DNA of 64,000 nt from Entoloma clypeatum (Eukaryota; Basidiomycota; Agaricomycetes; Agaricales; Entolomataceae). The stretch is taken from the NCBI GenBank assembly GCA_963565915.1, contig OY751487.1, forward strand, positions 3,534,001-3,598,000, in the 5' to 3' direction. Positions 1-64,000 of the stretch are shown here, piece after piece (positions within the stretch are counted from its first letter, which is position 1; every line of letters starts with the position of its first letter). Under the pieces are notes generated by a model. The model made no database searches and was not told where the DNA came from. It saw nothing but the letters and a program-made list of their open reading frames with translations. A program made the position numbers and the translations under genes.

Positions 1-1
1 C

Positions 2-3000
2 GCGCTTATAGCGCAAATAAATTCTCATTATGCGAATTGTGCTGAATGTAAGAAACAGAATCAATCCAATTGGATTCTTGATTCAGGTGCATCATTGCAC
101 TTTACTTATGATATCAATGATTTCATTGAGTATACCCCACTAAAAGATCGTCAATCTGTGCAAATTGCACAGAAAGGTCACACTATTCAGATCCTTGGAC
201 AAGGAACGGTGTTGATTAATCACACCATCAAGAAAAACGGGAGAAAACAAAACAAAATAACTCGTCTATCACCCGTTTATTATATACCAGATTTAGACGT
301 TCGTCTTTTATCTGTAGGCGAGATCCTTAAACAAGGAAATGAAATTAGCGGACGATTTGGTTCGATCACGCTAAAGACCAATTCAGGTCTTCCTTTGTTT
401 ATGTGTTATCCTCATAAGGCAAATGAATCGATTTATTGGCTAAACGCCACGATCATTAAAGAGGAACAAATACACTTGGTTAGTCTTAGTGTCTCACAGT
501 CTGTTGATTATGACACTTGGCACAAGCGATTCGGACACCCTTCACATGAAGTACTGCGACATGCTTCTAAACATGTCAAAGGTTTCAATGGAGTGGACAA
601 ACCGTCCACTGAGCGACCCTGCAAAGGATGCGCTCTTGGAAAGATGCCTTCAAAATCTTTCCCACCATCTCAGACATGCGCTAAAGCGCCTCTTGAGCTA
701 ATCCATTCGGATTTAAAGCAATTCAAGAAGGCGACTTATAGCAAATATAATTATTATATCAGCTTTGTTGATGACTACACATCACACGCCTGGATCTCTT
801 TATTGAGACTAAAATCCGATGCACACTCTGCACTTCGTGATTTTAATGCCATGGTTAAAAACCAATTCAATACGACAATTAAAACTTGGCGTTTTGATGG
901 CGGCGGTGAGTTTGTCCCTTTCCAAGCAGATATGCGTGAGATGGGAATCCAGGGTGAAGTTACTGTGCCGCACCAGCCACAACAAAACGGTCGTGCAGAA
1001 CGTTTCAACAGAACTTTAATGGATAAAGCACTTGCTATGTTGCATGATGCTTGCCTACCCGAAATATGGATTCAATTTGCGGTAGAACATGCACTTCACT
1101 TGTATAACCGAACTCCATTGAAAAGACATGGATGGCTTACTCCGTATGAGTCCCTTAAAAAGGAAAAGCCTGATGTGTCGAACCTACACGTTTTTGGATG
1201 TGGTGCTTATGTCTTTCTTCCGAAAGAAGTTCGTACTACCACTGCTAAATCCGAGCTGATGATCTTCATCGGATTTAAAACTGGAACTAAAGGTTACCGG
1301 TTTATGCGGATGTCAAACAACGTGGTCTTCATAGGTGTCACAGCAATGTTTGATGAACAGCTGTTCCCAAAATGTTCTACATTGAACAAAATACCTTCGA
1401 TAACACAATACCATGATCCAACATCAGACGATATGGGAAACGATGATGCAAATGGACATGATGGCCCGTCTGATTTACCAACCAACGATTTCCATTCGGA
1501 AGACAATGATACACATGGTCCTGGCGGTTCACATTACCCGTCTAATCCAGGAACCCATGATGACAATCATAACCTCCCTGATACAAATAGCGACCAAACT
1601 GGTCAGCTTCCCGAAGGTTCCAATCAGACTTCTGATGGAACAAACAGACAGGACACCGCTGAGAATCAGCAGTGGGTTCCCCGGACTCGCAATCCAGGGA
1701 AACGTGTGCGCACAGATGCACCAAACGATGATCATGCCTTACCAGGAGATTATCGCCCACAGACTGATCGTCCTCGTCGTACTCGGGTTATACCCCAGCG
1801 TCCTGGAAATATTTACGGGAATAGCCCGGCTGAGGCCTTGCGTCAAAATCAGCGTGATTGGAGCAGAACCGTTCAGGAGGATTCACGGCGATACGCCTAT
1901 AATCCCCGATCGGAGACCAGACCCCAGCAATCTGGTGCTGATCCATCAACTAGCTCTGCTGATCCTCAGATGTATCAGAACAATTCCAATCCGAATTCGG
2001 ATATAGATATGGAGGAATTACTCTATATTAGGGAAGGGGGAGGACAGTCACAAATGCTTGCGCACTTGCTATCTAAAGCAATCCCTGCATATGACGAAAT
2101 TCCACAAGACCCAAAGTCTTGGCAAATGAAGGACATAAATAAGCTACCTGAAAAGGAAAAGCTTGAATGGAAAGCAGCATGTCGTGAGGAACTAGAAGCC
2201 CTCCGAAAGCGCAATGTCTTTAAGTTGGTTGACCTGCCTAAAGGTCGTAAAACCATCAGAAATTGATGGGTATTCGACGTCAAAACTGACGGATGAAAGA
2301 AGGCACGACTTGTTGCCAAGGGTTTCTCACAGATCGAGGGTATCGATTTTGATGAGATCTTCTCACCTGTGATACGTTTCGAGACTATCCGAATCCTCTT
2401 CGCCGTAGCTGCGCTTGAAGGATGGGTGATTGAAGGAGTAGATGTCAAATCAGCTTTTCTCTATGGAGAGCTCGATGAGGAAATCTATATGAATCAACCC
2501 GAAGGCTTTGTTGTCAAAGGCCAAGAACGGAAGGTCATCCGTTTATTAAAAGCACTCTATGGCCTAAAACAGGCGGCAAGAGCGTGGTGGATCGCGCTCA
2601 ATGCATCAATGGAGAAGCTAGGTTTTACTCGCTGTAGAACTGACTCAGGCGTCTTTGTTTACCACAACAAACAATCAGGTGATTTAATAATCGCTTTGAT
2701 CTATGTTGATGACGGCCTGTTCATGGGATCAAACCCAGATCTTGTTCGCAAGATAAAATCTGACTTTAAAAATAAATGGGAAAGTCGTGATCTTGGTATT
2801 GCTAAAGAATTCTTGCGTATGAGAATACGACAAGATTCGGAAAAGCAGATCGTAACAATCGATCAGTCAGAATACCTGAAGAAGATCATTAAGCGCTTTG
2901 GCTTAGAAAATGCAAAGGCTGCTGACACTCCACTCCCAAAGGGTTATTACCCTGCACCAAATGAGGGGGAGGTGGATCCCACACTCAAAACAAGGTACCA

Positions 3001-3700
3001 AATGATCATTGGATCGTTGTTGTACTTGTCCATTGGAACGAGACCGGACATTGCTTTTGCAGTTGCAAAAATGTCACAAATGTCTGCAAATCCTTCTGGA
3101 GAGCATGAGAAATACGCTCTATGGATTATCAGATATCTTGTTGGTACTCAAGACTATTCCATAGTGTATGATGGTCGATCCAAAGCTTCCTTTGAAGCAT
3201 GGACAGATTCAGACTGGGCATCAGACCCATCTGATAGAAAGTCCCAATCGGGATATTTCCTTAAGCTTGCAGGAGGACTTGTTCTTTGGAAAAGTCGCAA
3301 GCAAAAAACAGTGGCACATTCGTCCACTGAGGCGGAAATGGTTGCTGCCAGTGAATGTTCGCGGGAGTGCGAATGGGTTGCACATCTCTTCAGAGAGCTT
3401 GGACTACAGGACATTGCCAAAATGCCATTCCATGTAGACAACCAAGGCGCGATTTTCAATGCGCAAAACCCAGTTACTGAAGGCAGAACCAAACATATAG
3501 CAATCCATCACTTTGCTATACGCGATAGAGTTCAAGATGGATTGATCGAACCAAGGTTCGTTCCGGGAACAGAAAATCCGGCTGATATGTTTACCAAGCC
3601 ACTTGGTCGCCAGGAATTTGAGAAATTCCGTGCTCTACTCCGAATGGAGTTTAAAGAGCCTTATACTCCACTTACGAAACCTACCAGGGATTCTAAGTGA
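2..3700 (+). pseudogene. Copia-1 pol polyprotein (PR-IN-RT-RNaseH), two nonsense codons
   Basis: The frame is open from base 2, so the first ATG/TTG is not a real start. Domains in order: aspartic protease WILDSGASLHFT near 74-110; GAG-pre-integrase with HKRFGH near 520-540 and a CKGC zinc-type pair; integrase with HSDLKQF, VDDYTSH and DGGGEF as the catalytic acids, followed by QQNGRAERFNRTL; RT with QAARAWW and YVDD near 2705; RNase H with TDSDWASD, SSTEAE, VDNQGA and KHIAIHHF. The frame is broken by TGA at 2264-2266 and TGA at 2294-2296, just before the conserved KARLVAKGF block. The second replaces an expected Arg (CGA). No frameshift is seen, so the element is young but dead. Confidence 0.9.
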
Positions 3701-3707
3701 GGGGGAG

Positions 3708-4056
3708 TGTTGAACATATCGCCAGATATGTCACACTATGTGCTTGTCACAGAAAGTGACTATAAGTCACTATTACCATATATGTGAGTTTACGGTATAA
3801 CCACGGACGCATGACTTGTTTATGTATTGTTTGTACAATGGTCCGTGCGCATATTGGATTAGTATAAATACCCATGTATTTAGTACGATAAATCCTAACT
3901 TCTTGAACACCCCAGTTCTTTGAGTTAACTAACAAGCTAGTACAGCTTCTAGAATTCCTTTAGTTACTCTTAACCAGGTTAGTTGAGCTTCCTTCATGCC
4001 TTCGTACCGTTACATCTTGAGCGCCCTTTGGGCTGCCTATGTCGGTTACATCATTA
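3708..4056 (+). repeat. Copia-1 3' LTR (right edge approximate)
   Basis: The left edge is clear: TGTTGAAC directly after the purine tract that follows the pol stop at 3700. The interior is non-coding and AT-rich, with TATA-like tataaat near 3864. The right edge is set where similarity to the Gypsy-C2 integrase region begins (about 4057-4065). No matching CA terminus or target duplication could be proven. Confidence 0.65.
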
Positions 4057-5500
4057 CATCACAACCATCGAAAACCCATGGATTGCACGCATCAAGGCTT
4101 CGAACCGCATGGAGACAGAAGTAGCGCAGGGCCTAAAAAAGAATCCTCATTGGTATCAACAGGAGAATGGGATCATCTATGCAGGAGAACGAGTCTATGT
4201 CCCGCCAGATCCACAATTACGACAAGAATTGATGTTCGAGTCACACAATGCACCAGTGGCTGGACATCCAGGACAGTACCAGACACATGAACTCCTCACT
4301 CGCACCTACTGGTGGCCTACCATACTGCATGATGTGAAGAAGTACGTGAAGGGTTGCGACACTTGTCAACGCAACAAGATTAACCGACAAAAGCGACATG
4401 CTCCGCTACATCCCCATGCAGCACCAAGTCACCCATGGGAAGACATAGGAATCGACGTCGTGGGACCGATACCAGAATCTGATGGAAAAAACGCAATTCT
4501 GGTCATCACGGATAGACATTTGAAGATGCTTCACCTTATTCCGACAACCGTGGAACTATCAGCTGAAGGATTAGCCAAGATCTATCGGGATCAGATATGG
4601 AAGCTTCATGGGATCCCCAAGAAGATCATCAGCAATAGGGGACCGCAGTTCGCCGCGAAGTTCATGGAGATACTCTGCCGCATGCTAGGGATCAAAAGGA
4701 ACCTGTCCACCACATACCACCCACAGACTGACGGACAGGCCGAGCAATCGCATCAGGAGATGGAAGTGTTCTTATGAAACTTCGTCAACCACCTACAGGA
4801 TGATTGGGCTGAATGGATCGCAATTGCAGAGTTCCAGTACAATGACAAAGAACATCAGGTGACGAAGCACACCCCATTCTACCTCAACTACGGTTTACAT
4901 CCGTGGAAGGGAGAGCTCGTGTTAGAAGATACCAATCCAGCTGCCAACAACTTCTTGAAAAAACTCAAACAGGCACGAGAAGAAGCCAATGCTGCGCTGA
5001 AACAAGCACAGGATCAGATGAAGAAGACAGTCGACACACGGCGAAGTCCGTCTCGGGACTACCGCATTGAAGACAAGGTGTGGCTGGAAGGGACTAACAT
5101 CAGGACTGATCGACCCTCAAAGAAACTTGATGCACTCCGACATGGACCATTCAAAGTCCTAGAGAAGAAAGGAGCTAGCACGTACCTTCTTGATCTTCCG
5201 AAGACTTGGAAGATGATTCACCCTGTGTTCAACAAGACCCTGTTGTCACCATATGAAACTCCAAAGTACGCCATCCAGAAAAAGAAACCAGCTCCTGATC
5301 CGATCATCATCGAAGGACGAGAAGAGTACCATGTGTCTACGATCCTAGACTCTCGAAAGTTCCGTGGAAAGATCCAGTATCTCATCCAGTGGGAAGGATA
5401 TGGTCCAGAAGAGAACACATGGGAACCTCGAGCTAATGTTCAGAACGCTCAAGATTTGATCTGTGATTTCCATCAGCAGAACCCGTCTCACCCACGATAA
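4057..5500 (+). pseudogene. Gypsy-C1 integrase and chromodomain, 5'-truncated
   Basis: Matches the same region of Gypsy-C2 (12179-13010, minus). Domains: H2C2 integrase zinc finger (HNAPVAGHPG ... CDTCQRNK), integrase core with DVVGPI, the second catalytic block and YHPQTDGQAEQSHQE, then a C-terminal chromodomain (EEYHVSTILDSR ... IQWEGYGPEENTWEP). Two lesions are visible. The second catalytic Asp block reads ISNRG where C2 has ISDRG (D to N). TGA at 4775-4777 replaces the TGG (Trp) kept in C2. The reading frame is otherwise open to TAA at 5498-5500. The chromodomain places it among chromoviruses. Confidence 0.9.
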
Positions 5501-5634
5501 AAGACAGCTCTCAGAATCCATGACAAGTATCGACCTCATCAGTCAACCACACACCGAGTTCCCCGCTCTAGTCCTTTTCCCTGCCCAATATAGCCTCCCC
5601 CTTCTTCTTCTATCTTTCAACCATCCTTGCCGCC

Positions 5635-6006
5635 ATGTCCAACACCACTGTTACCTCCACCTCTACCACCGACATCAACCCCGCCATTGCCGCCCTCATG
5701 AACGAAGCACTCTCCATGAGAGACCAAATCCATGCTCTCAAAACTTCCCTTGCCGACCTCCTCCATCGCCAGATGCATATCCGGCTTCACTCGTTGTCCA
5801 ACCTACCTGTCGCCCCGAGTCCCGAGGAAAAACAAATTCTTGGAAATTACACCAGCACCCTTGTAATTGAGAATCGACGTATTCAGCTGGCTATCAAAGG
5901 CCTCGAACTCGCCGTAGCCATCAACGAGGAGTTGATATATGATTGGAGCCTCAAGGAAAGTCCGAACTGGTCCGATCCCGGCAACAATGAGGGATGGGGA
6001 CAGTGA
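5635..6006 (+). CDS. Gypsy-C1 accessory ORF after integrase, unknown function
   Basis: An intact 123-residue ORF in sense orientation between the integrase stop (5500) and the 3' LTR (6041), the position where env-like or accessory genes sit in LTR elements. It starts MSNTTVTST with a Ser/Thr-rich head, then a leucine-rich stretch (residues about 17-45) and a second helix-like stretch (IENRRIQLAIKGLELAVAIN, about 78-97) that could form coiled coils. No signal peptide, membrane segment or zinc motif is visible, so it is not an envelope. It ends 34 nt before the LTR. I do not recognise the family. It could be a structural or assembly factor of the element, or a captured host fragment. Confidence 0.55.
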   Translation: MSNTTVTSTSTTDINPAIAALMNEALSMRDQIHALKTSLADLLHRQMHIRLHSLSNLPVAPSPEEKQILGNYTSTLVIENRRIQLAIKGLELAVAINEELIYDWSLKESPNWSDPGNNEGWGQ

Positions 6007-6040
6007 CTCTGTGAGGACACAGAGCTTTGAGAGGGGAACA

Positions 6041-6442
6041 TGTTACGGACTCTACAGTGTGGGGGCCACATCATATCTTTTACTTATCGGCCCGACTTGG
6101 CGCCCTCTTATGAGCTTACTATGTCTAATGTCTACTTTCGCAACCTTCGATTTCCAGTCTGACTCATTACATTACTTTGTCATCCCCTTTAGTATACTTC
6201 GCTCCCGCACTGACTCGCTTTCCGCAGTCAGCTTACTCACTGTACATAGCCTTCCGCAGTCGCCTTACTCATGTGCACTGCCTTCCGCAGTACTGACTCA
6301 TCCGCTACCGCCTATAGTCAGTACCTATATAAACCTCTTGTACTATAGTAGATTCCTTAGATTTAGCAATCACTTTGCTCTTCGCCTTTCCACTTTCCTG
6401 CATACTCTGCCCGAACCTTGGAACGGTTTGTTAAGCATAACA
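6041..6442 (+). repeat. Gypsy-C1 3' LTR (402 bp)
   Basis: Starts TGTTACGG after the polypurine tract gagaggggaaca and ends GCATAACA. It is closely similar over its whole length to the Gypsy-C2 5' LTR (36939-37339, 401 bp). It contains TATA-like tatataa near 6328 and, about 32 nt further, AGATTTAGCAA (6359-6369), the predicted 5' end of the transcript. In C2 this 11-mer is complementary to the primer site. Confidence 0.88.
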
Positions 6443-7041
6443 GTTTGGGCATTGAGGCCGCGAGTTTCAACAACACACTCGCTCAGCATTGACTGCCGAG
6501 CACCTCGGCAATCGCCGAAAGTTGAACCATAAGTCGACGGCCAGCGAAACGTTCCCACAGTTCTTTTTATCCCCCACCTCCACTCCATATGGCCACCACC
6601 TCTGCCCAACGCCCACCACTCATGGCTAACGACCACCACTTGTGGCCAACGGCCCGCTATTGCCCCCTCTAGCGCCCAACGGCCTACTTTCGCACACAAC
6701 GGCCTCTGTTCATGCCCAATGCCTCCACCCACGCCCAACGGCCCCTCCTGTGCCCAACGGCCTCCACCCACGCCCAACGTGTTGAACAACCTCCGTTCAT
6801 GGCCAACGGCTACCACTCCCATACATATATATATTTAGCCATGATGTATAATTAATCGACCCACCAAACCGGTTCTGACCGGTCCAGACCAGTTCGGTCC
6901 ACCGTCCATGGGTCTGATGGTCCGGTCCTGAGTGGTCCGGTCCGGTTTTTTGCCCTTTTGTCATATATGAAGACCGGTCTCGGTCTCGGTCTATGCCCCT
7001 CGGAGGCAAAAAACCGAACTGAACCGAACCCTCAAACACTA
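6443..7041 (-). mobile_element. hAT-2a, non-autonomous hAT-like element, truncated
   Basis: The right end reads TCAAACACTA and is followed by CTGGTAAC, the expected 8-bp target copy inside a gypsy-B gag fragment. The interior has the same GCCCAACGGCC minisatellite (6560-6815) and flanking sequence as hAT-2d, reversed (compare 61800-61960). Near the end lie clustered ACCGGT motifs typical of this family's subterminal repeats. The other end is lost where Gypsy-C1 begins. No transposase is seen. Confidence 0.7.
6560..6815 (-). repeat. GTTGGGC minisatellite (array 1)
   Basis: Irregular tandem copies of a unit built on GCCCAACGGCC(T/C) (reverse of GGCCGTTGGGC), spaced about 15-30 bp. The same motif forms arrays at 52672-53212, 54690-54823, 55564-55853 and 61628-61800, each time inside a hAT-like element. 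Confidence 0.8.
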
Positions 7042-7230
7042 CTGGTAACGTGCTTGGCTTTACTTGAGTCCCAAGGACATCTTTAATCCGCTCCGCCAAC
7101 CCAGAGTAGTACCGGTGATGCAGGGTGGAGCTGTCCCAGTGTGTTTTGGCAGCAAGGCATGTGAACTCGATATTATACTTGAGAATGTGTTGATTTTCGC
7201 GCATTTTGAGATTGTCCAGAGAGCCGGCAA
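7042..7230 (-). pseudogene. Gypsy-B gag fragment (B2)
   Basis: The reverse strand matches the gag region of Gypsy-B1 around 26085-26275, including the residues MRENQHILKYNIEFTRLAAK and HHRYYSGLAERIKDVLGTQ with a few changes. It begins at the hAT-2a target site CTGGTAAC and ends at gagagccggca, where unrelated sequence starts. It is a remnant with no promoter or LTR. Confidence 0.85.
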
Positions 7231-7518
7231 AGATAATAATTAATAGTTATAGATGTATCACCAGATTTAAACCCTACACTAAGTATTATTTGACTTATCC
7301 TCAATTTGATCCTAGCTTTAATTCATTTTATATTTACAGTATTGAAATAAACTCTACAACGGGTGGAAAGAGCAAACAATCCAGGAGGAATCACAACCCG
7401 TGTTGGCGTCTTGGTACGTTCAAGTTGGGCTCCGTCATGTCTCTGTTAGTGTATCATAACACAACAATGCTGATCAATCACCTCATAGGTTCCGTATCCT
7501 GATGAAACAGAGACACTT
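7231..7518 (+). other. Upstream region of the DDE_1 transposase gene; candidate 5' exon and intron
   Basis: AT-rich to about 7360. A possible exon (gggtggaaagagcaaacaat onward) ends near 7411 at ttg/gtacgttc, and a plausible 3' splice site catag lies at 7484-7488, followed by a stretch that translates VPYPDETETLLKMLIALRET, continuous with the gene below. The start codon was not identified. Confidence 0.4.
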
Positions 7519-9045
7519 TTGAAGATGCTCATTGCTCTTCGGGAGACCAGTGTAACCATGACTCTCACTACCATTCGTGGCTTGATGATTGCCCACTTTC
7601 AACATTGTGCACCCGAAATTTTCAAGAAACCTGCAAAAGACGGATCGTTCGTCTGCTGCTCAGAAGAGTTTGTCTGCCAATTTCTTCAGCGCTCACTTGG
7701 CTGGCGTCTACGTCGTGCTACACGTGCTGGAAAGAAGATACCAAAAGATGCTGAGGAAATCTTACACAAGGCCTTTCTTTGGATGGCATACTGCATTAAG
7801 GATGAGAACATCCCTTTGGCACTTATCGTTAACAGTGATCAAACCCAAGTTACCTACATGCAAGGCTGCCATATGACATATGCAGAGGTTGGTTCCAAGC
7901 AGATAACGACTGTTGGACAGGATGAAAAGCGTGCACTCACTGTTCTGGTCTCACTCACCAATGACAGAACTCTCTTACCCTTCCAGGCAATCTACAAAGG
8001 GTCTACTGACCCTTCGCTCCCATCCAAGACGTCGCCTGATTATGGAGAAGCTATGAAAGCTGGATTTCTATTTAATGTGTCTCGGACCAAAACATATTGG
8101 GCCATGAAAGAGACTATGCACCACTTCGTCAACAAGATTCTTGCCCCGTATTTTGACCGCACTACAGAGAGGCTTGGGCTCCACCCGGACCAATGTCGGC
8201 TTTGGCAGATCGACTGCTGGTCGGTACATTGCAAGAAAGAGTTTATTGATTGGATGACAGAGAAACACCCAAAGATTGTCATCAATTTCGTTCCGGCATG
8301 TTTAACTGGCCTTTTTCAGCCATGTGATGTTGGTTTCCAGTGTGTTTTCAAACTCTCGCTCAAAGAGTCATCTCACAAAGATGTTGTTGACGAGGTATTG
8401 GGTCAGTTGCGCAACCAGGTCTCTTCTGATGATGTCAATATTGATACGCAGATTGGAAACTGTGCAATCGGACACCAAGTTGGCTGTGGAAGGCCTACAC
8501 GGAGCTCAACAGGCAAGAAATCATCCAAAAGGTATCTAAAGTCCTGTCTGGTTATACAACACCATCTTAATGAACCTTAGGCCTGGCAGCTATGTCGTGC
8601 TGGAGAATTTAATCTTTCATATGAAAGCCTCATGAGCCCTGAAGCATGCCAGCTTCTTCGCGAACTTCCTATCACAAATCCCACCTTTTTTGCTGAGTTG
8701 ACAAAGTCACATGTCATGGTACCGTCCCTCTCATCCGAGGAGGCTGAAGCTGAAGACGAGGATGTTTTGGAGGTTGATCTTGTTGGAGATGACAGTGTTG
8801 TCCTGATCAATGCTCTTGTTGATTTTGTTCATGGAGCGCTCCCGAACACTGCTGACCAACAGTTCCAAGCTCGATTTGGTAGTCTCACAACGACGGCAGA
8901 GGCAGAAGATGTGCTGGTAGAGATGGTTGAGGGGGTATTAGTTGATACCACAAAGACGGCACTGAAAGTGGAAGGACGAGGTCAGCGTAAAAAATTCTGC
9001 AACAAATTGTATGCCGATAAAGCCTTCAGATGGTGGCAGCATTAG
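7519..9045 (+). pseudogene. DDE_1-superfamily transposase gene, decayed, with one short intron
   Basis: Encodes a DDE_1-type endonuclease, likely the transposase of a DNA transposon. Conserved blocks (residue numbers from 7519): NSDQTQ (D107), GSKQITTVGQDEKRA, LPFQAIYKG, QIDCWSVH (D232) and FQPCDVGFQ (D270), the expected three acids. Near 8452-8458 one base appears deleted: before it the reading is DTQIG, after it the neighbouring frame gives NRTPSWLWKAYTELN. A 49-nt intron is likely at 8532-8580 (AAG/GTATCT ... TTAATGA ... CTTAG/G). Splicing joins RQEIIQK to AWQLCRAGEFNLSYESL, restoring the usual family sequence. The C-terminal acidic region runs to TAG at 9043-9045. No terminal inverted repeats were found. 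Confidence 0.75.
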
Positions 9046-9431
9046 GGAACATGTTTTAGCATTAGAAAACGCGCTGCAGGCCGCTCTGAAAGCCTCAAAA
9101 AATTGGTTGGAAAAAGTCTTCGAAAAAATTTGTGACCATGACAACATAAAAAATCTCTTCTCTTCATTGCGCTTTGTGATGCGTGACCAAAGAGTTGGTC
9201 AGTGGAGTACAGTATGACGCGTGCATCCCGCACGTGTCTCGTAGTTTTTTTTTTGGTAGTTTAGATACATGTTTTTTCTACTGCGAACACCCGTGCGGGA
9301 ACCCAAACCCGTCGGTACCTGCGCGTACCCACGCTGCATCTACCCGCAGGTCGACAGGTTGCTACCCATGCTGGTATGGGTATGGGTTGGCGTTGTCGTA
9401 CCCATGGGAGTACCCGTGCCATTGCCTAGGA
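9046..9431. repeat. Non-coding; GGGTAC-rich remnant
   Basis: 9046-9240 shows nothing recognisable. 9285-9430 is dense in GGGTA/TACCC words (acccgtgcggg, tacccatgggagtaccc) and resembles the subterminal part of hAT-1 (46400-46560), so it is probably a degraded relative. No gene is supported. Confidence 0.45.
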
Positions 9432-10050
9432 CTACCGCAACTGCCGATGACAACGTCTTACTGACGCTGGGCCGGGCCGCGATGCAGAAGGCTGCTTGGT
9501 GGTTTTCTTCCTCGGCAGTGGTGAGGATGTCTTTGAGATAGATGTAACACTTTTTATCGTAGTCGATCTGTGGTGAGTCCCAGATGAAAGAGCCAGGGTA
9601 GAGGTTGAGTATGCGGTTTCCCAGGCGAGCTTCGTTGCTGAGGTAGTCGGATCTCTCAAGTTTGACAGTGGTCATCAGTTTCTGAATATTGACGACTGGG
9701 CTAAGGGTCTTCTCCTCTGCTTTGAGCAGGAGCTCACAGACGACAGGGTGGGTTGTGGGAAGCTGGGTGGCTCTGATACGAGAGTGCTGCACAAGCTTGG
9801 TGATGTGTTGTCTGGCAGGCATGAGCCCCGCAATAGCGAGGACACCCCTGATAGGCGACTGGTTGAAAGCGCCGGTAATCCATCTGACTGCTCTGTAGTG
9901 GACCGAGTTCATAAGATTGAAGGCGGTTTGAAGGCATGGACCGTTATAGTACCAGAGTTAGCATCCGTATGTGAGGATCAGCATGATGCACGATACGTAC
10001 AAGAGGCGTTTAAGGCGAGGTGTGAGGCCGCGTGAGGAGTTGCCAAGGAG
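9432..10050 (-). pseudogene. Non-LTR (LINE) retrotransposon fragment, RT C-terminal region
   Basis: The reverse strand encodes a stretch typical of the region after the RT core of LINE elements: RLKRLLYVSCIMLILTYGC, then LWYYN, then HYRAVRWITGAFNQSPIRG, ending with a variable LPTTHPVV region. A TAA replaces an expected CAA (Gln) just before LWYYN at about 9957. It is severed on both sides: there is no endonuclease, catalytic RT box or poly-A tail. It abuts hAT-2b on the right. Confidence 0.7.
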
Positions 10051-10454
10051 GAGGGAGATGGCTGGTTGTGCCTTTTTTGGAAGTGGCCTATTTGGGAAGT
10101 GAAAAAGTGGGTATGTAGAGTGAGTGAGCAAGAAATTACAATGGTTCTGTGGCTTAGTTGGTTAAGTTGTTAGAATAATAGTATATACTATAGAGGCTGA
10201 GAGTTCAAGTCTTACTGATGGCACAAATTTTGCTTCGTGCTGGGCCCTTGGAGTGTTCTGTGAAAAAGACCAGTTTAAACCGGTCCGAACCGGTCTTTAA
10301 CCGGTCTTTCAAATCTTAAAATTTGGAGAGAACCGAGGACTGGTTGTGATCAAAAACCTTAAAACTTGAGACCGCGGTCCGGTCTCAATCCAGTTCGTTC
10401 AGGTCCGGTTTCGGTCTGGTTTTAGGTTCTTGAGACTGGACTTAGAAACACTAC
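10051..10454 (+). mobile_element. hAT-2b, right end of hAT-like element
   Basis: Nearly identical to 62938-63330, the right end of hAT-2d. It ends ACTTAGAAACACTA and is followed by CCTGAAAT, an 8-bp stretch of the gypsy-B LTR that would be the target duplication. The subterminal part is rich in AACCGGTC. Its left end is not seen next to a matching CCTGAAAT, so the copy is truncated or rearranged. Confidence 0.7.
10142..10235 (+). repeat. tRNA-like segment (SINE-type A and B boxes)
   Basis: TGGCTTAGTTGG fits the pol III A box. About 50 nt downstream, AGTTCAAGTCT is close to the B box (GGTTCGANTCC). Between them lies agtatatactat, which may be a hairpin or intron-like insert. A second copy is at 63019-63105. 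No acceptor-stem partner or terminator run of T's follows at once, so it is probably a tRNA-derived relic inside the hAT end rather than a working tRNA gene. Confidence 0.45.
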
Positions 10455-10569
10455 CTGAAATTGGGACACCTTATCCAACAAACAGCGGCGCAACACATAC
10501 ATTGAAGCCATGTCCCTCCCCTTTGTCGTTCCTCCGCATTTCCAGAGTTCCGCTCCAGTCTCAGTCTTA
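10455..10569 (+). repeat. Gypsy-B LTR fragment (B3)
   Basis: Matches Gypsy-B1 LTR from 25299 (cctgaaattgggacacc) to about 25411 with several C/T and G/A changes. It is cut by hAT-2b on the left and by the Tc1 element on the right. Confidence 0.85.
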
Positions 10570-12178
10570 TAGTGCCTCACAAAACTGATTCAATGTTTGT
10601 TGCTTTTTAAATACCTTCAAGATAACTCTGCAAAGAATACCAATTGAATTAAACCATTGATATATAATTGAAAGCCCTACTTCAGGGCTTTCAGAATATA
10701 AAGGAATCATATGATTTAGATCAGAATCCATGGAGATATGATTAAATTAAATCAGCAACTCATTGAATCAGTTTTGTGAGTACCTATGGCAATTATCAGA
10801 ATCAAATGCTTCACTGGTTGTATGGTAACCAGTTGTCATGACTTACTGATGGAACTTGAATAGAACCCTGATGGATTGTCAAGGAAAGTTGTATAAGAAG
10901 AATCCAACCTCAACAGCCTCCATAATTAATCATGTGCCCTATCTCCTCTTCCCACAAGGATCTCTGGCCTCCAATGGTCACTCCACTCGTCATATTGCCT
11001 CTAACCTGGGTGTCAGCCAACCAACTGTCTCCAGAGTGCTTCAGAATCTTCTTCCTCATCGCAATCTCTCTTCTGGTGGTCGTCCATCCAAGCTTTCTCC
11101 CATCAACACACGAAACATACTTTCACAAATCACCTCAGGGAGAGCCTCCAATGCTGTGCAGGCTATCAAACACATCAACACTGTCATCTCCAATCCTGTC
11201 TTCCCAGAAACTGTGAGAAGGGTTCTCAGAAAACATGAATTCAAGGCTGTAACAAAGAAGAAAAGACCTTTCTTAAAGGCCATACATTGGAAGAGGCGGT
11301 TGGCATTTGCTATGAAGCACAGGGAATGGACAGTGGAGGACTGGAAGAGGGTCATTTGGTCAGATGAGATCAAAATCAACAGGTTTGGGTCAGATGGCAA
11401 GGAATGGGTCTGGAAAAAGAAGGGTGAGGGGCTTATTGAAAGAGAGGTTCAGGGCACAGTCAAGTTTGGGGGAGGAAATATTATGGTTTGGGGTTGTATG
11501 GGTTGGGAAGGTGTGGGGAGACTTGCAGAGGTTGAGGGGAGGATGGATGCTGATCAGTATGTGTCCATTTTGGAGGACAATTTGCTGCCCAGCATGGAGG
11601 AGAGTGGAATCTCTAAAGAGGAGATCATTTTTCAGCAGGACAATGACCCTAAGCACACCTCCAAGAAGACCAAAAAATGGATGGACAGCAAGAATATTGC
11701 TCTGCTGGATTGGCCTGCACAGTTCCCAGACCTCAATCCTACTAAACACCTCTGGGTTCATATTAAAAGGAAGTTGAATGAATATCCAACACCACCCAAG
11801 GGAGTCTGGGAGATTTGGGACAGAGCAGCAGAGGTGTGGAATAATATAGAGCCAGAAGTGTGTCAAAACCTGATAGAAAGTATGCCAAGAAGGGTAGAGG
11901 CAGTAATCAAAGCTAAAGGGGGTAATACCAAGTACTAAAGTATAAAATACTGTATTTATTGTACATACTCACAAAACTGATTCAATGAGTCCCTGGAGTA
12001 ATTTGATCATATATTGATCATTTTTTATGGAAATTACATAATTATTGCAGATTCCGAGAGTCCTGAAGCAGGGCTTTTAACCAGGTACCAATACCTTCTT
12101 TTGATTGGCATTATTTGCAAAGTTATTTTGAAGGTATTCACAAAGTAGCAAACATTGAACCAGTTTTGTGAGGCACTG
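10570..12178 (+). mobile_element. Tc1/mariner-like element (1609 bp), TA target duplication
   Basis: Left end TA/TAGTGCCTCACAAAACTG, right end CAGTTTTGTGAGGCACTG/TA. The terminal repeats match for about 55 bp. The 18-mer CACAAAACTGATTCAATG occurs four times in alternating orientation (10578, 10761 reversed, 11970, 12153 reversed with one mismatch), so each end is itself a palindrome of about 200 bp. A hairpin with arms gaaagccct/agggctttc lies near 10671-10692. One transposase gene fills the centre. Confidence 0.92.
10856..11938 (+). pseudogene. Tc1-like transposase, intact ORF but catalytic Glu replaced by Lys
   Basis: A 360-residue ORF: N-terminal helix-turn-helix (HSTRHIASNLGVSQPTVSRVL, residues 42-62), a second DNA-binding region with RRVLRKHEFK, then the DD34E nuclease. 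Catalytic residues: D170 (IWSDEIK), D262 (QQDNDPKHTS), and position 297, exactly 34 residues later, where the block reads PDLNPTKHLW instead of the usual NPxE(H/N)LW. AAA at 11744-11746 therefore encodes Lys in place of Glu, which should abolish strand transfer. The ORF has no stop or frameshift. The terminal repeats are intact, so it could still be moved in trans. The true start may lie slightly upstream or at residue 6. Confidence 0.88.
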
Positions 12179-13564
12179 TAAACCATAGTTGAGGTAGAAT
12201 GGGGTGTGCTTTGTGGCCTGATGTTCTTTGTCATTGTACTGGAACTCTGCGATTGCAATCCACTCAGCCCAATCATCCTGTAGATGGTTGACAAAGTTCC
12301 ATAAGAACGCTTCCGTTTCCTGATGCGATCGCTCGGCCTGTCCATCAGTCTGTGGGTGGTATGTGGTGGACAGGTTCCTTTTGATCCCTAGCATGTGGCA
12401 GAGTATCTCCATGAACTTCACAGCGAATTGCAGTCCCCTATCGCTGATGATCTTCTTGGGGATCCTGTGAAGCTTCCATATCTGATCCCGATAGATCTTG
12501 GCTAATCCTTCAGCTGATAATTCCATGGTTGTCGGAATGAGATGGATCATCTTCAAATGTCTATCTGTGATGACCAGAATCACATTCTTTCCATTGGACT
12601 CTGGTATTGGTCCCACGACGTCAATCCCTATGTCTTCCCATGGATGACTTGGTGCTGCATGGAGATGTAGCGGAGCGTGTCATTTCTGTCTGTTGATCTT
12701 GTTGCATTGACAGGTGTCACAACCCTTTACGTACTTCTTCACATCATGCAGGATAGTAGGCCACCAGTAGGTACGAGTGAGGAGTTCATGTGTCTGATAT
12801 TGTCCTGGATGTCCAGCCACTGGTGCATCGTGTGATTCAAACATCAGTTCTTGACGCAGTTGTGGGTCTGGTGGAACATAGACTCGTTTGCCTGCATATG
12901 TGATGCCATTTTCCTGTTGATACCCACGAGGATTCTTCTTTAGACCCTGGGCTACTTCTGTCTCCATGCGGTTTGAACCCTTGATGCGTGCGATCCATGG
13001 ATTTTCGATGGTTGTGACATTTCTGATTTTGATGAAATCAGATGTTTCACCCCCTTCAAAGAATTGTTCCTCCGTGAACATCTCCATTTGTACCACATCT
13101 TCTGATTCCAACCGTTTCAAGAATAGCCCCTCCTTGAGCATTTGGTCACTGTCTTGTGGTTCGAGTTCCGCTTCATACCAGGGTAAGCGCGACAGGATGT
13201 CTGCTTTTGCATTGGTCTTGCCGGGTACATGCCATAATTCAAAGTCATAGTCTTGTAACTTCATTTTCCAGTGTCGCTGTTGTTGATTCAGGTCCTGAGG
13301 ATGACGGAAATATTCCAGGTTCTTGTGATTGGTCAAGATTTCGAAACGCTCCCTGGCTTCGAGCAGATAGTGTCTCCAATCTTTCAATGCTTCCATGACT
13401 GCCAGGAGTTCCTTGTCGTATATCTCATAATTCTGTTCGGCCGCGGACATGGTCCGCGACAAGAACACGATGGGGTGCTATTTGTTGTCTTGCTTCTGAG
13501 AGAGTACTGCTCCAATTGCATAGCCCAATGCATCGGTTTCAACCCTGAACTGTCCACCTGTCCC
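12179..13564 (-). pseudogene. Gypsy-C2 RNase H and integrase half (rest at 36939-40206)
   Basis: Reads on the minus strand from 13564. The RNase H starts at [21 protein letters not shown]. It continues with [19 protein letters not shown], then TNHKNLEYF where gypsy elements have TDHKNLEYF (D to N), then the H2C2 finger and the integrase core with IISDRGLQF. Breaks: TAG near 13479 (from CAG) and TGA near 12680 (C1 has CGA there). It ends at the TA where the Tc1 element begins; C1 continues with catccgtgg at that point. The missing N-terminal part of this pol is the RT at 38590-40206. Confidence 0.88.
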
Positions 13565-13570
13565 CAGAGA
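13555..13570. other. Left breakpoint of a 26.6-kb inversion
   Basis: The plus strand reads cacctgtccc/cagagatt. To the left is the gypsy-C RNase H, to the right the Helitron helicase, both coding on the minus strand. The reciprocal junction is at 40201-40212. GGG/GGA microhomology allows a shift of 2-3 nt. Confidence 0.82.
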
Positions 13571-16500
13571 TTGCCTTTGCAAAGAGAGGCATTGACAATT
13601 TGCTCTCTAGTTCCTTGAGGTACTACAGGAAGTGTTTGCCGAAAGTCACCAACAAAGACTACTGTTATTCCTCCAAAAGATGCATTGGGTTTGTCTAACA
13701 GATCTCTAAGACCCCGATCAACAGCATCAATAGCATACTTGTGTTGCATTGGAACTTCATCCCAGATAATAACTTTTGTCTTTTGTAAAACCTCATAGAT
13801 TGGTAGACTGCGTTTGAGTGATGCAACAGATGTTTCATTGATGTGAATGGGTATTTTGAACCTTGAGTGTGCAGTTCGACCACCCTCAAGAAGCAATGCA
13901 GCAATGCCAGAAGATGCAACACACAATGCAACACCACCTTCCTCAGATCTAACTGTGGCAGCAATTGTATTACACAAAAAGGTTTTTCCACCACCACCAC
14001 CACTGTGGATAAAAAGCATTTTTCCCAGGTTATTATTGACAGAATCCAGTACAGCATTATAAACAGATCATTGTTCATTATTAAAAGACTGACAATTTCT
14101 TTCCACCAACTGAATGAGTTCATCATGATCATAGTCTAATTGTTCATGCAGTAGATAATTGTTGGAGAGATGTTGAACCCAGTCATTTCTAACAGGCAAT
14201 GGCATGGGTGGAAAATCCTTCAAAGTTTTGCCAGACTTCATAAGAATATTGTTCAATAGATATAGTCCATAATCATAAATTTCATCTTCTGATAAATCAT
14301 GGTTTGGAAGCATTCTTTCAAGCCTAACTCTCAGATCATCACATATATCAAGCTTGAATTTATTCCATAGTGTATCTGGCTGAACAGGAAAGCAGTTCAA
14401 TAGTATGATAGCAAATAATGATCTGAGTGATGAGCCAGGCTGCATCTGTGTAGCCTCTCTCAAACACTGTTCCCACTCATAATCATCTTCCAATAACCCA
14501 CGCTGCAGACAGACAGCTTTAAAAGAATCAAACGTCTCTCCATTGAAAGTACACAGATATTGGAAAGAAGTAGCTCCAGGAATAACAGTCAATAATAGTC
14601 TTAGATAAAACCGCTCTCCTTGAGCAGGAGATGCAAAGTACATGCGTCCAATAGCAGGTGGACTTCTAGTTCAAAGTGTCCACTTTTTGGTTTTTTTATT
14701 AAAAGAATATTTTTTAGGAAAATCTTGATAAAGAATCTGCCATGCTTCTATATTATCATCATCAGCATTTATTTTGAACCATGCAGTCAATTGAGTTTCA
14801 TTGATATTTCTCCATGATAAAACCTCATCAATAGTATCTTCTTCATTATAATAAACCAACTGTTGGTTTGGCAAATGAACAGGCAAACAATATACAGTTG
14901 GTGATTCAGAGTGCATGGAAAATTCAAAGATGCACGAGCATGCTTCAGATGCAGATATATAACATGCATCAAGAAATTCCTTGATTTCATCTCTTTGAGC
15001 TCCAGATGAGAGTTCAATAGTAGTTTTATCAAAGCCTTTATAGATGTACTTGTGAATATACATGACAGCATGAATAGAAGCACAGATTTCAACATTGATG
15101 TGACATCTGCATTTGGCAGACAGATAAGGGTTGTATGGTACCACATCTCTGATAAGACCAATATTAGCATAGGATCTTGTTTGAAAGTAAAAAGTTATAT
15201 ACTTGTTGGTATAGATATAATCACCCTTTTGAATATCATGTCTTCTGTATTTTGGATAGCCATCATCTCCATATAGTGTAGTTGGCTGATAAGACTTTGG
15301 AAAGTCTTTTCTGCATTTGTTATTCATCATACATCGTTCACTGCAGGGACCATGAACCATAGACTTTGTTACAACATCATATAGTATTGGATGTTCATTC
15401 TTGTCAGGAATCTCAGCACAGACAATATGATCCACATCTTCAGCACTTCTAATTTTGCAACTCTCATCAAGGAAGATTAGCAGATGCATATGAGGAAGAC
15501 CTCTTTTCTGAAATTCAATTGTATGAACCATAGCAGCAACCTTTCCAAAGACACAACCTTCTTTTATTTCTTTCAACAAAGCATTCTTTTTTTCTTCAAA
15601 CACATGCACAACAATATCTGGTCTATCAGAAACAGTTTGTTTTCTTCCATTTGGATTTGTGAGAAGATTTTCCAGAATCTCAGGCCAAGATGGATCAGCA
15701 GCCATAGTCAAGAAGATATCAGGCTTGCTACAAGCCCGGCAGATTGCCATAGAATCTTGAAATAACTGCTGCATATGCTGTTCACTTCCAATAAATGAAG
15801 ATGGAAGAATAATATGCTGGCCATGATTAACAAGATCAAACTCAGCATTTGCATCATCCCGAACCACATCTTGAAGGCCTTGATAAACTTCAGCTTCTGT
15901 TTGTGTCTAGTCCAGTTCAATAAGTTCTGTTGAGTGGAAGCCCAAGCATCAACAACTAATTGCTGAAGTAGCTTTGATCCCCAAAACAATGGAGGTAGAT
16001 CTCTGATGTTAACTTGTCTGTAATGTATACGATGTGCATAGTAGCATCTTTCACTGACAAATTTACATCTGATTTTTCCATCACCAGGATGTGATGAAAT
16101 AGCAGGAAACCAACCATTTTCACCATAGGGAAATAACAAAACATAATGCAGAGAGGCATAAGATGTATGAAGATGACTGATCCGGTGCAGAGCTCCATCT
16201 TTTAGACGAAGAACAATATCTCTGTGATTGGAATATTCTTGAGTTCCATCTCCTGGTATCAAGACAGCTATTTCATCTTGAGCAGTTACATCATTATATC
16301 TTCTTTGATCACCCCAGTCAGATCAGAGTACCATCTGAAAATTCTGCTGTTGTTCAGCAGGTTCTTCACGTATTCTCTGGATAGCTTGTTGATACAGTTG
16401 AATATAAGAATGAACATCAAGCAGCATGGCCTGAAGATCAGCCACAACTTCAGGTCTTAGATTGGGATTTCTTCCCATGCATATTTGTTGTTGAACAGCA

Positions 16501-16944
16501 GGATCATTTATATAGATTTGAGCATATCTTGGTACTTCACCTTCTTGTGGTAATAGAGTACCACATCAATGATGAAGTTCACCATTTATATGAAAAGTAT
16601 ATGTTGCAGGTGCACCGGCAGTAGAAAGAACAGAACGGTCAATATTAACACCCAGAGAAGTAAATGCAAATTCTGCATTGTATTGATGGATATTTTCTAT
16701 GAAATGGGCAGAGTGTTCATGTGAGCCAGAGAACAGCCTCCAAAGTTCAGGTGGTGGTGGTCTCAGAGGAGTAAGCCTCACTTGGCCTTGAAGACAACAC
16801 ATGCCAAATTTTGGATTATTCTCGGTTGACTTTCACAGTTTTTCAGAATCAAAATGTACAGCACTACAGTGAGAGCATTCAACATTCATAGGACCCAGAT
16901 AATGAGGCTCAGGCTCTGGTGCTCTATATGGGCCATGTTGAGGC
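13565..16944 (-). pseudogene. Helitron RepHel gene, N-terminal to mid part (Rep nuclease and start of PIF1-like helicase)
   Basis: Reads from 16944 down. An N-terminal zinc-type motif (LGPMNVECSHCSAVHF) is followed by the Helitron N-terminal domain (LLFPYGENGW, LFWGSKLLQQLVVDAWA). The Rep nuclease has the HUH-type block FQKRGLPHMHLLIFL near 15510 and the two-tyrosine block YIHKYIYKG near 15050. The helicase has Walker [11 protein letters not shown] near 13990 and Walker [10 protein letters not shown] near 13760. Frames are broken by several stops and shifts (about 16805, 16565, 16320, 15905, 14665, 14065). The gene stops at 13565 inside the helicase; its C-terminal third lies at 40207-41076. 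Residues before 16944 continue at 36308-36329 across Gypsy-A1. Confidence 0.88.
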
Positions 16945-17377
16945 TGTAAGGGCGACCTTACGATCCAAGACTCAAACTCAGATACTTGCAAGGGAGATCC
17001 GAAGTTTAGATTGAGCAGTCTGATAAGTAATACAACACACACCTTGCAAGGGGGATCCGAAGAGAAAGTCCTAAGGATTCCCCTGCAAGCTAGCGAGATA
17101 AATAGTAAAATGAGATATGAAATAAGAGATAAAACGAGACACATGAATGATGAGCAATGATCGGGAGTAGCGATGAAGGATGAATGGAAACAAGATGAAT
17201 GATAGTACCTGCGATCCGATGTGCGGAGTAGCGGATGGGGGCGGAGTCGTCGGATGCGGAGAGGCGGATAAGATGTTGGAGACAGTGGATACGATCGGAG
17301 GACGTCAGAGATGGTGGAATAGAAAGGAAAGGAAGAAAGGAAAGGTAAAGTAAAAAGTGAAAGTGGTTGCCCTTACA
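16945..17377 (-). repeat. Gypsy-A1 3' LTR
   Basis: Plus strand TGTAAGGGCGACC ... GGTTGCCCTTACA. The polypurine tract of the element (minus strand CTTGAAGGGGGGGTGA) adjoins it at 17378-17394. Confidence 0.92.
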
Positions 17378-17388
17378 TCACCCCCCCT

Positions 17389-18957
17389 TCAAGGCACGGC
17401 ATCTCGACATGTCAGGAGAAATGAGTCGAATATCGCGGCAGTGATCCGCCGCGGAGCTCCCGGATGACGTCGGTAGAAGTCGCGGACTAGGCACAGAGCG
17501 TGGACATTGTCTTCTGCTTCCCAGGAATTCTCTTCATAGCCATATCCCTTCCATTTGACCAAGAATTGAAGCTTGCCTTGATGCAGTCGGCTGTCCGAGA
17601 GGTTTTCAACATCATACTCCAATTCTTCTCCGACTACCATTGGAGGCGGAGGAGAGCAGACTTGGCATCGGAAAGGGTCATCGGGAACTAGTGAAAGTTT
17701 GACGACATGGAATACTGGGCGAACGCAGGACATGGAAGGGGGAAGGCGAAGTTCGTAGGCATGTGTTCCGACAGGTCGGACCACTGGGAAAGGGCCTACG
17801 TATCGATGTGCAAGTTTTTTTGTGGGTCGGGTGGTTTTGAGGTCTGATGAGTCTAAAAAGACCTTGTCCCCCAGGCGGAATGTCGGAGTGGTGCTCCGAT
17901 GCTGGTTGTAGTATTGCGCCATGTCGTCTTTTGCCTTTGTTAGTGCTGCGCGAGCCTCCTCTAGAGCGGACTTCATCCGCTGGCTGAAATCCGCCACCGC
18001 CTCGATCTCCGTCCGCTTCTCGCGAGGTTCAAATCCCATGCGTGGATGGCGGCCGGTGTCAATGTAGAATGGAGTTTGACGTGTCGATGTGTGAACATGG
18101 TTGTTGTATGCAAATTCTGCCATCGGAAGCCATTCGTCCCAATCGTCTTGACGTTCATTGACGAATAGGCAAAGGTATTGTTCCAATCCTTGGTTGACCC
18201 GCTCCATCTGTCCATCCGACTGCGGATGGTAGGCTGTCGAGGCAGCAACCTTAATGTTAAGCAGCCTGTATAGTTTGCGCGTGAACTTGGCGACAAACTG
18301 TGGTCCTCGGTGGGAGACAACGGCCTCTGGTAGTCCATGGAGTTTCCAGACATTTTGAACATAGGAGTGTGCAGTCCCGAGTGCGGAGATGTCGGAGTGC
18401 ATTGGGATGAAGTGTCCCCGCTTCCCTACTGAGTCCACTACGACCATGATAGCATCGTAGCCGTGGGCTTCTGGTAGTTCAGTAATGAAGTCAACACTGG
18501 TTACTTGCCATTGCTCTGTGGGGACCGGTAGTGGATTGAGCTCTCCAGAGGGTGGAGTGCGTCGGACCTTGGTGCGGAGGCATGGGTCGCATGTCTTGCA
18601 ATATTGACCTATTAAACGAGACATGTGTGGCCACCAGTAATTGCGCGACACCAGTTCCAAGGTTTTCCACCGTCCAGGATGTCTGGCCACCAGAGTGTCA
18701 TGGTGTTGTGTGAGAATCCAATGATGCAGTTGGGGATTGTTAGGAACATAGATACAATTCCTGAAGTAGAGCAAACCTTCCGCTTGCCTCCACTCCGCAC
18801 TACGGACGGATCCCACTCCGACGGTTGGAAGGGATTTGACAACCTCCGCCACACTATCCTCCAGTAACCCCTCTCGGATTCCCTGTTGGACCTGGCGGAG
18901 GACGTTGTGTTCTTCCCCTTGAACAGTTACCCCACGCATTGCTCGCACTGCAAACAA
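17389..18957 (-). CDS. Gypsy-A1 integrase and chromodomain segment of pol
   Basis: A 522-residue open stretch in the pol frame. H2C2 finger (TQHHDTLVARHPGRWKT ... CKTCDPCLRTK), integrase core with SVDFITELPEAHGYD, VVSHRGPQF and TAYHPQSDGQMERVNQGLEQYL, then GPFPVVRPVG and a chromodomain (ELEYDVENLSDSRLHQGKL, then QFLVKWKGYGYEENSWE). The second catalytic Asp block reads SHRG where SDRG is usual, so integrase is probably inactive. It is preceded in frame by TGA where CGA (Arg) is expected (ILL-stop-PELFAVRA). The polypurine tract overlaps its stop codon. Confidence 0.85.
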   Translation of the reverse strand: MFAVRAMRGVTVQGEEHNVLRQVQQGIREGLLEDSVAEVVKSLPTVGVGSVRSAEWRQAEGLLYFRNCIYVPNNPQLHHWILTQHHDTLVARHPGRWKTLELVSRNYWWPHMSRLIGQYCKTCDPCLRTKVRRTPPSGELNPLPVPTEQWQVTSVDFITELPEAHGYDAIMVVVDSVGKRGHFIPMHSDISALGTAHSYVQNVWKLHGLPEAVVSHRGPQFVAKFTRKLYRLLNIKVAASTAYHPQSDGQMERVNQGLEQYLCLFVNERQDDWDEWLPMAEFAYNNHVHTSTRQTPFYIDTGRHPRMGFEPREKRTEIEAVADFSQRMKSALEEARAALTKAKDDMAQYYNQHRSTTPTFRLGDKVFLDSSDLKTTRPTKKLAHRYVGPFPVVRPVGTHAYELRLPPSMSCVRPVFHVVKLSLVPDDPFRCQVCSPPPPMVVGEELEYDVENLSDSRLHQGKLQFLVKWKGYGYEENSWEAEDNVHALCLVRDFYRRHPGAPRRITAAIFDSFLLTCRDAVP

Positions 18958-18960
18958 TTC

Positions 18961-20665
18961 TGGTCAAAGAAGGATGATGTTTTCGTTGTCCCGTGATCCG
19001 TCTCCATGGTCTGCTCGTCGGGACAAAGCATCGGACTTGCCCATTGACTTGCCAGGTCGATGGTGCATTTTGAAATCGAAACGAGCGAGGTATAAGGACC
19101 ATCTAGCCTGTCGTCGATTTAGTTTTTGAGCTGTCATGAAATACTCAAGATTTTTGTGGTCCGTCCAAATCTCCACTGTCTTCTCCGCTCCTTCAAGGAA
19201 GTGCCTCCACTCCTCCAATGCGCGGACCACCGCCAACATCTCCTTGTCGTAGATCTCGTAGTTGCATTCCACCGGACTTAGGCTTTTGGAATAGAATGCG
19301 ACAGGGTGCCACTCACCGTCCTCTGTTGGTTGGGACAGTACTGCTCCGGTTGCAAAGTCCGAGCTATCTGCTTCTATCTGCCACTCCTTTCCATGATCAG
19401 CTAAGACCAGGATCGGAACGGATGTAATCCTCCGCTTCAACTCCCCAAATGCGGACACTTCTCCCTCCCTCCAAGACCAGAGGTGCCCTTTCTTCGTGAG
19501 CTCAAAAAGAGGGCGCGCGATGTCCGAAAACCCTTCAATAAAACGGCGATAGAAGTTAGTGAATCCCAGAAAGAACTGTACTTCTCAGACGTTTGTCGGA
19601 GCAGGCCACTCCGCGACCCCCGCTACCTTCACCGGATCCATCTCTATGTGTCCTTGTTCAATAATAAGGCCTAGGTATTCAATGCGCATTTGTTCAAACT
19701 CGCATTTCTCTGGTTTTAGATAGAGTTTGTGTTTGCAAAGTCGTTCCAGTACGATCCGTGTGACTCTCCGATGCTCCGCAAGGGTCTCCGTGAAGATGAG
19801 TATATCGTCGAGGTAAACACAGACTACACCTTCAGTGATAAGGTCCTGAAAGATCTCATTCATCATAGTCTGGAATGTGGATGGACTATTAGTGAGGCCG
19901 AAGAACATCACCAATGGTTCATAGAGTCCGTGATTGGTCCGAAAAGCGGCCTTCCACTCGTCTCCGGGTTTTATCCGCACATTGTTGTAGCCCCAGCGGA
20001 TGTCGAGCTTGGTGAAGTATTGAGCGCGTTGAAGTTTATTGATCAGTTCGGATATGAGCGGAAGCGGATACTTGTTTTTGATAGTTTTGGAATTGAGTGA
20101 TCGGTAGTCTTGTACAAGACGAAGCAAGCCATCCTTCTTCTTGATGTAGAATACCGGAGATGCCATCGGAGACTTGGAAGGGCGGATCCGACCAGTTGCA
20201 AGGTTTTCCTCCAAAAACGCGTTGAGTTCCTTCTGTTCGTTTGGAGCAAGCGGATATACCTTACACCCCGCCGGAGAGGCATCCGGAACAAGTTCAATGG
20301 CGTGGTCCCAAGTCCGCTCTTCCGGTAAGGTGTCAAAAGAGGTCTTTGAGAATACATCTTCGAAGTCAAACAAGTGGTCTGGTACAGAGTTGCGGAAAGA
20401 TTTAGGTTTTTGGTTACTGAGGAAGGCCTCCAATAGACGTTGTGAGATATTGGATGAAGCGCGGATGAACTCCGCCTCTGCGGGTACTGTTCCGACAAAA
20501 AGGCGGTCTCCCTCCTCAAACTCATCCTCTTCCTCATTGTCTTCCGCTAACTCCTCCGCTTCTTCTTCTTCTGTGACATCCTCCACCCATGGGCCGCGTG
20601 GAGCCTCCTCCTCTAGACCGGACGTCGGAGTGGAACCCACCCGACAGGCTTGGATGCGGACTTGT
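18961..20665 (-). pseudogene. Gypsy-A1 reverse transcriptase and RNase H segment of pol
   Basis: RT: acidic linker (EEEEAEELAEDNEEEDEFEE), then TGRIRPSKSPMASPVFYIKKKDG, LVQDYRSLNS, YFTKLDIRWGYNNVRI, EPLVMFFGLTNSPSTFQ and the catalytic YLDD (VCVYLDDILIF). RNase H: IEADSSDFATGAVLSQ, EMLAVVRALEEWRHFLEG, TDHKNLEYF. A TGA at 19585-19587 interrupts TNV-EVQFFLGFTNFYRRF where Arg CGA is expected. Another TGA (18964-18966) ends the RNase H block. Identical lesions occur in Gypsy-A2, so they predate the split of the copies. Confidence 0.88.
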
Positions 20666-22069
20666 TCAAACTTCCGCTCCTTCCGCTCTTGGGCTGCCTC
20701 TTGGTGGCATGTCTGGCATCATGCAGGACACCGGCTCATCTTCACTTCCCCTGATGTCCAATCTACCTCGGGGTTGTGTTCTTTGAGCCAAGTGAAGCCT
20801 AGCACAATTTCTTGTTTTCCCAAACTTGTGACTGCAAGCTGGGTCCGTTCCGAGTGATCCCGATAGCGGAGCACTACATCCAACACCTCCGTTATTGCTC
20901 CGGCCTCGTTTGGAGTTCCGTCGATGTTGTATACCGGAATTGCGCGTTGTAGTTTTCGAGTAGAGAGTCAATGTTTCTCGACCAGAGTGCGTTCAATAAA
21001 CGACCCTGTTGCACCGCTGTTGAGTAAGGCCTTTTGTGATAGTGTGTCTTTGGTGTCGGTAGTTTCAAGAACTATGTCTAGTTCAATAGAATTGTCGGAG
21101 TGAGCGGAGGCGAGGACATATTGTTTTGGAAGTCGACGCTCCCATTTAGAGAGGCGAAGGCGGATGGGATTTGCGGAGTTGGGTGCGACTATAGGATCGT
21201 TTGCAGGCTTAGAGATGGAGGGTATAGGATCATATTGTTCCATAAATAAGGCAGCATAACGATTTTTAGCAGACAACGAGGGCACACTGTTCACTCGCTG
21301 TGGGGAGGAAAATCCTCCTGTCCTCCCTCCGACTCCGCAGACTCCGTGGGCGGAACGGAGTTGCCTTCCGCTGCGTCCTTGACCACGAGTTGTTCCATAA
21401 CAAACTCGTCCTGCTCCTCCATTGTCATGAAGTGAACATCGAAGCCAAGGGGGCATTCACAACTAAAGTGACCCGTTTTGTTATATCTGAAGCATGCATT
21501 GGCATTCTTGCCTTTGATGCATGAAGTATCAATGTCCATTGCATTGGGGTCCCTTGTCAGCGGAGCGGATGCGGATGTGAGTGGAGCTGTGCGCGGAGTG
21601 AATGGAATGTAGGGGTGAGGGAATACTGAGGTGCCAGGTACTCTTGGTCCGACAACATTGTGGAAGGCGGAGGTATGGGTCGGAGCAGTGGCTTTGAAGG
21701 CTTTGTTGGCAATCCTATTGTTGTCATTGACTCGTGCTGCAGAGTACCACTCATCGGGGTTGTCATCCGCAGGTCGTCCGTGGGTCAGGGTGGCAATCTC
21801 GTTCTGAATGTCGGAACGGAGACCATGGCGGAATTTGAGTACGATGTTGGTATCCTCCTGATAGCCCGCTTTGTCAATGTAGTCTTTGAACTCGTCAATA
21901 TAGGTCTCGACATCCCGTTGACCTTGATAATAGGATTCTCCTTTGAGAATCAGTCTCGCATCCTGTTCCTCATTCTTCAGAGTGAACTCCACTGTAAAGA
22001 CTGCACGGAAGTCCACCCAAGTCCGATAAGGCGGAGCACCGGTCCTCCGCTCCTGTCGGATAATGCGAT
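20666..22069 (-). pseudogene. Gypsy-A1 gag C-terminal part and protease
   Basis: The gag frame (22069 to 21291) has a capsid-like region (YRTWVDFRAVFTVEFTLKNE, YIDEFKDYIDKAGY, ALTHGRP-type end) and a nucleocapsid knuckle reading CFRYNKTGHFSCEC, where canonical CCHC would need Cys for Tyr and Arg for the penultimate Cys. The overlapping pol frame (from about 21456) holds the protease, whose active site reads LLNSGATGSFIE: Asp replaced by Asn. In-frame TGA codons follow at VEKH-stop and CPA-stop, both at expected Arg positions. The gag N-terminus lies at 35343-35862, on the other side of Copia-2a. Confidence 0.82.
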
Positions 22070-22074
22070 CCGCA

Positions 22075-22383
22075 TGTTGAAACTTTTCCATCATGTAGAT
22101 TAGATTAGATTAGATTACATCACGTGACCTTTACACATCTTCGATTACATACTTATTTGGTTGGTACAAACAGTAGTACGGTATATAAGACCAGGAAACT
22201 GTCAATATCAACAAGTTGTCTCTTGACTCTTAACCAGCTCCATCGCTCTTACCAGCCTCAACCGCTCTCACCAGCCTCACCCTTCCCAACCAAGTAAGTG
22301 ACTAGAACGGTAGAGTAGATTACTTCCACTGTAGCTGTGTTGCTCAGTACATCTGTGGCTAGCGCCCAGGTGGAACTTCAACA
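22075..22383 (+). repeat. Copia-2a 5' LTR
   Basis: TGTTGAAACTTTTCC ... GGAACTTCAACA. Contains gattagattagattagatta repeats near 22100 and TATA-like tatataag near 22181. Confidence 0.93.
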
Positions 22384-22398
22384 GGTTATGGGCCCCAG
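22384..22398 (+). promoter_or_regulatory. Copia-2a primer binding site (initiator tRNA-Met anticodon arm)
   Basis: GGTTATGGGCCCCAG directly after the LTR. Its complement matches, apart from one extra C, the anticodon stem-loop of eukaryotic initiator tRNA-Met (CTGGGCCCATAACC). This implies priming by a tRNA half cut in the anticodon loop, as known for Drosophila copia. The same site is present in Copia-2b. Confidence 0.75.
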
Positions 22399-22744
22399 AT
22401 AGCAGAGGGACTTGGGAACGCTGGCAACAGCAAGTACCTGCCCACTCTACCCTGGTTGGCAAAAGAACCGATCGAAAGATCTAGGTTCTGAGTCATACTT
22501 CTTCACACATGAACCTGGGAACGTCATTACAACAAGTACCTGTCATGAAGCGTCCCTAAGGGGATTGACTTAGTACACATCATGTGGAAACGTTGATTGT
22601 ACCTCATACACTTCTGACAAAAAGGGTCCCTCCCACAACCGCTATTCCTGAAGGGAACATGTTACGAGGAATCACTTATTTGCTCTCTCTAAAAATCAAG
22701 AACATCACTGATTGGGAGAACTCCTTTTAGATTCATTAAAAAAA

Positions 22745-24745
22745 ATGTCTACCTCTCGCTCCGCCCTCGACTCCATCGTCGTCTTCAACGGCATCGACTA
22801 CCTCAGCTGGGGTGAAAAAATGAAGTCCTACCTCCTCCATCAAGGAGTCTGGCGCCTCGTATCCAGCGATATTGAGCGCCCCACTATCGAGGACTTCACC
22901 GTCACGGTCTCCACCCCTGCCTCCGCCACCTCAACATCTGCAACCCAGCCTCCGGTCGTCACCGTCACCGTCGACCAGCCCGGCTTCCACAAAGAAAGGA
23001 AGAACTGGATTAGGGACGACGACATGGCCCTTGGTTCCATCCGCCTCAAGGTCTCCGAAGCCATCAGGAGACACATCAAAGACGCCAAGACCTCGAAGGA
23101 AGCTTGGACATCGCTCAAGGACGCGTATTTGAAGGTCTCCCCCGCCACCATATTCGGCGACTTCAAGGCCGCTGCCTCTTTTAAGCTGTCAGGTCGCGAC
23201 CCCGTACCGGAAATCGAGCGCCTCGGGTCACTCTTCGCTCACCTCAGCGATGCAAAGTTCGTTGTGCCTGATCTGATGCAGGCTATGATCCTGGCAAGCG
23301 CCATTCCTGACGCTTGGTCGTCTCTCTCCACCGCCCTCTTTCAGGTCTACGACGCCGACGACTTCACATGGCAGGCAGTCACTGACAGCATCGTCTCAGA
23401 GTACAGGCGAAAGTATGCGATTGGGTCTACTCGGGCATCCAACGAGCAGGCCCGGAAAATCTCCGGGACAAAGCGAAAGGGGCAAGACCCCAAATGGGAA
23501 AAGCAAACAGCGCCGAGTACCTCGTGGAACAATACTGACGAGCAGCCTAACTCGACCGACCCGAGTACCACTTCTGAAAAGAAGAAGGGAAAGGGACGCT
23601 GGCGCAACCAGAAGAAGCGCGCCAACAATGCGGACAACGAGTCCGACCAAGCCGAGGAGATGGTCGAGTTCATCACACCGGCCATTGAGCAGCCCCCTCG
23701 TTATCCTGCTCCCTGTCCCCTTCCTCCTCGTCAACGTGCCCCTTGCCCTCTCCCTCCTCATCATGCACCTACCTTCACCACTATAACAGGCCGCGGGAAA
23801 ACTACGAGTACCGCACAGCCTGAATCGGAGAAAATGCAGTCACTCCTGCAACGCATGAACCTGCCTCCTTCCCAGTACACCGGGCTTCCCTCTGGAAAGC
23901 CGTCTGTGTGGAAAAAGAACGAGAGGGTGCGAAGACTTGCCCGAGAAATCGGTGCTCAACCTTCTGGGTCAAACCTCCATATCTTAGATACCATCATTCC
24001 TGACATTGACGAAAGGCCGGCTAAACAGCGTCGTGTAGCCCCATCAATAGAAGAATCGCTGAAAATGATGGACATCGACCAGGAACGGATGGGGCTGGAT
24101 GTATTCGAGGACGAGATAGAACTTGACGGTTCGTCGAAACCCTTTCTTGAATCTTATCAATTGCGGAATGCTAATAATACCTCTCAACAGACGTATAATA
24201 TATTAGCCAGTACCAGTACAGAGTGCATAGATCACATTAGCAGTGACCTACATAAAAAATATATTAAACATTTCGCCTCTTGTACACATTGTAAGGAAAA
24301 AGAACGCGCGCAATGGATATTAGATTCCGGCGCCTCTTTACACTTCACCTATGAGTTTAAGGACTTCGCATATTATAGACCTCTCACGGTCAAGTGATTC
24401 GTCCAAACTGCAGCTAAAGGGAAGAAACTGGAAATACTCGGAGTTGGGGCCGTTCCAGTATGGCATACCCTGAATGGGGAAATTAAAACCCATCTTCTCA
24501 GACTGGTATTCTACATTCCGGACATGGACACATGCCTATTGTCCCTAGGCGTCTTCCTTAACCATGGTTACAAAGTAGACGGGACTTGTGGAGAAATCAA
24601 TATCTCCAAAGGGCTGAACAAAATCCAGTTTTTGCCTCACATCCTTGGTCATACCATTTACTGGTTAGACACTGAAATACGCTATGATCAGATCCATGCG
24701 ATCTCAAGCGAAATTACTGTCAAAACATGGCACAAGCGTCTTGGT
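22745..24745 (+). pseudogene. Copia-2a gag-pol, 5' part (gag, protease, GAG-pre-integrase)
   Basis: Start chosen at MSTSRSALD (22745), the start shared with Copia-2b. Gag: UBN2/gag-type N-terminus (FNGIDYLSWGEKMKSYLLHQGVW), then LMQAMILASAIPDAWSSLS. It has a proline repeat (PAPCPLPP/RAPCPLPP, about residues 332-347) absent from 2b. No classical CCHC knuckle is seen. The protease reads WILDSGASLHFT near 24315. TGA at 24395-24397 replaces CGA of 2b. The frame then stays open to HKRLG at 24745, where Gypsy-B1 is inserted. It resumes at 32171 in the same frame. Confidence 0.9.
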
Positions 24746-25467
24746 TGTTATATCCGTCTCCGAATCTCCGATCCACTCCGATCGTCCTCCGACTTTCCGG
24801 ACTTTCCGGACATCCGTTACCTCCGCATCTCCGCACGCTGCCATCGTGCATTTCATATTCATAACTCCATGCCTTTATGCATTTCATATTCATATTCCCG
24901 TTTACTTATGCATCGCCTTTTCCGCATGGTCCATTGACCGACATCTCCGATGTTCGTTACAGTCGCTGGCAACTTACGCCACAACTCCGGACCTACTCCG
25001 ACCATCTCTGTAAAGTAATCTCATTTAGATATTTAAGCTTGTACCATACCTGTAGTTCCTCAGTTCGAATATCAACAAAGTTCACTCCTCTACTCCCCGT
25101 TCATGCCAGAGATCCTCGCTGTGGTACAATACGCTGACGACATCCTCATCTACTGCTCTTCCTCCATCGTTACCCTTCGACGAGCTCAGTACTGTGTCCG
25201 AGTCACAACTCCGACGTCGTCCGACCATTTCCACGTCAACGTGTCTCTCACCGAGATCTTTCTGAGGACCTCTGCATCTCCGACCTCTCCTCCGACCTCC
25301 TGAAATTGGGACACCTTATCCAACAAACGGCGGCGCAACACATACGTTGAAGCCACGTCCCTCCCCTTCGTCGTTCCTCCGCATTCCCGGAGTTCCGCTC
25401 CGGCCTCAGTCCTTCGTCCGACCTCCAACGGACTCCGACGAAGCTCCGACTTTTCACCTATTTAACA
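24746..25467 (+). repeat. Gypsy-B1 5' LTR
   Basis: TGTTATATCC ... CTATTTAACA. TATA-like tatttaa at 25030. Predicted R start AGTTCGAATAT at 25062. Dense in CTCCGAC/TCCGGAC words. It also holds a 66-codon ORF (25103-25303) with a YADD box. Confidence 0.93.
25103..25303 (+). other. Small ORF with RT-like YADD box inside the Gypsy-B LTR
   Basis: Encodes ILAVVQYADDILIYCSSS. VVQYADD followed by hydrophobics is the catalytic signature of reverse transcriptases, best known in this form from LINE-type enzymes. It is present in both LTRs (31801-32001) and, as YADNILIF, in the solo LTR at 54989-55189. Far too short to be active; probably a captured RT fragment or chance. Confidence 0.45.
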
Positions 25468-25469
25468 GT

Positions 25470-25480
25470 ATATTCGAACT
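25470..25480 (+). promoter_or_regulatory. Gypsy-B1 self-priming primer binding site
   Basis: ATATTCGAACT, 2 nt after the LTR, is the exact reverse complement of AGTTCGAATAT at 25062-25072 in the LTR, 32 nt after tatttaa. This is the arrangement of Tf1/sushi elements, whose own mRNA 5' end folds back to prime. Confidence 0.78.
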
Positions 25481-25507
25481 CAAACCGTTTTTGGATTCCT
25501 GCTAGTC

Positions 25508-26644
25508 ATGGCACTCTGAAACACCAAGACAGCAAAAGCCGCAGAAGCTGGCACTTCTAGGCAACAGGTTCTACAAAATGTCGAACAATGTTTAACAGAA
25601 CTATCCCCCGTAACTCCCACTACTCCGACACCTCCGGGTTTTCAGCCCATCACACCTCCGCATAATATTCCGATCCCCACTTCCCCCATAGAATCCGCAC
25701 CCCCGTCTCCTCAGAATATTTTCGGCCCACAAGCCCTTGCGGATGCTTTCCTCTTAATGACCAATGAACTCAAACGCAGCAAAGGTCACAAGCATCATAA
25801 AAAGGCTAAGGATCCGGACACCTTCAACAGTTCCGATCCCCGGAAACTGAACCAGTTCATCCTCCAATGCACATTGTTCTTCCGCGACAACTCCGAGTAT
25901 GACGATGACTCTGCCAAAATCACTCTCGCCATCTCTTTCCTCCGAGGCACAGCTCTCGATTATTTCGAGCATTTCATCATCGAACCGGACCCGGATAACC
26001 CCCCGGACTGGTACGAAGATTGGTCCGCATTCCTCCGCACACTCCGCACGGAATTCGGGGTCATTGACCCCGTTGCGGATGCTGCCGACTCTCTGGACAA
26101 TCTCAAAATGCGCGAAAATCAACATATTCTCAAGTATAATATCGAGTTCACACGCCTTGCTGCCAAAACGCACTGGGACAGCTCCGCCCTGCATCACCGG
26201 TACTACTCCGGGTTGGCGGAGCGGATTAAAGATGTCCTTGGGACTCAAGCAAAGCCAAGCACGTTACCAGCACTTAGGGAGCTAGCACAGACTATTGATG
26301 CTCGCCACTGGGAACGTCATCGCGAGAAGTCCCGCTCCGACAAATCTGAAGCTAAAACCCCCTCCGCAAACTCCGATAAAAACTCCAAAGCCAAACCACA
26401 GACACAGAACCAGGGCAAACAGTTGAAGCCTTCCTCCGCTCCCAAGTCCGACATCTCCGACAAACTCGGAAAAGACGGAAAGCTAACTCCGGAGGAACGC
26501 AAACGCCGTTTTGACAACAACCTCTGTATGTTTTGTGGCAAAGCTGGACACGTCGCGAAAGATTGCCTGAAGTCTTCGTTCTCCGCCTCTAAGGCTAAGG
26601 CGCGCGCTGCCCAAGCCAAGACCACGGACGAAACAAAAAATTAG
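25508..26644 (+). pseudogene. Gypsy-B1 gag, nonsense at codon 4
   Basis: Begins ATG GCA CTC TGA: TGA at 25517-25519 stands where CGA would keep the frame open. The frame then runs through a proline-rich N-terminus, a capsid region (PRKLNQFILQCTLFF, ALDYFEHFI, WSAFLRTLRTEFG, ILKYNIEFTRLA, HHRYYSGLAERIKD) and a basic stretch to one CCHC knuckle CMFCGKAGHVAKDC near 26527. It ends at TAG 26642-26644, directly after the slippery heptamer. Translation from the internal ATG at 25757 would still give a 295-residue product with the capsid core and knuckle. Confidence 0.88.
26635..26641 (+). promoter_or_regulatory. -1 ribosomal frameshift site, A AAA AAT
   Basis: In the gag frame the codons are ACA AAA AAT TAG, giving the heptamer A AAA AAT directly before the stop. 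A -1 slip continues as TTA GCG GGC in the pol frame, which is open from here onward. It fits the X XXY YYZ rule. No downstream pseudoknot was evaluated. Confidence 0.72.
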
Positions 26645-29600
26645 CGGGCAGTCCACAGGACTCTGTACGGCCTGAGGACTGCGTTGAACCCATCCGTACT
26701 ACCGCTCTACTCAACACTTCCACTCTTTCCGATCCCAATTCCCTCCGTGTCCGACTTACATCTCCGCTTATCTTCAATTCTTCTCCGATAGCCGCCCTTG
26801 TGGACTCCGGCTCTACTCATTGTTTTATTGACTCCCGTTATGCTTCATCCTATAAACTCCCTTTCACCTCCATACCTCCGATCGAACTTAAATTATTTGA
26901 CGGAACGTCCAACTCCGTCATTACTCAGGCGGTTGATCTCCCTGTATACTTTTCCTCCGGTGAATATATGGCCATTACAACCTACGTGACTCCGCTCGAT
27001 TCCTCCTGTTCTATGGTTCTTGGATACAACTGGCTCACCCGCTACAATCCTATGATTGACTGGGTATTGGGCAGTATTACTTTCCGTCCACAGCTCTTGA
27101 AGGAGTCTCCGACCTTGACGTCTTCTGCCAGGTCAGCTCCGCTACCTCCGCAGACCTCTCCCGATACTCCGACCTCCGACTCCGGCACATCCGCTGCTAC
27201 TCCGGACGTTGTCCCGAATATTGCATTGATAAATGCAGCCGCATTTGTGCGCGCCTGCAAACTTCCGGGTGCCCAATCCTTCCGAATTCACCTCTCCGAC
27301 CACACGATCTCCGCCCAATCCGTTTCTATGTCCGAGGAACCTCCAGACCTCTCCCATATCCCAGAGGAATATCACGATTTTGCCGATGTTTTTAGCAAGA
27401 CAAAAGCAGACACCCTCGCTCCGCATCGTCCGTATGACCTCCGCATCGAGTTAGAAGACGGATCGAATCCCCCTATTGGCCCTATGTACTCCATTTCACA
27501 ATCCGAACTATCTGCCCTGCGAAACTTCATAGACGAACATTTGGCCATTGGTTTCATTCGCCCCTCTCGCTCTCCGCACGGTGCTCCGGTCCTCTTTGTC
27601 CGAAAGAAGGACGGTTCCCTCTGCCTGTGCGTCGACTATCGGGGCCTGAACAAAGTTACCAAGAAGGATCGATACCCTCTTCCGCTCATCTCCGACCTCC
27701 TTTCCACTGCCGGAAAAGCGCGTGTTTATACCACTCTCGATCTCCGGCATGCATATCATCTTGTCCGCATTGCCGACGGAGATGAATGGAAAACCGCTTT
27801 CCGCACTCGTTATGGATCGTTTGAATGGCTTGTTATGCCTTTTGGACTATCCAACGCCCCTGCTGCTTTTCAGCGATTTGTGAATGACATCTTCAGTGAC
27901 CTCCTCGATGTTACAGTGGTGGTCTACCTTGACGACATTCTCATTTACTCCGACGACCCCGCCAAGCACCCCGACGATGTCAAGGAAGTTCTCCGACGTC
28001 TCCGCAAGAACGGACTTTACGTCCGCTCCGACAAGTGCGAATTTTCTGTCGACACAGTCGAATATCTTGGTTTCATCCTTTCTCCCTCCGGTCTCCGCAT
28101 GTCCGAAACCAAGGTGAAGACCATTCAAGAGTGGCCCGAACCTCGGAAAGTGAAGGACGTACAGTCTTTCCTAGGATTCGCAAATTTCTATCGACGTTTC
28201 ATCCACGGTTATTCGGACATCGTTGTTCCGCTCACCCGACTCACCCGGAAGGGTACTCCGTTCGGTTTCTCCGACTCCGCACGGAGTGCGTTCAACGAGT
28301 TGAAGCTCGCGTTTACCAAAGCACCGGTCCTCACTCATTGGATTCCTGATCGACCTATTATCATCGAGACGGACGCCTCCGACTACGCACTTGGTGCTAT
28401 TTTGTCCATCCGGACCTCCGACGAGGAGATACACCCAGTAGTGTTCCACTCCCGCACCTTCACCGCCCCGGAACTCAACTACGACACGCACGACAAGGAG
28501 TTACTTGCTATCCATGAAGCATTCAAGGTATGGCGACATTACCTTGAAGGCTCCGCTGCTCCGATCGACGTTGTCACGGACCACAAGAACCTGGAGTATT
28601 TCGCCACTACAAAGGTTCTCACCCGCCGACAGGCCTGGTGGTCCGAGTTCCTCTCTCAGTTCAATCTCTTGATTCGCTTCCGCCCCGGACGTCTCGGTAC
28701 CAAGCCGGACTCTTTGACTAGACGATGGGACGTCTATCCCAAAGAGGGGAATAGCGACTATGCATTGGTAAACCCAAGCAACTTCTGACCAGTCTTTTCC
28801 CAAGAACAGCTGTCCACATCTCTCCGAGCTACGGAGTTGTTCACCCCTGTTCTCCGCGCCACAGTCATAATGGACATTGAACAGTTGCACTCCGACATTC
28901 TCCGTTCACTCCCATCCGACCCAATCTATGCCGACCATCTCAAGGAGCCCAAACCGCACTGGTCCGTAGACTCCGACGGTTTCCTCCGTCATAGTGGTCG
29001 CATTTATGTCCCCGACTCCGATAACCTCCGGCTCCGCACCCTCCGCAACAAGCACGACCATATTCTCTCCGGACACCCCGGACAGAACAAGACAGTTAGT
29101 CTCATTCAACGAGATTATACTTGGCCTGGTGTTCGAGACTTTGTCAAAAAGTACTGCAAATCCTGCACCACTTGCATGCGCTCTAAACCCCAACGCCACA
29201 AGCCCTATGGTATGCTGAAGCAACTCCCAGTTCCGAACCTTCCGTGGAACTCCATATCCATGGACTTCATTGAGACACTTCCGACCTCCGGCGGTTTTGA
29301 CGCAATCCTTGTTATTGTTGACCGAATGACAAAACAAAGCATTTTTGTTCCGACTACGATCCACTGCACCTCCGAAGATCTAGCCACCTTGTTCATCCTG
29401 CATGTGTTCTCCAAGCACGGAGTACCGGAGCATGTCACCTCCGACCGAGGCCCGGAGTTTGTCTCCCGCTTTTTCCGCTCCCTCGGAAAAGGCCTCAACA
29501 TGACTCTGCACTTCACCTCTGGCTACCATCCTGAAGGCGACGGTCAAACCAAACGTACCAACCAGACCTTGGAACAGTACCTCCGCATTTTCTGTAACTA

Positions 29601-30339
29601 TCAACAGGACAACTGGTCCGAACTACTTCCGCTTGCGGAGTTCGCGTACAACAATGCTCCGAGTGCTACGACCGGGATCTCGCCCTTCTTTGCCAATAAA
29701 GGTTATCATCCGAACCTCTCCGTCCATCCGGAGCGCGACCTCGCATCCGCCCGTGCCCGACAATTCGTCGTAGACCTGGACGAGCTTCACCAAGAACTCA
29801 AATCTACAATCCTAGAAGCTCAACAACGTTATCAAGGCCCCGCCGATCTCCGGCGTGCTCCGCCCCCTCCGCTCGAAGTAGGACAGCAAGCTTTTGTGAA
29901 GGCTAAGTTTTTCCGCACTACACGACCCTCCAAAAAGCTGTCTGAAAAGTACCTTGGCCCCTTTGACATCCTTGCCAGGAATGGTACACACTCTTACACC
30001 CTCCGACTTCCGGACACCATATGCGGTGTTCACCCCGTTTTCCACATCTCCATGCTGGAGCCATCTGTTCCGAACAACATTCCGAACCGGACAGTAACTC
30101 CGCCTCCTCCGGTCGACGTTGAAGGAGAAGTGGAATACGAAATCACCGAAATCCTTGACACCAAACTGGATCGTCGGCGTTCTTGCAAACTGCTCTACCT
30201 AGTCCGTTGGCTAGGCTATGAAGGAACCGATGAGGAACAGTCCTGGCTACCCGCCACGGAACTCGAACACGCGACGGACTTAGTCGCAGACTTCCACTCC
30301 GCGTATCCGGAGAAACCGGGCCCCTTATCACACCTATAG
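26641..30339 (+). pseudogene. Gypsy-B1 pol (PR-RT-RH-IN-chromodomain), one nonsense codon
   Basis: Protease AALVDSGSTHCFID at about 26797. RT: FIRPSRSPHGAPVLFVRKKDG, LCVDYRGLN, YTTLDLRHAYHLVRI, WLVMPFGLSNAPAAFQ, catalytic VYLDDILIYS near 27928. RNase H: IIIETDASDYALGAIL, DKELLAIHEAFKVWRHYL, TDHKNLEYF. TGA at 28786-28788 (NPSNF-stop-PVFSQEQL) replaces an expected CGA. Integrase: H2C2 finger (KHDHILSGHPGQNKT, CTTCMRSK), core MDFIETLP, TSDRGPEFVSRF, YHPEGDGQTKRTNQTLEQYL. Chromodomain EVEYEITEILDTKLDRRRSC, then LYLVRWLGY, at 30127-30220. All catalytic residues appear intact. Confidence 0.92.
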
Positions 30340-30408
30340 AAGCGCGCAAGACTCTCATATTGCAAAAAAATAATAAAAATAATAAAAAGAAACTAGAGGG
30401 GGGAGGGG

Positions 30409-31362
30409 CTACTGGGTTTTGGCCTTTTTGGCCGGCGGACCCTCATTCTCTGACCCTTCCTCCGACTCCTCCGTTTTTTCCCCTGTTTCTTCCTCCGCTT
30501 TCCTTGCCTGCTTTTTCTCCTCCTCCATTTTCTCCGCTTGCAGTTCCGCAAGCTCCCCCTCGTCCAACCTCTCGTCCTTCTCCTCGTCCTCTTCCTCGTC
30601 CTCTTCCGCACTTTTTGCCTCCCCTCCGTCATCCTCCGACTCCGGAGCCGCCGCCTCCAGCAAGAAGTTCCGGTAGGCGAGGTGGTTGTTTAAAATTTGC
30701 AGCTGCCGGAGCAGCGCCCAACCGACCCTCGCCGACCGCTCCTCTCTCTCCTCCAGAGCCTCCCGGAGCTCCCGGAGCTCCTCCGCGACCCCTGCGCCGC
30801 AGCAGTTCTTTGCCCCGCTCGGGCCCGCGACCTCCGCGACGGCCTCCTCCGTCTTCCCCCGTTTTCGCTTCGCCCTCGTCTCGCCGGTTTTCAGGCAAAC
30901 CCGTTTGCCGTCTTTACACCGCTGGCATGCGGTGCCTTTCCCCTGCCTAAGGAGACTGTCAGTAAGAAAAAGAAGATGAAAAAAAGCGGGTACTCACAAT
31001 GGCCACTTGCACTCCACCTTCGCCTGCGCACAGGCCTGACACGCCTCCCCCTGGACCTCCGATTCCTCCGCTCCGCTCTCCGCCCTCTGTTTCCCCGCCT
31101 TCTTCGCCCTCTTCCTCTCTGCCTCCGCCTCCGCCTTCGCCTCCGCCTCTGCCTTCTTCTTCGCCTCTGCCTCCCTCGCCCTCCTCTCGGCCTCCGCCTT
31201 CTTCCTTGCCTCCGCCTCCTCCTTTTCCTTGCGTATCTGCGCCAGACGGCGCAGGAGCTCCTCTTCGGAGTCGTCTAGGTTGGCGCTGGATCGGGGGGGC
31301 TGTGTGCTCGAGCCTTGGGGCATGTTGGTGGTAACTGGAAGAAACCCTTGAAAGCCGCTCAT
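30409..31362 (-). CDS. Antisense gene in Gypsy-B1: Zn2Cys6-like cysteine cluster protein with coiled coil (unnamed)
   Basis: Lies tail to tail with integrase, on the opposite strand, between pol and 3' LTR. Start ATG 31362-31360. Exon 1 31362-30998; intron 30997-30947 (51 nt, GTGAGTA ... TACTGAC ... CCTTAG); exon 2 30946-30409, stop TAG. An alternative acceptor 9 nt earlier (CTGACAG) also keeps frame. The product is 300 residues. Residues about 25-95 are a charged coiled coil (repeats of AEAERRAREAEAKKKAEAEA type). Spliced, six cysteines fall at 108, 111, 118, 129, 132 and 139: C-X2-C-X6-C-X10-C-X2-C-X6-C, the spacing of fungal Zn(II)2Cys6 binuclear clusters. A second helix (ELRELREALEEREERS) and a long Glu/Asp-rich tail end in PPAKKAKTQ, NLS-like. 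The role is inferred, not known: DNA-binding or regulatory protein. No stop in either exon. Confidence 0.72.
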
Positions 31363-31432
31363 CTCCGTTAAATAACCGAGACCACATGACCTTGTTTATT
31401 TTCTCGCGGTCTTCCATGGGTGTCAGACCTAA

Positions 31433-31443
31433 GAGGGGAATAC
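31433..31443 (+). other. Gypsy-B1 polypurine tract
   Basis: aagaggggaatac runs up to the 3' LTR (31444) and would prime plus-strand synthesis. It lies 70 nt upstream of the antisense ATG, so the antisense promoter must overlap the tract or the LTR. Confidence 0.7.
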
Positions 31444-32165
31444 TGTTATATCCGTCTCCGAATCTCCGATCCACTCCGATCGTCCTCCGACTTTCCGGAC
31501 TTTCCGGACATCCGTTACCTCCGCATCTCCGCACGTTGCCATCGTGCATTTCATATTCATAACTCCATGCCTTTATGCATTTCATATTCATATTCCCGTT
31601 TACTTATGCATCGCCTTTTCCGCATGGTCCGTTGACCGACATCTCCGATGTTCGTTACAGTCGCTGGCAACTTACGCCACAACTCCGGACCTACTCCGAC
31701 CATCTCCGTAAAGTAATCTCATTTAGATATTTAAGCTTGTACCATACCTGTAGTTCCTCAGTTCGAATATCAACAAAGTTCACTCCTCTACTCCCCGTTC
31801 ATGCCAGAGATCCTCGCTGTGGTACAATACGCTGACGACATCCTCATCTACTGCTCTTCCTCCATCGTTACCCTTCGACGAGCTCAGTACTGTGTCCGAG
31901 TCACAACTCCGACGTCGTCCGACCATTTCCACGTCAACGTGTCTCTCACCGAGATCTTTCTGAGGACCTCTGCATCTCCGACCTCTCCTCCGACCTCCTG
32001 AAATTGGGACACCTTATCCAACAAACGGCGGCGCAACACATACGTTGAAGCCACGTCCCTCCCCTTTGTCGTTCCTCCGCATTCCCGGAGTTCCGCTCCG
32101 GCCTCAGTCCTTCGTCCGACCTCCGACGGACTCCGACGAAGCTCCGACTTTTCACCTATTTAACA
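31444..32165 (+). repeat. Gypsy-B1 3' LTR
   Basis: Same 722 bp as the 5' LTR apart from about five transitions (for example gcacgttgcc versus gcacgctgcc; tggtccgttg versus tggtccattg). Confidence 0.94.
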
Positions 32166-34960
32166 TTGGTCACCCAAATGATCAAGCACTTCGAAAGATT
32201 TCCACCAGTACCAAAGGGGTACCTGAGACACTAGTATGTGAGAAATCACAGGAAAGTTGCACAGGTTGCCTCAAAGGGAAAATGCCAAATCAGTCATATC
32301 CCAATTCGATGACAAGGGCAACAAAAACCTTTGATCTGATCCATTCCGATCTCAAACAGATATCCACGGCATCATACCACAAATATAAATATTTCCTCAC
32401 GTTTTTGGACGACTTTTCATCCCACGTCTGGGTCGTCTTGCTTAGGAAGAAGTCAGATGCCATCACGGCACTACGACAATTCCTTGCGATGATCCAGAAT
32501 CAATTCACCACCACCCCAAAGAAATGGCGAGTTGATGGAGGTGGAGAGTTCAACGAATACAAGGATGTACTTGCCGATCATGGAATTCTGGTCGACGTCA
32601 CGCTCCCGTATCAGCACCAGCAGAACGGTAGAGCAGAACGGATAAATCGAACCCTGTGGGAGAAATCTCAGGCCTTGCGCTTCGACGCGTGCTTACCCCC
32701 TATGTGGTGGGAATTCTGTTTGGAACATGCAGCTTTTCTGTACAACAGAACGCCCATGCAGCGTCTTGAATGGAATACCCCTTACTTCAGGGTGACCAAT
32801 GAGATCCCCGATATGTCAAGCATCAGAGTCTTCGGATGTCAGGCATATGTGTATATCCCAAAAGAAAAACGTAGAAATTCCCTGGAGTCTAGATCTCGAT
32901 TGATGATTTATCTCGGATCAAAGCCAGGGGTCAAAGGATACCGTTTTATGGATCCTGAGACTAATACAATTTTCATGGGTGGGAAAGCTATCTTTGATGA
33001 GAGCAAGTACCCTAGATGCCACATCGACCCTTTGCCAGAAAACCATCCAGAAATGGAAAACCCAGAACCGGCTGATGAGTTTGAGAACCTCATCCCCGGA
33101 AACGATGACAATGACAGTCATTACAAAAAACCTCACGACCCTGTTCCCACTGGACAGGATCACCCTGAATCAGACAATGATTTGCCGCATAGTGAGCCCG
33201 ACGATGAACCGCGAGTACCCACTCCGGAACCCGAACAAGTACCAGATCGACCGATCAGGGAACGACGAGTTTGCAGAATGCCTGATAGCATCTATGGGGA
33301 AGACACCCCTGCTTCTGATCTTGAAAAGATGGATCGAAGACGCAGACTAGGCGGTCAAACGGCATGGATGAACGATCTCCTAATGGAGGCGATCTCTATC
33401 CAAGTAGGCATCATTGAAATGTCACACAAAGACATATACTCTCTTCCAAATAAAGAAGATTGGTATGCGGCAGAATGAAAAGAGCTAGACATGCTCAAAA
33501 GCCGCGGGGTGATCACAGAGTTAGTACCTCTACCTACAGGGAGGAAAGCTCTAAGGAACAAATGGGTTTACAATGAAAAATCCGATGGGCGTTTGAAAGC
33601 ACGCCTTGTCGCAAAAGGTTTCTCACAGGTAGAAGGGATCAACTTCGATCAGATCTTCTCACCAGTAGTGAGGTATGAGACTGTCCGGTTGATTCTGGCA
33701 TTGACAGCCCTTGAATGGTGGTTCATGACACTCTTGGACATCTCATCAGCCTTCCTCTATGGAACACTCCGTGAGGTAATCTACATGCGACAACCTGAGG
33801 GCTACATAGTAAAAGGGAAAGAACACCTTGTGTACTGACTATACAAAGCCCTATACGGACTCAAGCAGGCCACATTAGCCTGGTGGAGGGAACTCGATTC
33901 CTCCATGAAAAAGCTCGGCTTTGTCCGGCTTCACTCCGATGCGGGAGTTTTCATTCACACAAGTACCAAAGGGGAAACTGTAATCGCCGTCATTTATGTC
34001 AATGACTCTGCTTTTCTCGGCACGAACCGGGAATACACGCTAGAAAAGAAGAAGGCCTTCATGACAACATGGGAATGTAGGGACCTAGAACACCTAGTCC
34101 CTGATGGGGAACCAAAAGAATTTCTCTCAATCCAAATAAGGCAATGTGGGAAGAGGATCTTCATTGATCAAGTACCCTACCTTGAGAAAATTCTCGCACG
34201 CATGGGGATGAGCGAATCTAATGCCACCCATACCCCACTCCCGACGGGCTACAAACCCATGAAGTCTGAAGATGAACCCAATGCGGAACTCAGATCCAAG
34301 TACCAATCCGTCATCGGATCATTATTGTACTTAATGATCGGGACAAGACCCGACATTTGTTTCGCTGTGATCAAAATGTCCCAATTCTCCGCAAACCCTA
34401 CCAAACGCCATTTAGAAGTGGCTAGGGATATTTGCAGGTATTTGAGGGTGACAAAAGATTACACGATCATGTACGATGGCGATTCTGGGAAAGGGATCTA
34501 CGCATTTACAGACTCCGATTGGGCATCAGATGAAAACACCAGGAAGTCAACCACTGGTTACTTCATATCGCTGGCATCTGGAGCAGTAACATGGGTTTCA
34601 TCAGCATAGAAAACCATTGCCCTCTCTTCCACGGAAGCAGAATACATGGCGCTATCAGATTGCAGTCGTGCAGTGACATGGCTTAGAAGCATGCTTGCCG
34701 AACTTGGGATGCAGATCGGATCAGTCCCGATCTATGGAGATAACAATGGCTCCGTCTTTATCGCATCCAACCCTGTAACTGAAAAGCGGTCCAAGCACAT
34801 TGACGTGTGATTCCACTTCGTCAGAGAAAAAGTATCCGAAGGCATCATTACGGTCGAATTCATCGAAGGAGTGAATAACCCTGCAGACCTTTTAACTAAG
34901 AATCTGGGGAAAGTCCTCTTTAGCAAGTTTATCCCATACTTCGGATTACTTAAAAACTAG
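32166..34960 (+). pseudogene. Copia-2a pol, 3' part (integrase, RT, RNase H), four nonsense codons
   Basis: Resumes after the TTGGT duplication with HPNDQALRKI, in frame with 24745. Integrase: CTGCLKGK, HSDLKQIS, FLDDFSSH, VDGGGEFNEY, HQQNGRAERINRTL. RT: WVYNEKSDGRLKARLVAKGF; the YVDD box reads YVNDSAFLG (Asp to Asn), so RT is dead. RNase H: TDSDWASDENTRKS, SSTEAEYMALS, YGDNNGSVF, HIDV. Nonsense codons: TGA 33476-33478 and TGA 33836-33838 (CGT and CGA in 2b), TAG 34607-34609 (CAA in 2b) and TGA 34808-34810, the last also present in 2b. The frame after it reaches TAG 34958-34960 (YFGLLKN). Confidence 0.92.
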
Positions 34961-35028
34961 ACATAAAAGAGTACCTACATGGGAAAAAGTAAAAATGTAT
35001 TTAGAAGTATGTACTAAATATGGGGGGG

Positions 35029-35337
35029 TGTTGAAACTTTTCCATCATGTAGATTAGATTAGATTAGATTACATCACGTGACCTTTACACATCTTCGATT
35101 ACATACTTATTTGCTTGGTACAAACAGTAGTACGGTATATAAGACCAGGAAACTGTCAATATCAACAAGTTGTCTCTTGACTCTTAACCAGCTCCATCGC
35201 TCTTACCAGCCTCAACCGCTCTCACCAGCCTCACCCTTCCCAACCAAGTAAGTGACTAGAACGGTAGAGTAGATTACTTCCACTGTAGCTGTGTTGCTCA
35301 GTACATCTGTGGCTAGCGCCCAGGTGGAACTTCAACA
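35029..35337 (+). repeat. Copia-2a 3' LTR
   Basis: 309 bp, preceded by the G-rich tract atgggggggtg, ending TTCAACA before the CCGCA duplication. One base differs from the 5' LTR by eye. Confidence 0.94.
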
Positions 35338-35342
35338 CCGCA

Positions 35343-35862
35343 AAGCGTGCTGCACGTCCACTCTTCATGAAAGATAAAGCCCAATAAATTTTAGCATGGT
35401 CATCTGCGAACTGTTCCGGAGCCAGCCCCATAAACAATTCACAGGAGTTTAGAAAGGTCCAGCCATTTGCGCACGATCCATCGAAGTCCGACGGATTGGC
35501 AGGTTTTGCTCAATGCACGCCTGGATTGGCCGGAGCGAGCGGAGCGGGTATAATAGCAGGTGCGGGAGCAGGTGGGATAGGTGGCGGAGCTGGGGCAGGA
35601 ATTGCGTTGAAGGCGAGGAGGAGTTGGTCAAGTTGAGTCGAGATATCAGCGAGAGTTTGACGTTGTTCCTGGAACTTGTGCTTGAGCTGTTCAAGGCAAT
35701 TGGGGTCGTCCATTACTATGCGCGGAGCAGAATCACCAGTTACGGAGAGGTAGTTAGAAGAACTGGAAGGGGTGTGAGATGTATCGGAGTCGGACGCGGA
35801 CGAAGCTGCTCCGAAGCGTGGAATCGTGACAACAATGCAATCGGACCTGGTCCAATTAGAAG
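35343..35862 (-). pseudogene. Gypsy-A1 gag N-terminal part
   Basis: Start ATG at 35713-35711 (MDDPNCLEQLKHKFQEQRQT). A helical region is followed by an alanine-proline-rich stretch (residues about 40-64). TGA 35510-35512 interrupts PGVH-stop-AKPANPSDFDG where CGA is expected. The capsid start follows (GWTFLNSCELFMGLAPEQF, KIYWALSFMKSGRAA) up to the Copia-2a insertion. Gypsy-A2 lacks about 240 bp here, including this ATG. Confidence 0.8.
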
Positions 35863-35872
35863 AGAACTTTCT
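35863..35872 (-). promoter_or_regulatory. Gypsy-A1 self-priming primer binding site
   Basis: Minus strand AGAAAGTTCT, 2 nt from the 5' LTR. It is complementary to AGAACTTTCT in the LTR (plus-strand coordinates 35993-36002). The same pair is found in Gypsy-A2. Confidence 0.75.
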
Positions 35873-35874
35873 AC

Positions 35875-36307
35875 TGTAAGGGCGACCTTACGATCCAAGA
35901 CTCAAACTCAGATACTTGCAAGGGAGATCCGAAGTTTAGATTGAGCAGTCTGATAAGTAATACAACACACACCTTGCAAGGGAGATCTGAAGAGAAAGTT
36001 CTAAGGATTCCCCTGCAAGCTAGCAAGATAAATAGTAAAATGAGATATGAAATAAGAGATAAAACGAGACACATGAATGATGAGCAATGATCGGGAGTAG
36101 CGATGAAGGATGAATGGAAACAAGATGAATGATAGTACCTGCAATCCAACATGCGGAGTAGCGGATGGGGGCGGAGTTGTCGGATGCGGAGAGGCAGATA
36201 AGATGTCGGAGACAGCAGATACGATCGGAGGACGTTGGAGATGGTGGAATAGAAAGGAAAGGAAGGAAGGAAAGGAAAAGTAAAAAGTGAAAGTGGTTGC
36301 CCTTACA
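35875..36307 (-). repeat. Gypsy-A1 5' LTR
   Basis: 433 bp, same length as the 3' LTR, TGTAAGGGC ... GCCCTTACA, followed by the GAGGC target duplication. Confidence 0.93.
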
Positions 36308-36329
36308 GAGGCGATGCTAAGTCAAACGA
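36308..36329 (-). pseudogene. Helitron N-terminal coding fragment
   Basis: After the GAGGC duplication the minus strand reads in frame (SFDLASP) into the QHGPYRAPEPEPHYLGPM segment on the far side of Gypsy-A1. It is cut at once by the Gypsy-D LTR. Confidence 0.6.
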
Positions 36330-36623
36330 TGTCATGAGCCCAAACTTAGGAATGAAGTGGTGAAGTGGTAAGAGAACTGTATTGCCAAGAGACCCAGTGG
36401 GAATCTCAAGAGAACAAGCTATCGAATACAAGTGAAAGTACCCTACTTATATATGTAGATACCATGAGGCTGCGTTGAGGCAGCGTCATGCTATGTGACT
36501 CTGGATCCTTCGCATCCTGCTGCATTGCTAATGATAAGATGTCCTCATGTATGACACAATGTAGATAAGATAAGATCAGAATAAGATAAGATAAAGTGAA
36601 AAAGTGAAAATATGATCATGACA
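36330..36623 (-). repeat. Gypsy-D 3' LTR (294 bp)
   Basis: The ends are inverted copies, TGTCATGA and TCATGACA. The minus-strand polypurine tract AAAGGGGGTAA adjoins at 36624-36634. Contains tandem gataagataagat words. Only one LTR of this family is in the window. Confidence 0.78.
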
Positions 36624-36634
36624 TTACCCCCTTT

Positions 36635-36938
36635 CTAGATCTCGACTTCCAGGCGAGATATGATGTCGTCCGGGTTGTCCATGAAATTCTCATATGGTTT
36701 GAATTTTAATCCTTCAAAGATGTTTGCGCGTAAGCGCCGGGGTGCATTCATGTTTAATTTAAAGAAGTCCTCCACCGCTTCCTTGGCATGTTCCAGGTGA
36801 TCCTCAGGTTCCCATGTGTTGTGGTCTGGAGTCAGACCTTCCCATTGCACTAAATATTCCAGCTTTCCTCTCTTCAACCTTGAGTCAACAACTTTAGCGA
36901 CATTGTACTCCTCTTCACCATTGATAACTATTGGGTTT
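36635..36938 (-). pseudogene. Gypsy-D pol C-terminus (chromodomain only)
   Basis: Minus strand: NPIVINGEEEYNVAKVVDSR, then KRGKLEYLVQWEGLTPDHNTWEP, then a helix and tail ending LEVEI with its stop at 36635. This is the chromodomain end of a fourth chromovirus, cut upstream by the Gypsy-C2 LTR at 36939. Confidence 0.85.
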
Positions 36939-37339
36939 TGTTATGGACTCTACAGTATGAGGACCACATCATATCTTTTACTTATCGGCCCGACTCGGCG
37001 CCCTCTTACGAATTCACTATGTCTAATGTCTACTTTCGCAACCTTCGATTCCCAGTCTGACTCACTACATTACTTCGTCATCCCCTTTAGTATACTTTGC
37101 TCCCGCGCTGACTCGCTTTCCGCAGTCAGCTTACTCATTGTACATAGCCTTCCGCAGTCGCCTGACTCATGGGCACTGCCTTCCGCAGTACTGACTCATC
37201 CGCTACCGCCTATAGTCAGTACCTATATAAACCTCTTGTACTGTAGTAGATTCCTTAGATTTAGCAATCACATTGCTCTTTGCCTTTCCACTTCCTGCAT
37301 ACTCTGCCCGAACCTTGGAACGGTTTGTTAAACATAACA
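36939..37339 (+). repeat. Gypsy-C2 5' LTR (401 bp)
   Basis: TGTTATGGACTC ... AACATAACA. TATA-like tatataa at 37224. Predicted transcript start AGATTTAGCAA at 37257-37267. Contains repeated TTCCGCAGT(C/A) words. Inserted into the Gypsy-D pol. Confidence 0.9.
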
Positions 37340-37341
37340 AG

Positions 37342-37352
37342 TTGCTAAATCT
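37342..37352 (+). promoter_or_regulatory. Gypsy-C2 self-priming primer binding site
   Basis: TTGCTAAATCT, 2 nt after the LTR, is the exact reverse complement of AGATTTAGCAA at 37257-37267, 33 nt after the TATA-like box. Confidence 0.8.
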
Positions 37353-37441
37353 TGTTAGGTTCGCCCAGAGCGAAGAGAGCAACTATCAGACAAGTCAAGA
37401 CGTCGCACTTCTTTGAAGACTTCACCAGTAACCCATTCAGC

Positions 37442-38536
37442 ATGCCAGAAGCCCGACAGGAGGAGCTAAGTCCTCGAGACAGTATCGATTTTACGCTCAT
37501 CCAGCAGTACATCGAGTCGGAGATCCATCACATCCTACAGCAGGTGCTTTGATGAAGAACTAGACAATGACAAGCATCGCCCCCACAGCGAGATAGCAGA
37601 GAGCATCCATCTTGCTCGGCAACACCAGATCACGCGCTATAATGCCTGACAGAACGAACTTGAAAGCTTTCGTGTTCAAGAAGGACCTCAGACAGGTCAG
37701 ATCACAGAGATCAGAGAGTTTATCGGTGTCCAGACAACCGTTATCAGAAGATTGATTAGGACGCTCACATCGAGACGTCCCAGAGCCACATCATCACGTC
37801 TTACTCAAAGCAGCAGATCTATGCCCACTTCACCACCAAAGAACAACAGACCGAATACAACCGTTGGGCACGAAACGAGAGACTTGACCCCTTCTCATGA
37901 CCAACAGACGCGCAGGAACAGAGATTCCTTAGAGATTTACAGAGGAAATACTCTGAGCGTTTTGCCACCGATTCCGCCGACGAGTCCCCTGATGAATTTA
38001 CTTTTGACTCCGTGCAGTCAGATATCGAACAGACGCCTAGAACAGGGACTCATTTTCAATTCTTACCTGTATCCCATCTTCATCCCAACAACCTGACTCC
38101 TCTCCTCCACCGCAGAATCTCTGAACAAGTGGCTAGTGATGGCAAGATGTACACCGATTATGCAAAGGAGATCCGAAACAAGGGACAACAGATGGAAGGA
38201 CACGCACTGGTCATCTGAGGTGGTGGTGACATGCGCACCGGATCAGGTACCACTTATGGTGGTCAGGGCAAGGCCATGGAGATCGACAAAGCAGGAGTAG
38301 CCCGTTGCTACAACTGTCAATGCTTCGGTCATCTGGCTAAAGACTGTAGCGCTCCAAAGAAGAAAGATAGTCGCAAGTGTTTCAACTGTGACCAAGAAGG
38401 CCATATTGCGCGCAACTGCCGCAAGCTGAAGAAGAACTCTGGAAGGATTAGAAAGGTGTCCGAGGAAGATGCCGAGAATGATGAAACCACAATCTTAGAA
38501 GCCGATGAGAAGGATTTTCCCGAAGGGTCCGATTAA
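37442..38536 (+). pseudogene. Gypsy-C2 gag, frames broken
   Basis: Begins near MPEARQEELSPRDSIDF (37442). Broken by stops and shifts around 37550-38220. The C-terminal part (38231-38536) is clear: two CCHC knuckles, CYNCQCFGHLAKDC and CFNCDQEGHIARNC, in a basic context followed by an acidic tail. The central capsid region is hard to read (FNRWARNERLDPF-like pieces near 37860). Confidence 0.7.
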
Positions 38537-38589
38537 ATGACGCTAAGTCGCGACCCTTATCTATTAAACAGACTTGCTTGCCTTGTATG

Positions 38590-40206
38590 ACTGCAGACAA
38601 TAGAACCTATGTCATCCCTGCCAAGCGAGCCGCTGCGTCGACTAAGATTGTGAAGGGAGATAAACCTCCGAAAAGACGAGAAATCAGGCTGTTAGCTCAG
38701 CTCAAAACACGACGAGGACCAAAGGTTATCTGACCTGAGGTTGACAGCAGATGTGAACGCACATGCATCCATCCCAGAATAGTACATGAACAGAACCTCC
38801 CCACGTGAGGAATACTGCCCATAGCAATTCTAAATGTGGATGGATCACCAAATCGACAACAGAAAGCGAGCCAACTTGCCGAAGTCAAACTTGATTTGGG
38901 AGAACATCAGGAAACCATGGAAGCAATGGTACTGGACATTGGAAGAACGGACATGCTCTTGGGACATGACTGGTTGGTACACCACAACCCCACAATCAAT
39001 TGGACAACCGGTGCGGTAACATTTAACCGGTGCCCAACAACATGTCGAACCAAACACTCAGATTTCAGGATTAACCTTAATGGTCGCAAACACTGGGTTC
39101 GCATGGTTGAGGTGCGTGACAAAGATGCACCCAAAAAGTCGGATCAGAAATGGAAGCCTGGAGACCCTATTTTGGAAGCTGTCACTCCCACACCACCTCC
39201 CACAACCAAACGACCCTCATATGTTGAACGATTTGCTCGTCTCTTCGAGAAGGAGAACTTTGATAAGATCCCAAAGGAGAGGGAATGGGACCATGGTATC
39301 GAACTTACACTGGACGCACCAAAGAAACTAGGGGGAAATACATATCCTATGACACAAAAGAAACAAGAGGAATTGGATGCATTCATTGACAAGGGTCTAG
39401 CAACAGGAAAGATCCGCCCATCCAAATCCCCTTATGCCTCCCCTTGCTTCTTCATCAACAAGAAGGATGGCTCCAAACGATTGGTACAAGATTACCGCAT
39501 GGTCAATAAATTCACGGTCAAAGACAAGTTCCCACTCCCATGAATATCCGATCTCTTGGACGTGCTGAAAGATGCAGTCTACTTCAATAAAATGGACATC
39601 ATGTGGGGCTATAACAACATCCGGATTAAGGAGGGCGATGAATGGAAAGCTGCCTTTCTCACCAGTCGAGGATTGTTTGAACCATTGATCATGTTTTTCG
39701 GTCTTTGCAACTCCCCGGGAACGTTCTCTCGAATGATGGCTAGTCTATTCCGGGACCAGATCCGCCGACGTATCTGCGTGATCTACATGGATGACATTGT
39801 GGTTATTGGTAAAACCAAGGAAGAACTCGCACAAAACACCAAAGAAATCCTACAGATCCTATTGGACAATAATTTGTTTCTAAAGAAGAAGAAGTGTTTA
39901 TGGGAAGTAACGAAATGTCCTATATTGGGATATGTGGTTGGTGAGGGACGTGTCGAGATGGAAACTGAGAAGGTGGATACAATCCGAAACTGGCGAGCAC
40001 CCACATCAAAAAAGGAAGTTCAGAAGTTCCTTGGATTTGCCAACTTCTATCGACATTTTATTGAAGGGTACTCAAACATTGCGAAACCTCTCACCGCACT
40101 CACAGACGGTACGGCATTTACTTGGGGACCAACAGAGCAGCAAGCCTTTGAAGGTCTCATATGGGCAATTACATCGGCACCAGTCTTGGCATTACCGAAA
40201 TCAGAG
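38590..40206 (+). pseudogene. Gypsy-C2 protease and reverse transcriptase half
   Basis: The protease region ends with LDIGRTDMLLGHDWLVHHNP near 38930. The RT has TGKIRPSKSPYASPCFFINKKDG, LVQDYRMVN, YFNKMDIMWGYNNIRI, EPLIMFFGLCNSPGTFS and catalytic IYMDD at about 39784. TGA at 39541-39543 interrupts the usual PLPxISDLL. It stops abruptly after ALPKSEG at 40206, where gypsy RNase H should begin. That RNase H is at 13564 on the minus strand. Confidence 0.87.
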
Positions 40207-40212
40207 GGAAGT
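40201..40212. other. Right breakpoint of the 26.6-kb inversion
   Basis: tcagag/ggaagtccac: gypsy-C RT to the left, Helitron helicase to the right. It is reciprocal to the junction at 13555-13570. Confidence 0.82.
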
Positions 40213-41076
40213 CCACTATCTGACACAAAATAGGCGCTTGGACAGGACTCCTGACAGTGACAGACATGCTGCTTGGCTGCTGAATATTGGATCTGGAACC
40301 AGTAGTGATAATCAAGATACTGTGCAATTACCTGAGCAAATGTGCTTCACAGATAATACACTTGACAATCTTATTGCATCAACATATCCAAACATCTCTG
40401 GAGACAATGATAAAGAAGATCAGTACTTCTTGGACAGAACAATTTTGTCTCCCAAAAACAATGATGTTGATGCTATTAATGATGTTATACTTGATACAAT
40501 TTATTCCAATCAAGAGAAGCATGTTATGTTGAGTGCAGATTCTGTCAACCTTGATAATAATGGAACAAATCAGCCATATCCTGTTGAATTTCTCAATTCA
40601 CTCAAAGCACACTCTCAAAACTCACAATAAAAACTGGATGTCCCCTCATGGTTCTTCATAATCTGGAAGCATCCAAAGGTCTTTGCAATGGAACACGTTT
40701 AATAGTTCTTGCTGTTAGTCAACATGTTCTAAAATGTAGAATCATTAGTGGTGATCAAAAGTTTGCAGGACAACTGGCATTGATTCCAAGAATTACTTTG
40801 GAACCATCTGCAGAAACACTTCCTATTCCACTCAGACAAAGACAATTTCCTGTCCATCTTGCATTTGCAATGACAATCAACAAATCCCAAGGCCAGTCAG
40901 TCAAAAATATAGGACTTGATCTGCGCACACCTGTTTTTTCTCATGGACAACTCTATGTCGCATTGTCACAATGTACTTCCGGTGATTGCATCAAAGTTTT
41001 GCTTCCAGCAGGCAATGAAGATAGAAAAACTGCAAATATTGTATACAGAGATGTTTTCAGTGGTCTAATATTGTGA
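40207..41076 (+). pseudogene. Helitron PIF1-like helicase, C-terminal part
   Basis: Begins VHYLTQNRRLDRTPDSD in the frame that continues the helicase cut at 13565. Motifs: FLDRTILSPKNNDVDAIND, PYPVEFLNSLK, NLEASKGLCNGTRLIV, and the terminal helicase block FPVHLAFAMTINKSQGQSVK with GQLYVALSQCTS. A frameshift occurs near 40630. It ends at a TGA at 41074-41076 (VFSGLIL). Decayed like the N-terminal part, so both halves aged together before or after the split. Confidence 0.88.
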
Positions 41077-42147
41077 GTACAATTACTATTCTGACAGTCT
41101 ATAATAACCGGACTCTGCCATAGATGAATAATTTACACATAATTCAATAGAATGGTATAAGATACAATGATATTTATGACTTGAACTCCCACCCCCTGCT
41201 GTATGATGCATCACACTCCACGCCATATGGCACAGGTCATACCCTCGTTCATCAGACTGGAGAACTGGCTGACTAATCATTAATATAAGCAAGTCACATG
41301 ACCAAAAGCAAAAGTGTTTAAAAGAGAAATCTGAGAGACAAAGTCATGTGACCTTTTCTCAGGATCACATGACCTTTCAGACATATGTTCAGACAAGGGT
41401 ATTTCATGCCTTTGGACAGATCATGTGACCATGGGAAAGTTAGGGTTTGGTGGTTAGGGTCCAGTTAAGATTGGTTAGAATTGGTTAGAGTTGATTAGAG
41501 TTAGATGGTTAGAGTTGGTTAGAGTAAGGGTTTGAAACAAGGGTGTGAAAAGGTGTGAAACCCTGATCCTATATAATACATCATTTGAGGCCATAAAATC
41601 TTGGTTATATAAGCTCAAAGTTCAGGGGAGGCCGATTGATAATGTTTGTTCTTTGTTTGTTTTCTTATATAATCAATCAGTTGGCTCTGCATGTTATTCA
41701 TTTTTGTTCTGTATATATTATAGAGGCCTGGACAGTTGACCATGGGTAGTGGACAAGGTGTTTTGGGCAACTGCCCAGTTTCATGTATAAATCTGGCTGC
41801 ACAGGCTGGAGGTGCATGAGAAATGCAGAATGGCGGGAAATCAATCAGTTGGCTCTGCATGTTATTCATTTTTGTTCTGTACATATTATAGAGGCCTGGA
41901 CAGTTGACCATGGGTAGTGGACAAGGTGTTTTGGGCAACTGCCCAGTTTCATGTATAAATCTGGCTGCACAGGCTGGAGGTGCATGAGAAATGCAGAATG
42001 GCGGGAAGTGCACGAGAAAGAGCACCTGGGGTGCGAGAAACAATGGCAGGCAAGACAAGACAGGAAGTCATACAAGACAATCCGGGACATGAGAAACGGC
42101 AGCAGGCAAGACAAGGTGGGGACCCACCATTAGACACACATGGTGCA
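41077..42147. other. Non-coding region downstream of the Helitron gene
   Basis: No gene is supported. It probably includes the Helitron 3' end, but no hairpin plus CTRR end could be fixed. 41290-41440 holds four CACATGACC/CATGTGACC words in alternating orientation. 41440-41535 is a degenerate GGTTAGAGTT/TTAGGG run. Confidence 0.5.
41671..42006 (+). repeat. 168-bp tandem duplication (two copies)
   Basis: Copies start aatcaatcagttggctctgc at 41671 and 41839 and are nearly identical (one difference seen: tgtatatatt versus tgtacatatt). Reverse-strand ORFs here merely read through the repeat and are not taken as genes. Confidence 0.88.
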
Positions 42148-42779
42148 TAGTGTTTTGAAGTCCAGTCCTAAAATTTGGTTTGAGACCTGAACTGGACTAG
42201 ACTTTGCCACTGGTCCAGTCTTTCCTCCTTCAGAATAGTTGAACTTTGGCCTGGTTCAGTCCAGTTTCATAGGTTTTTGCCTGGTTTTATAGGTTTAAAC
42301 CTATAAACTGGTCACTATAAGGGCAACCATCTGATTTCCTCAATCCGACACCTTCCATCACCTCCGACCCACTCTCCAATTAGTCCGACACCTCCGACCC
42401 ACTCTCCGACCGTTGTGGTACATCAATTACTATACTTTATGTTTTCTTTCTTTTCAATATCTCTTTCATCACCTCCAACCTCTGACGACCTCCGACCATA
42501 CTCCACATCGGAGGGCATGTCGGAGCAACGATTTATATCACCATATGCACTATTCCAATTTACATATTCCATTCCCATCCCTACTCCCGATCTTTGTCGT
42601 ATTTCAACATTCTTCTTCCCATTTCCAATTCTCATTGTCTATATAGCTGCCTAGCTTGCACAGGAATCCTCAGAACTTTCTCTTTGGATTCAAACTGGAC
42701 TGAACCTATGCATAGGTTCAGGTTCTAGGTTCACTTTTTTAGGATCAAAAACCAGACTGGACTGGACTTTCAAACACTA
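42148..42779 (+). mobile_element. hAT-2c, short non-autonomous hAT-like element
   Basis: Ends TAGTGTTTTGAAGTCCAGTCC and GGACTGGACTTTCAAACACTA are inverted copies. The flanking 8-mers ATGGTGCA (42140-42147) and ATGGCACA (42780-42787) agree at six of eight bases. The core is largely an LTR fragment related to Gypsy-A3 (42316-42690). Confidence 0.78.
42316..42690 (+). repeat. Gypsy-A3-type LTR fragment inside hAT-2c
   Basis: TATAAGGGCAACC onward follows the reverse complement of the Gypsy-A3 LTR (43314-43808) with many changes, up to agaactttctctttggatt. The last part of the LTR is missing. Confidence 0.75.
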
Positions 42780-43313
42780 ATGGCACATACTTGCTGAGTA
42801 AGCACCTGTGAGGACTTGCAGGACACAAGAGGCGGGTGACAAGAGGAACACACATGTGAACAAGAGCTGAGCAACATCCAGGGGAGTCATGTCAGGCTGG
42901 ACACAAGGGGCAGGGGTATAACTGAGTTGCACAGGTGACAAGAGAGACAACACCTGGGCAAGGGACATGCAGTTTTTTGTGTAGCTGCTGAAAGTTGAAT
43001 TATGTGAAAATGTCTCAAATATTGTGCTATGCTGAAAATGTATGAATATTCTTGAATGAAAAAAAAAACACCACTTTCTTTGTGCAAAGTGTGTCAACCT
43101 ATACAAAAATATTGAGTACTACACAACACTATGAGCAACTATGAGACTACAATGCTATGGTGCTACCATGTTTCTATACTACAACATTATGGTACTATGA
43201 TGTTACAATGCTACTGTGCTTTGGTGCTACATTGCTATGCCTGCAGTGAGGTTACTACATAGTGTTATGACTGCTATGGATGTGAGTGTGTTTGCTATGA
43301 TTTGCTACCAGTT
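42780..43313. repeat. Non-coding, simple-sequence region
   Basis: 43120-43310 is a degenerate run of ctatg/gctac/actac words. The rest shows no recognisable feature. Confidence 0.5.
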
Positions 43314-43808
43314 GTAAGGGCAACCTTACGATCCAACAACTTCAAAGTGCTCCAAAGCGACTCCAATGTCGGACGACTTGCAAGGGAAATCCAAAGTTAA
43401 ATTAGACTCTACAAAGTACAATACAAGGCGTACCTTGCAAGGAAAATCCAAAGAGAAAGTTCTGAGGATTTTCTTGCAAGCTAGACAGCTATATAGATGA
43501 CGAGAATTGGAAATGAGAAGAGAAATGTTGAAATATGACAAAGATCAGGAGTAGGGATGGGAACGGAATATGTAAATCGGAAGCATGCATGTGGTGGTAT
43601 AAATCATCGCTCCGATGTGCACTCTGATGCAGAGTACAGTTGGAGGTCGTTGGAGGTCGGAGGTGTTGAAAGAGAGATGGAAAAGAAAGGAAACATAAAG
43701 TATAGTAATATAAATAATAGACGTACCACAGTGGTCGGAGGGTCGGAAGACCAGTCGGAGGCGTCGGAGAAGAGTCCAGACTAAGGAAATTGGATGGTTG
43801 CCCTTACA
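43314..43808 (-). repeat. Gypsy-A3 3' LTR (495 bp)
   Basis: TGTAAGGGCAACC ... GGTTGCCCTTACA, followed by a C-run (reverse of the polypurine tract) at 43809-43828. Confidence 0.87.
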
Positions 43809-46231
43809 TTACCCCCCCCCCCCCCCCTCTAAGGTGCGGTGTCTTGACACATGAGGCAGAAGGTACAGGATTCGAAGGCAGTCACAGCAATTCGACGCAG
43901 AGCCCCCGGGTGTCGGTGGTAAAATTCCCAGACCAGGCGCGGAGCATGAACATCCTCCTCCATCTCCCATGAGTTTTCCTCATAGCCGTACCCCTTTCAC
44001 TTGACTAGGAACTGCAGCTTGCCTTGTTGAAGCCGACTGTCCAAAATTGATTCGACTTCATATTCCATTTCTTCTCCGACTGCTGTTGGAGGCAGAGGGA
44101 TTTGGACATCTCCTCGGAAGGGGTCTTCTGGAGCCAGCAACAATTTTACAATGTGGAATACAGGGTGAACACAAGACATGGAAGGTGGGTGTTTAAGTTC
44201 ATATGCATGTGATCTGATGGGTCAGACAACTGGAAATGGGCCTACATATTTATGAGCCAGCTTTTTGGTTGGTTGGGTGGTTTTGAGGTCGGAGGAATCC
44301 AGAAAGACTTTGTCGCCTGGTTGGAAGGTTGGAGTAGATGTCCAACACTGGTTGTAGTACCACGCCATGTTGTTCTTGGCCTTTCCCAAAGCTGCTCATG
44401 CTTCCTCCAATGCAGACTTCATCTGCTTGCTGAAATCCTCAATAGCCTCAATCTCTGATGGTCTCTGTCGGGGCTCAAAGCCCATGCACAGGTGACAGCC
44501 AGTGTCAACGTAGAAGGGGGTTTGGCATGTGGATGCATGGATATGGTTATTGTATGAGAACTCTGCCATCGGAAGCCATTCATCCCAGTCGTCCTGCCGC
44601 TCGTTCACAAACAGCCAGAGGTATTGTTCCAATCCTTGGTTCACATATTCCGTTTGTCCATCTGACTGCGGATGATAGGCCGTCGAGGCAGCAATCTTGA
44701 TACCTAGCAGCCTGTACAATTCCTGCATGAACTTGGCAACAAACTGTAGTCCGTGATTGGAGATGATGGCCTCCGGGAGTCCATGAAGTTTCCAGACATG
44801 TTGAACATAGAACTTTGCAGATCTGAGAGTAGAGAGAGCAGAGTGTGTCGGAATGAAGTGTCCACGTTTTCCGACCGAGTCTACCACTACCATGATAGTG
44901 TCATACCCATGGGCTTCTGGTAGTTCAGTAATGAAATCAACACTGGTCACCTGCCACCGTTCCAATGGAACTGGGAGTGGGTGGAGTTCACCAGAGGGTG
45001 CAGAGTGTCGGACCTTCATGCGGAGGCATGGGTCGCAAGTTTTGCAGTCCTGACCGATTAGACGTGCCATATGGGGCCACCAATAAGTGTGTGATACCAG
45101 CTCCAGAGTTTTCCATCGTCCTGGGTGTCTGACTACCGGATTGTCATGGTGCTGTGTGATAATTTGCTGTTGAAGCTGTGGACTATTGGGCACATAAATG
45201 TGATCTCAAAAGGACAGTAAACCCTCTGACCGTTGCCATTCCGCTCTGTGAACGGAGGTAGCTCCAACCATTGGAAGGGACTTGATTATCTCCACCACAC
45301 TGTCCTCCAGAAGGCCATCTCGGATGCCCTGTCAGACCTGTTGGAGGACGTCGCACTCCTCACTTTGAGTGGCTACCCCTTGAGTGGCCCGGATTGTGAA
45401 CATCTCCGGTCAGAGGAGGACAATGTTCTCATTGTCCTGTGAGCCATCTCTGTGATCTGCCCGATGCGACAGTGTGTTGGACTTCCCCATCAACTTGCCT
45501 GGACAATGGTGCATCTTGAAATCAAAGTGCGCTAGGTATAGAGACCACCATGTCTGTCGCCAATTGAGCTTCTGGGCAGTCATGAAGTATTCGAGGTTTT
45601 TGTGATCAGTCCAAATTTCCACCATCTTCTCCACTCCTTCCAGAAAGTGTCTCCATTTCTCCAGCACACGGATTATAGCCAGCATTTCCTTGTCATGAAT
45701 TTCGTAGTTGTGTTCCACTGGGCTAAGGCTTTTGGAATAAAATGCGACAGGGTGCCACTTACTGTCCTCCAACGGTTGAGACAGTACCGCTCCAGTCGCA
45801 AAGTCGGAGCTATCCGCTTCGACTTGCCACTCCTTGCTGTGGTTGGGGAGGACAAGTATTGGAGCGGAGGTGATCCTCCACTTCAGATCTCCAAAGGCCC
45901 CCACTTCCTTGTCATCCCAGGACCATACACAGCCCTTGGTTGTGAGTCGGAACAGCGGACATGCAATGTCAGAGAATCCTTGGATGAAATGCCGATAGAA
46001 GTTAGTGAATCCTAGAAAGGACTGTACCTCCCACATGTTAGTTGGAGTTGGCCACTCCGACACTCTGGCTACTTTGACGGGGTCCATTTCAACATGTCCT
46101 TTCCCGATAATAAGGCCAAGGTATTCAATCTGTGTCTGTTCAAATTCACACTTCTCCGGTTTGAGATACAATCCGTGTTGTCGGAGGCGGTCTAATACTA
46201 TGTGTGTCGTCATAGTCTGAAAGGTTGAAGG
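43809..46231 (-). pseudogene. Gypsy-A3 pol remnant (RT fragment, RNase H, integrase, chromodomain)
   Basis: Diverged relative of Gypsy-A1/A2 with many stops. RT: only PSTFQTM remains near 46210-46230, joined directly to THIVLDRLRQHGLYLKPEKC. Compared with A1 about 130 nt are deleted, including the catalytic YLDD. RNase H: VEADSSDFATGAVLSQ, TDHKNLEYF. Integrase: VRHPGRWKTLEL, CDPCLRMK, SVDFITELPEAHGYD, ISNHGLQF, TAYHPQSDGQTEYVNQ. Chromodomain near 43990-44110. Gag, protease and 5' LTR are absent; the Gypsy-E LTR begins at 46232. Confidence 0.85.
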
Positions 46232-46628
46232 TGTAAGGCTGCCTGAACGATTGACACCTATTTGGACTAAACCTTAATTGCTCCATATATATATCGCAAT
46301 CAACACATCACCTAGGTATCTTTTTATCTCTCTCTTCTCTTGTTGATAGCTATCTCAACAATACGACATGTTTAGACTGTTCCTCCTAGTGATGGACAGG
46401 GGTAACCCATGGGTAAAAAATCCGTACCCGTACCCCTACCCTTGAAAAACCGTACCCCCTCGTCAAGGGTAAGGAAAACCCTCACCTATGGGTGAGGGCT
46501 TTCGAGGGTATGCGGGGGTATGGAATACCCGTGGGACAGCACACAAGGGTAGACACCCTTGGTGCTACGCAGCCTGTCTGCACGCCGTGCGCCATCGCGG
46601 ACCTTGTGGGGATGCACATGTGACCCTC

Positions 46629-47070
46629 TGTAAGGGCAACCACTTTCACTTTTTACTTTACCTTTCCTTTCTTCCTTTCCTTTCTATTCCACCATCTCTG
46701 ACGTCCTCCGATCGTATCCGCTGTCTCCGCTGTCTCCGACATCTTATCTGCCTCTCCGCATCCGATGACTCCGCCCCCATCCACTACTCCGCACGTTGGA
46801 TCGCAGGTACTATCATTCATCTTGTTTCCATTCATCCTTCATCGCTACTCCTGATCATTGCTCATCATTCATGCGTCTCATTTTATCTCTTATTTCATAT
46901 CTCATTTTACTATTTATCTTGCTAGCTTGCAGGGGAATCCTTAGAACTTTCTCTTCGGATCTCCCTTGCAAGGTGTGTGTTGTCTTACTTATCAGACTGC
47001 TCAATCTAAACTTCGGATCTCCCTTGCAAGTATCTGAGTTTGAGTCTTGGATCGTAAGGTCGCCCTTACA
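46629..47070 (+). repeat. Gypsy-A2 5' LTR
   Basis: TGTAAGGGCAACC ... GTCGCCCTTACA. TATA-like tatttat at 46911. R-start complement AGAACTTTCT at 46943-46952. More similar to the Gypsy-A1 LTRs than to its own 3' LTR. Confidence 0.92.
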
Positions 47071-47072
47071 GT

Positions 47073-47082
47073 AGAAAGTTCT
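47073..47082 (+). promoter_or_regulatory. Gypsy-A2 self-priming primer binding site
   Basis: AGAAAGTTCT, 2 nt after the LTR, complementary to AGAACTTTCT at 46943-46952, which lies 32 nt after tatttat. Confidence 0.75.
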
Positions 47083-47199
47083 CTTCTAATTGGACCAGGT
47101 CCGATTGCATCGTTGTCACGATTCCGCACTTCGGAGCAGCTTCATCCGCGTCCGACTCCAATACATCTCACACCCCTTCCAGTTCTTCTAACTACCTCT

Positions 47200-48135
47200 C
47201 TGTCGGACTTCGATGGATCGCGCGCAAATGGCTGGACCTTTCTAAACTCCTGTGAATTGTTTATGGGGCTGGCTCCGGAACAGTTCGCAGACGACCATGC
47301 TAAAATTTATTGGGCTTTATCTTTCATGAAGAGTGGACGTGCAGCATGCTTTGCGGATCACATTATCTGACAGGAGCGGAGGACCGGTGCTCCGCCTTAT
47401 CGGACTTGGGTGGACTTCCGTGCAGTCTTTACAGCGGAGTTCACTCTGAAGAATGAGGAACAGGATGCGAGACTGATCCTCAAAGGAGAATCCTATTATC
47501 AAGGTCAACGGGATGTCGAGACCTATATTGACGAGTTCAAAGACTACATTGACAAAGCGGGCTATCAGGAGGATACCAACATCGTACTCAAATTCCGCCA
47601 TGGTCTCCGTTCCGACATTCAGAACGAGATTGCCACCCTGACCCACGGACGACCTGCAGATGACAACCCCGATGAGTGGTACTCTGCAGCACGAGTCAAT
47701 GACGACAATAGGATTGCCAACAAAGCCTTCAAAGCCACTGCTCCGACCCATACCTCCGCCTTCCACAATGTTGTCGGACCAAGAGTACCTGGCACCTCAG
47801 TATTCCCTCACCCCTACATTCCATTCACTCCGCGCACAGCTCCACTCACATCCGCATCCGCTCCGCTGACAAGGGACCCCAATGCAATGGACATTGATAC
47901 TTCATGCATCAAAGGCAAGAATGCCAATGCATGCTTCAGATATAACAAAACGGGTCACTTTAGTTGTGAATGCCCCCTTGGCTTCGATGTTCACTTCATG
48001 ACAATGGAGGAGCAGGACGAGTTTGTTATGGAACAACTCGTGGTCAAGGACGCAGCGGAAGGCAACTCCGTTCCGCCCACGGAGTCTGCGGAGTCGGAGG
48101 GAGGACAGGAGGATTTTCCTCCCCACAGCGAGTGA
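47200..48135 (+). pseudogene. Gypsy-A2 gag, start codon region deleted
   Basis: About 240 bp present in A1 (helical N-terminus with the ATG and the Ala-Pro stretch) are missing between acctctc and tgtcggac near 47205. The remaining frame gives the capsid region and the same defective knuckle CFRYNKTGHFSCEC as A1. TGA near 47370 replaces CGA (A1 continues ADRIIRQERR). The gag end overlaps the pol frame (47970-48135), which lies in the -1 phase. Confidence 0.82.
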
Positions 48136-51100
48136 ACAGTGTGCCCTCGTTGTCTGCTAAAAATCGTTATGCTGCCTTATTTATGGAACAATATGATCCT
48201 ATACCCTCCATCTCTAAGCCTGCAAACGATCCTATAGTCGCACCCAACTCCGCAAATCCCATCCGCCTTCGCCTCTCTAAATGGGAGCGTCGACTTCCAA
48301 AACAATATGTCCTCGCCTCCGCTCACTCCGACAATTCTATTGAACTAGACATAGTTCTTGAAACTACCGACACCAAAGACACACTATCACAAAAGGCCTT
48401 ACTCAACAGCGGTGCAACAGGGTCGTTTATTGAACGCACTCTGGTCGAGAAACATTGACTCTCTACTCGAAAACTACAACGCGCAATTCCGGTATACAAC
48501 ATCGACGGAACTCCAAACGAGGCCGGAGCAATAACGGAGGTGTTGGATGTAGTGCTCCGCTATCGGGATCACTCGGAACGGACCCAGCTTGCAGTCACAA
48601 GTTTGGGAAAACAAGAAATTGTGCTAGGCTTCACTTGGCTCAAAGAACACAACCCCGAGGTAGATTGGACATCAGGGGAAGTGAAGATGAGCCGGTGTCC
48701 TGCATGATGCCAGACATGCCACCAAGAGGCAGCCCAAGAGCGGAAGGAGCGGAAGTTTGAACAAGTCCGCATCCAAGCCTGTCGGGTGGGTTCCACTCCG
48801 ACGTCCGGTCTAGAGGAGGAGGCTCCACGCGGCCCATGGGTGGAGGATGTCACAGAAGAAGAAGAAGCGGAGGAGTTAGCGGAAGACAATGAGGAAGAGG
48901 ATGAGTTTGAGGAGGGAGACCGCCTTTTTGTCGGAACAGTACCCGCAGAGGCGGAGTTCATCCGCGCTTCATCCAATATCTCACAACGTCTATTGGAGGC
49001 CTTCCTCAGTAACCAAAAACCTAAATCTTTCCGCAACTCTGTACCAGACCACTTGTTTGACTTCGAAGATGTATTCTCAAAGACCTCTTTTGACACCTTA
49101 CCGGAAGAGCGGACTTGGGACCACGCCATTGAACTTGTTCCGGATGCCTCTCCGGCGGGGTGTAAGGTATATCCGCTTGCTCCAAACGAACAGAAGGAAC
49201 TCAACGCGTTTTTGGAGGAAAACCTTGCAACTGGTCGGATCCGCCCTTCCAAGTCTCCGATGGCATCTCCGGTATTCTACATCAAGAAGAAGGATGGCTT
49301 GCTTCGTCTTGTACAAGACTACCGATCACTCAATTCCAAAACTATCAAAAACAAGTATCCGCTTCCGCTCATATCCGAACTGATCAATAAACTTCAACGC
49401 GCTCAATACTTCACCAAGCTCGACATCCGCTGGGGCTACAACAATGTGCGGATAAAACCCGGAGACGAGTGGAAGGCCGCTTTTCGGACCAATCACGGAC
49501 TCTATGAACCATTGGTGATGTTCTTCGGCCTCACTAATAGTCCATCCACATTCCAGACTATGATGAATGAGATCTTTCAGGACCTTATCACTGAAGGTGT
49601 AGTCTGTGTTTACCTCGACGATATACTCATCTTCACGGAGACCCTTGCGGAGCATCGGAGAGTCACACGGATCGTACTGGAACGACTTTGCAAACACAAA
49701 CTCTATCTAAAACCAGAGAAATGCGAGTTTGAACAAATGCGCATTGAATACCTAGGCCTTATTATTGAACAAGGACACATAGAGATGGATCCGGTGAAGG
49801 TAGCGGGGGTCGCGGAGTGGCCTGCTCCGACAAACGTCTGAGAAGTACAGTTCTTTCTGGGATTCACTAACTTCTATCGCCGTTTTATTGAAGGGTTTTC
49901 GGACATCGCGCGCCCTCTTTTTGAGCTCACAAAGAAAGGGCACCTCTGGTCTTGGAGGGAGGGAGAAGTGTCCGCATTTGGGGAGTTGAAGCGGAGGATT
50001 ACATCCGTTCCGATCCTGGTCTTAGCTGATCATGGAAAGGAGTGGCAGATAGAAGCAGATAGCTCGGACTTTGCAACCGGAGCAGTACTGTCCCAACCAA
50101 CAGAGGACGGTGAGTGGCACCCTGTCGCATTCTATTCCAAAAGCCTAAGTCCGGTGGAATGCAACTACGAGATCTACGACAAGGAGATGTTGGCGGTGGT
50201 CCGCGCATTGGAGGAGTGGAGGCACTTCCTTGAAGGAGCGGAGAAGACAGTGGAGATTTGGACGGACCACAAAAATCTTGAGTATTTCATGACAGCTCAA
50301 AAACTAAATCGACGACAGGCTAGATGGTCCTTATACCTCGCTCGTTTCGATTTCAAAATGCACCATCGACCTGGCAAGTCAATGGGCAAGTCCGATGCTT
50401 TGTCCCGACGAGCGGACCATGGAGACGGATCACGGGACAACGAAAACATCATCCTTCTTTGACCAGAATTGTTTGCAGTGCGAGCAATGCGTGGGGTAAC
50501 TGTTCAAGGGGAAGAACACAACGTCCTCCGCCAGGTCCAACAGGGAATCCGAGAGGGGTTACTGGAGGATAGTGTGGCGGAGGTTGTCAAATCCCTTCCA
50601 ACCGTCGGAGTGGGATCCGTCCGTAGTGCGGAGTGGAGGCAAGCGGAAGGTTTGCTCTACTTCAGGAATTGTATCTATGTTCCTAACAATCCCCAACTGC
50701 ATCATTGGATTCTCACACAACACCATGACACTCTGGTGGCCAGACATCCTGGACGGTGGAAAACCTTGGAACTGGTGTCGCGCAATTACTGGTGGCCACA
50801 CATGTCTCGTTTAATAGGTCAATATTGCAAGACATGCGACCCATGCCTCCGCACCAAGGTCCGACGCACTCCACCCTCTGGAGAGCTCAATCCACTACCG
50901 GTCCCCACAGAGCAATGGCAAGTAACCAGTGTTGACTTCATTACTGAACTACCAGAAGCCCATGGCTACGATGCTATCATGGTCGTAGTGGACTCAGTAG
51001 GGAAGCGGGGACACTTCATCCCAATGCACTCCGACATCTCCGCACTCGGGACTGCACACTCCTATGTTCAAAATGTCTGGAAACTCCATGGACTACCAGA

Positions 51101-52037
51101 GGCCATTGTCTCCCACCGAGGACCACAGTTTGTCGCCAAGTTCACGCGCAAACTATACAGGCTGCTTAACATTAAGGTTGCTGCCTCGACAGCCTACCAT
51201 CCGCAGTCGGATGGACAGATGGAGCGGGTCAACCAAGGATTGGAACAATACCTTTGCCTATTCGTCAATGAACGTCAAGCCGATTGGGACGAATGGCTTC
51301 CGATGGCAGAATTTGCATACAACAACCATGTTCACACATCGACACGTCAAACTCCATTCTACATTGACACTGGCCGCCATCCACGCATGGGATTTGAACC
51401 TCGCGAGAAGCGGACGGAGATCGAGGCGGTGGCGGATTTCAGCCAGCGGATGAAGTCCGCTCTAGAGGAGGCTCGCGCAGCACTAACAAAGGCAAAAGAC
51501 GACATGGCGCAATACTACAACCAGCATCGGAGCACCACTCCGACATTCCGCCTGGGGGACAAGGTCTTTTTAGACTCATCAGACCTCAAAACCACCTGAC
51601 CCACAAAAAAACTTGCACATCGATACGTAGGCCCTTTCCCAGTGGTCCGACCTGTCGGAACACATGCCTACGAACTTTGCCTTCCCCCTTCCATGTCCCG
51701 CGTTCACCCAGTATTTCATGTCGTCAAACTTTCACTAGTTCCCGACAACCCTTTCCGACGCCAAGTCCACTCTCCTCTGCCTCTGATGGTAGTCGGAGAA
51801 GAATTGGAGTACGATGTTGAAAACCTCTTGGACAACCGACTGCATCGAGACAAGCTTCAATTCTTGGTCAAATGGAAGGGATATGGCTATGAAGAGAATT
51901 CCTGGGAAGCAGAAGACAATGTCCACGCTCTGCGCCTAGTCTGCGACTTCTACCAACATCATCCGGGAGCTCCACGTCAGATCTCTGCTGTGATATTCGA
52001 CTCGTTTCGCCTGACACATCGAGACACCATGCCTTGA
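47970..52037 (+). pseudogene. Gypsy-A2 pol (PR-RT-RH-IN-chromodomain), five TGA codons
   Basis: One frame throughout. Protease LLNSGATGSF (Asp to Asn) near 48405. RT with VCVYLDD near 49610. RNase H 49968-50462. Integrase 50469-51599 with SHRGPQF. Chromodomain 51780-51960. Stops at 48456-48458, 48705-48707, 49839-49841, 50460-50462 and 51597-51599, all TGA where Arg fits. The first four are shared with A1; the fifth is unique (A1 has CGA). After it the protein differs from A1 at many residues, showing the change of ancestry. Confidence 0.9.
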
Positions 52038-52048
52038 AGGGGGGGTGA

Positions 52049-52484
52049 TGTAAGGGCAACCACTTTCACTTTTCCTTTCTTTTCTATTCCACCATTCTAT
52101 TCCACCATCTCCGACATCCTCTGATGTCCTCCGATCGGATCCGCTGCCTCTGACATCTTATCCACCTCTCCACATCTGACGACTCCGCGCCCATCCGCTA
52201 CTCCACATGTTGGATTGCAGGTACTATTATTCATCTTGTTTCCATTCATCCCCCATCCCTACTCCCAATCATTGCTCATCATTCATATGTCTCATTTTAT
52301 CTCTTATTTCATATCTCATTTTACTATTTATCTTGCTAGCTTGCAGGGGAATCCTTAGAACTTTCTCTTCGGATCTCCCTTGCAAGGTGTGTGTTGTATT
52401 ACTTATCAGACTGCTCAATCTAAACATCGGATCTCCCTTGCAAGTATCTGAGTTTGAGTCTTGAATCGTAAGGTCGCCCTTACA
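52049..52484 (+). repeat. Gypsy-A2 3' LTR (divergent)
   Basis: Preceded by the tract gaaggggggggtga. Many substitutions and indels against the 5' LTR (for example a duplicated ttctattccacca), far more than between the A1 LTRs. Confidence 0.92.
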
Positions 52485-52671
52485 CCCTCCTTGCTCCTCA
52501 TGCGCGCATCGTGTCGCATTCCAGTGCTCTCGCGTACTACACCCACCCTGTTGTGGACCTCCCAGCCCACCTCCCCTTCTCTAGCCACTGCCTTCGCCTC
52601 CCGCGCCATTTGGTGGACAGGTAGGTGGTGGCAGTGGGCGAGTATGGGAGAAGGGAAATGGTGAGGGCCAT

Positions 52672-53212
52672 TAGGCAAGAGGGTGTGAGTGGGGCCGTTG
52701 GGCATGAGTCGACGCGAGTGGGGGCCGTTGGGCATGAGTGGACGCTGTTGGGCGCGAAGGGGTGTCCATTAGGCATGACAGGGGACCATTGGCATGAAGG
52801 GGGGGCTGTTGGGCATGAAGGGGGGCCGTTGGACGCAGTTGGGCATGAGTTGACACGAGTGGGTGTGAGTCAACACAAGTAGGGGCCGTTGGGCACGAGT
52901 GGACACCGTTGGGCATGAAGGGGGGCTGTTAGGCACGACGGGGAACTGTTGGGCATGAGTGGGGACTGTTGGGCATGAAGGGGGGGCCGTTGGGCATGAA
53001 GGGGGGCCGTTGGATGCTGTTGGGCATGAGTTGACACAAGTGGGCATGAGTCGATGTGAGTAGGGGCCGTTAGGCAGGACGGGGGACCGTTGGGCAAGAA
53101 GGGGGACCGTTATGCATGAGGGGGGGCCATTGGACATGAGTCGACAAGAGTGGGCATGAGTCAATGTGTGTAGGGGCCGTTGGGCGCGAAGGGGGGCCAT
53201 TGGGCATGAGTA
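52672..53212 (+). repeat. GTTGGGCATGAG minisatellite (array 2, in hAT-1)
   Basis: About 20 irregular units such as gggggccgttgggcatgaag and gttgggcatgagtggac. Reading frames on the reverse strand (AQRPP, MPNGP repeats) are by-products of the array. Confidence 0.88.
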
Positions 53213-53494
53213 GGGGGGATAAAAGTATCAACATCAATGTTTCAACTTCAACTTGTTGATTGTTGATTGTTTGGCTCAACCAAACATCATGTGACCCTCC
53301 AAACCCATCCAAATGGTGCGGGTTTTTGGAGGATAAGAAATTCTGACCCTCACCCTTACCCTCCCTTACCCTTTACCAAAACCCTGAGGGTTTTGTGTAC
53401 CCTTGTCCATCACTAGTTCCTCTATTCTCCCTAAGTGTTGGCCAACCACTAGGTACATGGGTGGCCTTACACTTTTTTTTGAACACACCGCCGC

Positions 53495-54436
53495 ATGTTG
53501 ACATCAACGACTCCTGACCCCACACTCAGAGTCCCGCTGTTTTACTCCGTGTCTATGGATACCGCCCTGGGCATATTGCCCAACCTGTTTCCAAAAACAC
53601 GCAACCACACAAGGCAAATGCCATTACGAACCGTTGACACTCCTCTCCCGCCATCACAATCTTTTTCATTGTCCCCGCTCATGGATTTATCGGACAACGA
53701 CGACCTCCCATCCATAGCATCGTCTATTGAAGACACCTTAAACTCAGATATCAACAAACACAAGAACAATGTTTCTCCAGCCACACATACAATGACCCTC
53801 TGCCCTGCCATCACACATTCAGTCAGAGATATCACTCCTACGTCCACCCCAAAGACACCAATTGACACATATATCACCGCCCTCCTCACACCACTCCCCC
53901 CTTCACCTAATTCACAAAAGACACCACGCCCACCCTCCCCTTCATCCTCGTCATCATCATTCTCATCAGACAACGACCTCACCACACTCATCATGAGCTC
54001 AATGAACATGACAATACTGACTACAGGTGATACTACTGCTAGCCAACTCATACACCCCAAAGTCAAAAAAGTTCCCGTCATCACCCCTGGTGAATTAACA
54101 CCATTCTTGCTTGTCAAATTCAAATCTGCATGTGAAGAACACTTTTACAAACACAAGACTCCTGTCACAGAACAAGTAGAAGCCATTCTCTCCGCCTTCA
54201 AGGACTTACATGTCCACACCTGGATTTCCAATCACCGCTCCCATTTAATCACTCTGTCCTTCGCTGAATTCTTGAACAATCTCCGCAAAGGTTTCCTACC
54301 CGAAGGTTGGGACAAAGAGATCAGTACCAAGCTTAACAGTACATCTCTCACAGCATCCAAAGACTTCTGGTCATGGCTCAACAATCACATCTACCAGAAC
54401 CTTTCGCTTAAAGGCACAGACTACTTCAACTCTGAC
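53495..54436 (+). pseudogene. Gypsy-E gag, 5' part
   Basis: 314 codons: Ser/Pro/Thr-rich head (PPSPSSSSSSFSSDNDL near residues 147-163), then a capsid-like region (GELTPFLLVKFKSACEEHFY, VEAILSAFKDLHVHTWI, FAEFLNNLRKGFLPEGWDKE). Interrupted by hAT-2d after NSD; continues in frame at 63339. The start at 53495 lies 24 nt after the LTR; the in-frame ATG of MDTAL (53552) is an alternative. Confidence 0.7.
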
Positions 54437-54689
54437 TAGTGATTGAAAGTTCAGTTCGGTCTCATTTTTGACCCCCGAAAAGGAAGGACCGAGGACTGCA
54501 CCAGTCTCAATTTTACATAGTCACCTTGGAAAACTGGACCAGACCGGTGAGAGACCGGTCTGACCAGTCCATGTATTCAGGTCTGATGAGACTGGACCAG
54601 TTTAAACCGGTCCAGACTCGTAATATGTACTGTACTAGGCTACAAGTGTGCTACTGAACGGTGCATGCACGTATCATCTGAGTCTCACC

Positions 54690-54823
54690 GCCTGATGCTG
54701 TTGGGCGCGAGTGGACGTGTTGGGCGTGAGTGGACGCAACGTGTTGGGCATCATTGGGCGTGAGTGGGCGCATTGGGCATGAGTGGACGCCGTTGGGCGT
54801 GAGTGGACGTCACTGGGCGCGAG
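54690..54823 (+). repeat. GTTGGGC minisatellite (array 3a)
   Basis: Units like gttgggcgtgagtggacgc; interrupted by the solo LTR at 54824 and resumed at 55559. Confidence 0.85.
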
Positions 54824-55558
54824 TGTTAAGTAGGTGAGACGTCGGAGCTTTGTCGGAGTCTGTCGGAGGTCGGACATAAGACTTAGACCGGAGCAGAACT
54901 CCAGAATTGCGGAGGAACAACGAAAGGGGAGGGACATGGCTTCAATGTACGTGTTGCGCCGCCGTTTGTTGGATTAGGTGTCCCAATTTCAGGAGGTCGG
55001 AGGAGAGGTCAGAGGTGCAGAGGTCCTCAGAGAGATCTCAGTGAGAGACACGCTGATGTGGAAGTGGTCGGATGACGTCGGAGTTGTGACTCGGACATAG
55101 TACTGAGCTCGTCGAAGGGTAATGATGGAGGAAGAGCAGAAGATGAGGATGTTGTCGGCGTATTGTACCACAGCGAGGATCTCTGGCATGAAACGAGAGT
55201 AGAGGAGTGAACTTTGTTGATATTCGAACTGAGGAACTACAGGTATGGTACAAGCTTAAATATCTAAATGTGATTACTTTACAAAGATGGTCGGAGTAGG
55301 TCCAGAGTTGTGGCGTAAGTTGCCAGCAACTGTATCGAACATTGGAGATGTCAGTCAATGGACCATGTGGAAAAGGCGATGCATAAGTAAATGGGAATAT
55401 GAATATGAAATGCAAGATGGCAACGTGCGGAGATGTGGAGGTAACGGATGTCTGGAATATCGGAATTGTTCGGAGATCATTGGAGTGGAATTGATTGGAA
55501 TTGATCGGAATTGATCGGAGATGATTGGAGGTTGCTGGAGCCAGAATGGTATATAACA
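54824..55558 (-). repeat. Gypsy-B solo LTR (B4), TSD GCGAG
   Basis: 735 bp, reverse complement of the Gypsy-B1 LTR with moderate divergence and extra sequence (repeated gattgg/ggaattgatcgga near 55480-55530). GCGAG at 54819-54823 and 55559-55563. The internal element was removed by LTR-LTR recombination. Its YADD ORF reads YADNILIF. Confidence 0.92.
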
Positions 55559-55563
55559 GCGAG

Positions 55564-55853
55564 TGGACGCCGTTGGGCATGAGTGAGACAAGTGGGGGGC
55601 TGTTGGGCTTGAAGACAGGGCGTTAGGCATGAGTCGAGGCCATTGGGCTCGAAGGGAGGGCGTTGGGCATGAGAGGATGCTGTTGGGTGCGAAAAGGGGC
55701 CGTTGGGTGCTAGAGGGGGCCGTTGGGCTCGAAGGGACGGTGTTGGGCGTGAAAAGGGGCTGTTGGGCGTGAGACGACGCCGTTGGGTGCTAGAGGGGGC
55801 CGTTGGGCGGCAGAGGGGGCTGTTGGGCAGGAGTGGAGGCCGTTGGGCTCGAA
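55564..55853 (+). repeat. GTTGGGC minisatellite (array 3b)
   Basis: Units of about 20-30 bp (gccgttgggctcgaaggga, gctgttgggcgtgag). Interrupted by Copia-2b at the GGGAT site and resumed at 61628. Confidence 0.87.
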
Positions 55854-55858
55854 GGGAT

Positions 55859-56168
55859 TGTTGAAGTTCCACCTGGGCGCTAGCCACAGATGTACTGAGC
55901 AACACAGCTACAGTGGAAGTACTCTACGATACCGCTATGGTCACTTACATGGTTTGGGGGGGTAAGGCTAGTGAGAGCGGTTGAGGCTGGTGAGAGCGAT
56001 GGAGCTGGTTAAGAGTCAAGAGACAACTTGTTCGTATTGACAGTTTCCTGGTCTTATATACCGTACTACTGTTTGTACCAACCAAACAAGTATGTAAGAA
56101 AGATATGTAATGGTCACGTGATGTGATCTAATCTAAATCTAATCTACGTGATGGGAAAAGTTTCAACA
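55859..56168 (-). repeat. Copia-2b 3' LTR
   Basis: TGTTGAAGTTCC ... AGTTTCAACA, followed by the C-run that is the reverse of the polypurine tract. Confidence 0.93.
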
Positions 56169-56234
56169 CCCCCCCATATTTAGTACATACTTCTAAATAC
56201 ATCTTATTTTTCCCATATAGGTACTTTTCTTCGT

Positions 56235-59200
56235 CTAGTTTTTTAGTAATCCGAAGTACGGGATAAACTTGTTAAAGAGGATTTTCCCCAGATTCTTAGT
56301 TAAAAGATCTGCAGGGTTATTCACTCCTTCAATGAATTCGACCGTGATGATGCCTTCGGATACTTTTTCTCTGACAAAGTGGAATCACACGTCGATGTGC
56401 TTGGATCGCTTCTCAGTTACAGGGTTGGATGCGATAAAGACGGAGCCGTTGTTATCTCCATAGATCGGTACTGATCCGATCTGCATTCCAAGTTCGGCAA
56501 GCATGCTTCTCAGCCATGTTGCTGCGCGACTGCAATCTGATAGTGCCATATACTCTGCTTCTGTAGAAGAGAGGGCAATGGTTTTTTGCGCCGATGATAC
56601 CCATGTTATTGCTCCAGACGCCAGTGATATGAAGAAGCCGGTGGTAGACCTCCTTGTGTTTTTATCTGACGCCCAGTCGGAGTCTGTGAATGCATAGATC
56701 CCTTTCCCTGAGTCCCCATCATACATGATTGCATAATCTTTTGTTGCCTTCAAATATCTGCAAATATCCCTAGCCACTTCTAAATGACGTTTGGTGGGAT
56801 TCGCGGAAAATTGGGACATTTTGATTACAGCAAAGCAGATGTCAGGCCTCGTTCCAATCATCAGATATAGGAGTGATCCGATGACGGATTGGTACTTGGA
56901 TCGGAGTTCCGCATTGGGTTCATTTTCGGATGCCATGGGTTTGTAGCCCGTAGGGAGTGGGGTATGGGTCGCATTGGATTCACTCATCCCCATGCGTGTG
57001 AGTATTTTCTCAAGGTAAGGTACTTGATCAATGAAGATCCTCTTCCCATGTTGCCTTATCTGGATCGAAAGAAACTCTTCTGGTTCCCCACCAGGCACGA
57101 GGTGCCCTAGGTCCCTACATTCCCAAGTGGTCATGAAGGCCCTCTTTTTCTCTAGCGTATATTCCCGGTTTGTGCCGAGAAAAGCAGAGTCGTCGACATA
57201 GATGACGGCGATTACAATTTCCCCGTTGGTACTTTTGTGAATGAAAACACCCGCATCGGAGTGAAGCCGGACAAAGCCGAGCTTTTTCATGGAGGAATCA
57301 AGTTCCCTCCACCAGGCTAGTGCGGCCTGCTTAAGTCCATATAGGGCTTTGTATAGTCGGTACACGAGGTGCTCTTTCCCTTTTACTACGTAGCCCTCAG
57401 GCTGTCGCATGTAGATGACCTCATGGAGCGTTCCATAGAGGAAGGCTGATGAGACGTCCAAAAGTGTCATGAACCACCCTTCAAGGGCTGTCAATGCCAG
57501 TATTAATCGGACGGTTTCATATCTTACGACTGGTGAGAAGATCTGATCAAAGTCGATCCCTTCTACCTGTGAGAAGCCTTTTGCGACGAGGCGTGCTTTC
57601 AGACGCCCATCGGACTTTTCATTGTAAACCCATTTGTTCCTTAGAGCTTTCCTCCCTTCAGGCAGGGGTACTAGCTCCGTGATCACCCCGCGGCGTTTGA
57701 GCATATCTAGCTCTTTACGTTCAGCCGCATACCAGTCTTCTTTATTTGGAAGAGGGTATATGTCTTTATGGGACATGTCGACAATGCCAACTTGGACTGA
57801 TATTGCCTCCATCAGGAGGTCATTCATCCATGCCGTTTGACCGCCCAGTCTCCGTCTTCGATCTAATTTTTCAAGATCAGACGCTGGAGTGTCTTCCCCA
57901 TAGATGCTTCCTGGCATCTTCCGAACTCGTCGTTCCCTGATCGGTCGATCTGGTACTTGCTCGGGTTCCGGAGTGGGTACTCGCGGTTCGTCATCAGGCT
58001 CACTGGCAGGCAATTCGTTGTCTGATTCAGGTTGATCCTGTTCAATGGGAAGTGGGTCATGAGGTGTTTCGTTGTGACTTTCGTCGTCGTTGCTGCCAGG
58101 GATGAGATCCTCAAACTCATCAGCCGGCTCTGGGTTTTCCATTTCTGGATGGTTTTCTGGCAAAGGGTCGATGTGGCATCTAGGGTACTTGCTTTCATCA
58201 AAGATAGCTTTCCCACCCATGAAAATCGTGTTGGTCTCAGGATCCATGAAGCGGTATCCTTTGACCCCTGGTTTTGATCCGAGATAAATCATCAATCGAG
58301 ATCTTGACTCCAGGGAGTTTCTGCGTTTTTCTTTTGGGATATATACGTATGCTTGGCATCCGAAGACTCTGACGCTAGACATGTCGGGGATCTCATTGGT
58401 TACCCTGAAGTAAGGGGTTTTCCATTCAAGACGCTGCATGGGGGTTCTGTTGTAGAGAAATGCTGCGTGTTCCAAACAGAATTCCCACCACATGGGCGGT
58501 AAGCATGCATCGAAGCGCAATGCCTGAGATTTTTCCCATAGTGTTCGATTGATCCTTTCTGCTCTACCATTCTGCTGGTGCTGATATGGGAGCGTGACAT
58601 CGATCAGAATTCCATGATCGGCAAGTACATCCTTGTATTCGTCAAATTCTCCACCTCCATCAACCCGCCACTTTTTAGGGGTAGCGGCAAATTGATTCTG
58701 GATCATCGCAAGGAATTGTTCCAGCGCCGTGATGGCGCCTGACTTCTTCCTAAGCAAGACGACCCAGACATGGGATGAAAAATCGTCCAAAAAGGTAAGG
58801 AAATATTTGTACTTATGGTACGATGCCGTGGATATCTGCTTCAAATCCGAATGGATCAAATCAAAGGGTTTGACAGCCCTTGTCATCGAGTTAGGATAAG
58901 ATTGATTCGGCATTTTCCCTTTTAGACACCCCGTGCAGTTTTCCTGTGATTTTTCATGTACTAACGTTTTGGGTACTCCTTTGGTACTGGTGGGAATCTT
59001 ATTGAGCGCTTGGTCATTTGGGTGGCCAAGGCGTTTATGCCAGGTTTCGACAGTGATTTCGCTAGAGATCGCGTGGATTTGGTCATAGCGTATTTCAGTG
59101 TCTAACCAATAAATGGTTTGTCCGAGAATGTGAGGCGAGAACTGTATTTTGTTCTGTCCTTTGGAGATGTTGATTTCTCCACGCATTCCGTCTACTTTGT

Positions 59201-60953
59201 AACCGTGATTAAGGAAGACGCCTAGGGACAATAGGCGTGTGTCCATGTCCGGAATGTAGAATACAGGTCGGAGAAGGTGGGTTTTTATTTCCCCATTTAG
59301 GGTATGCCGTACTGGAACGGCCCCAACTCCGAGTATTTCCAGTTTCTTTCCCTTTTCAGCTGTTTGGACAAATCGCTTAGCTTTAAGAGGCCTGTAGTAA
59401 GCGAAGTCCTTGAACTCATGGGTAAAGTGTAACGAGGCACCGGAGTCTAAGATCCATTGTGCACGTTCTTTCTCCTTACAGTGTGTGCATGACGCAAAGT
59501 GCTTTGTATATTTTTTATATAGATCGTTGTCAATATGATCCATACATTCTGCACTAGTACTAGCTAATATTTTACACATCTGTAAGGAGGTGTTATTAGC
59601 TTTCCTTAATTGGTCAGATTCAGGAGAGGAAGATGACGAACCGTCAAGTTCAATGAGCCCATCTTCGAATTGGTCCGGCCCCATCCGCTCGCTTTGATGG
59701 TCTATGTCCATCATCCTAAGGGTTTGGTCCAGCGGCGGAGTAACTCGACGCTGCTTGGACGGTCTTTCATCTTCTTCTGGGATAATCGTATCCAGAATGC
59801 GAAGATTTGACCCTGAGGGGCGAGCACCAATGCCGCGCGTGAGTTTGCGAACATGGTCGTTTTTCTTCCACACGGACGGCTTGCCCAAAGGAAGCCCGGT
59901 GTACTGGGATGGAGGCGGGTTCATTCGCTGAAGGAGCGACTGCATCCGCTGAGAGTCTGGCTGGGCGGTACTCATCGTTTTTCCGCGCCCGGTGACGGTA
60001 GTGAAGGATGGTGGAGGGAAGTGTATGGCGGGAGCAACAAACTCAACCGTTTCCTCCACATGGTCGGACGTGTTGTCCGCAGTGTTGGCGCTTTTCTTCT
60101 GATTGCGCCAGCGTCCTTTTCCCTTCTTCTTTTCAGAAGCGGTACTATGGTCGGTCGAGTTAGGCTGCTCGTCAGCGTCGTTCTGTGAGGTACTCGGCTT
60201 TTGCTGCTTTTCCCATTTGGGGTCCTGCCCCTTTCGCTTTGTCCCAGAAATTTTCTTGGCCTGCTCATTGGACGTACGAGTAGACCCGACCGAATACTTG
60301 CGCCTGTATTCCGAGATGACGCTGTCGGCGACGGCCTGCCATGTGAAGTCATCGGCGTTGTACACCTGGAAGAGAGCGGTGGAGAGTGATGACCAGGCGT
60401 CGGGAATCGCATTGGCCAAGATCATTGCCTGCATCAGATCGGGGACGACAAAATTCGAATTGGCGAGACGGGCGAAGAGAGACCCCAGGCGTTCGATTTC
60501 AGGGACGGGGTCGCGTCCAGACAGTTTGTAGGTGGCGGCGGCTTTGAAGTCGCCGAAGATGACAGCCGGGGATATCTTGGAGTAGGCGTCTTTCAACGTT
60601 TTCCATGCGCCAAGCGCCGAGGTACTGTCTTTGATGTGGCGTCTGATCGCCTCAGAGATTTTTAGGCGTATCGCCCCGAGAGCTACGTCATCGTCCCTGA
60701 TCCAGGCTTTTTCTTCCTTGCGGAAGCCGGGCTGGTCGACCGTGGTAGTCAGCACAGGGGGAGCAGCGGCGGTGGGACCGGGAGTGGAGACCGTAGTGGT
60801 GAAGTCGGTGATCTCGGGACGGGTGATATCGCCAGAGACGATGCGCCAGACTCCTTGATGGAGGAGGTAGGACTTCATTTTCTCGGCCCAGCTTTGGTAG
60901 TCAATGCCGTCAAAGGGGGCGATGGTGTCAAGAGCAGAGCGAGAGGTAGACAT
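56235..60953 (-). CDS. Copia-2b gag-pol polyprotein, internal TGA near the end
   Basis: Start at MSTSRSALD (60953); ten more codons upstream are open. Order (residues from an upstream start at 60983): gag with FDGIDYQSWAEKMKSYLLH (25-45); protease WILDSGASLHFT (about 508); HKRLGHPNDQ; integrase HSDLKQIS (about 710), FLDDFSSH, VDGGGEFDEY, QQNGRAERINRTL; RT with KARLVAKGF, KQAALAWWRELD and YVDDSAFLG (about 1259); RNase H TDSDWASDKN (about 1431), SSTEAEYMALS, YGDNNGSVF, KHIDV (1532). TGA 56387-56385 follows. Beyond it the frame is open for 49 more codons (FHFVREKVSEGIIT ... YFGLLKN) to TAG at 56235. The four RNase H acids lie before the TGA. No classical CCHC knuckle seen. Confidence 0.93.
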
Positions 60954-61301
60954 TGTAGATGGATCTAAAAAAGGGTTCCTCAATCAGTGATGTGTTATGA
61001 ATATGATTCAAGAAAACAATTAAATGATTCCTTATGACATATTCCCTTTAGGAATAGTGGTCACGGGAAAACCCTTTATATGTCAGAAACGTATAAGGTG
61101 CGATCAACGTTTCCACATGAAGTGTACTAGGTCAATCCCCTTAGGGACGTCTCATGACAGGTACTTGTCGTAATGACGTTCCCAGGTTCATATGTGAAGA
61201 AGTATGACTCAGAACCTAGATCTTTCAATCGGTTCTTTGCCAACCAGGGTAGAGTGGGCAGGTACTCGCTGTTGCCAGCATTTCCCAAGTCCCTCTGCTA
61301 T

Positions 61302-61316
61302 CCGGGGCCCATAACC
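61302..61316 (-). promoter_or_regulatory. Copia-2b primer binding site
   Basis: Minus strand GGTTATGGGCCCCGG next to the 5' LTR: same initiator tRNA-Met anticodon-arm complement as in Copia-2a. Confidence 0.72.
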
Positions 61317-61627
61317 TGTTGAAGTTCCACCTGGGCGCTAGCCACAGATGTACTGAGCAACACAGCTACAGTGGAAGTACTCTACGATACCGCTATGGTC
61401 ACTTACATGGTTTGGGGGGGGTAAGGCTAGTGAGAGCGGTTGAGGCTGGTGAGAGCGATGGAGCTGGTTAAGAGTCAAGAGACAACTTGTTCGTATTGAC
61501 AGTTTCCTGGTCTTATATACCGTACTACTGTTTGTACCAACCAAACAAGTATGTAAGAAAGATATGTAATGGTCACGTGATGTGATCTAATCTAAATCTA
61601 ATCTACGTGATGGGAAAAGTTTCAACA
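61317..61627 (-). repeat. Copia-2b 5' LTR
   Basis: 311 bp, TGTTGAAG ... TTTCAACA on the plus strand, next to the GGGAT duplication. Confidence 0.93.
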
Positions 61628-61800
61628 GGGATGGCATTGGGCAGGAGTGGACGGCGTTGGGCATTAGAGGCCACCAGTGGGCACGAGAGCGGGCTGTTGG
61701 GCACAAGTGTGGGCTGTTGGGCATGAGTGTGGGCCTGTCGGGCATGAGTGTGGGCCCGTTGGGCATGAGTGGTGGCCGTTGGGTGGAGGTGGTGGCCAGA
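61628..61800 (+). repeat. GTTGGGC minisatellite (array 3c)
   Basis: Continuation of array 3b beyond Copia-2b (ggctgttgggcacaagtgtg, gcccgttgggcatgagtggt). Confidence 0.85.
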
Positions 61801-62937
61801 TGGAGTGGAGTTGGGGAAAAAGAAAACTGTGGGAACGTTTTGCTGGCAATCAATTTATGGTTCGAGTTTCAGCGATTACCGAAAATGCTCGGCAGTCAAT
61901 GCTGAGTGATGCACATCGTCGAAACTTGTACTCTCAATGCCCAAACCGTGGCACCACCAGTCCCAAAAACTATTCATAACTTATGTAGAGATACTTGAAT
62001 CCAATAGTAAGTATATATACAGTTACATACATTAGCTATGTCTGGTAGAGAGTCTATGTAGCAGAATAATGTATCAAAACACCCTGTAAATTGTGATAAA
62101 CAGTGCAGCATGAGTTCTCTTAAACACAAAAAGCAACATTTCTTACTTCCTCCTTTCCACAACCACATTAGATTACATGTAATATATATATACTATTTAA
62201 CCATTGCATGTGAACCTATTGAGACCATTCAAACACAATTCAAGGACTTCATAAGGTGAATATGAGCAGAATAGGTCGAAAATTTGACCAAAAATTTTTA
62301 TTTCAGATTTGGATTCTCCACATTCAGGGGACTTTATAGCACATTTGTTTTTCAAATTTGGTTGATTCATTATGGAGATATAACACTTTTACTGAAATCT
62401 GCACATTTCATTATTTCTATCATATCTAGACTTCTAAAAATTATACAAAGTGTGTCAGAAGGTGAATACATATCCCATAAGTAGTTCTATCACTTTAAGC
62501 TATTATTAGGCTATGAGGAAGGCACCACGCGCTCCTGTGTGATGCATTTTGCGCATTGTTTACTATTATTTGTTGCAGAGCACGGCACCTCTATAACTTA
62601 AATCCGTGGCGAAATTTCAGAAAAACAATACATACAGTATTGAGTGAGATATAATCCCCTCCTACATAATTGATATAGTAGAAACCCTTACTTGTTCCTG
62701 TGTAGACATAATAAGCAGATGTGCGATGTTTTTGGGGATTTGTTTACATGTATTTGACACATTTGATGCACGCTTGATGCACGTCATCCAACGTTGAAAC
62801 GATGCATCCACCCATTCCTGACCTTGCAATGAGGGGCACACATGTTGAAAAGGTTAAAATATATTTATAGATTTTATTGAAAGCCTGTGTCTAGTGATCG
62901 GGGCAGGGGGGATGCACACACACCTTTTGTCTTTTTT
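61801..62937. other. hAT-2d interior, non-coding
   Basis: 61801-61960 is the reverse of 6443-6600 in hAT-2a. From about 61980 the sequence is AT-rich without coding signal. No promoter or RNA gene was recognised. Confidence 0.55.
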
Positions 62938-63018
62938 TGCTGGTTGTGCCTATTTTGGAAGTGGCCTGTTTGGGAAGTGAAAAAGTGGGTATGTAGAGTG
63001 AGTGAGCAAGAAATTACA

Positions 63019-63105
63019 ATGGTTCTGTGGCTTAGTTGGTTAAGTTGTTAGAATAATAGTATATACTATAGAGGCTGTAGTTCAAGTCTTACTGATGGCA
63101 CAAAT
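63019..63105 (+). repeat. tRNA-like segment, second copy
   Basis: Same A-box (TGGCTTAGTTGG) and B-box-like (AGTTCAAGTCT) as at 10142-10235, with a 2-nt deletion (gaggctgtagttc). Lies in the hAT-2d right end. Confidence 0.45.
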
Positions 63106-63338
63106 TTTGCTTTGTGCTGGGCCCTTGGAGCATTCTGTGAAAAAGACCGGTTTAAACTGGTCTGAACCGGTCTTTGGCCGGTCTTTCAAATCTTAAAATT
63201 CAGAGAGAACCGAGGACTGGTTGTGATCGAAAATCTTAAAACTTGAGATCGCGGTCTGGTCTCAATCCAGTTCGTTCGGGTCCGGTTTCGGTCTGGTTTT
63301 AGGTTCTTGAGACTGGACTTAGAAACACTAACTCTGAC

Positions 63339-63995
63339 GATGACCTTCGCACAAAACTACATAGTCTTCTCCATAGCGAACTCCGCACCATCTACATGAA
63401 CCGTAATATCAAACACATTGTTGATGAAGCTGTTGACCATGCCAAAAATAAAACCGCCGAAGCCCGGATGCTGAGGTGGCAAAAGGAAGTTCACAAACTT
63501 GCAGAAGAATGCGCACAAATCACCAAATGACTCCGCAAAACTGCAGATGAACTTCATCACACATACAAATGACAAACAGTATCGAACTCATCATGCATTG
63601 CCAACAACAACGCCAAAATGCCCTCTGCCACCTCGTCATCCAAACGCAAACCCCCAAAACTGACCGATGCTGAATGTACGCTCCCATGGAGCCACCAAGG
63701 GTGCATGAAATGTTGACGAGGATATCAGACACACACAACACGAGACTGCCCCAACAACTTCCCATCGGATACAAACTACAAGGCTGTCTCACTCGCCACC
63801 ATGTTGTCCCACCGCTCTCTGTATGGCAACAATACCCCCATCACTACAGTCGCCTCCTCCTCAACGCATATCTCCGAGGTTGACGAAGATTCCTCAACTG
63901 TTGGTGTTGTGATGCCCTCTGCGGTTCTTGGGTCTGGGTCCGACTCAGAGGACACAGACACCGTGAGTATCCCATACAAAAGTCGCCATCATTGA
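63339..63995 (+). pseudogene. Gypsy-E gag, 3' part with atypical zinc knuckle
   Basis: Continues in frame from 54436: DDLRTKLHSLLHSELRTIYM, a helical region, a basic stretch (SSKRKPPKLTD) and a knuckle reading CMKC-stop-RGYQTHTTRDC followed by PNNFPSD. With Arg at the stop it is C-X2-C-X6-H-X4-C, not the standard C-X2-C-X4-H-X4-C. TGA codons at 63528-63530, near 63569 and within the knuckle (about 63714) all fit CGA. Tail Ser/Thr/Asp-rich, stop TGA at 63993-63995. Confidence 0.68.
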
Positions 63996-64000
63996 TGGCC

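Follow-up and report, generated by a model that had tools for sequence, protein, structure and literature searches.

An intron-containing Zn2Cys6-like gene antisense to gag-pol in a TCCG-rich Ty3/Gypsy retrotransposon of Entoloma clypeatum

A Ty3/Gypsy chromodomain retrotransposon of the fungus Entoloma clypeatum carries an accessory gene antisense to gag-pol. The element occupies positions 24746-32165 of the window, by which we mean the whole analysed stretch of 64,000 nt. The accessory gene is almost certainly a real spliced gene, and the substitution patterns of its copies indicate that purifying selection keeps it functional, both in many copies of this family and in those of a sister family. 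Its product very probably contains a domain of the Zn2Cys6 type. In addition, the sense strand of the element is saturated with the short motif TCCG. We regard it as rather likely that the gene encodes a nuclear Zn2Cys6-like dimer which acts on the DNA of its own family via TCCG; the element would thus appear to travel with a gene regulator of its own. An original prediction, made from the nucleotide sequence alone, had described the gene and proposed a nuclear regulator; the observation is confirmed and the interpretation supported.

The retrotransposon sits nested inside a Copia element, and its two LTRs differ at 5 positions. In the window copy an in-frame stop separates the RNase H frame from the integrase part; other copies possess a single open frame around the integrase of up to 1246 aa. 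The features of the element are compiled in Table 1. All structural parts of the original prediction are present in the sequence, namely a two-exon gene convergent to pol between integrase and 3' LTR, with minus-strand intron signals GTGAGT, TACTGAC and TTAG. The stops of pol and of the antisense gene are about 70 nt apart. The intron splits the two cysteine halves, and the pattern C-X2-C-X6-C-X10-C-X2-C-X6-C forms only on exon joining, in a product of 287 aa. The proposed start at 31362 had to be replaced: this ATG is in frame in the window copy, but it reads GTG in 8 of 25 aligned copies, and in three of the 25 (L019, L032 and L036) a 1-nt difference puts it outside the reading frame. The ATG at 31323, however, is kept in all 25.

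Table 1 Features of the retrotransposon and its antisense gene (window positions)
Feature	Position	Strand	Remarks
Target-site duplication TTGGT, left	24741..24745	no strand	
5' LTR	24746..25467	+	722 nt, TG...CA; 25 sense-strand TCCG
gag frame, CCHC zinc knuckle	25520..26641	+	Pfam matches weak
Protease, reverse transcriptase, RNase H frame	26599..28785	+	open-frame and Pfam analysis
Integrase (H2C2, rve, SH3)	28789..30336	+	Pfam; frame end 30339
Chromodomain, C-terminal in integrase	about 30136-30297	+	Pfam
Antisense gene exon 2 including stop	30409..30946	-	second cysteine half, coiled coil, acidic stretch, NLS-like end GPPAKKAKTQ
Antisense gene intron	30947..30997	-	51 nt, phase 2, between third and fourth cysteine
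Antisense gene exon 1 from conserved ATG	30998..31323	-	coiled coil and first cysteine half
Upstream in-frame ATG (originally predicted start), not conserved	31360..31362	-	
Putative polypurine tract ahead of 3' LTR	31431..31443	+	within presumed leader of antisense gene
3' LTR	31444..32165	+	may hold a candidate antisense promoter
Target-site duplication TTGGT, right	32166..32170	no strand	

The genome searched comprises 60 Mb in 20 contigs. In the DNA search the best 40 of 153 candidate places were scored, all of them at 89% identity or more, and the matches of the protein search, merged by hand, amount to at least about 118 loci. The window copy was aligned with 4 copies from the DNA search and 20 from the protein search; these 25 are mostly the best-scoring ones and hence biased to intact genes. 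Conservation of frames and cysteines across copies, on which the original prediction had staked itself beforehand, held: all 25 copies retain the six cysteines (L034 has D in place of V before the last Cys), and internal stops occur in just two copies, L030 and L032. The splice sites GTGAGT and CCTTAG are likewise kept in all 25, with introns of 48-63 nt. Exon indels are multiples of three in all eight distinct cases, intron indels in 3 of 10. An antisense intron had been predicted to be irremovable by sense retrotransposition, and it is indeed retained in the 25 aligned copies, in three older ones (L039, L040 and L041) and in all five copies of the sister family that were read. Among these older three, the zinc-cluster spacing is no longer intact in L039, and exon 2 of L040 is interrupted by a stop. 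Some protein matches of 53-60% identity, spanning both exons without stops, had looked like intronless families; on reading, L039 and L041 turned out to be ordinary intron-bearing copies with a DNA identity of about 82-85%, in which exon 1 had matched in the wrong frame.

The low dN/dS expected of a working gene was found in the spliced frame, with NG86 values of 0.14-0.35 in six comparisons among the window copy, L036, L019 and L032. A six-frame scan of each exon found low values in the predicted frames, namely frame 0 of exon 1 (0.18-0.27) and frame 1 of exon 2 (0.10-0.34); the constrained frame thus changes at the intron, as splicing predicts. The remaining frames range from 0.65 to 7.8, apart from the opposite-strand frame sharing third positions (0.31-0.45 in exon 1, 0.08-0.38 in exon 2), which falls below the predicted frame in one of six comparisons and contains a stop in every sequence compared. 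Among 23 close copies, singleton changes comprise 41 nonsynonymous, 39 synonymous and 1 stop, compared to 49.2, 29.1 and 2.8 expected under the same mutation spectrum, and variants common to several copies comprise 5 nonsynonymous and 8 synonymous ones. On the gene strand, most of the singletons in these young copies (62 of 81) are G>A or C>T changes, as would result from decaying methylated CpG or from a RIP-like process.

A second family was found at 80% integrase identity in an integrase search, in which the best 83 of 3259 candidates were scored. Its pol is 76% identical to that of the window element (940/1234), whereas the antisense proteins of the two families share 28% (73/263). The sister gene lies at the same place, encodes 291-305 aa and has the cysteine pattern C2C6C8C2C6C in 5 of 5 copies read; these were scanned for spliced frames holding the cysteine pattern, which favours finding them, and two of the five had been picked since both exons were listed without stops. 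The intron of the sister gene, 48-53 nt long, has the same place and phase between the third and fourth cysteine in all five, the protein ends with GPSNKKQRTK in comparison to GPPAKKAKTQ in the window, and dN/dS among the five copies is 0.16-0.57. The gene recurs at the same place elsewhere: it is convergent, 36-226 bp downstream, beside 72 of the 83 scored integrases (63 of 72 in the window family, 9 of 11 in the sister family) and so is present in most family copies among these, a trait shared with the aORF-3R frames of plant elements. For the other 11 the matches listed may be incomplete or the gene displaced; in L021 the integrase is split by an insertion.

Parts of the gene appear to differ in their history, as they vary between copies much more strongly than neighbouring pol and LTR sequence. 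Between the window copy and L019 or L032, dS is 0.31-0.37 in the antisense gene and 0.08-0.10 in pol; in the same comparison the difference amounts to 5-6% in the leader ahead of the ATG, 10-14% in the exons and 16-17% in the 3' part. L036 looks like a mosaic, with an exon 1 start like that of L019 and L032 and an exon 2 like that of the window, and the sister copies L042 and L043 hardly differ over the first 120 codons but do so strongly in codons 180-300. These patterns indicate that the gene or parts of it were exchanged between subfamilies, possibly by template switching of co-packaged sense RNAs.

The Zn2Cys6 consensus comprises six cysteines in the arrangement C-X2-C-X6-C-X5-12-C-X2-C-X6-9-C, which accommodates both the window spacing (C2C6C10C2C6C) and that of the sister protein. 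We call the window protein Zn2Cys6-like and not a member of the family because it has no match to the curated Pfam model PF00172. In the Pfam searches neither the window nor the sister proteins matched Zn_clus, neither matched bZIP, and no full regulator middle domain was found in them. Thirteen relatives (P0001-P0013), which include annotated proteins from Paxillus rubicundulus and Pilatotrama ljubarskyi, show the same cysteine pattern and layout, and Zn_clus is listed for 11 of the 13 at E up to 10, with 4.1e-4 as the best value. Profile comparison with hhalign connects them to three window-family proteins (98.6%, E 7.5e-16) and to two sister-family proteins (98.5%, E 2.7e-15). The AlphaFold model of the relative P0001 consists of a helix at 29-100, two short helices at the cysteines and a helix at 171-235; its 15 Foldseek matches in the PDB, weak as fold matches, are the DNA-binding domains of Leu3, Put3, Pho7, Gal4, Ppr1, Hap1 and AlcR and one chain of the CBF3 complex. 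By sequence, the cysteine piece of the window protein had no match among solved structures at E up to 10, and the profile of the relatives gave weak matches including GAL4, PUT3 and LEU3 (E 0.03-2.3) as well as unrelated coiled coils. A protein search with residues 80-200 of the sister protein returned nothing at E 0.1, and the viral contigs searched contained no relative. The relatives from metagenome contigs, P0001-P0007, read through both cysteine halves uninterrupted and may lack the intron. Two of them, P0003 and P0006, lie on contigs which are both 55749 long, and P0006 is without the last cysteine, which would fit a decaying gene present in many copies.

The motif TCCG occurs 170 times on the sense strand between 24746 and 31443, compared to 46.7 expected from dinucleotides, and the extended words CTCCGA (42 vs 4.9) and CTCCGC (42 vs 4.7) are enriched even more strongly in the window element. 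After synonymous-codon shuffling CTCCG remains in excess in the reverse transcriptase frame (36 vs 12.6, sd 2.8), the integrase (24 vs 9.7, sd 2.4) and gag (16 vs 6.7, sd 2.0), and TCCG falls in all codon phases, so codon usage is not the cause. The sister pol behaves alike after codon shuffling, with 88 TCCG vs 39.0 (sd 4.3; codon phases 33/29/26), 52 CTCCG vs 15.8 and 63 TCCGA vs 19.3, whereas the reverse word CGGA is not enriched (15 vs 17.8). The LTRs are rich in TCCG, too (window 25 vs 6.8; partial sister LTR 20 vs 3.7). At 20 loci TCCG reaches 26.5 per kb inside the elements vs 3.2 outside, and CGGA 7.8 vs 3.3. Between the families 53 of 99 pol TCCG sites (54%) are kept; eight other words tested are kept at 13-48%, namely CTCCG, which contains the motif, at 48% and the other seven at 13-37%. 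As 46 sites are present in one family only and 35 in the other only, TCCG sites are partly kept and partly gained anew.

TCCG on the sense strand corresponds to CGGA on the strand of the antisense gene and holds a CGG triplet. Its commonest spacing is 9 nt (CCG-N6-CCG), found 30 times vs 9.2 (sd 2.9) among 302 sites, mainly in coding parts; spacings of 12, 21 and 30 nt are raised as well, and 8 nt is commoner in the LTRs. Direct-repeat orientation is known for Zn2Cys6 sites, with CGG-N6-CGG as the site of Hap1. Proteins of the Zn2Cys6 class typically dimerise through a coiled coil and recognise CGG triplets in pairs (PMC5559640). We do not take the preferred spacing as proof of dimer binding.

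Other elements of the window are rich in short motifs, too. Two Gypsy-A copies (17391-22109 and 46875-52398) are rich in TCCG and CGGA on both strands and have no visible antisense zinc-cluster gene. The Copia elements at 56388-60983 (-) and at 22374-24745 with 32165-35028 (+) are rich in AGTACC on their own sense strand; in a Copia element, which has no such antisense gene, this word occurs 14 times vs 2.0 after codon shuffling and its reverse not at all. Gypsy-A and Copia thus argue against tying the motif to the protein in any simple way, and elements of this genome may more generally carry motifs specific to their family. A further region of the window, 13387-16322 (-), contains open frames which may represent pieces of a Helitron helicase.

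In the mechanism that we propose, an antisense transcript would start in or near the 3' LTR or in the short leader and would be spliced and then translated into a protein of about 290 aa. This protein is predicted to comprise a long N-terminal coiled coil, the divergent Zn2Cys6 cluster, a second coiled coil, an acidic tail and a basic NLS-like end. It would act in the nucleus as a dimer and bind CGG triplets on the element's own DNA; we give this action on own DNA an even chance. Binding might tune transcription or chromatin of the own family, either by autoregulation as in HBZ or by sequence-specific anti-silencing as in VANC. A more far-reaching version is speculative: the element would write its own address along its length and carry the reader on its reverse strand, a fast-diverging Zn2Cys6 dimer which binds the sense-strand TCCG direct repeats found in the LTRs and, in every codon phase, in the coding sequence. 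It would shield its own family from host silencing or activate it against this silencing, with the intron safe owing to the antisense position of the gene. VANC-like self-recognition would then have evolved anew in a fungal LTR retrotransposon.

The open frames could be a mere by-product of low-complexity, GAG/GCG-rich DNA and the cysteine pattern a matter of chance, in line with further long open frames that overlap this region on either strand. The probability of this is negligible, as it is ruled out by the switch of the constrained frame at the intron, by exon indels which keep the frame, by the independent version in the sister family and by the relatives in other fungi. Passive carriage of a captured host transcription-factor gene is very improbable. 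Zn2Cys6 genes are a typical fungal family and an intron is expected if a gene entered antisense as DNA, but the same place in two families, purifying selection and the failure to find a full regulator middle domain by Pfam speak against it; an ancient capture that later turned useful would be compatible with all of this. The antisense transcript could also act as RNA, forming double strands with the sense RNA and giving rise to small RNAs which limit the element, with the protein being secondary. The convergent layout with its closely spaced stops would suit such a role, which is discussed for plant and retroviral antisense transcripts (PMC7264820; PMC10186651). We consider it improbable, since it needs neither coding constraint nor intact splice sites and both are kept across families.

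Two further explanations accept the protein and differ on what it, or the motif, is for. The product may serve the retrotransposition cycle, for example import of the pre-integration complex, chromodomain-assisted targeting or binding of genomic RNA, instead of regulation. A basic NLS-like end, coiled coils and the chromodomain integrase of the element fit this role, which has been considered for the antisense ORFs of plants by Vicient and Casacuberta 2020 (PMC7264820). It appears unlikely, as divergent Zn2Cys6 domains typically belong to regulators that bind DNA sequence-specifically (PMC5559640) and nothing in our analysis ties the protein to particles or integrase. A stronger contender separates the motif from the protein: TCCG saturation might be a signal of the sense genomic RNA, acting in Gag recognition or packaging, export or stability. 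The sense-strand bias in the sister pol and inside the elements at large favours this, and so does the sense-only motif of Copia. On the other hand, TCCG contains CGG, which is characteristic of Zn2Cys6 sites, Gypsy-A is rich in the motif in either orientation, and a direct-repeat arrangement suits Zn2Cys6 sites as well. We regard an RNA signal as a distinct possibility, though not the probable one, and retain the DNA-binding regulator as our working model.

As retrotransposons pass through an RNA stage, their genes are not expected to contain introns. An intron within a coding sequence kept by selection in two families shows that antisense coding lets a retroelement carry a spliced gene. Furthermore, the role of antisense accessory genes is a long-standing question, and a concrete candidate answer is a DNA-binding domain whose predicted motif saturates the very element that encodes it. 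If the protein reads the motif, the pair would form a self-recognition system comparable to VANC and usable as a sequence-specific chromatin tool.

The original prediction knew of no named system of this type, which holds for one part only. Antisense accessory genes at this place are already published for plant Gypsy elements, Botrytis Boty (brtn) and HTLV (HBZ); a Zn2Cys6 or intron-containing antisense retrotransposon gene was not found reported in a literature search that had most subscription journals outside its reach. The aORF-3R frames of plant Gypsy elements (Grande gene23, RIRE2, Retand with TRP28, PvRetro13) also lie antisense between pol and 3' LTR (PMC7264820; PMC11963269), and the word intron is absent from the main text of both articles. 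The plant proteins belong to other families, whereas the window gene encodes a divergent Zn2Cys6 domain completed by splicing. The brtn gene is said to have been described by Zhao et al. 2011. It is an additional antisense gene of Boty-like elements in Botrytis cinerea (PMC8365987; PMC4227169; PMC7264820) and, compared by description only, resembles the window gene in belonging to a fungal Gypsy element with a chromodomain.

HBZ and APH-2/3/4 of HTLV are spliced antisense genes at the 3' end of an LTR element and nuclear regulators of its own transcription (PMC10186651). The window gene shares their position, with splicing and regulation predicted. However, the HTLV proteins have a bZIP or no known domain and stem from an animal retrovirus in which expression is shown, whereas the window gene is known from sequence. 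With Gal4, Leu3, Put3, Hap1, Pho7 and AlcR the window protein has in common the six-cysteine spacing, and its relatives match such regulators weakly by profile and predicted fold, the model of P0001 having short helices at the cysteines ahead of a coiled coil; the window protein differs by its missing Pfam match, by the regulator middle domain not found in it and by being retrotransposon-encoded. For VANC of the Arabidopsis VANDAL transposons, an anti-silencing protein, binding and demethylation have been shown (PMC5735166; PMC10398659). VANDALs are DNA transposons with their motifs in noncoding tandem repeats, whereas the window element has them in coding and noncoding parts, and elements of this genome without such a gene carry other motifs. 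With these qualifications VANC and the window gene are alike in that a transposon encodes a diverging, putative DNA-binding protein and has accumulated a short motif, here TCCG, within itself.
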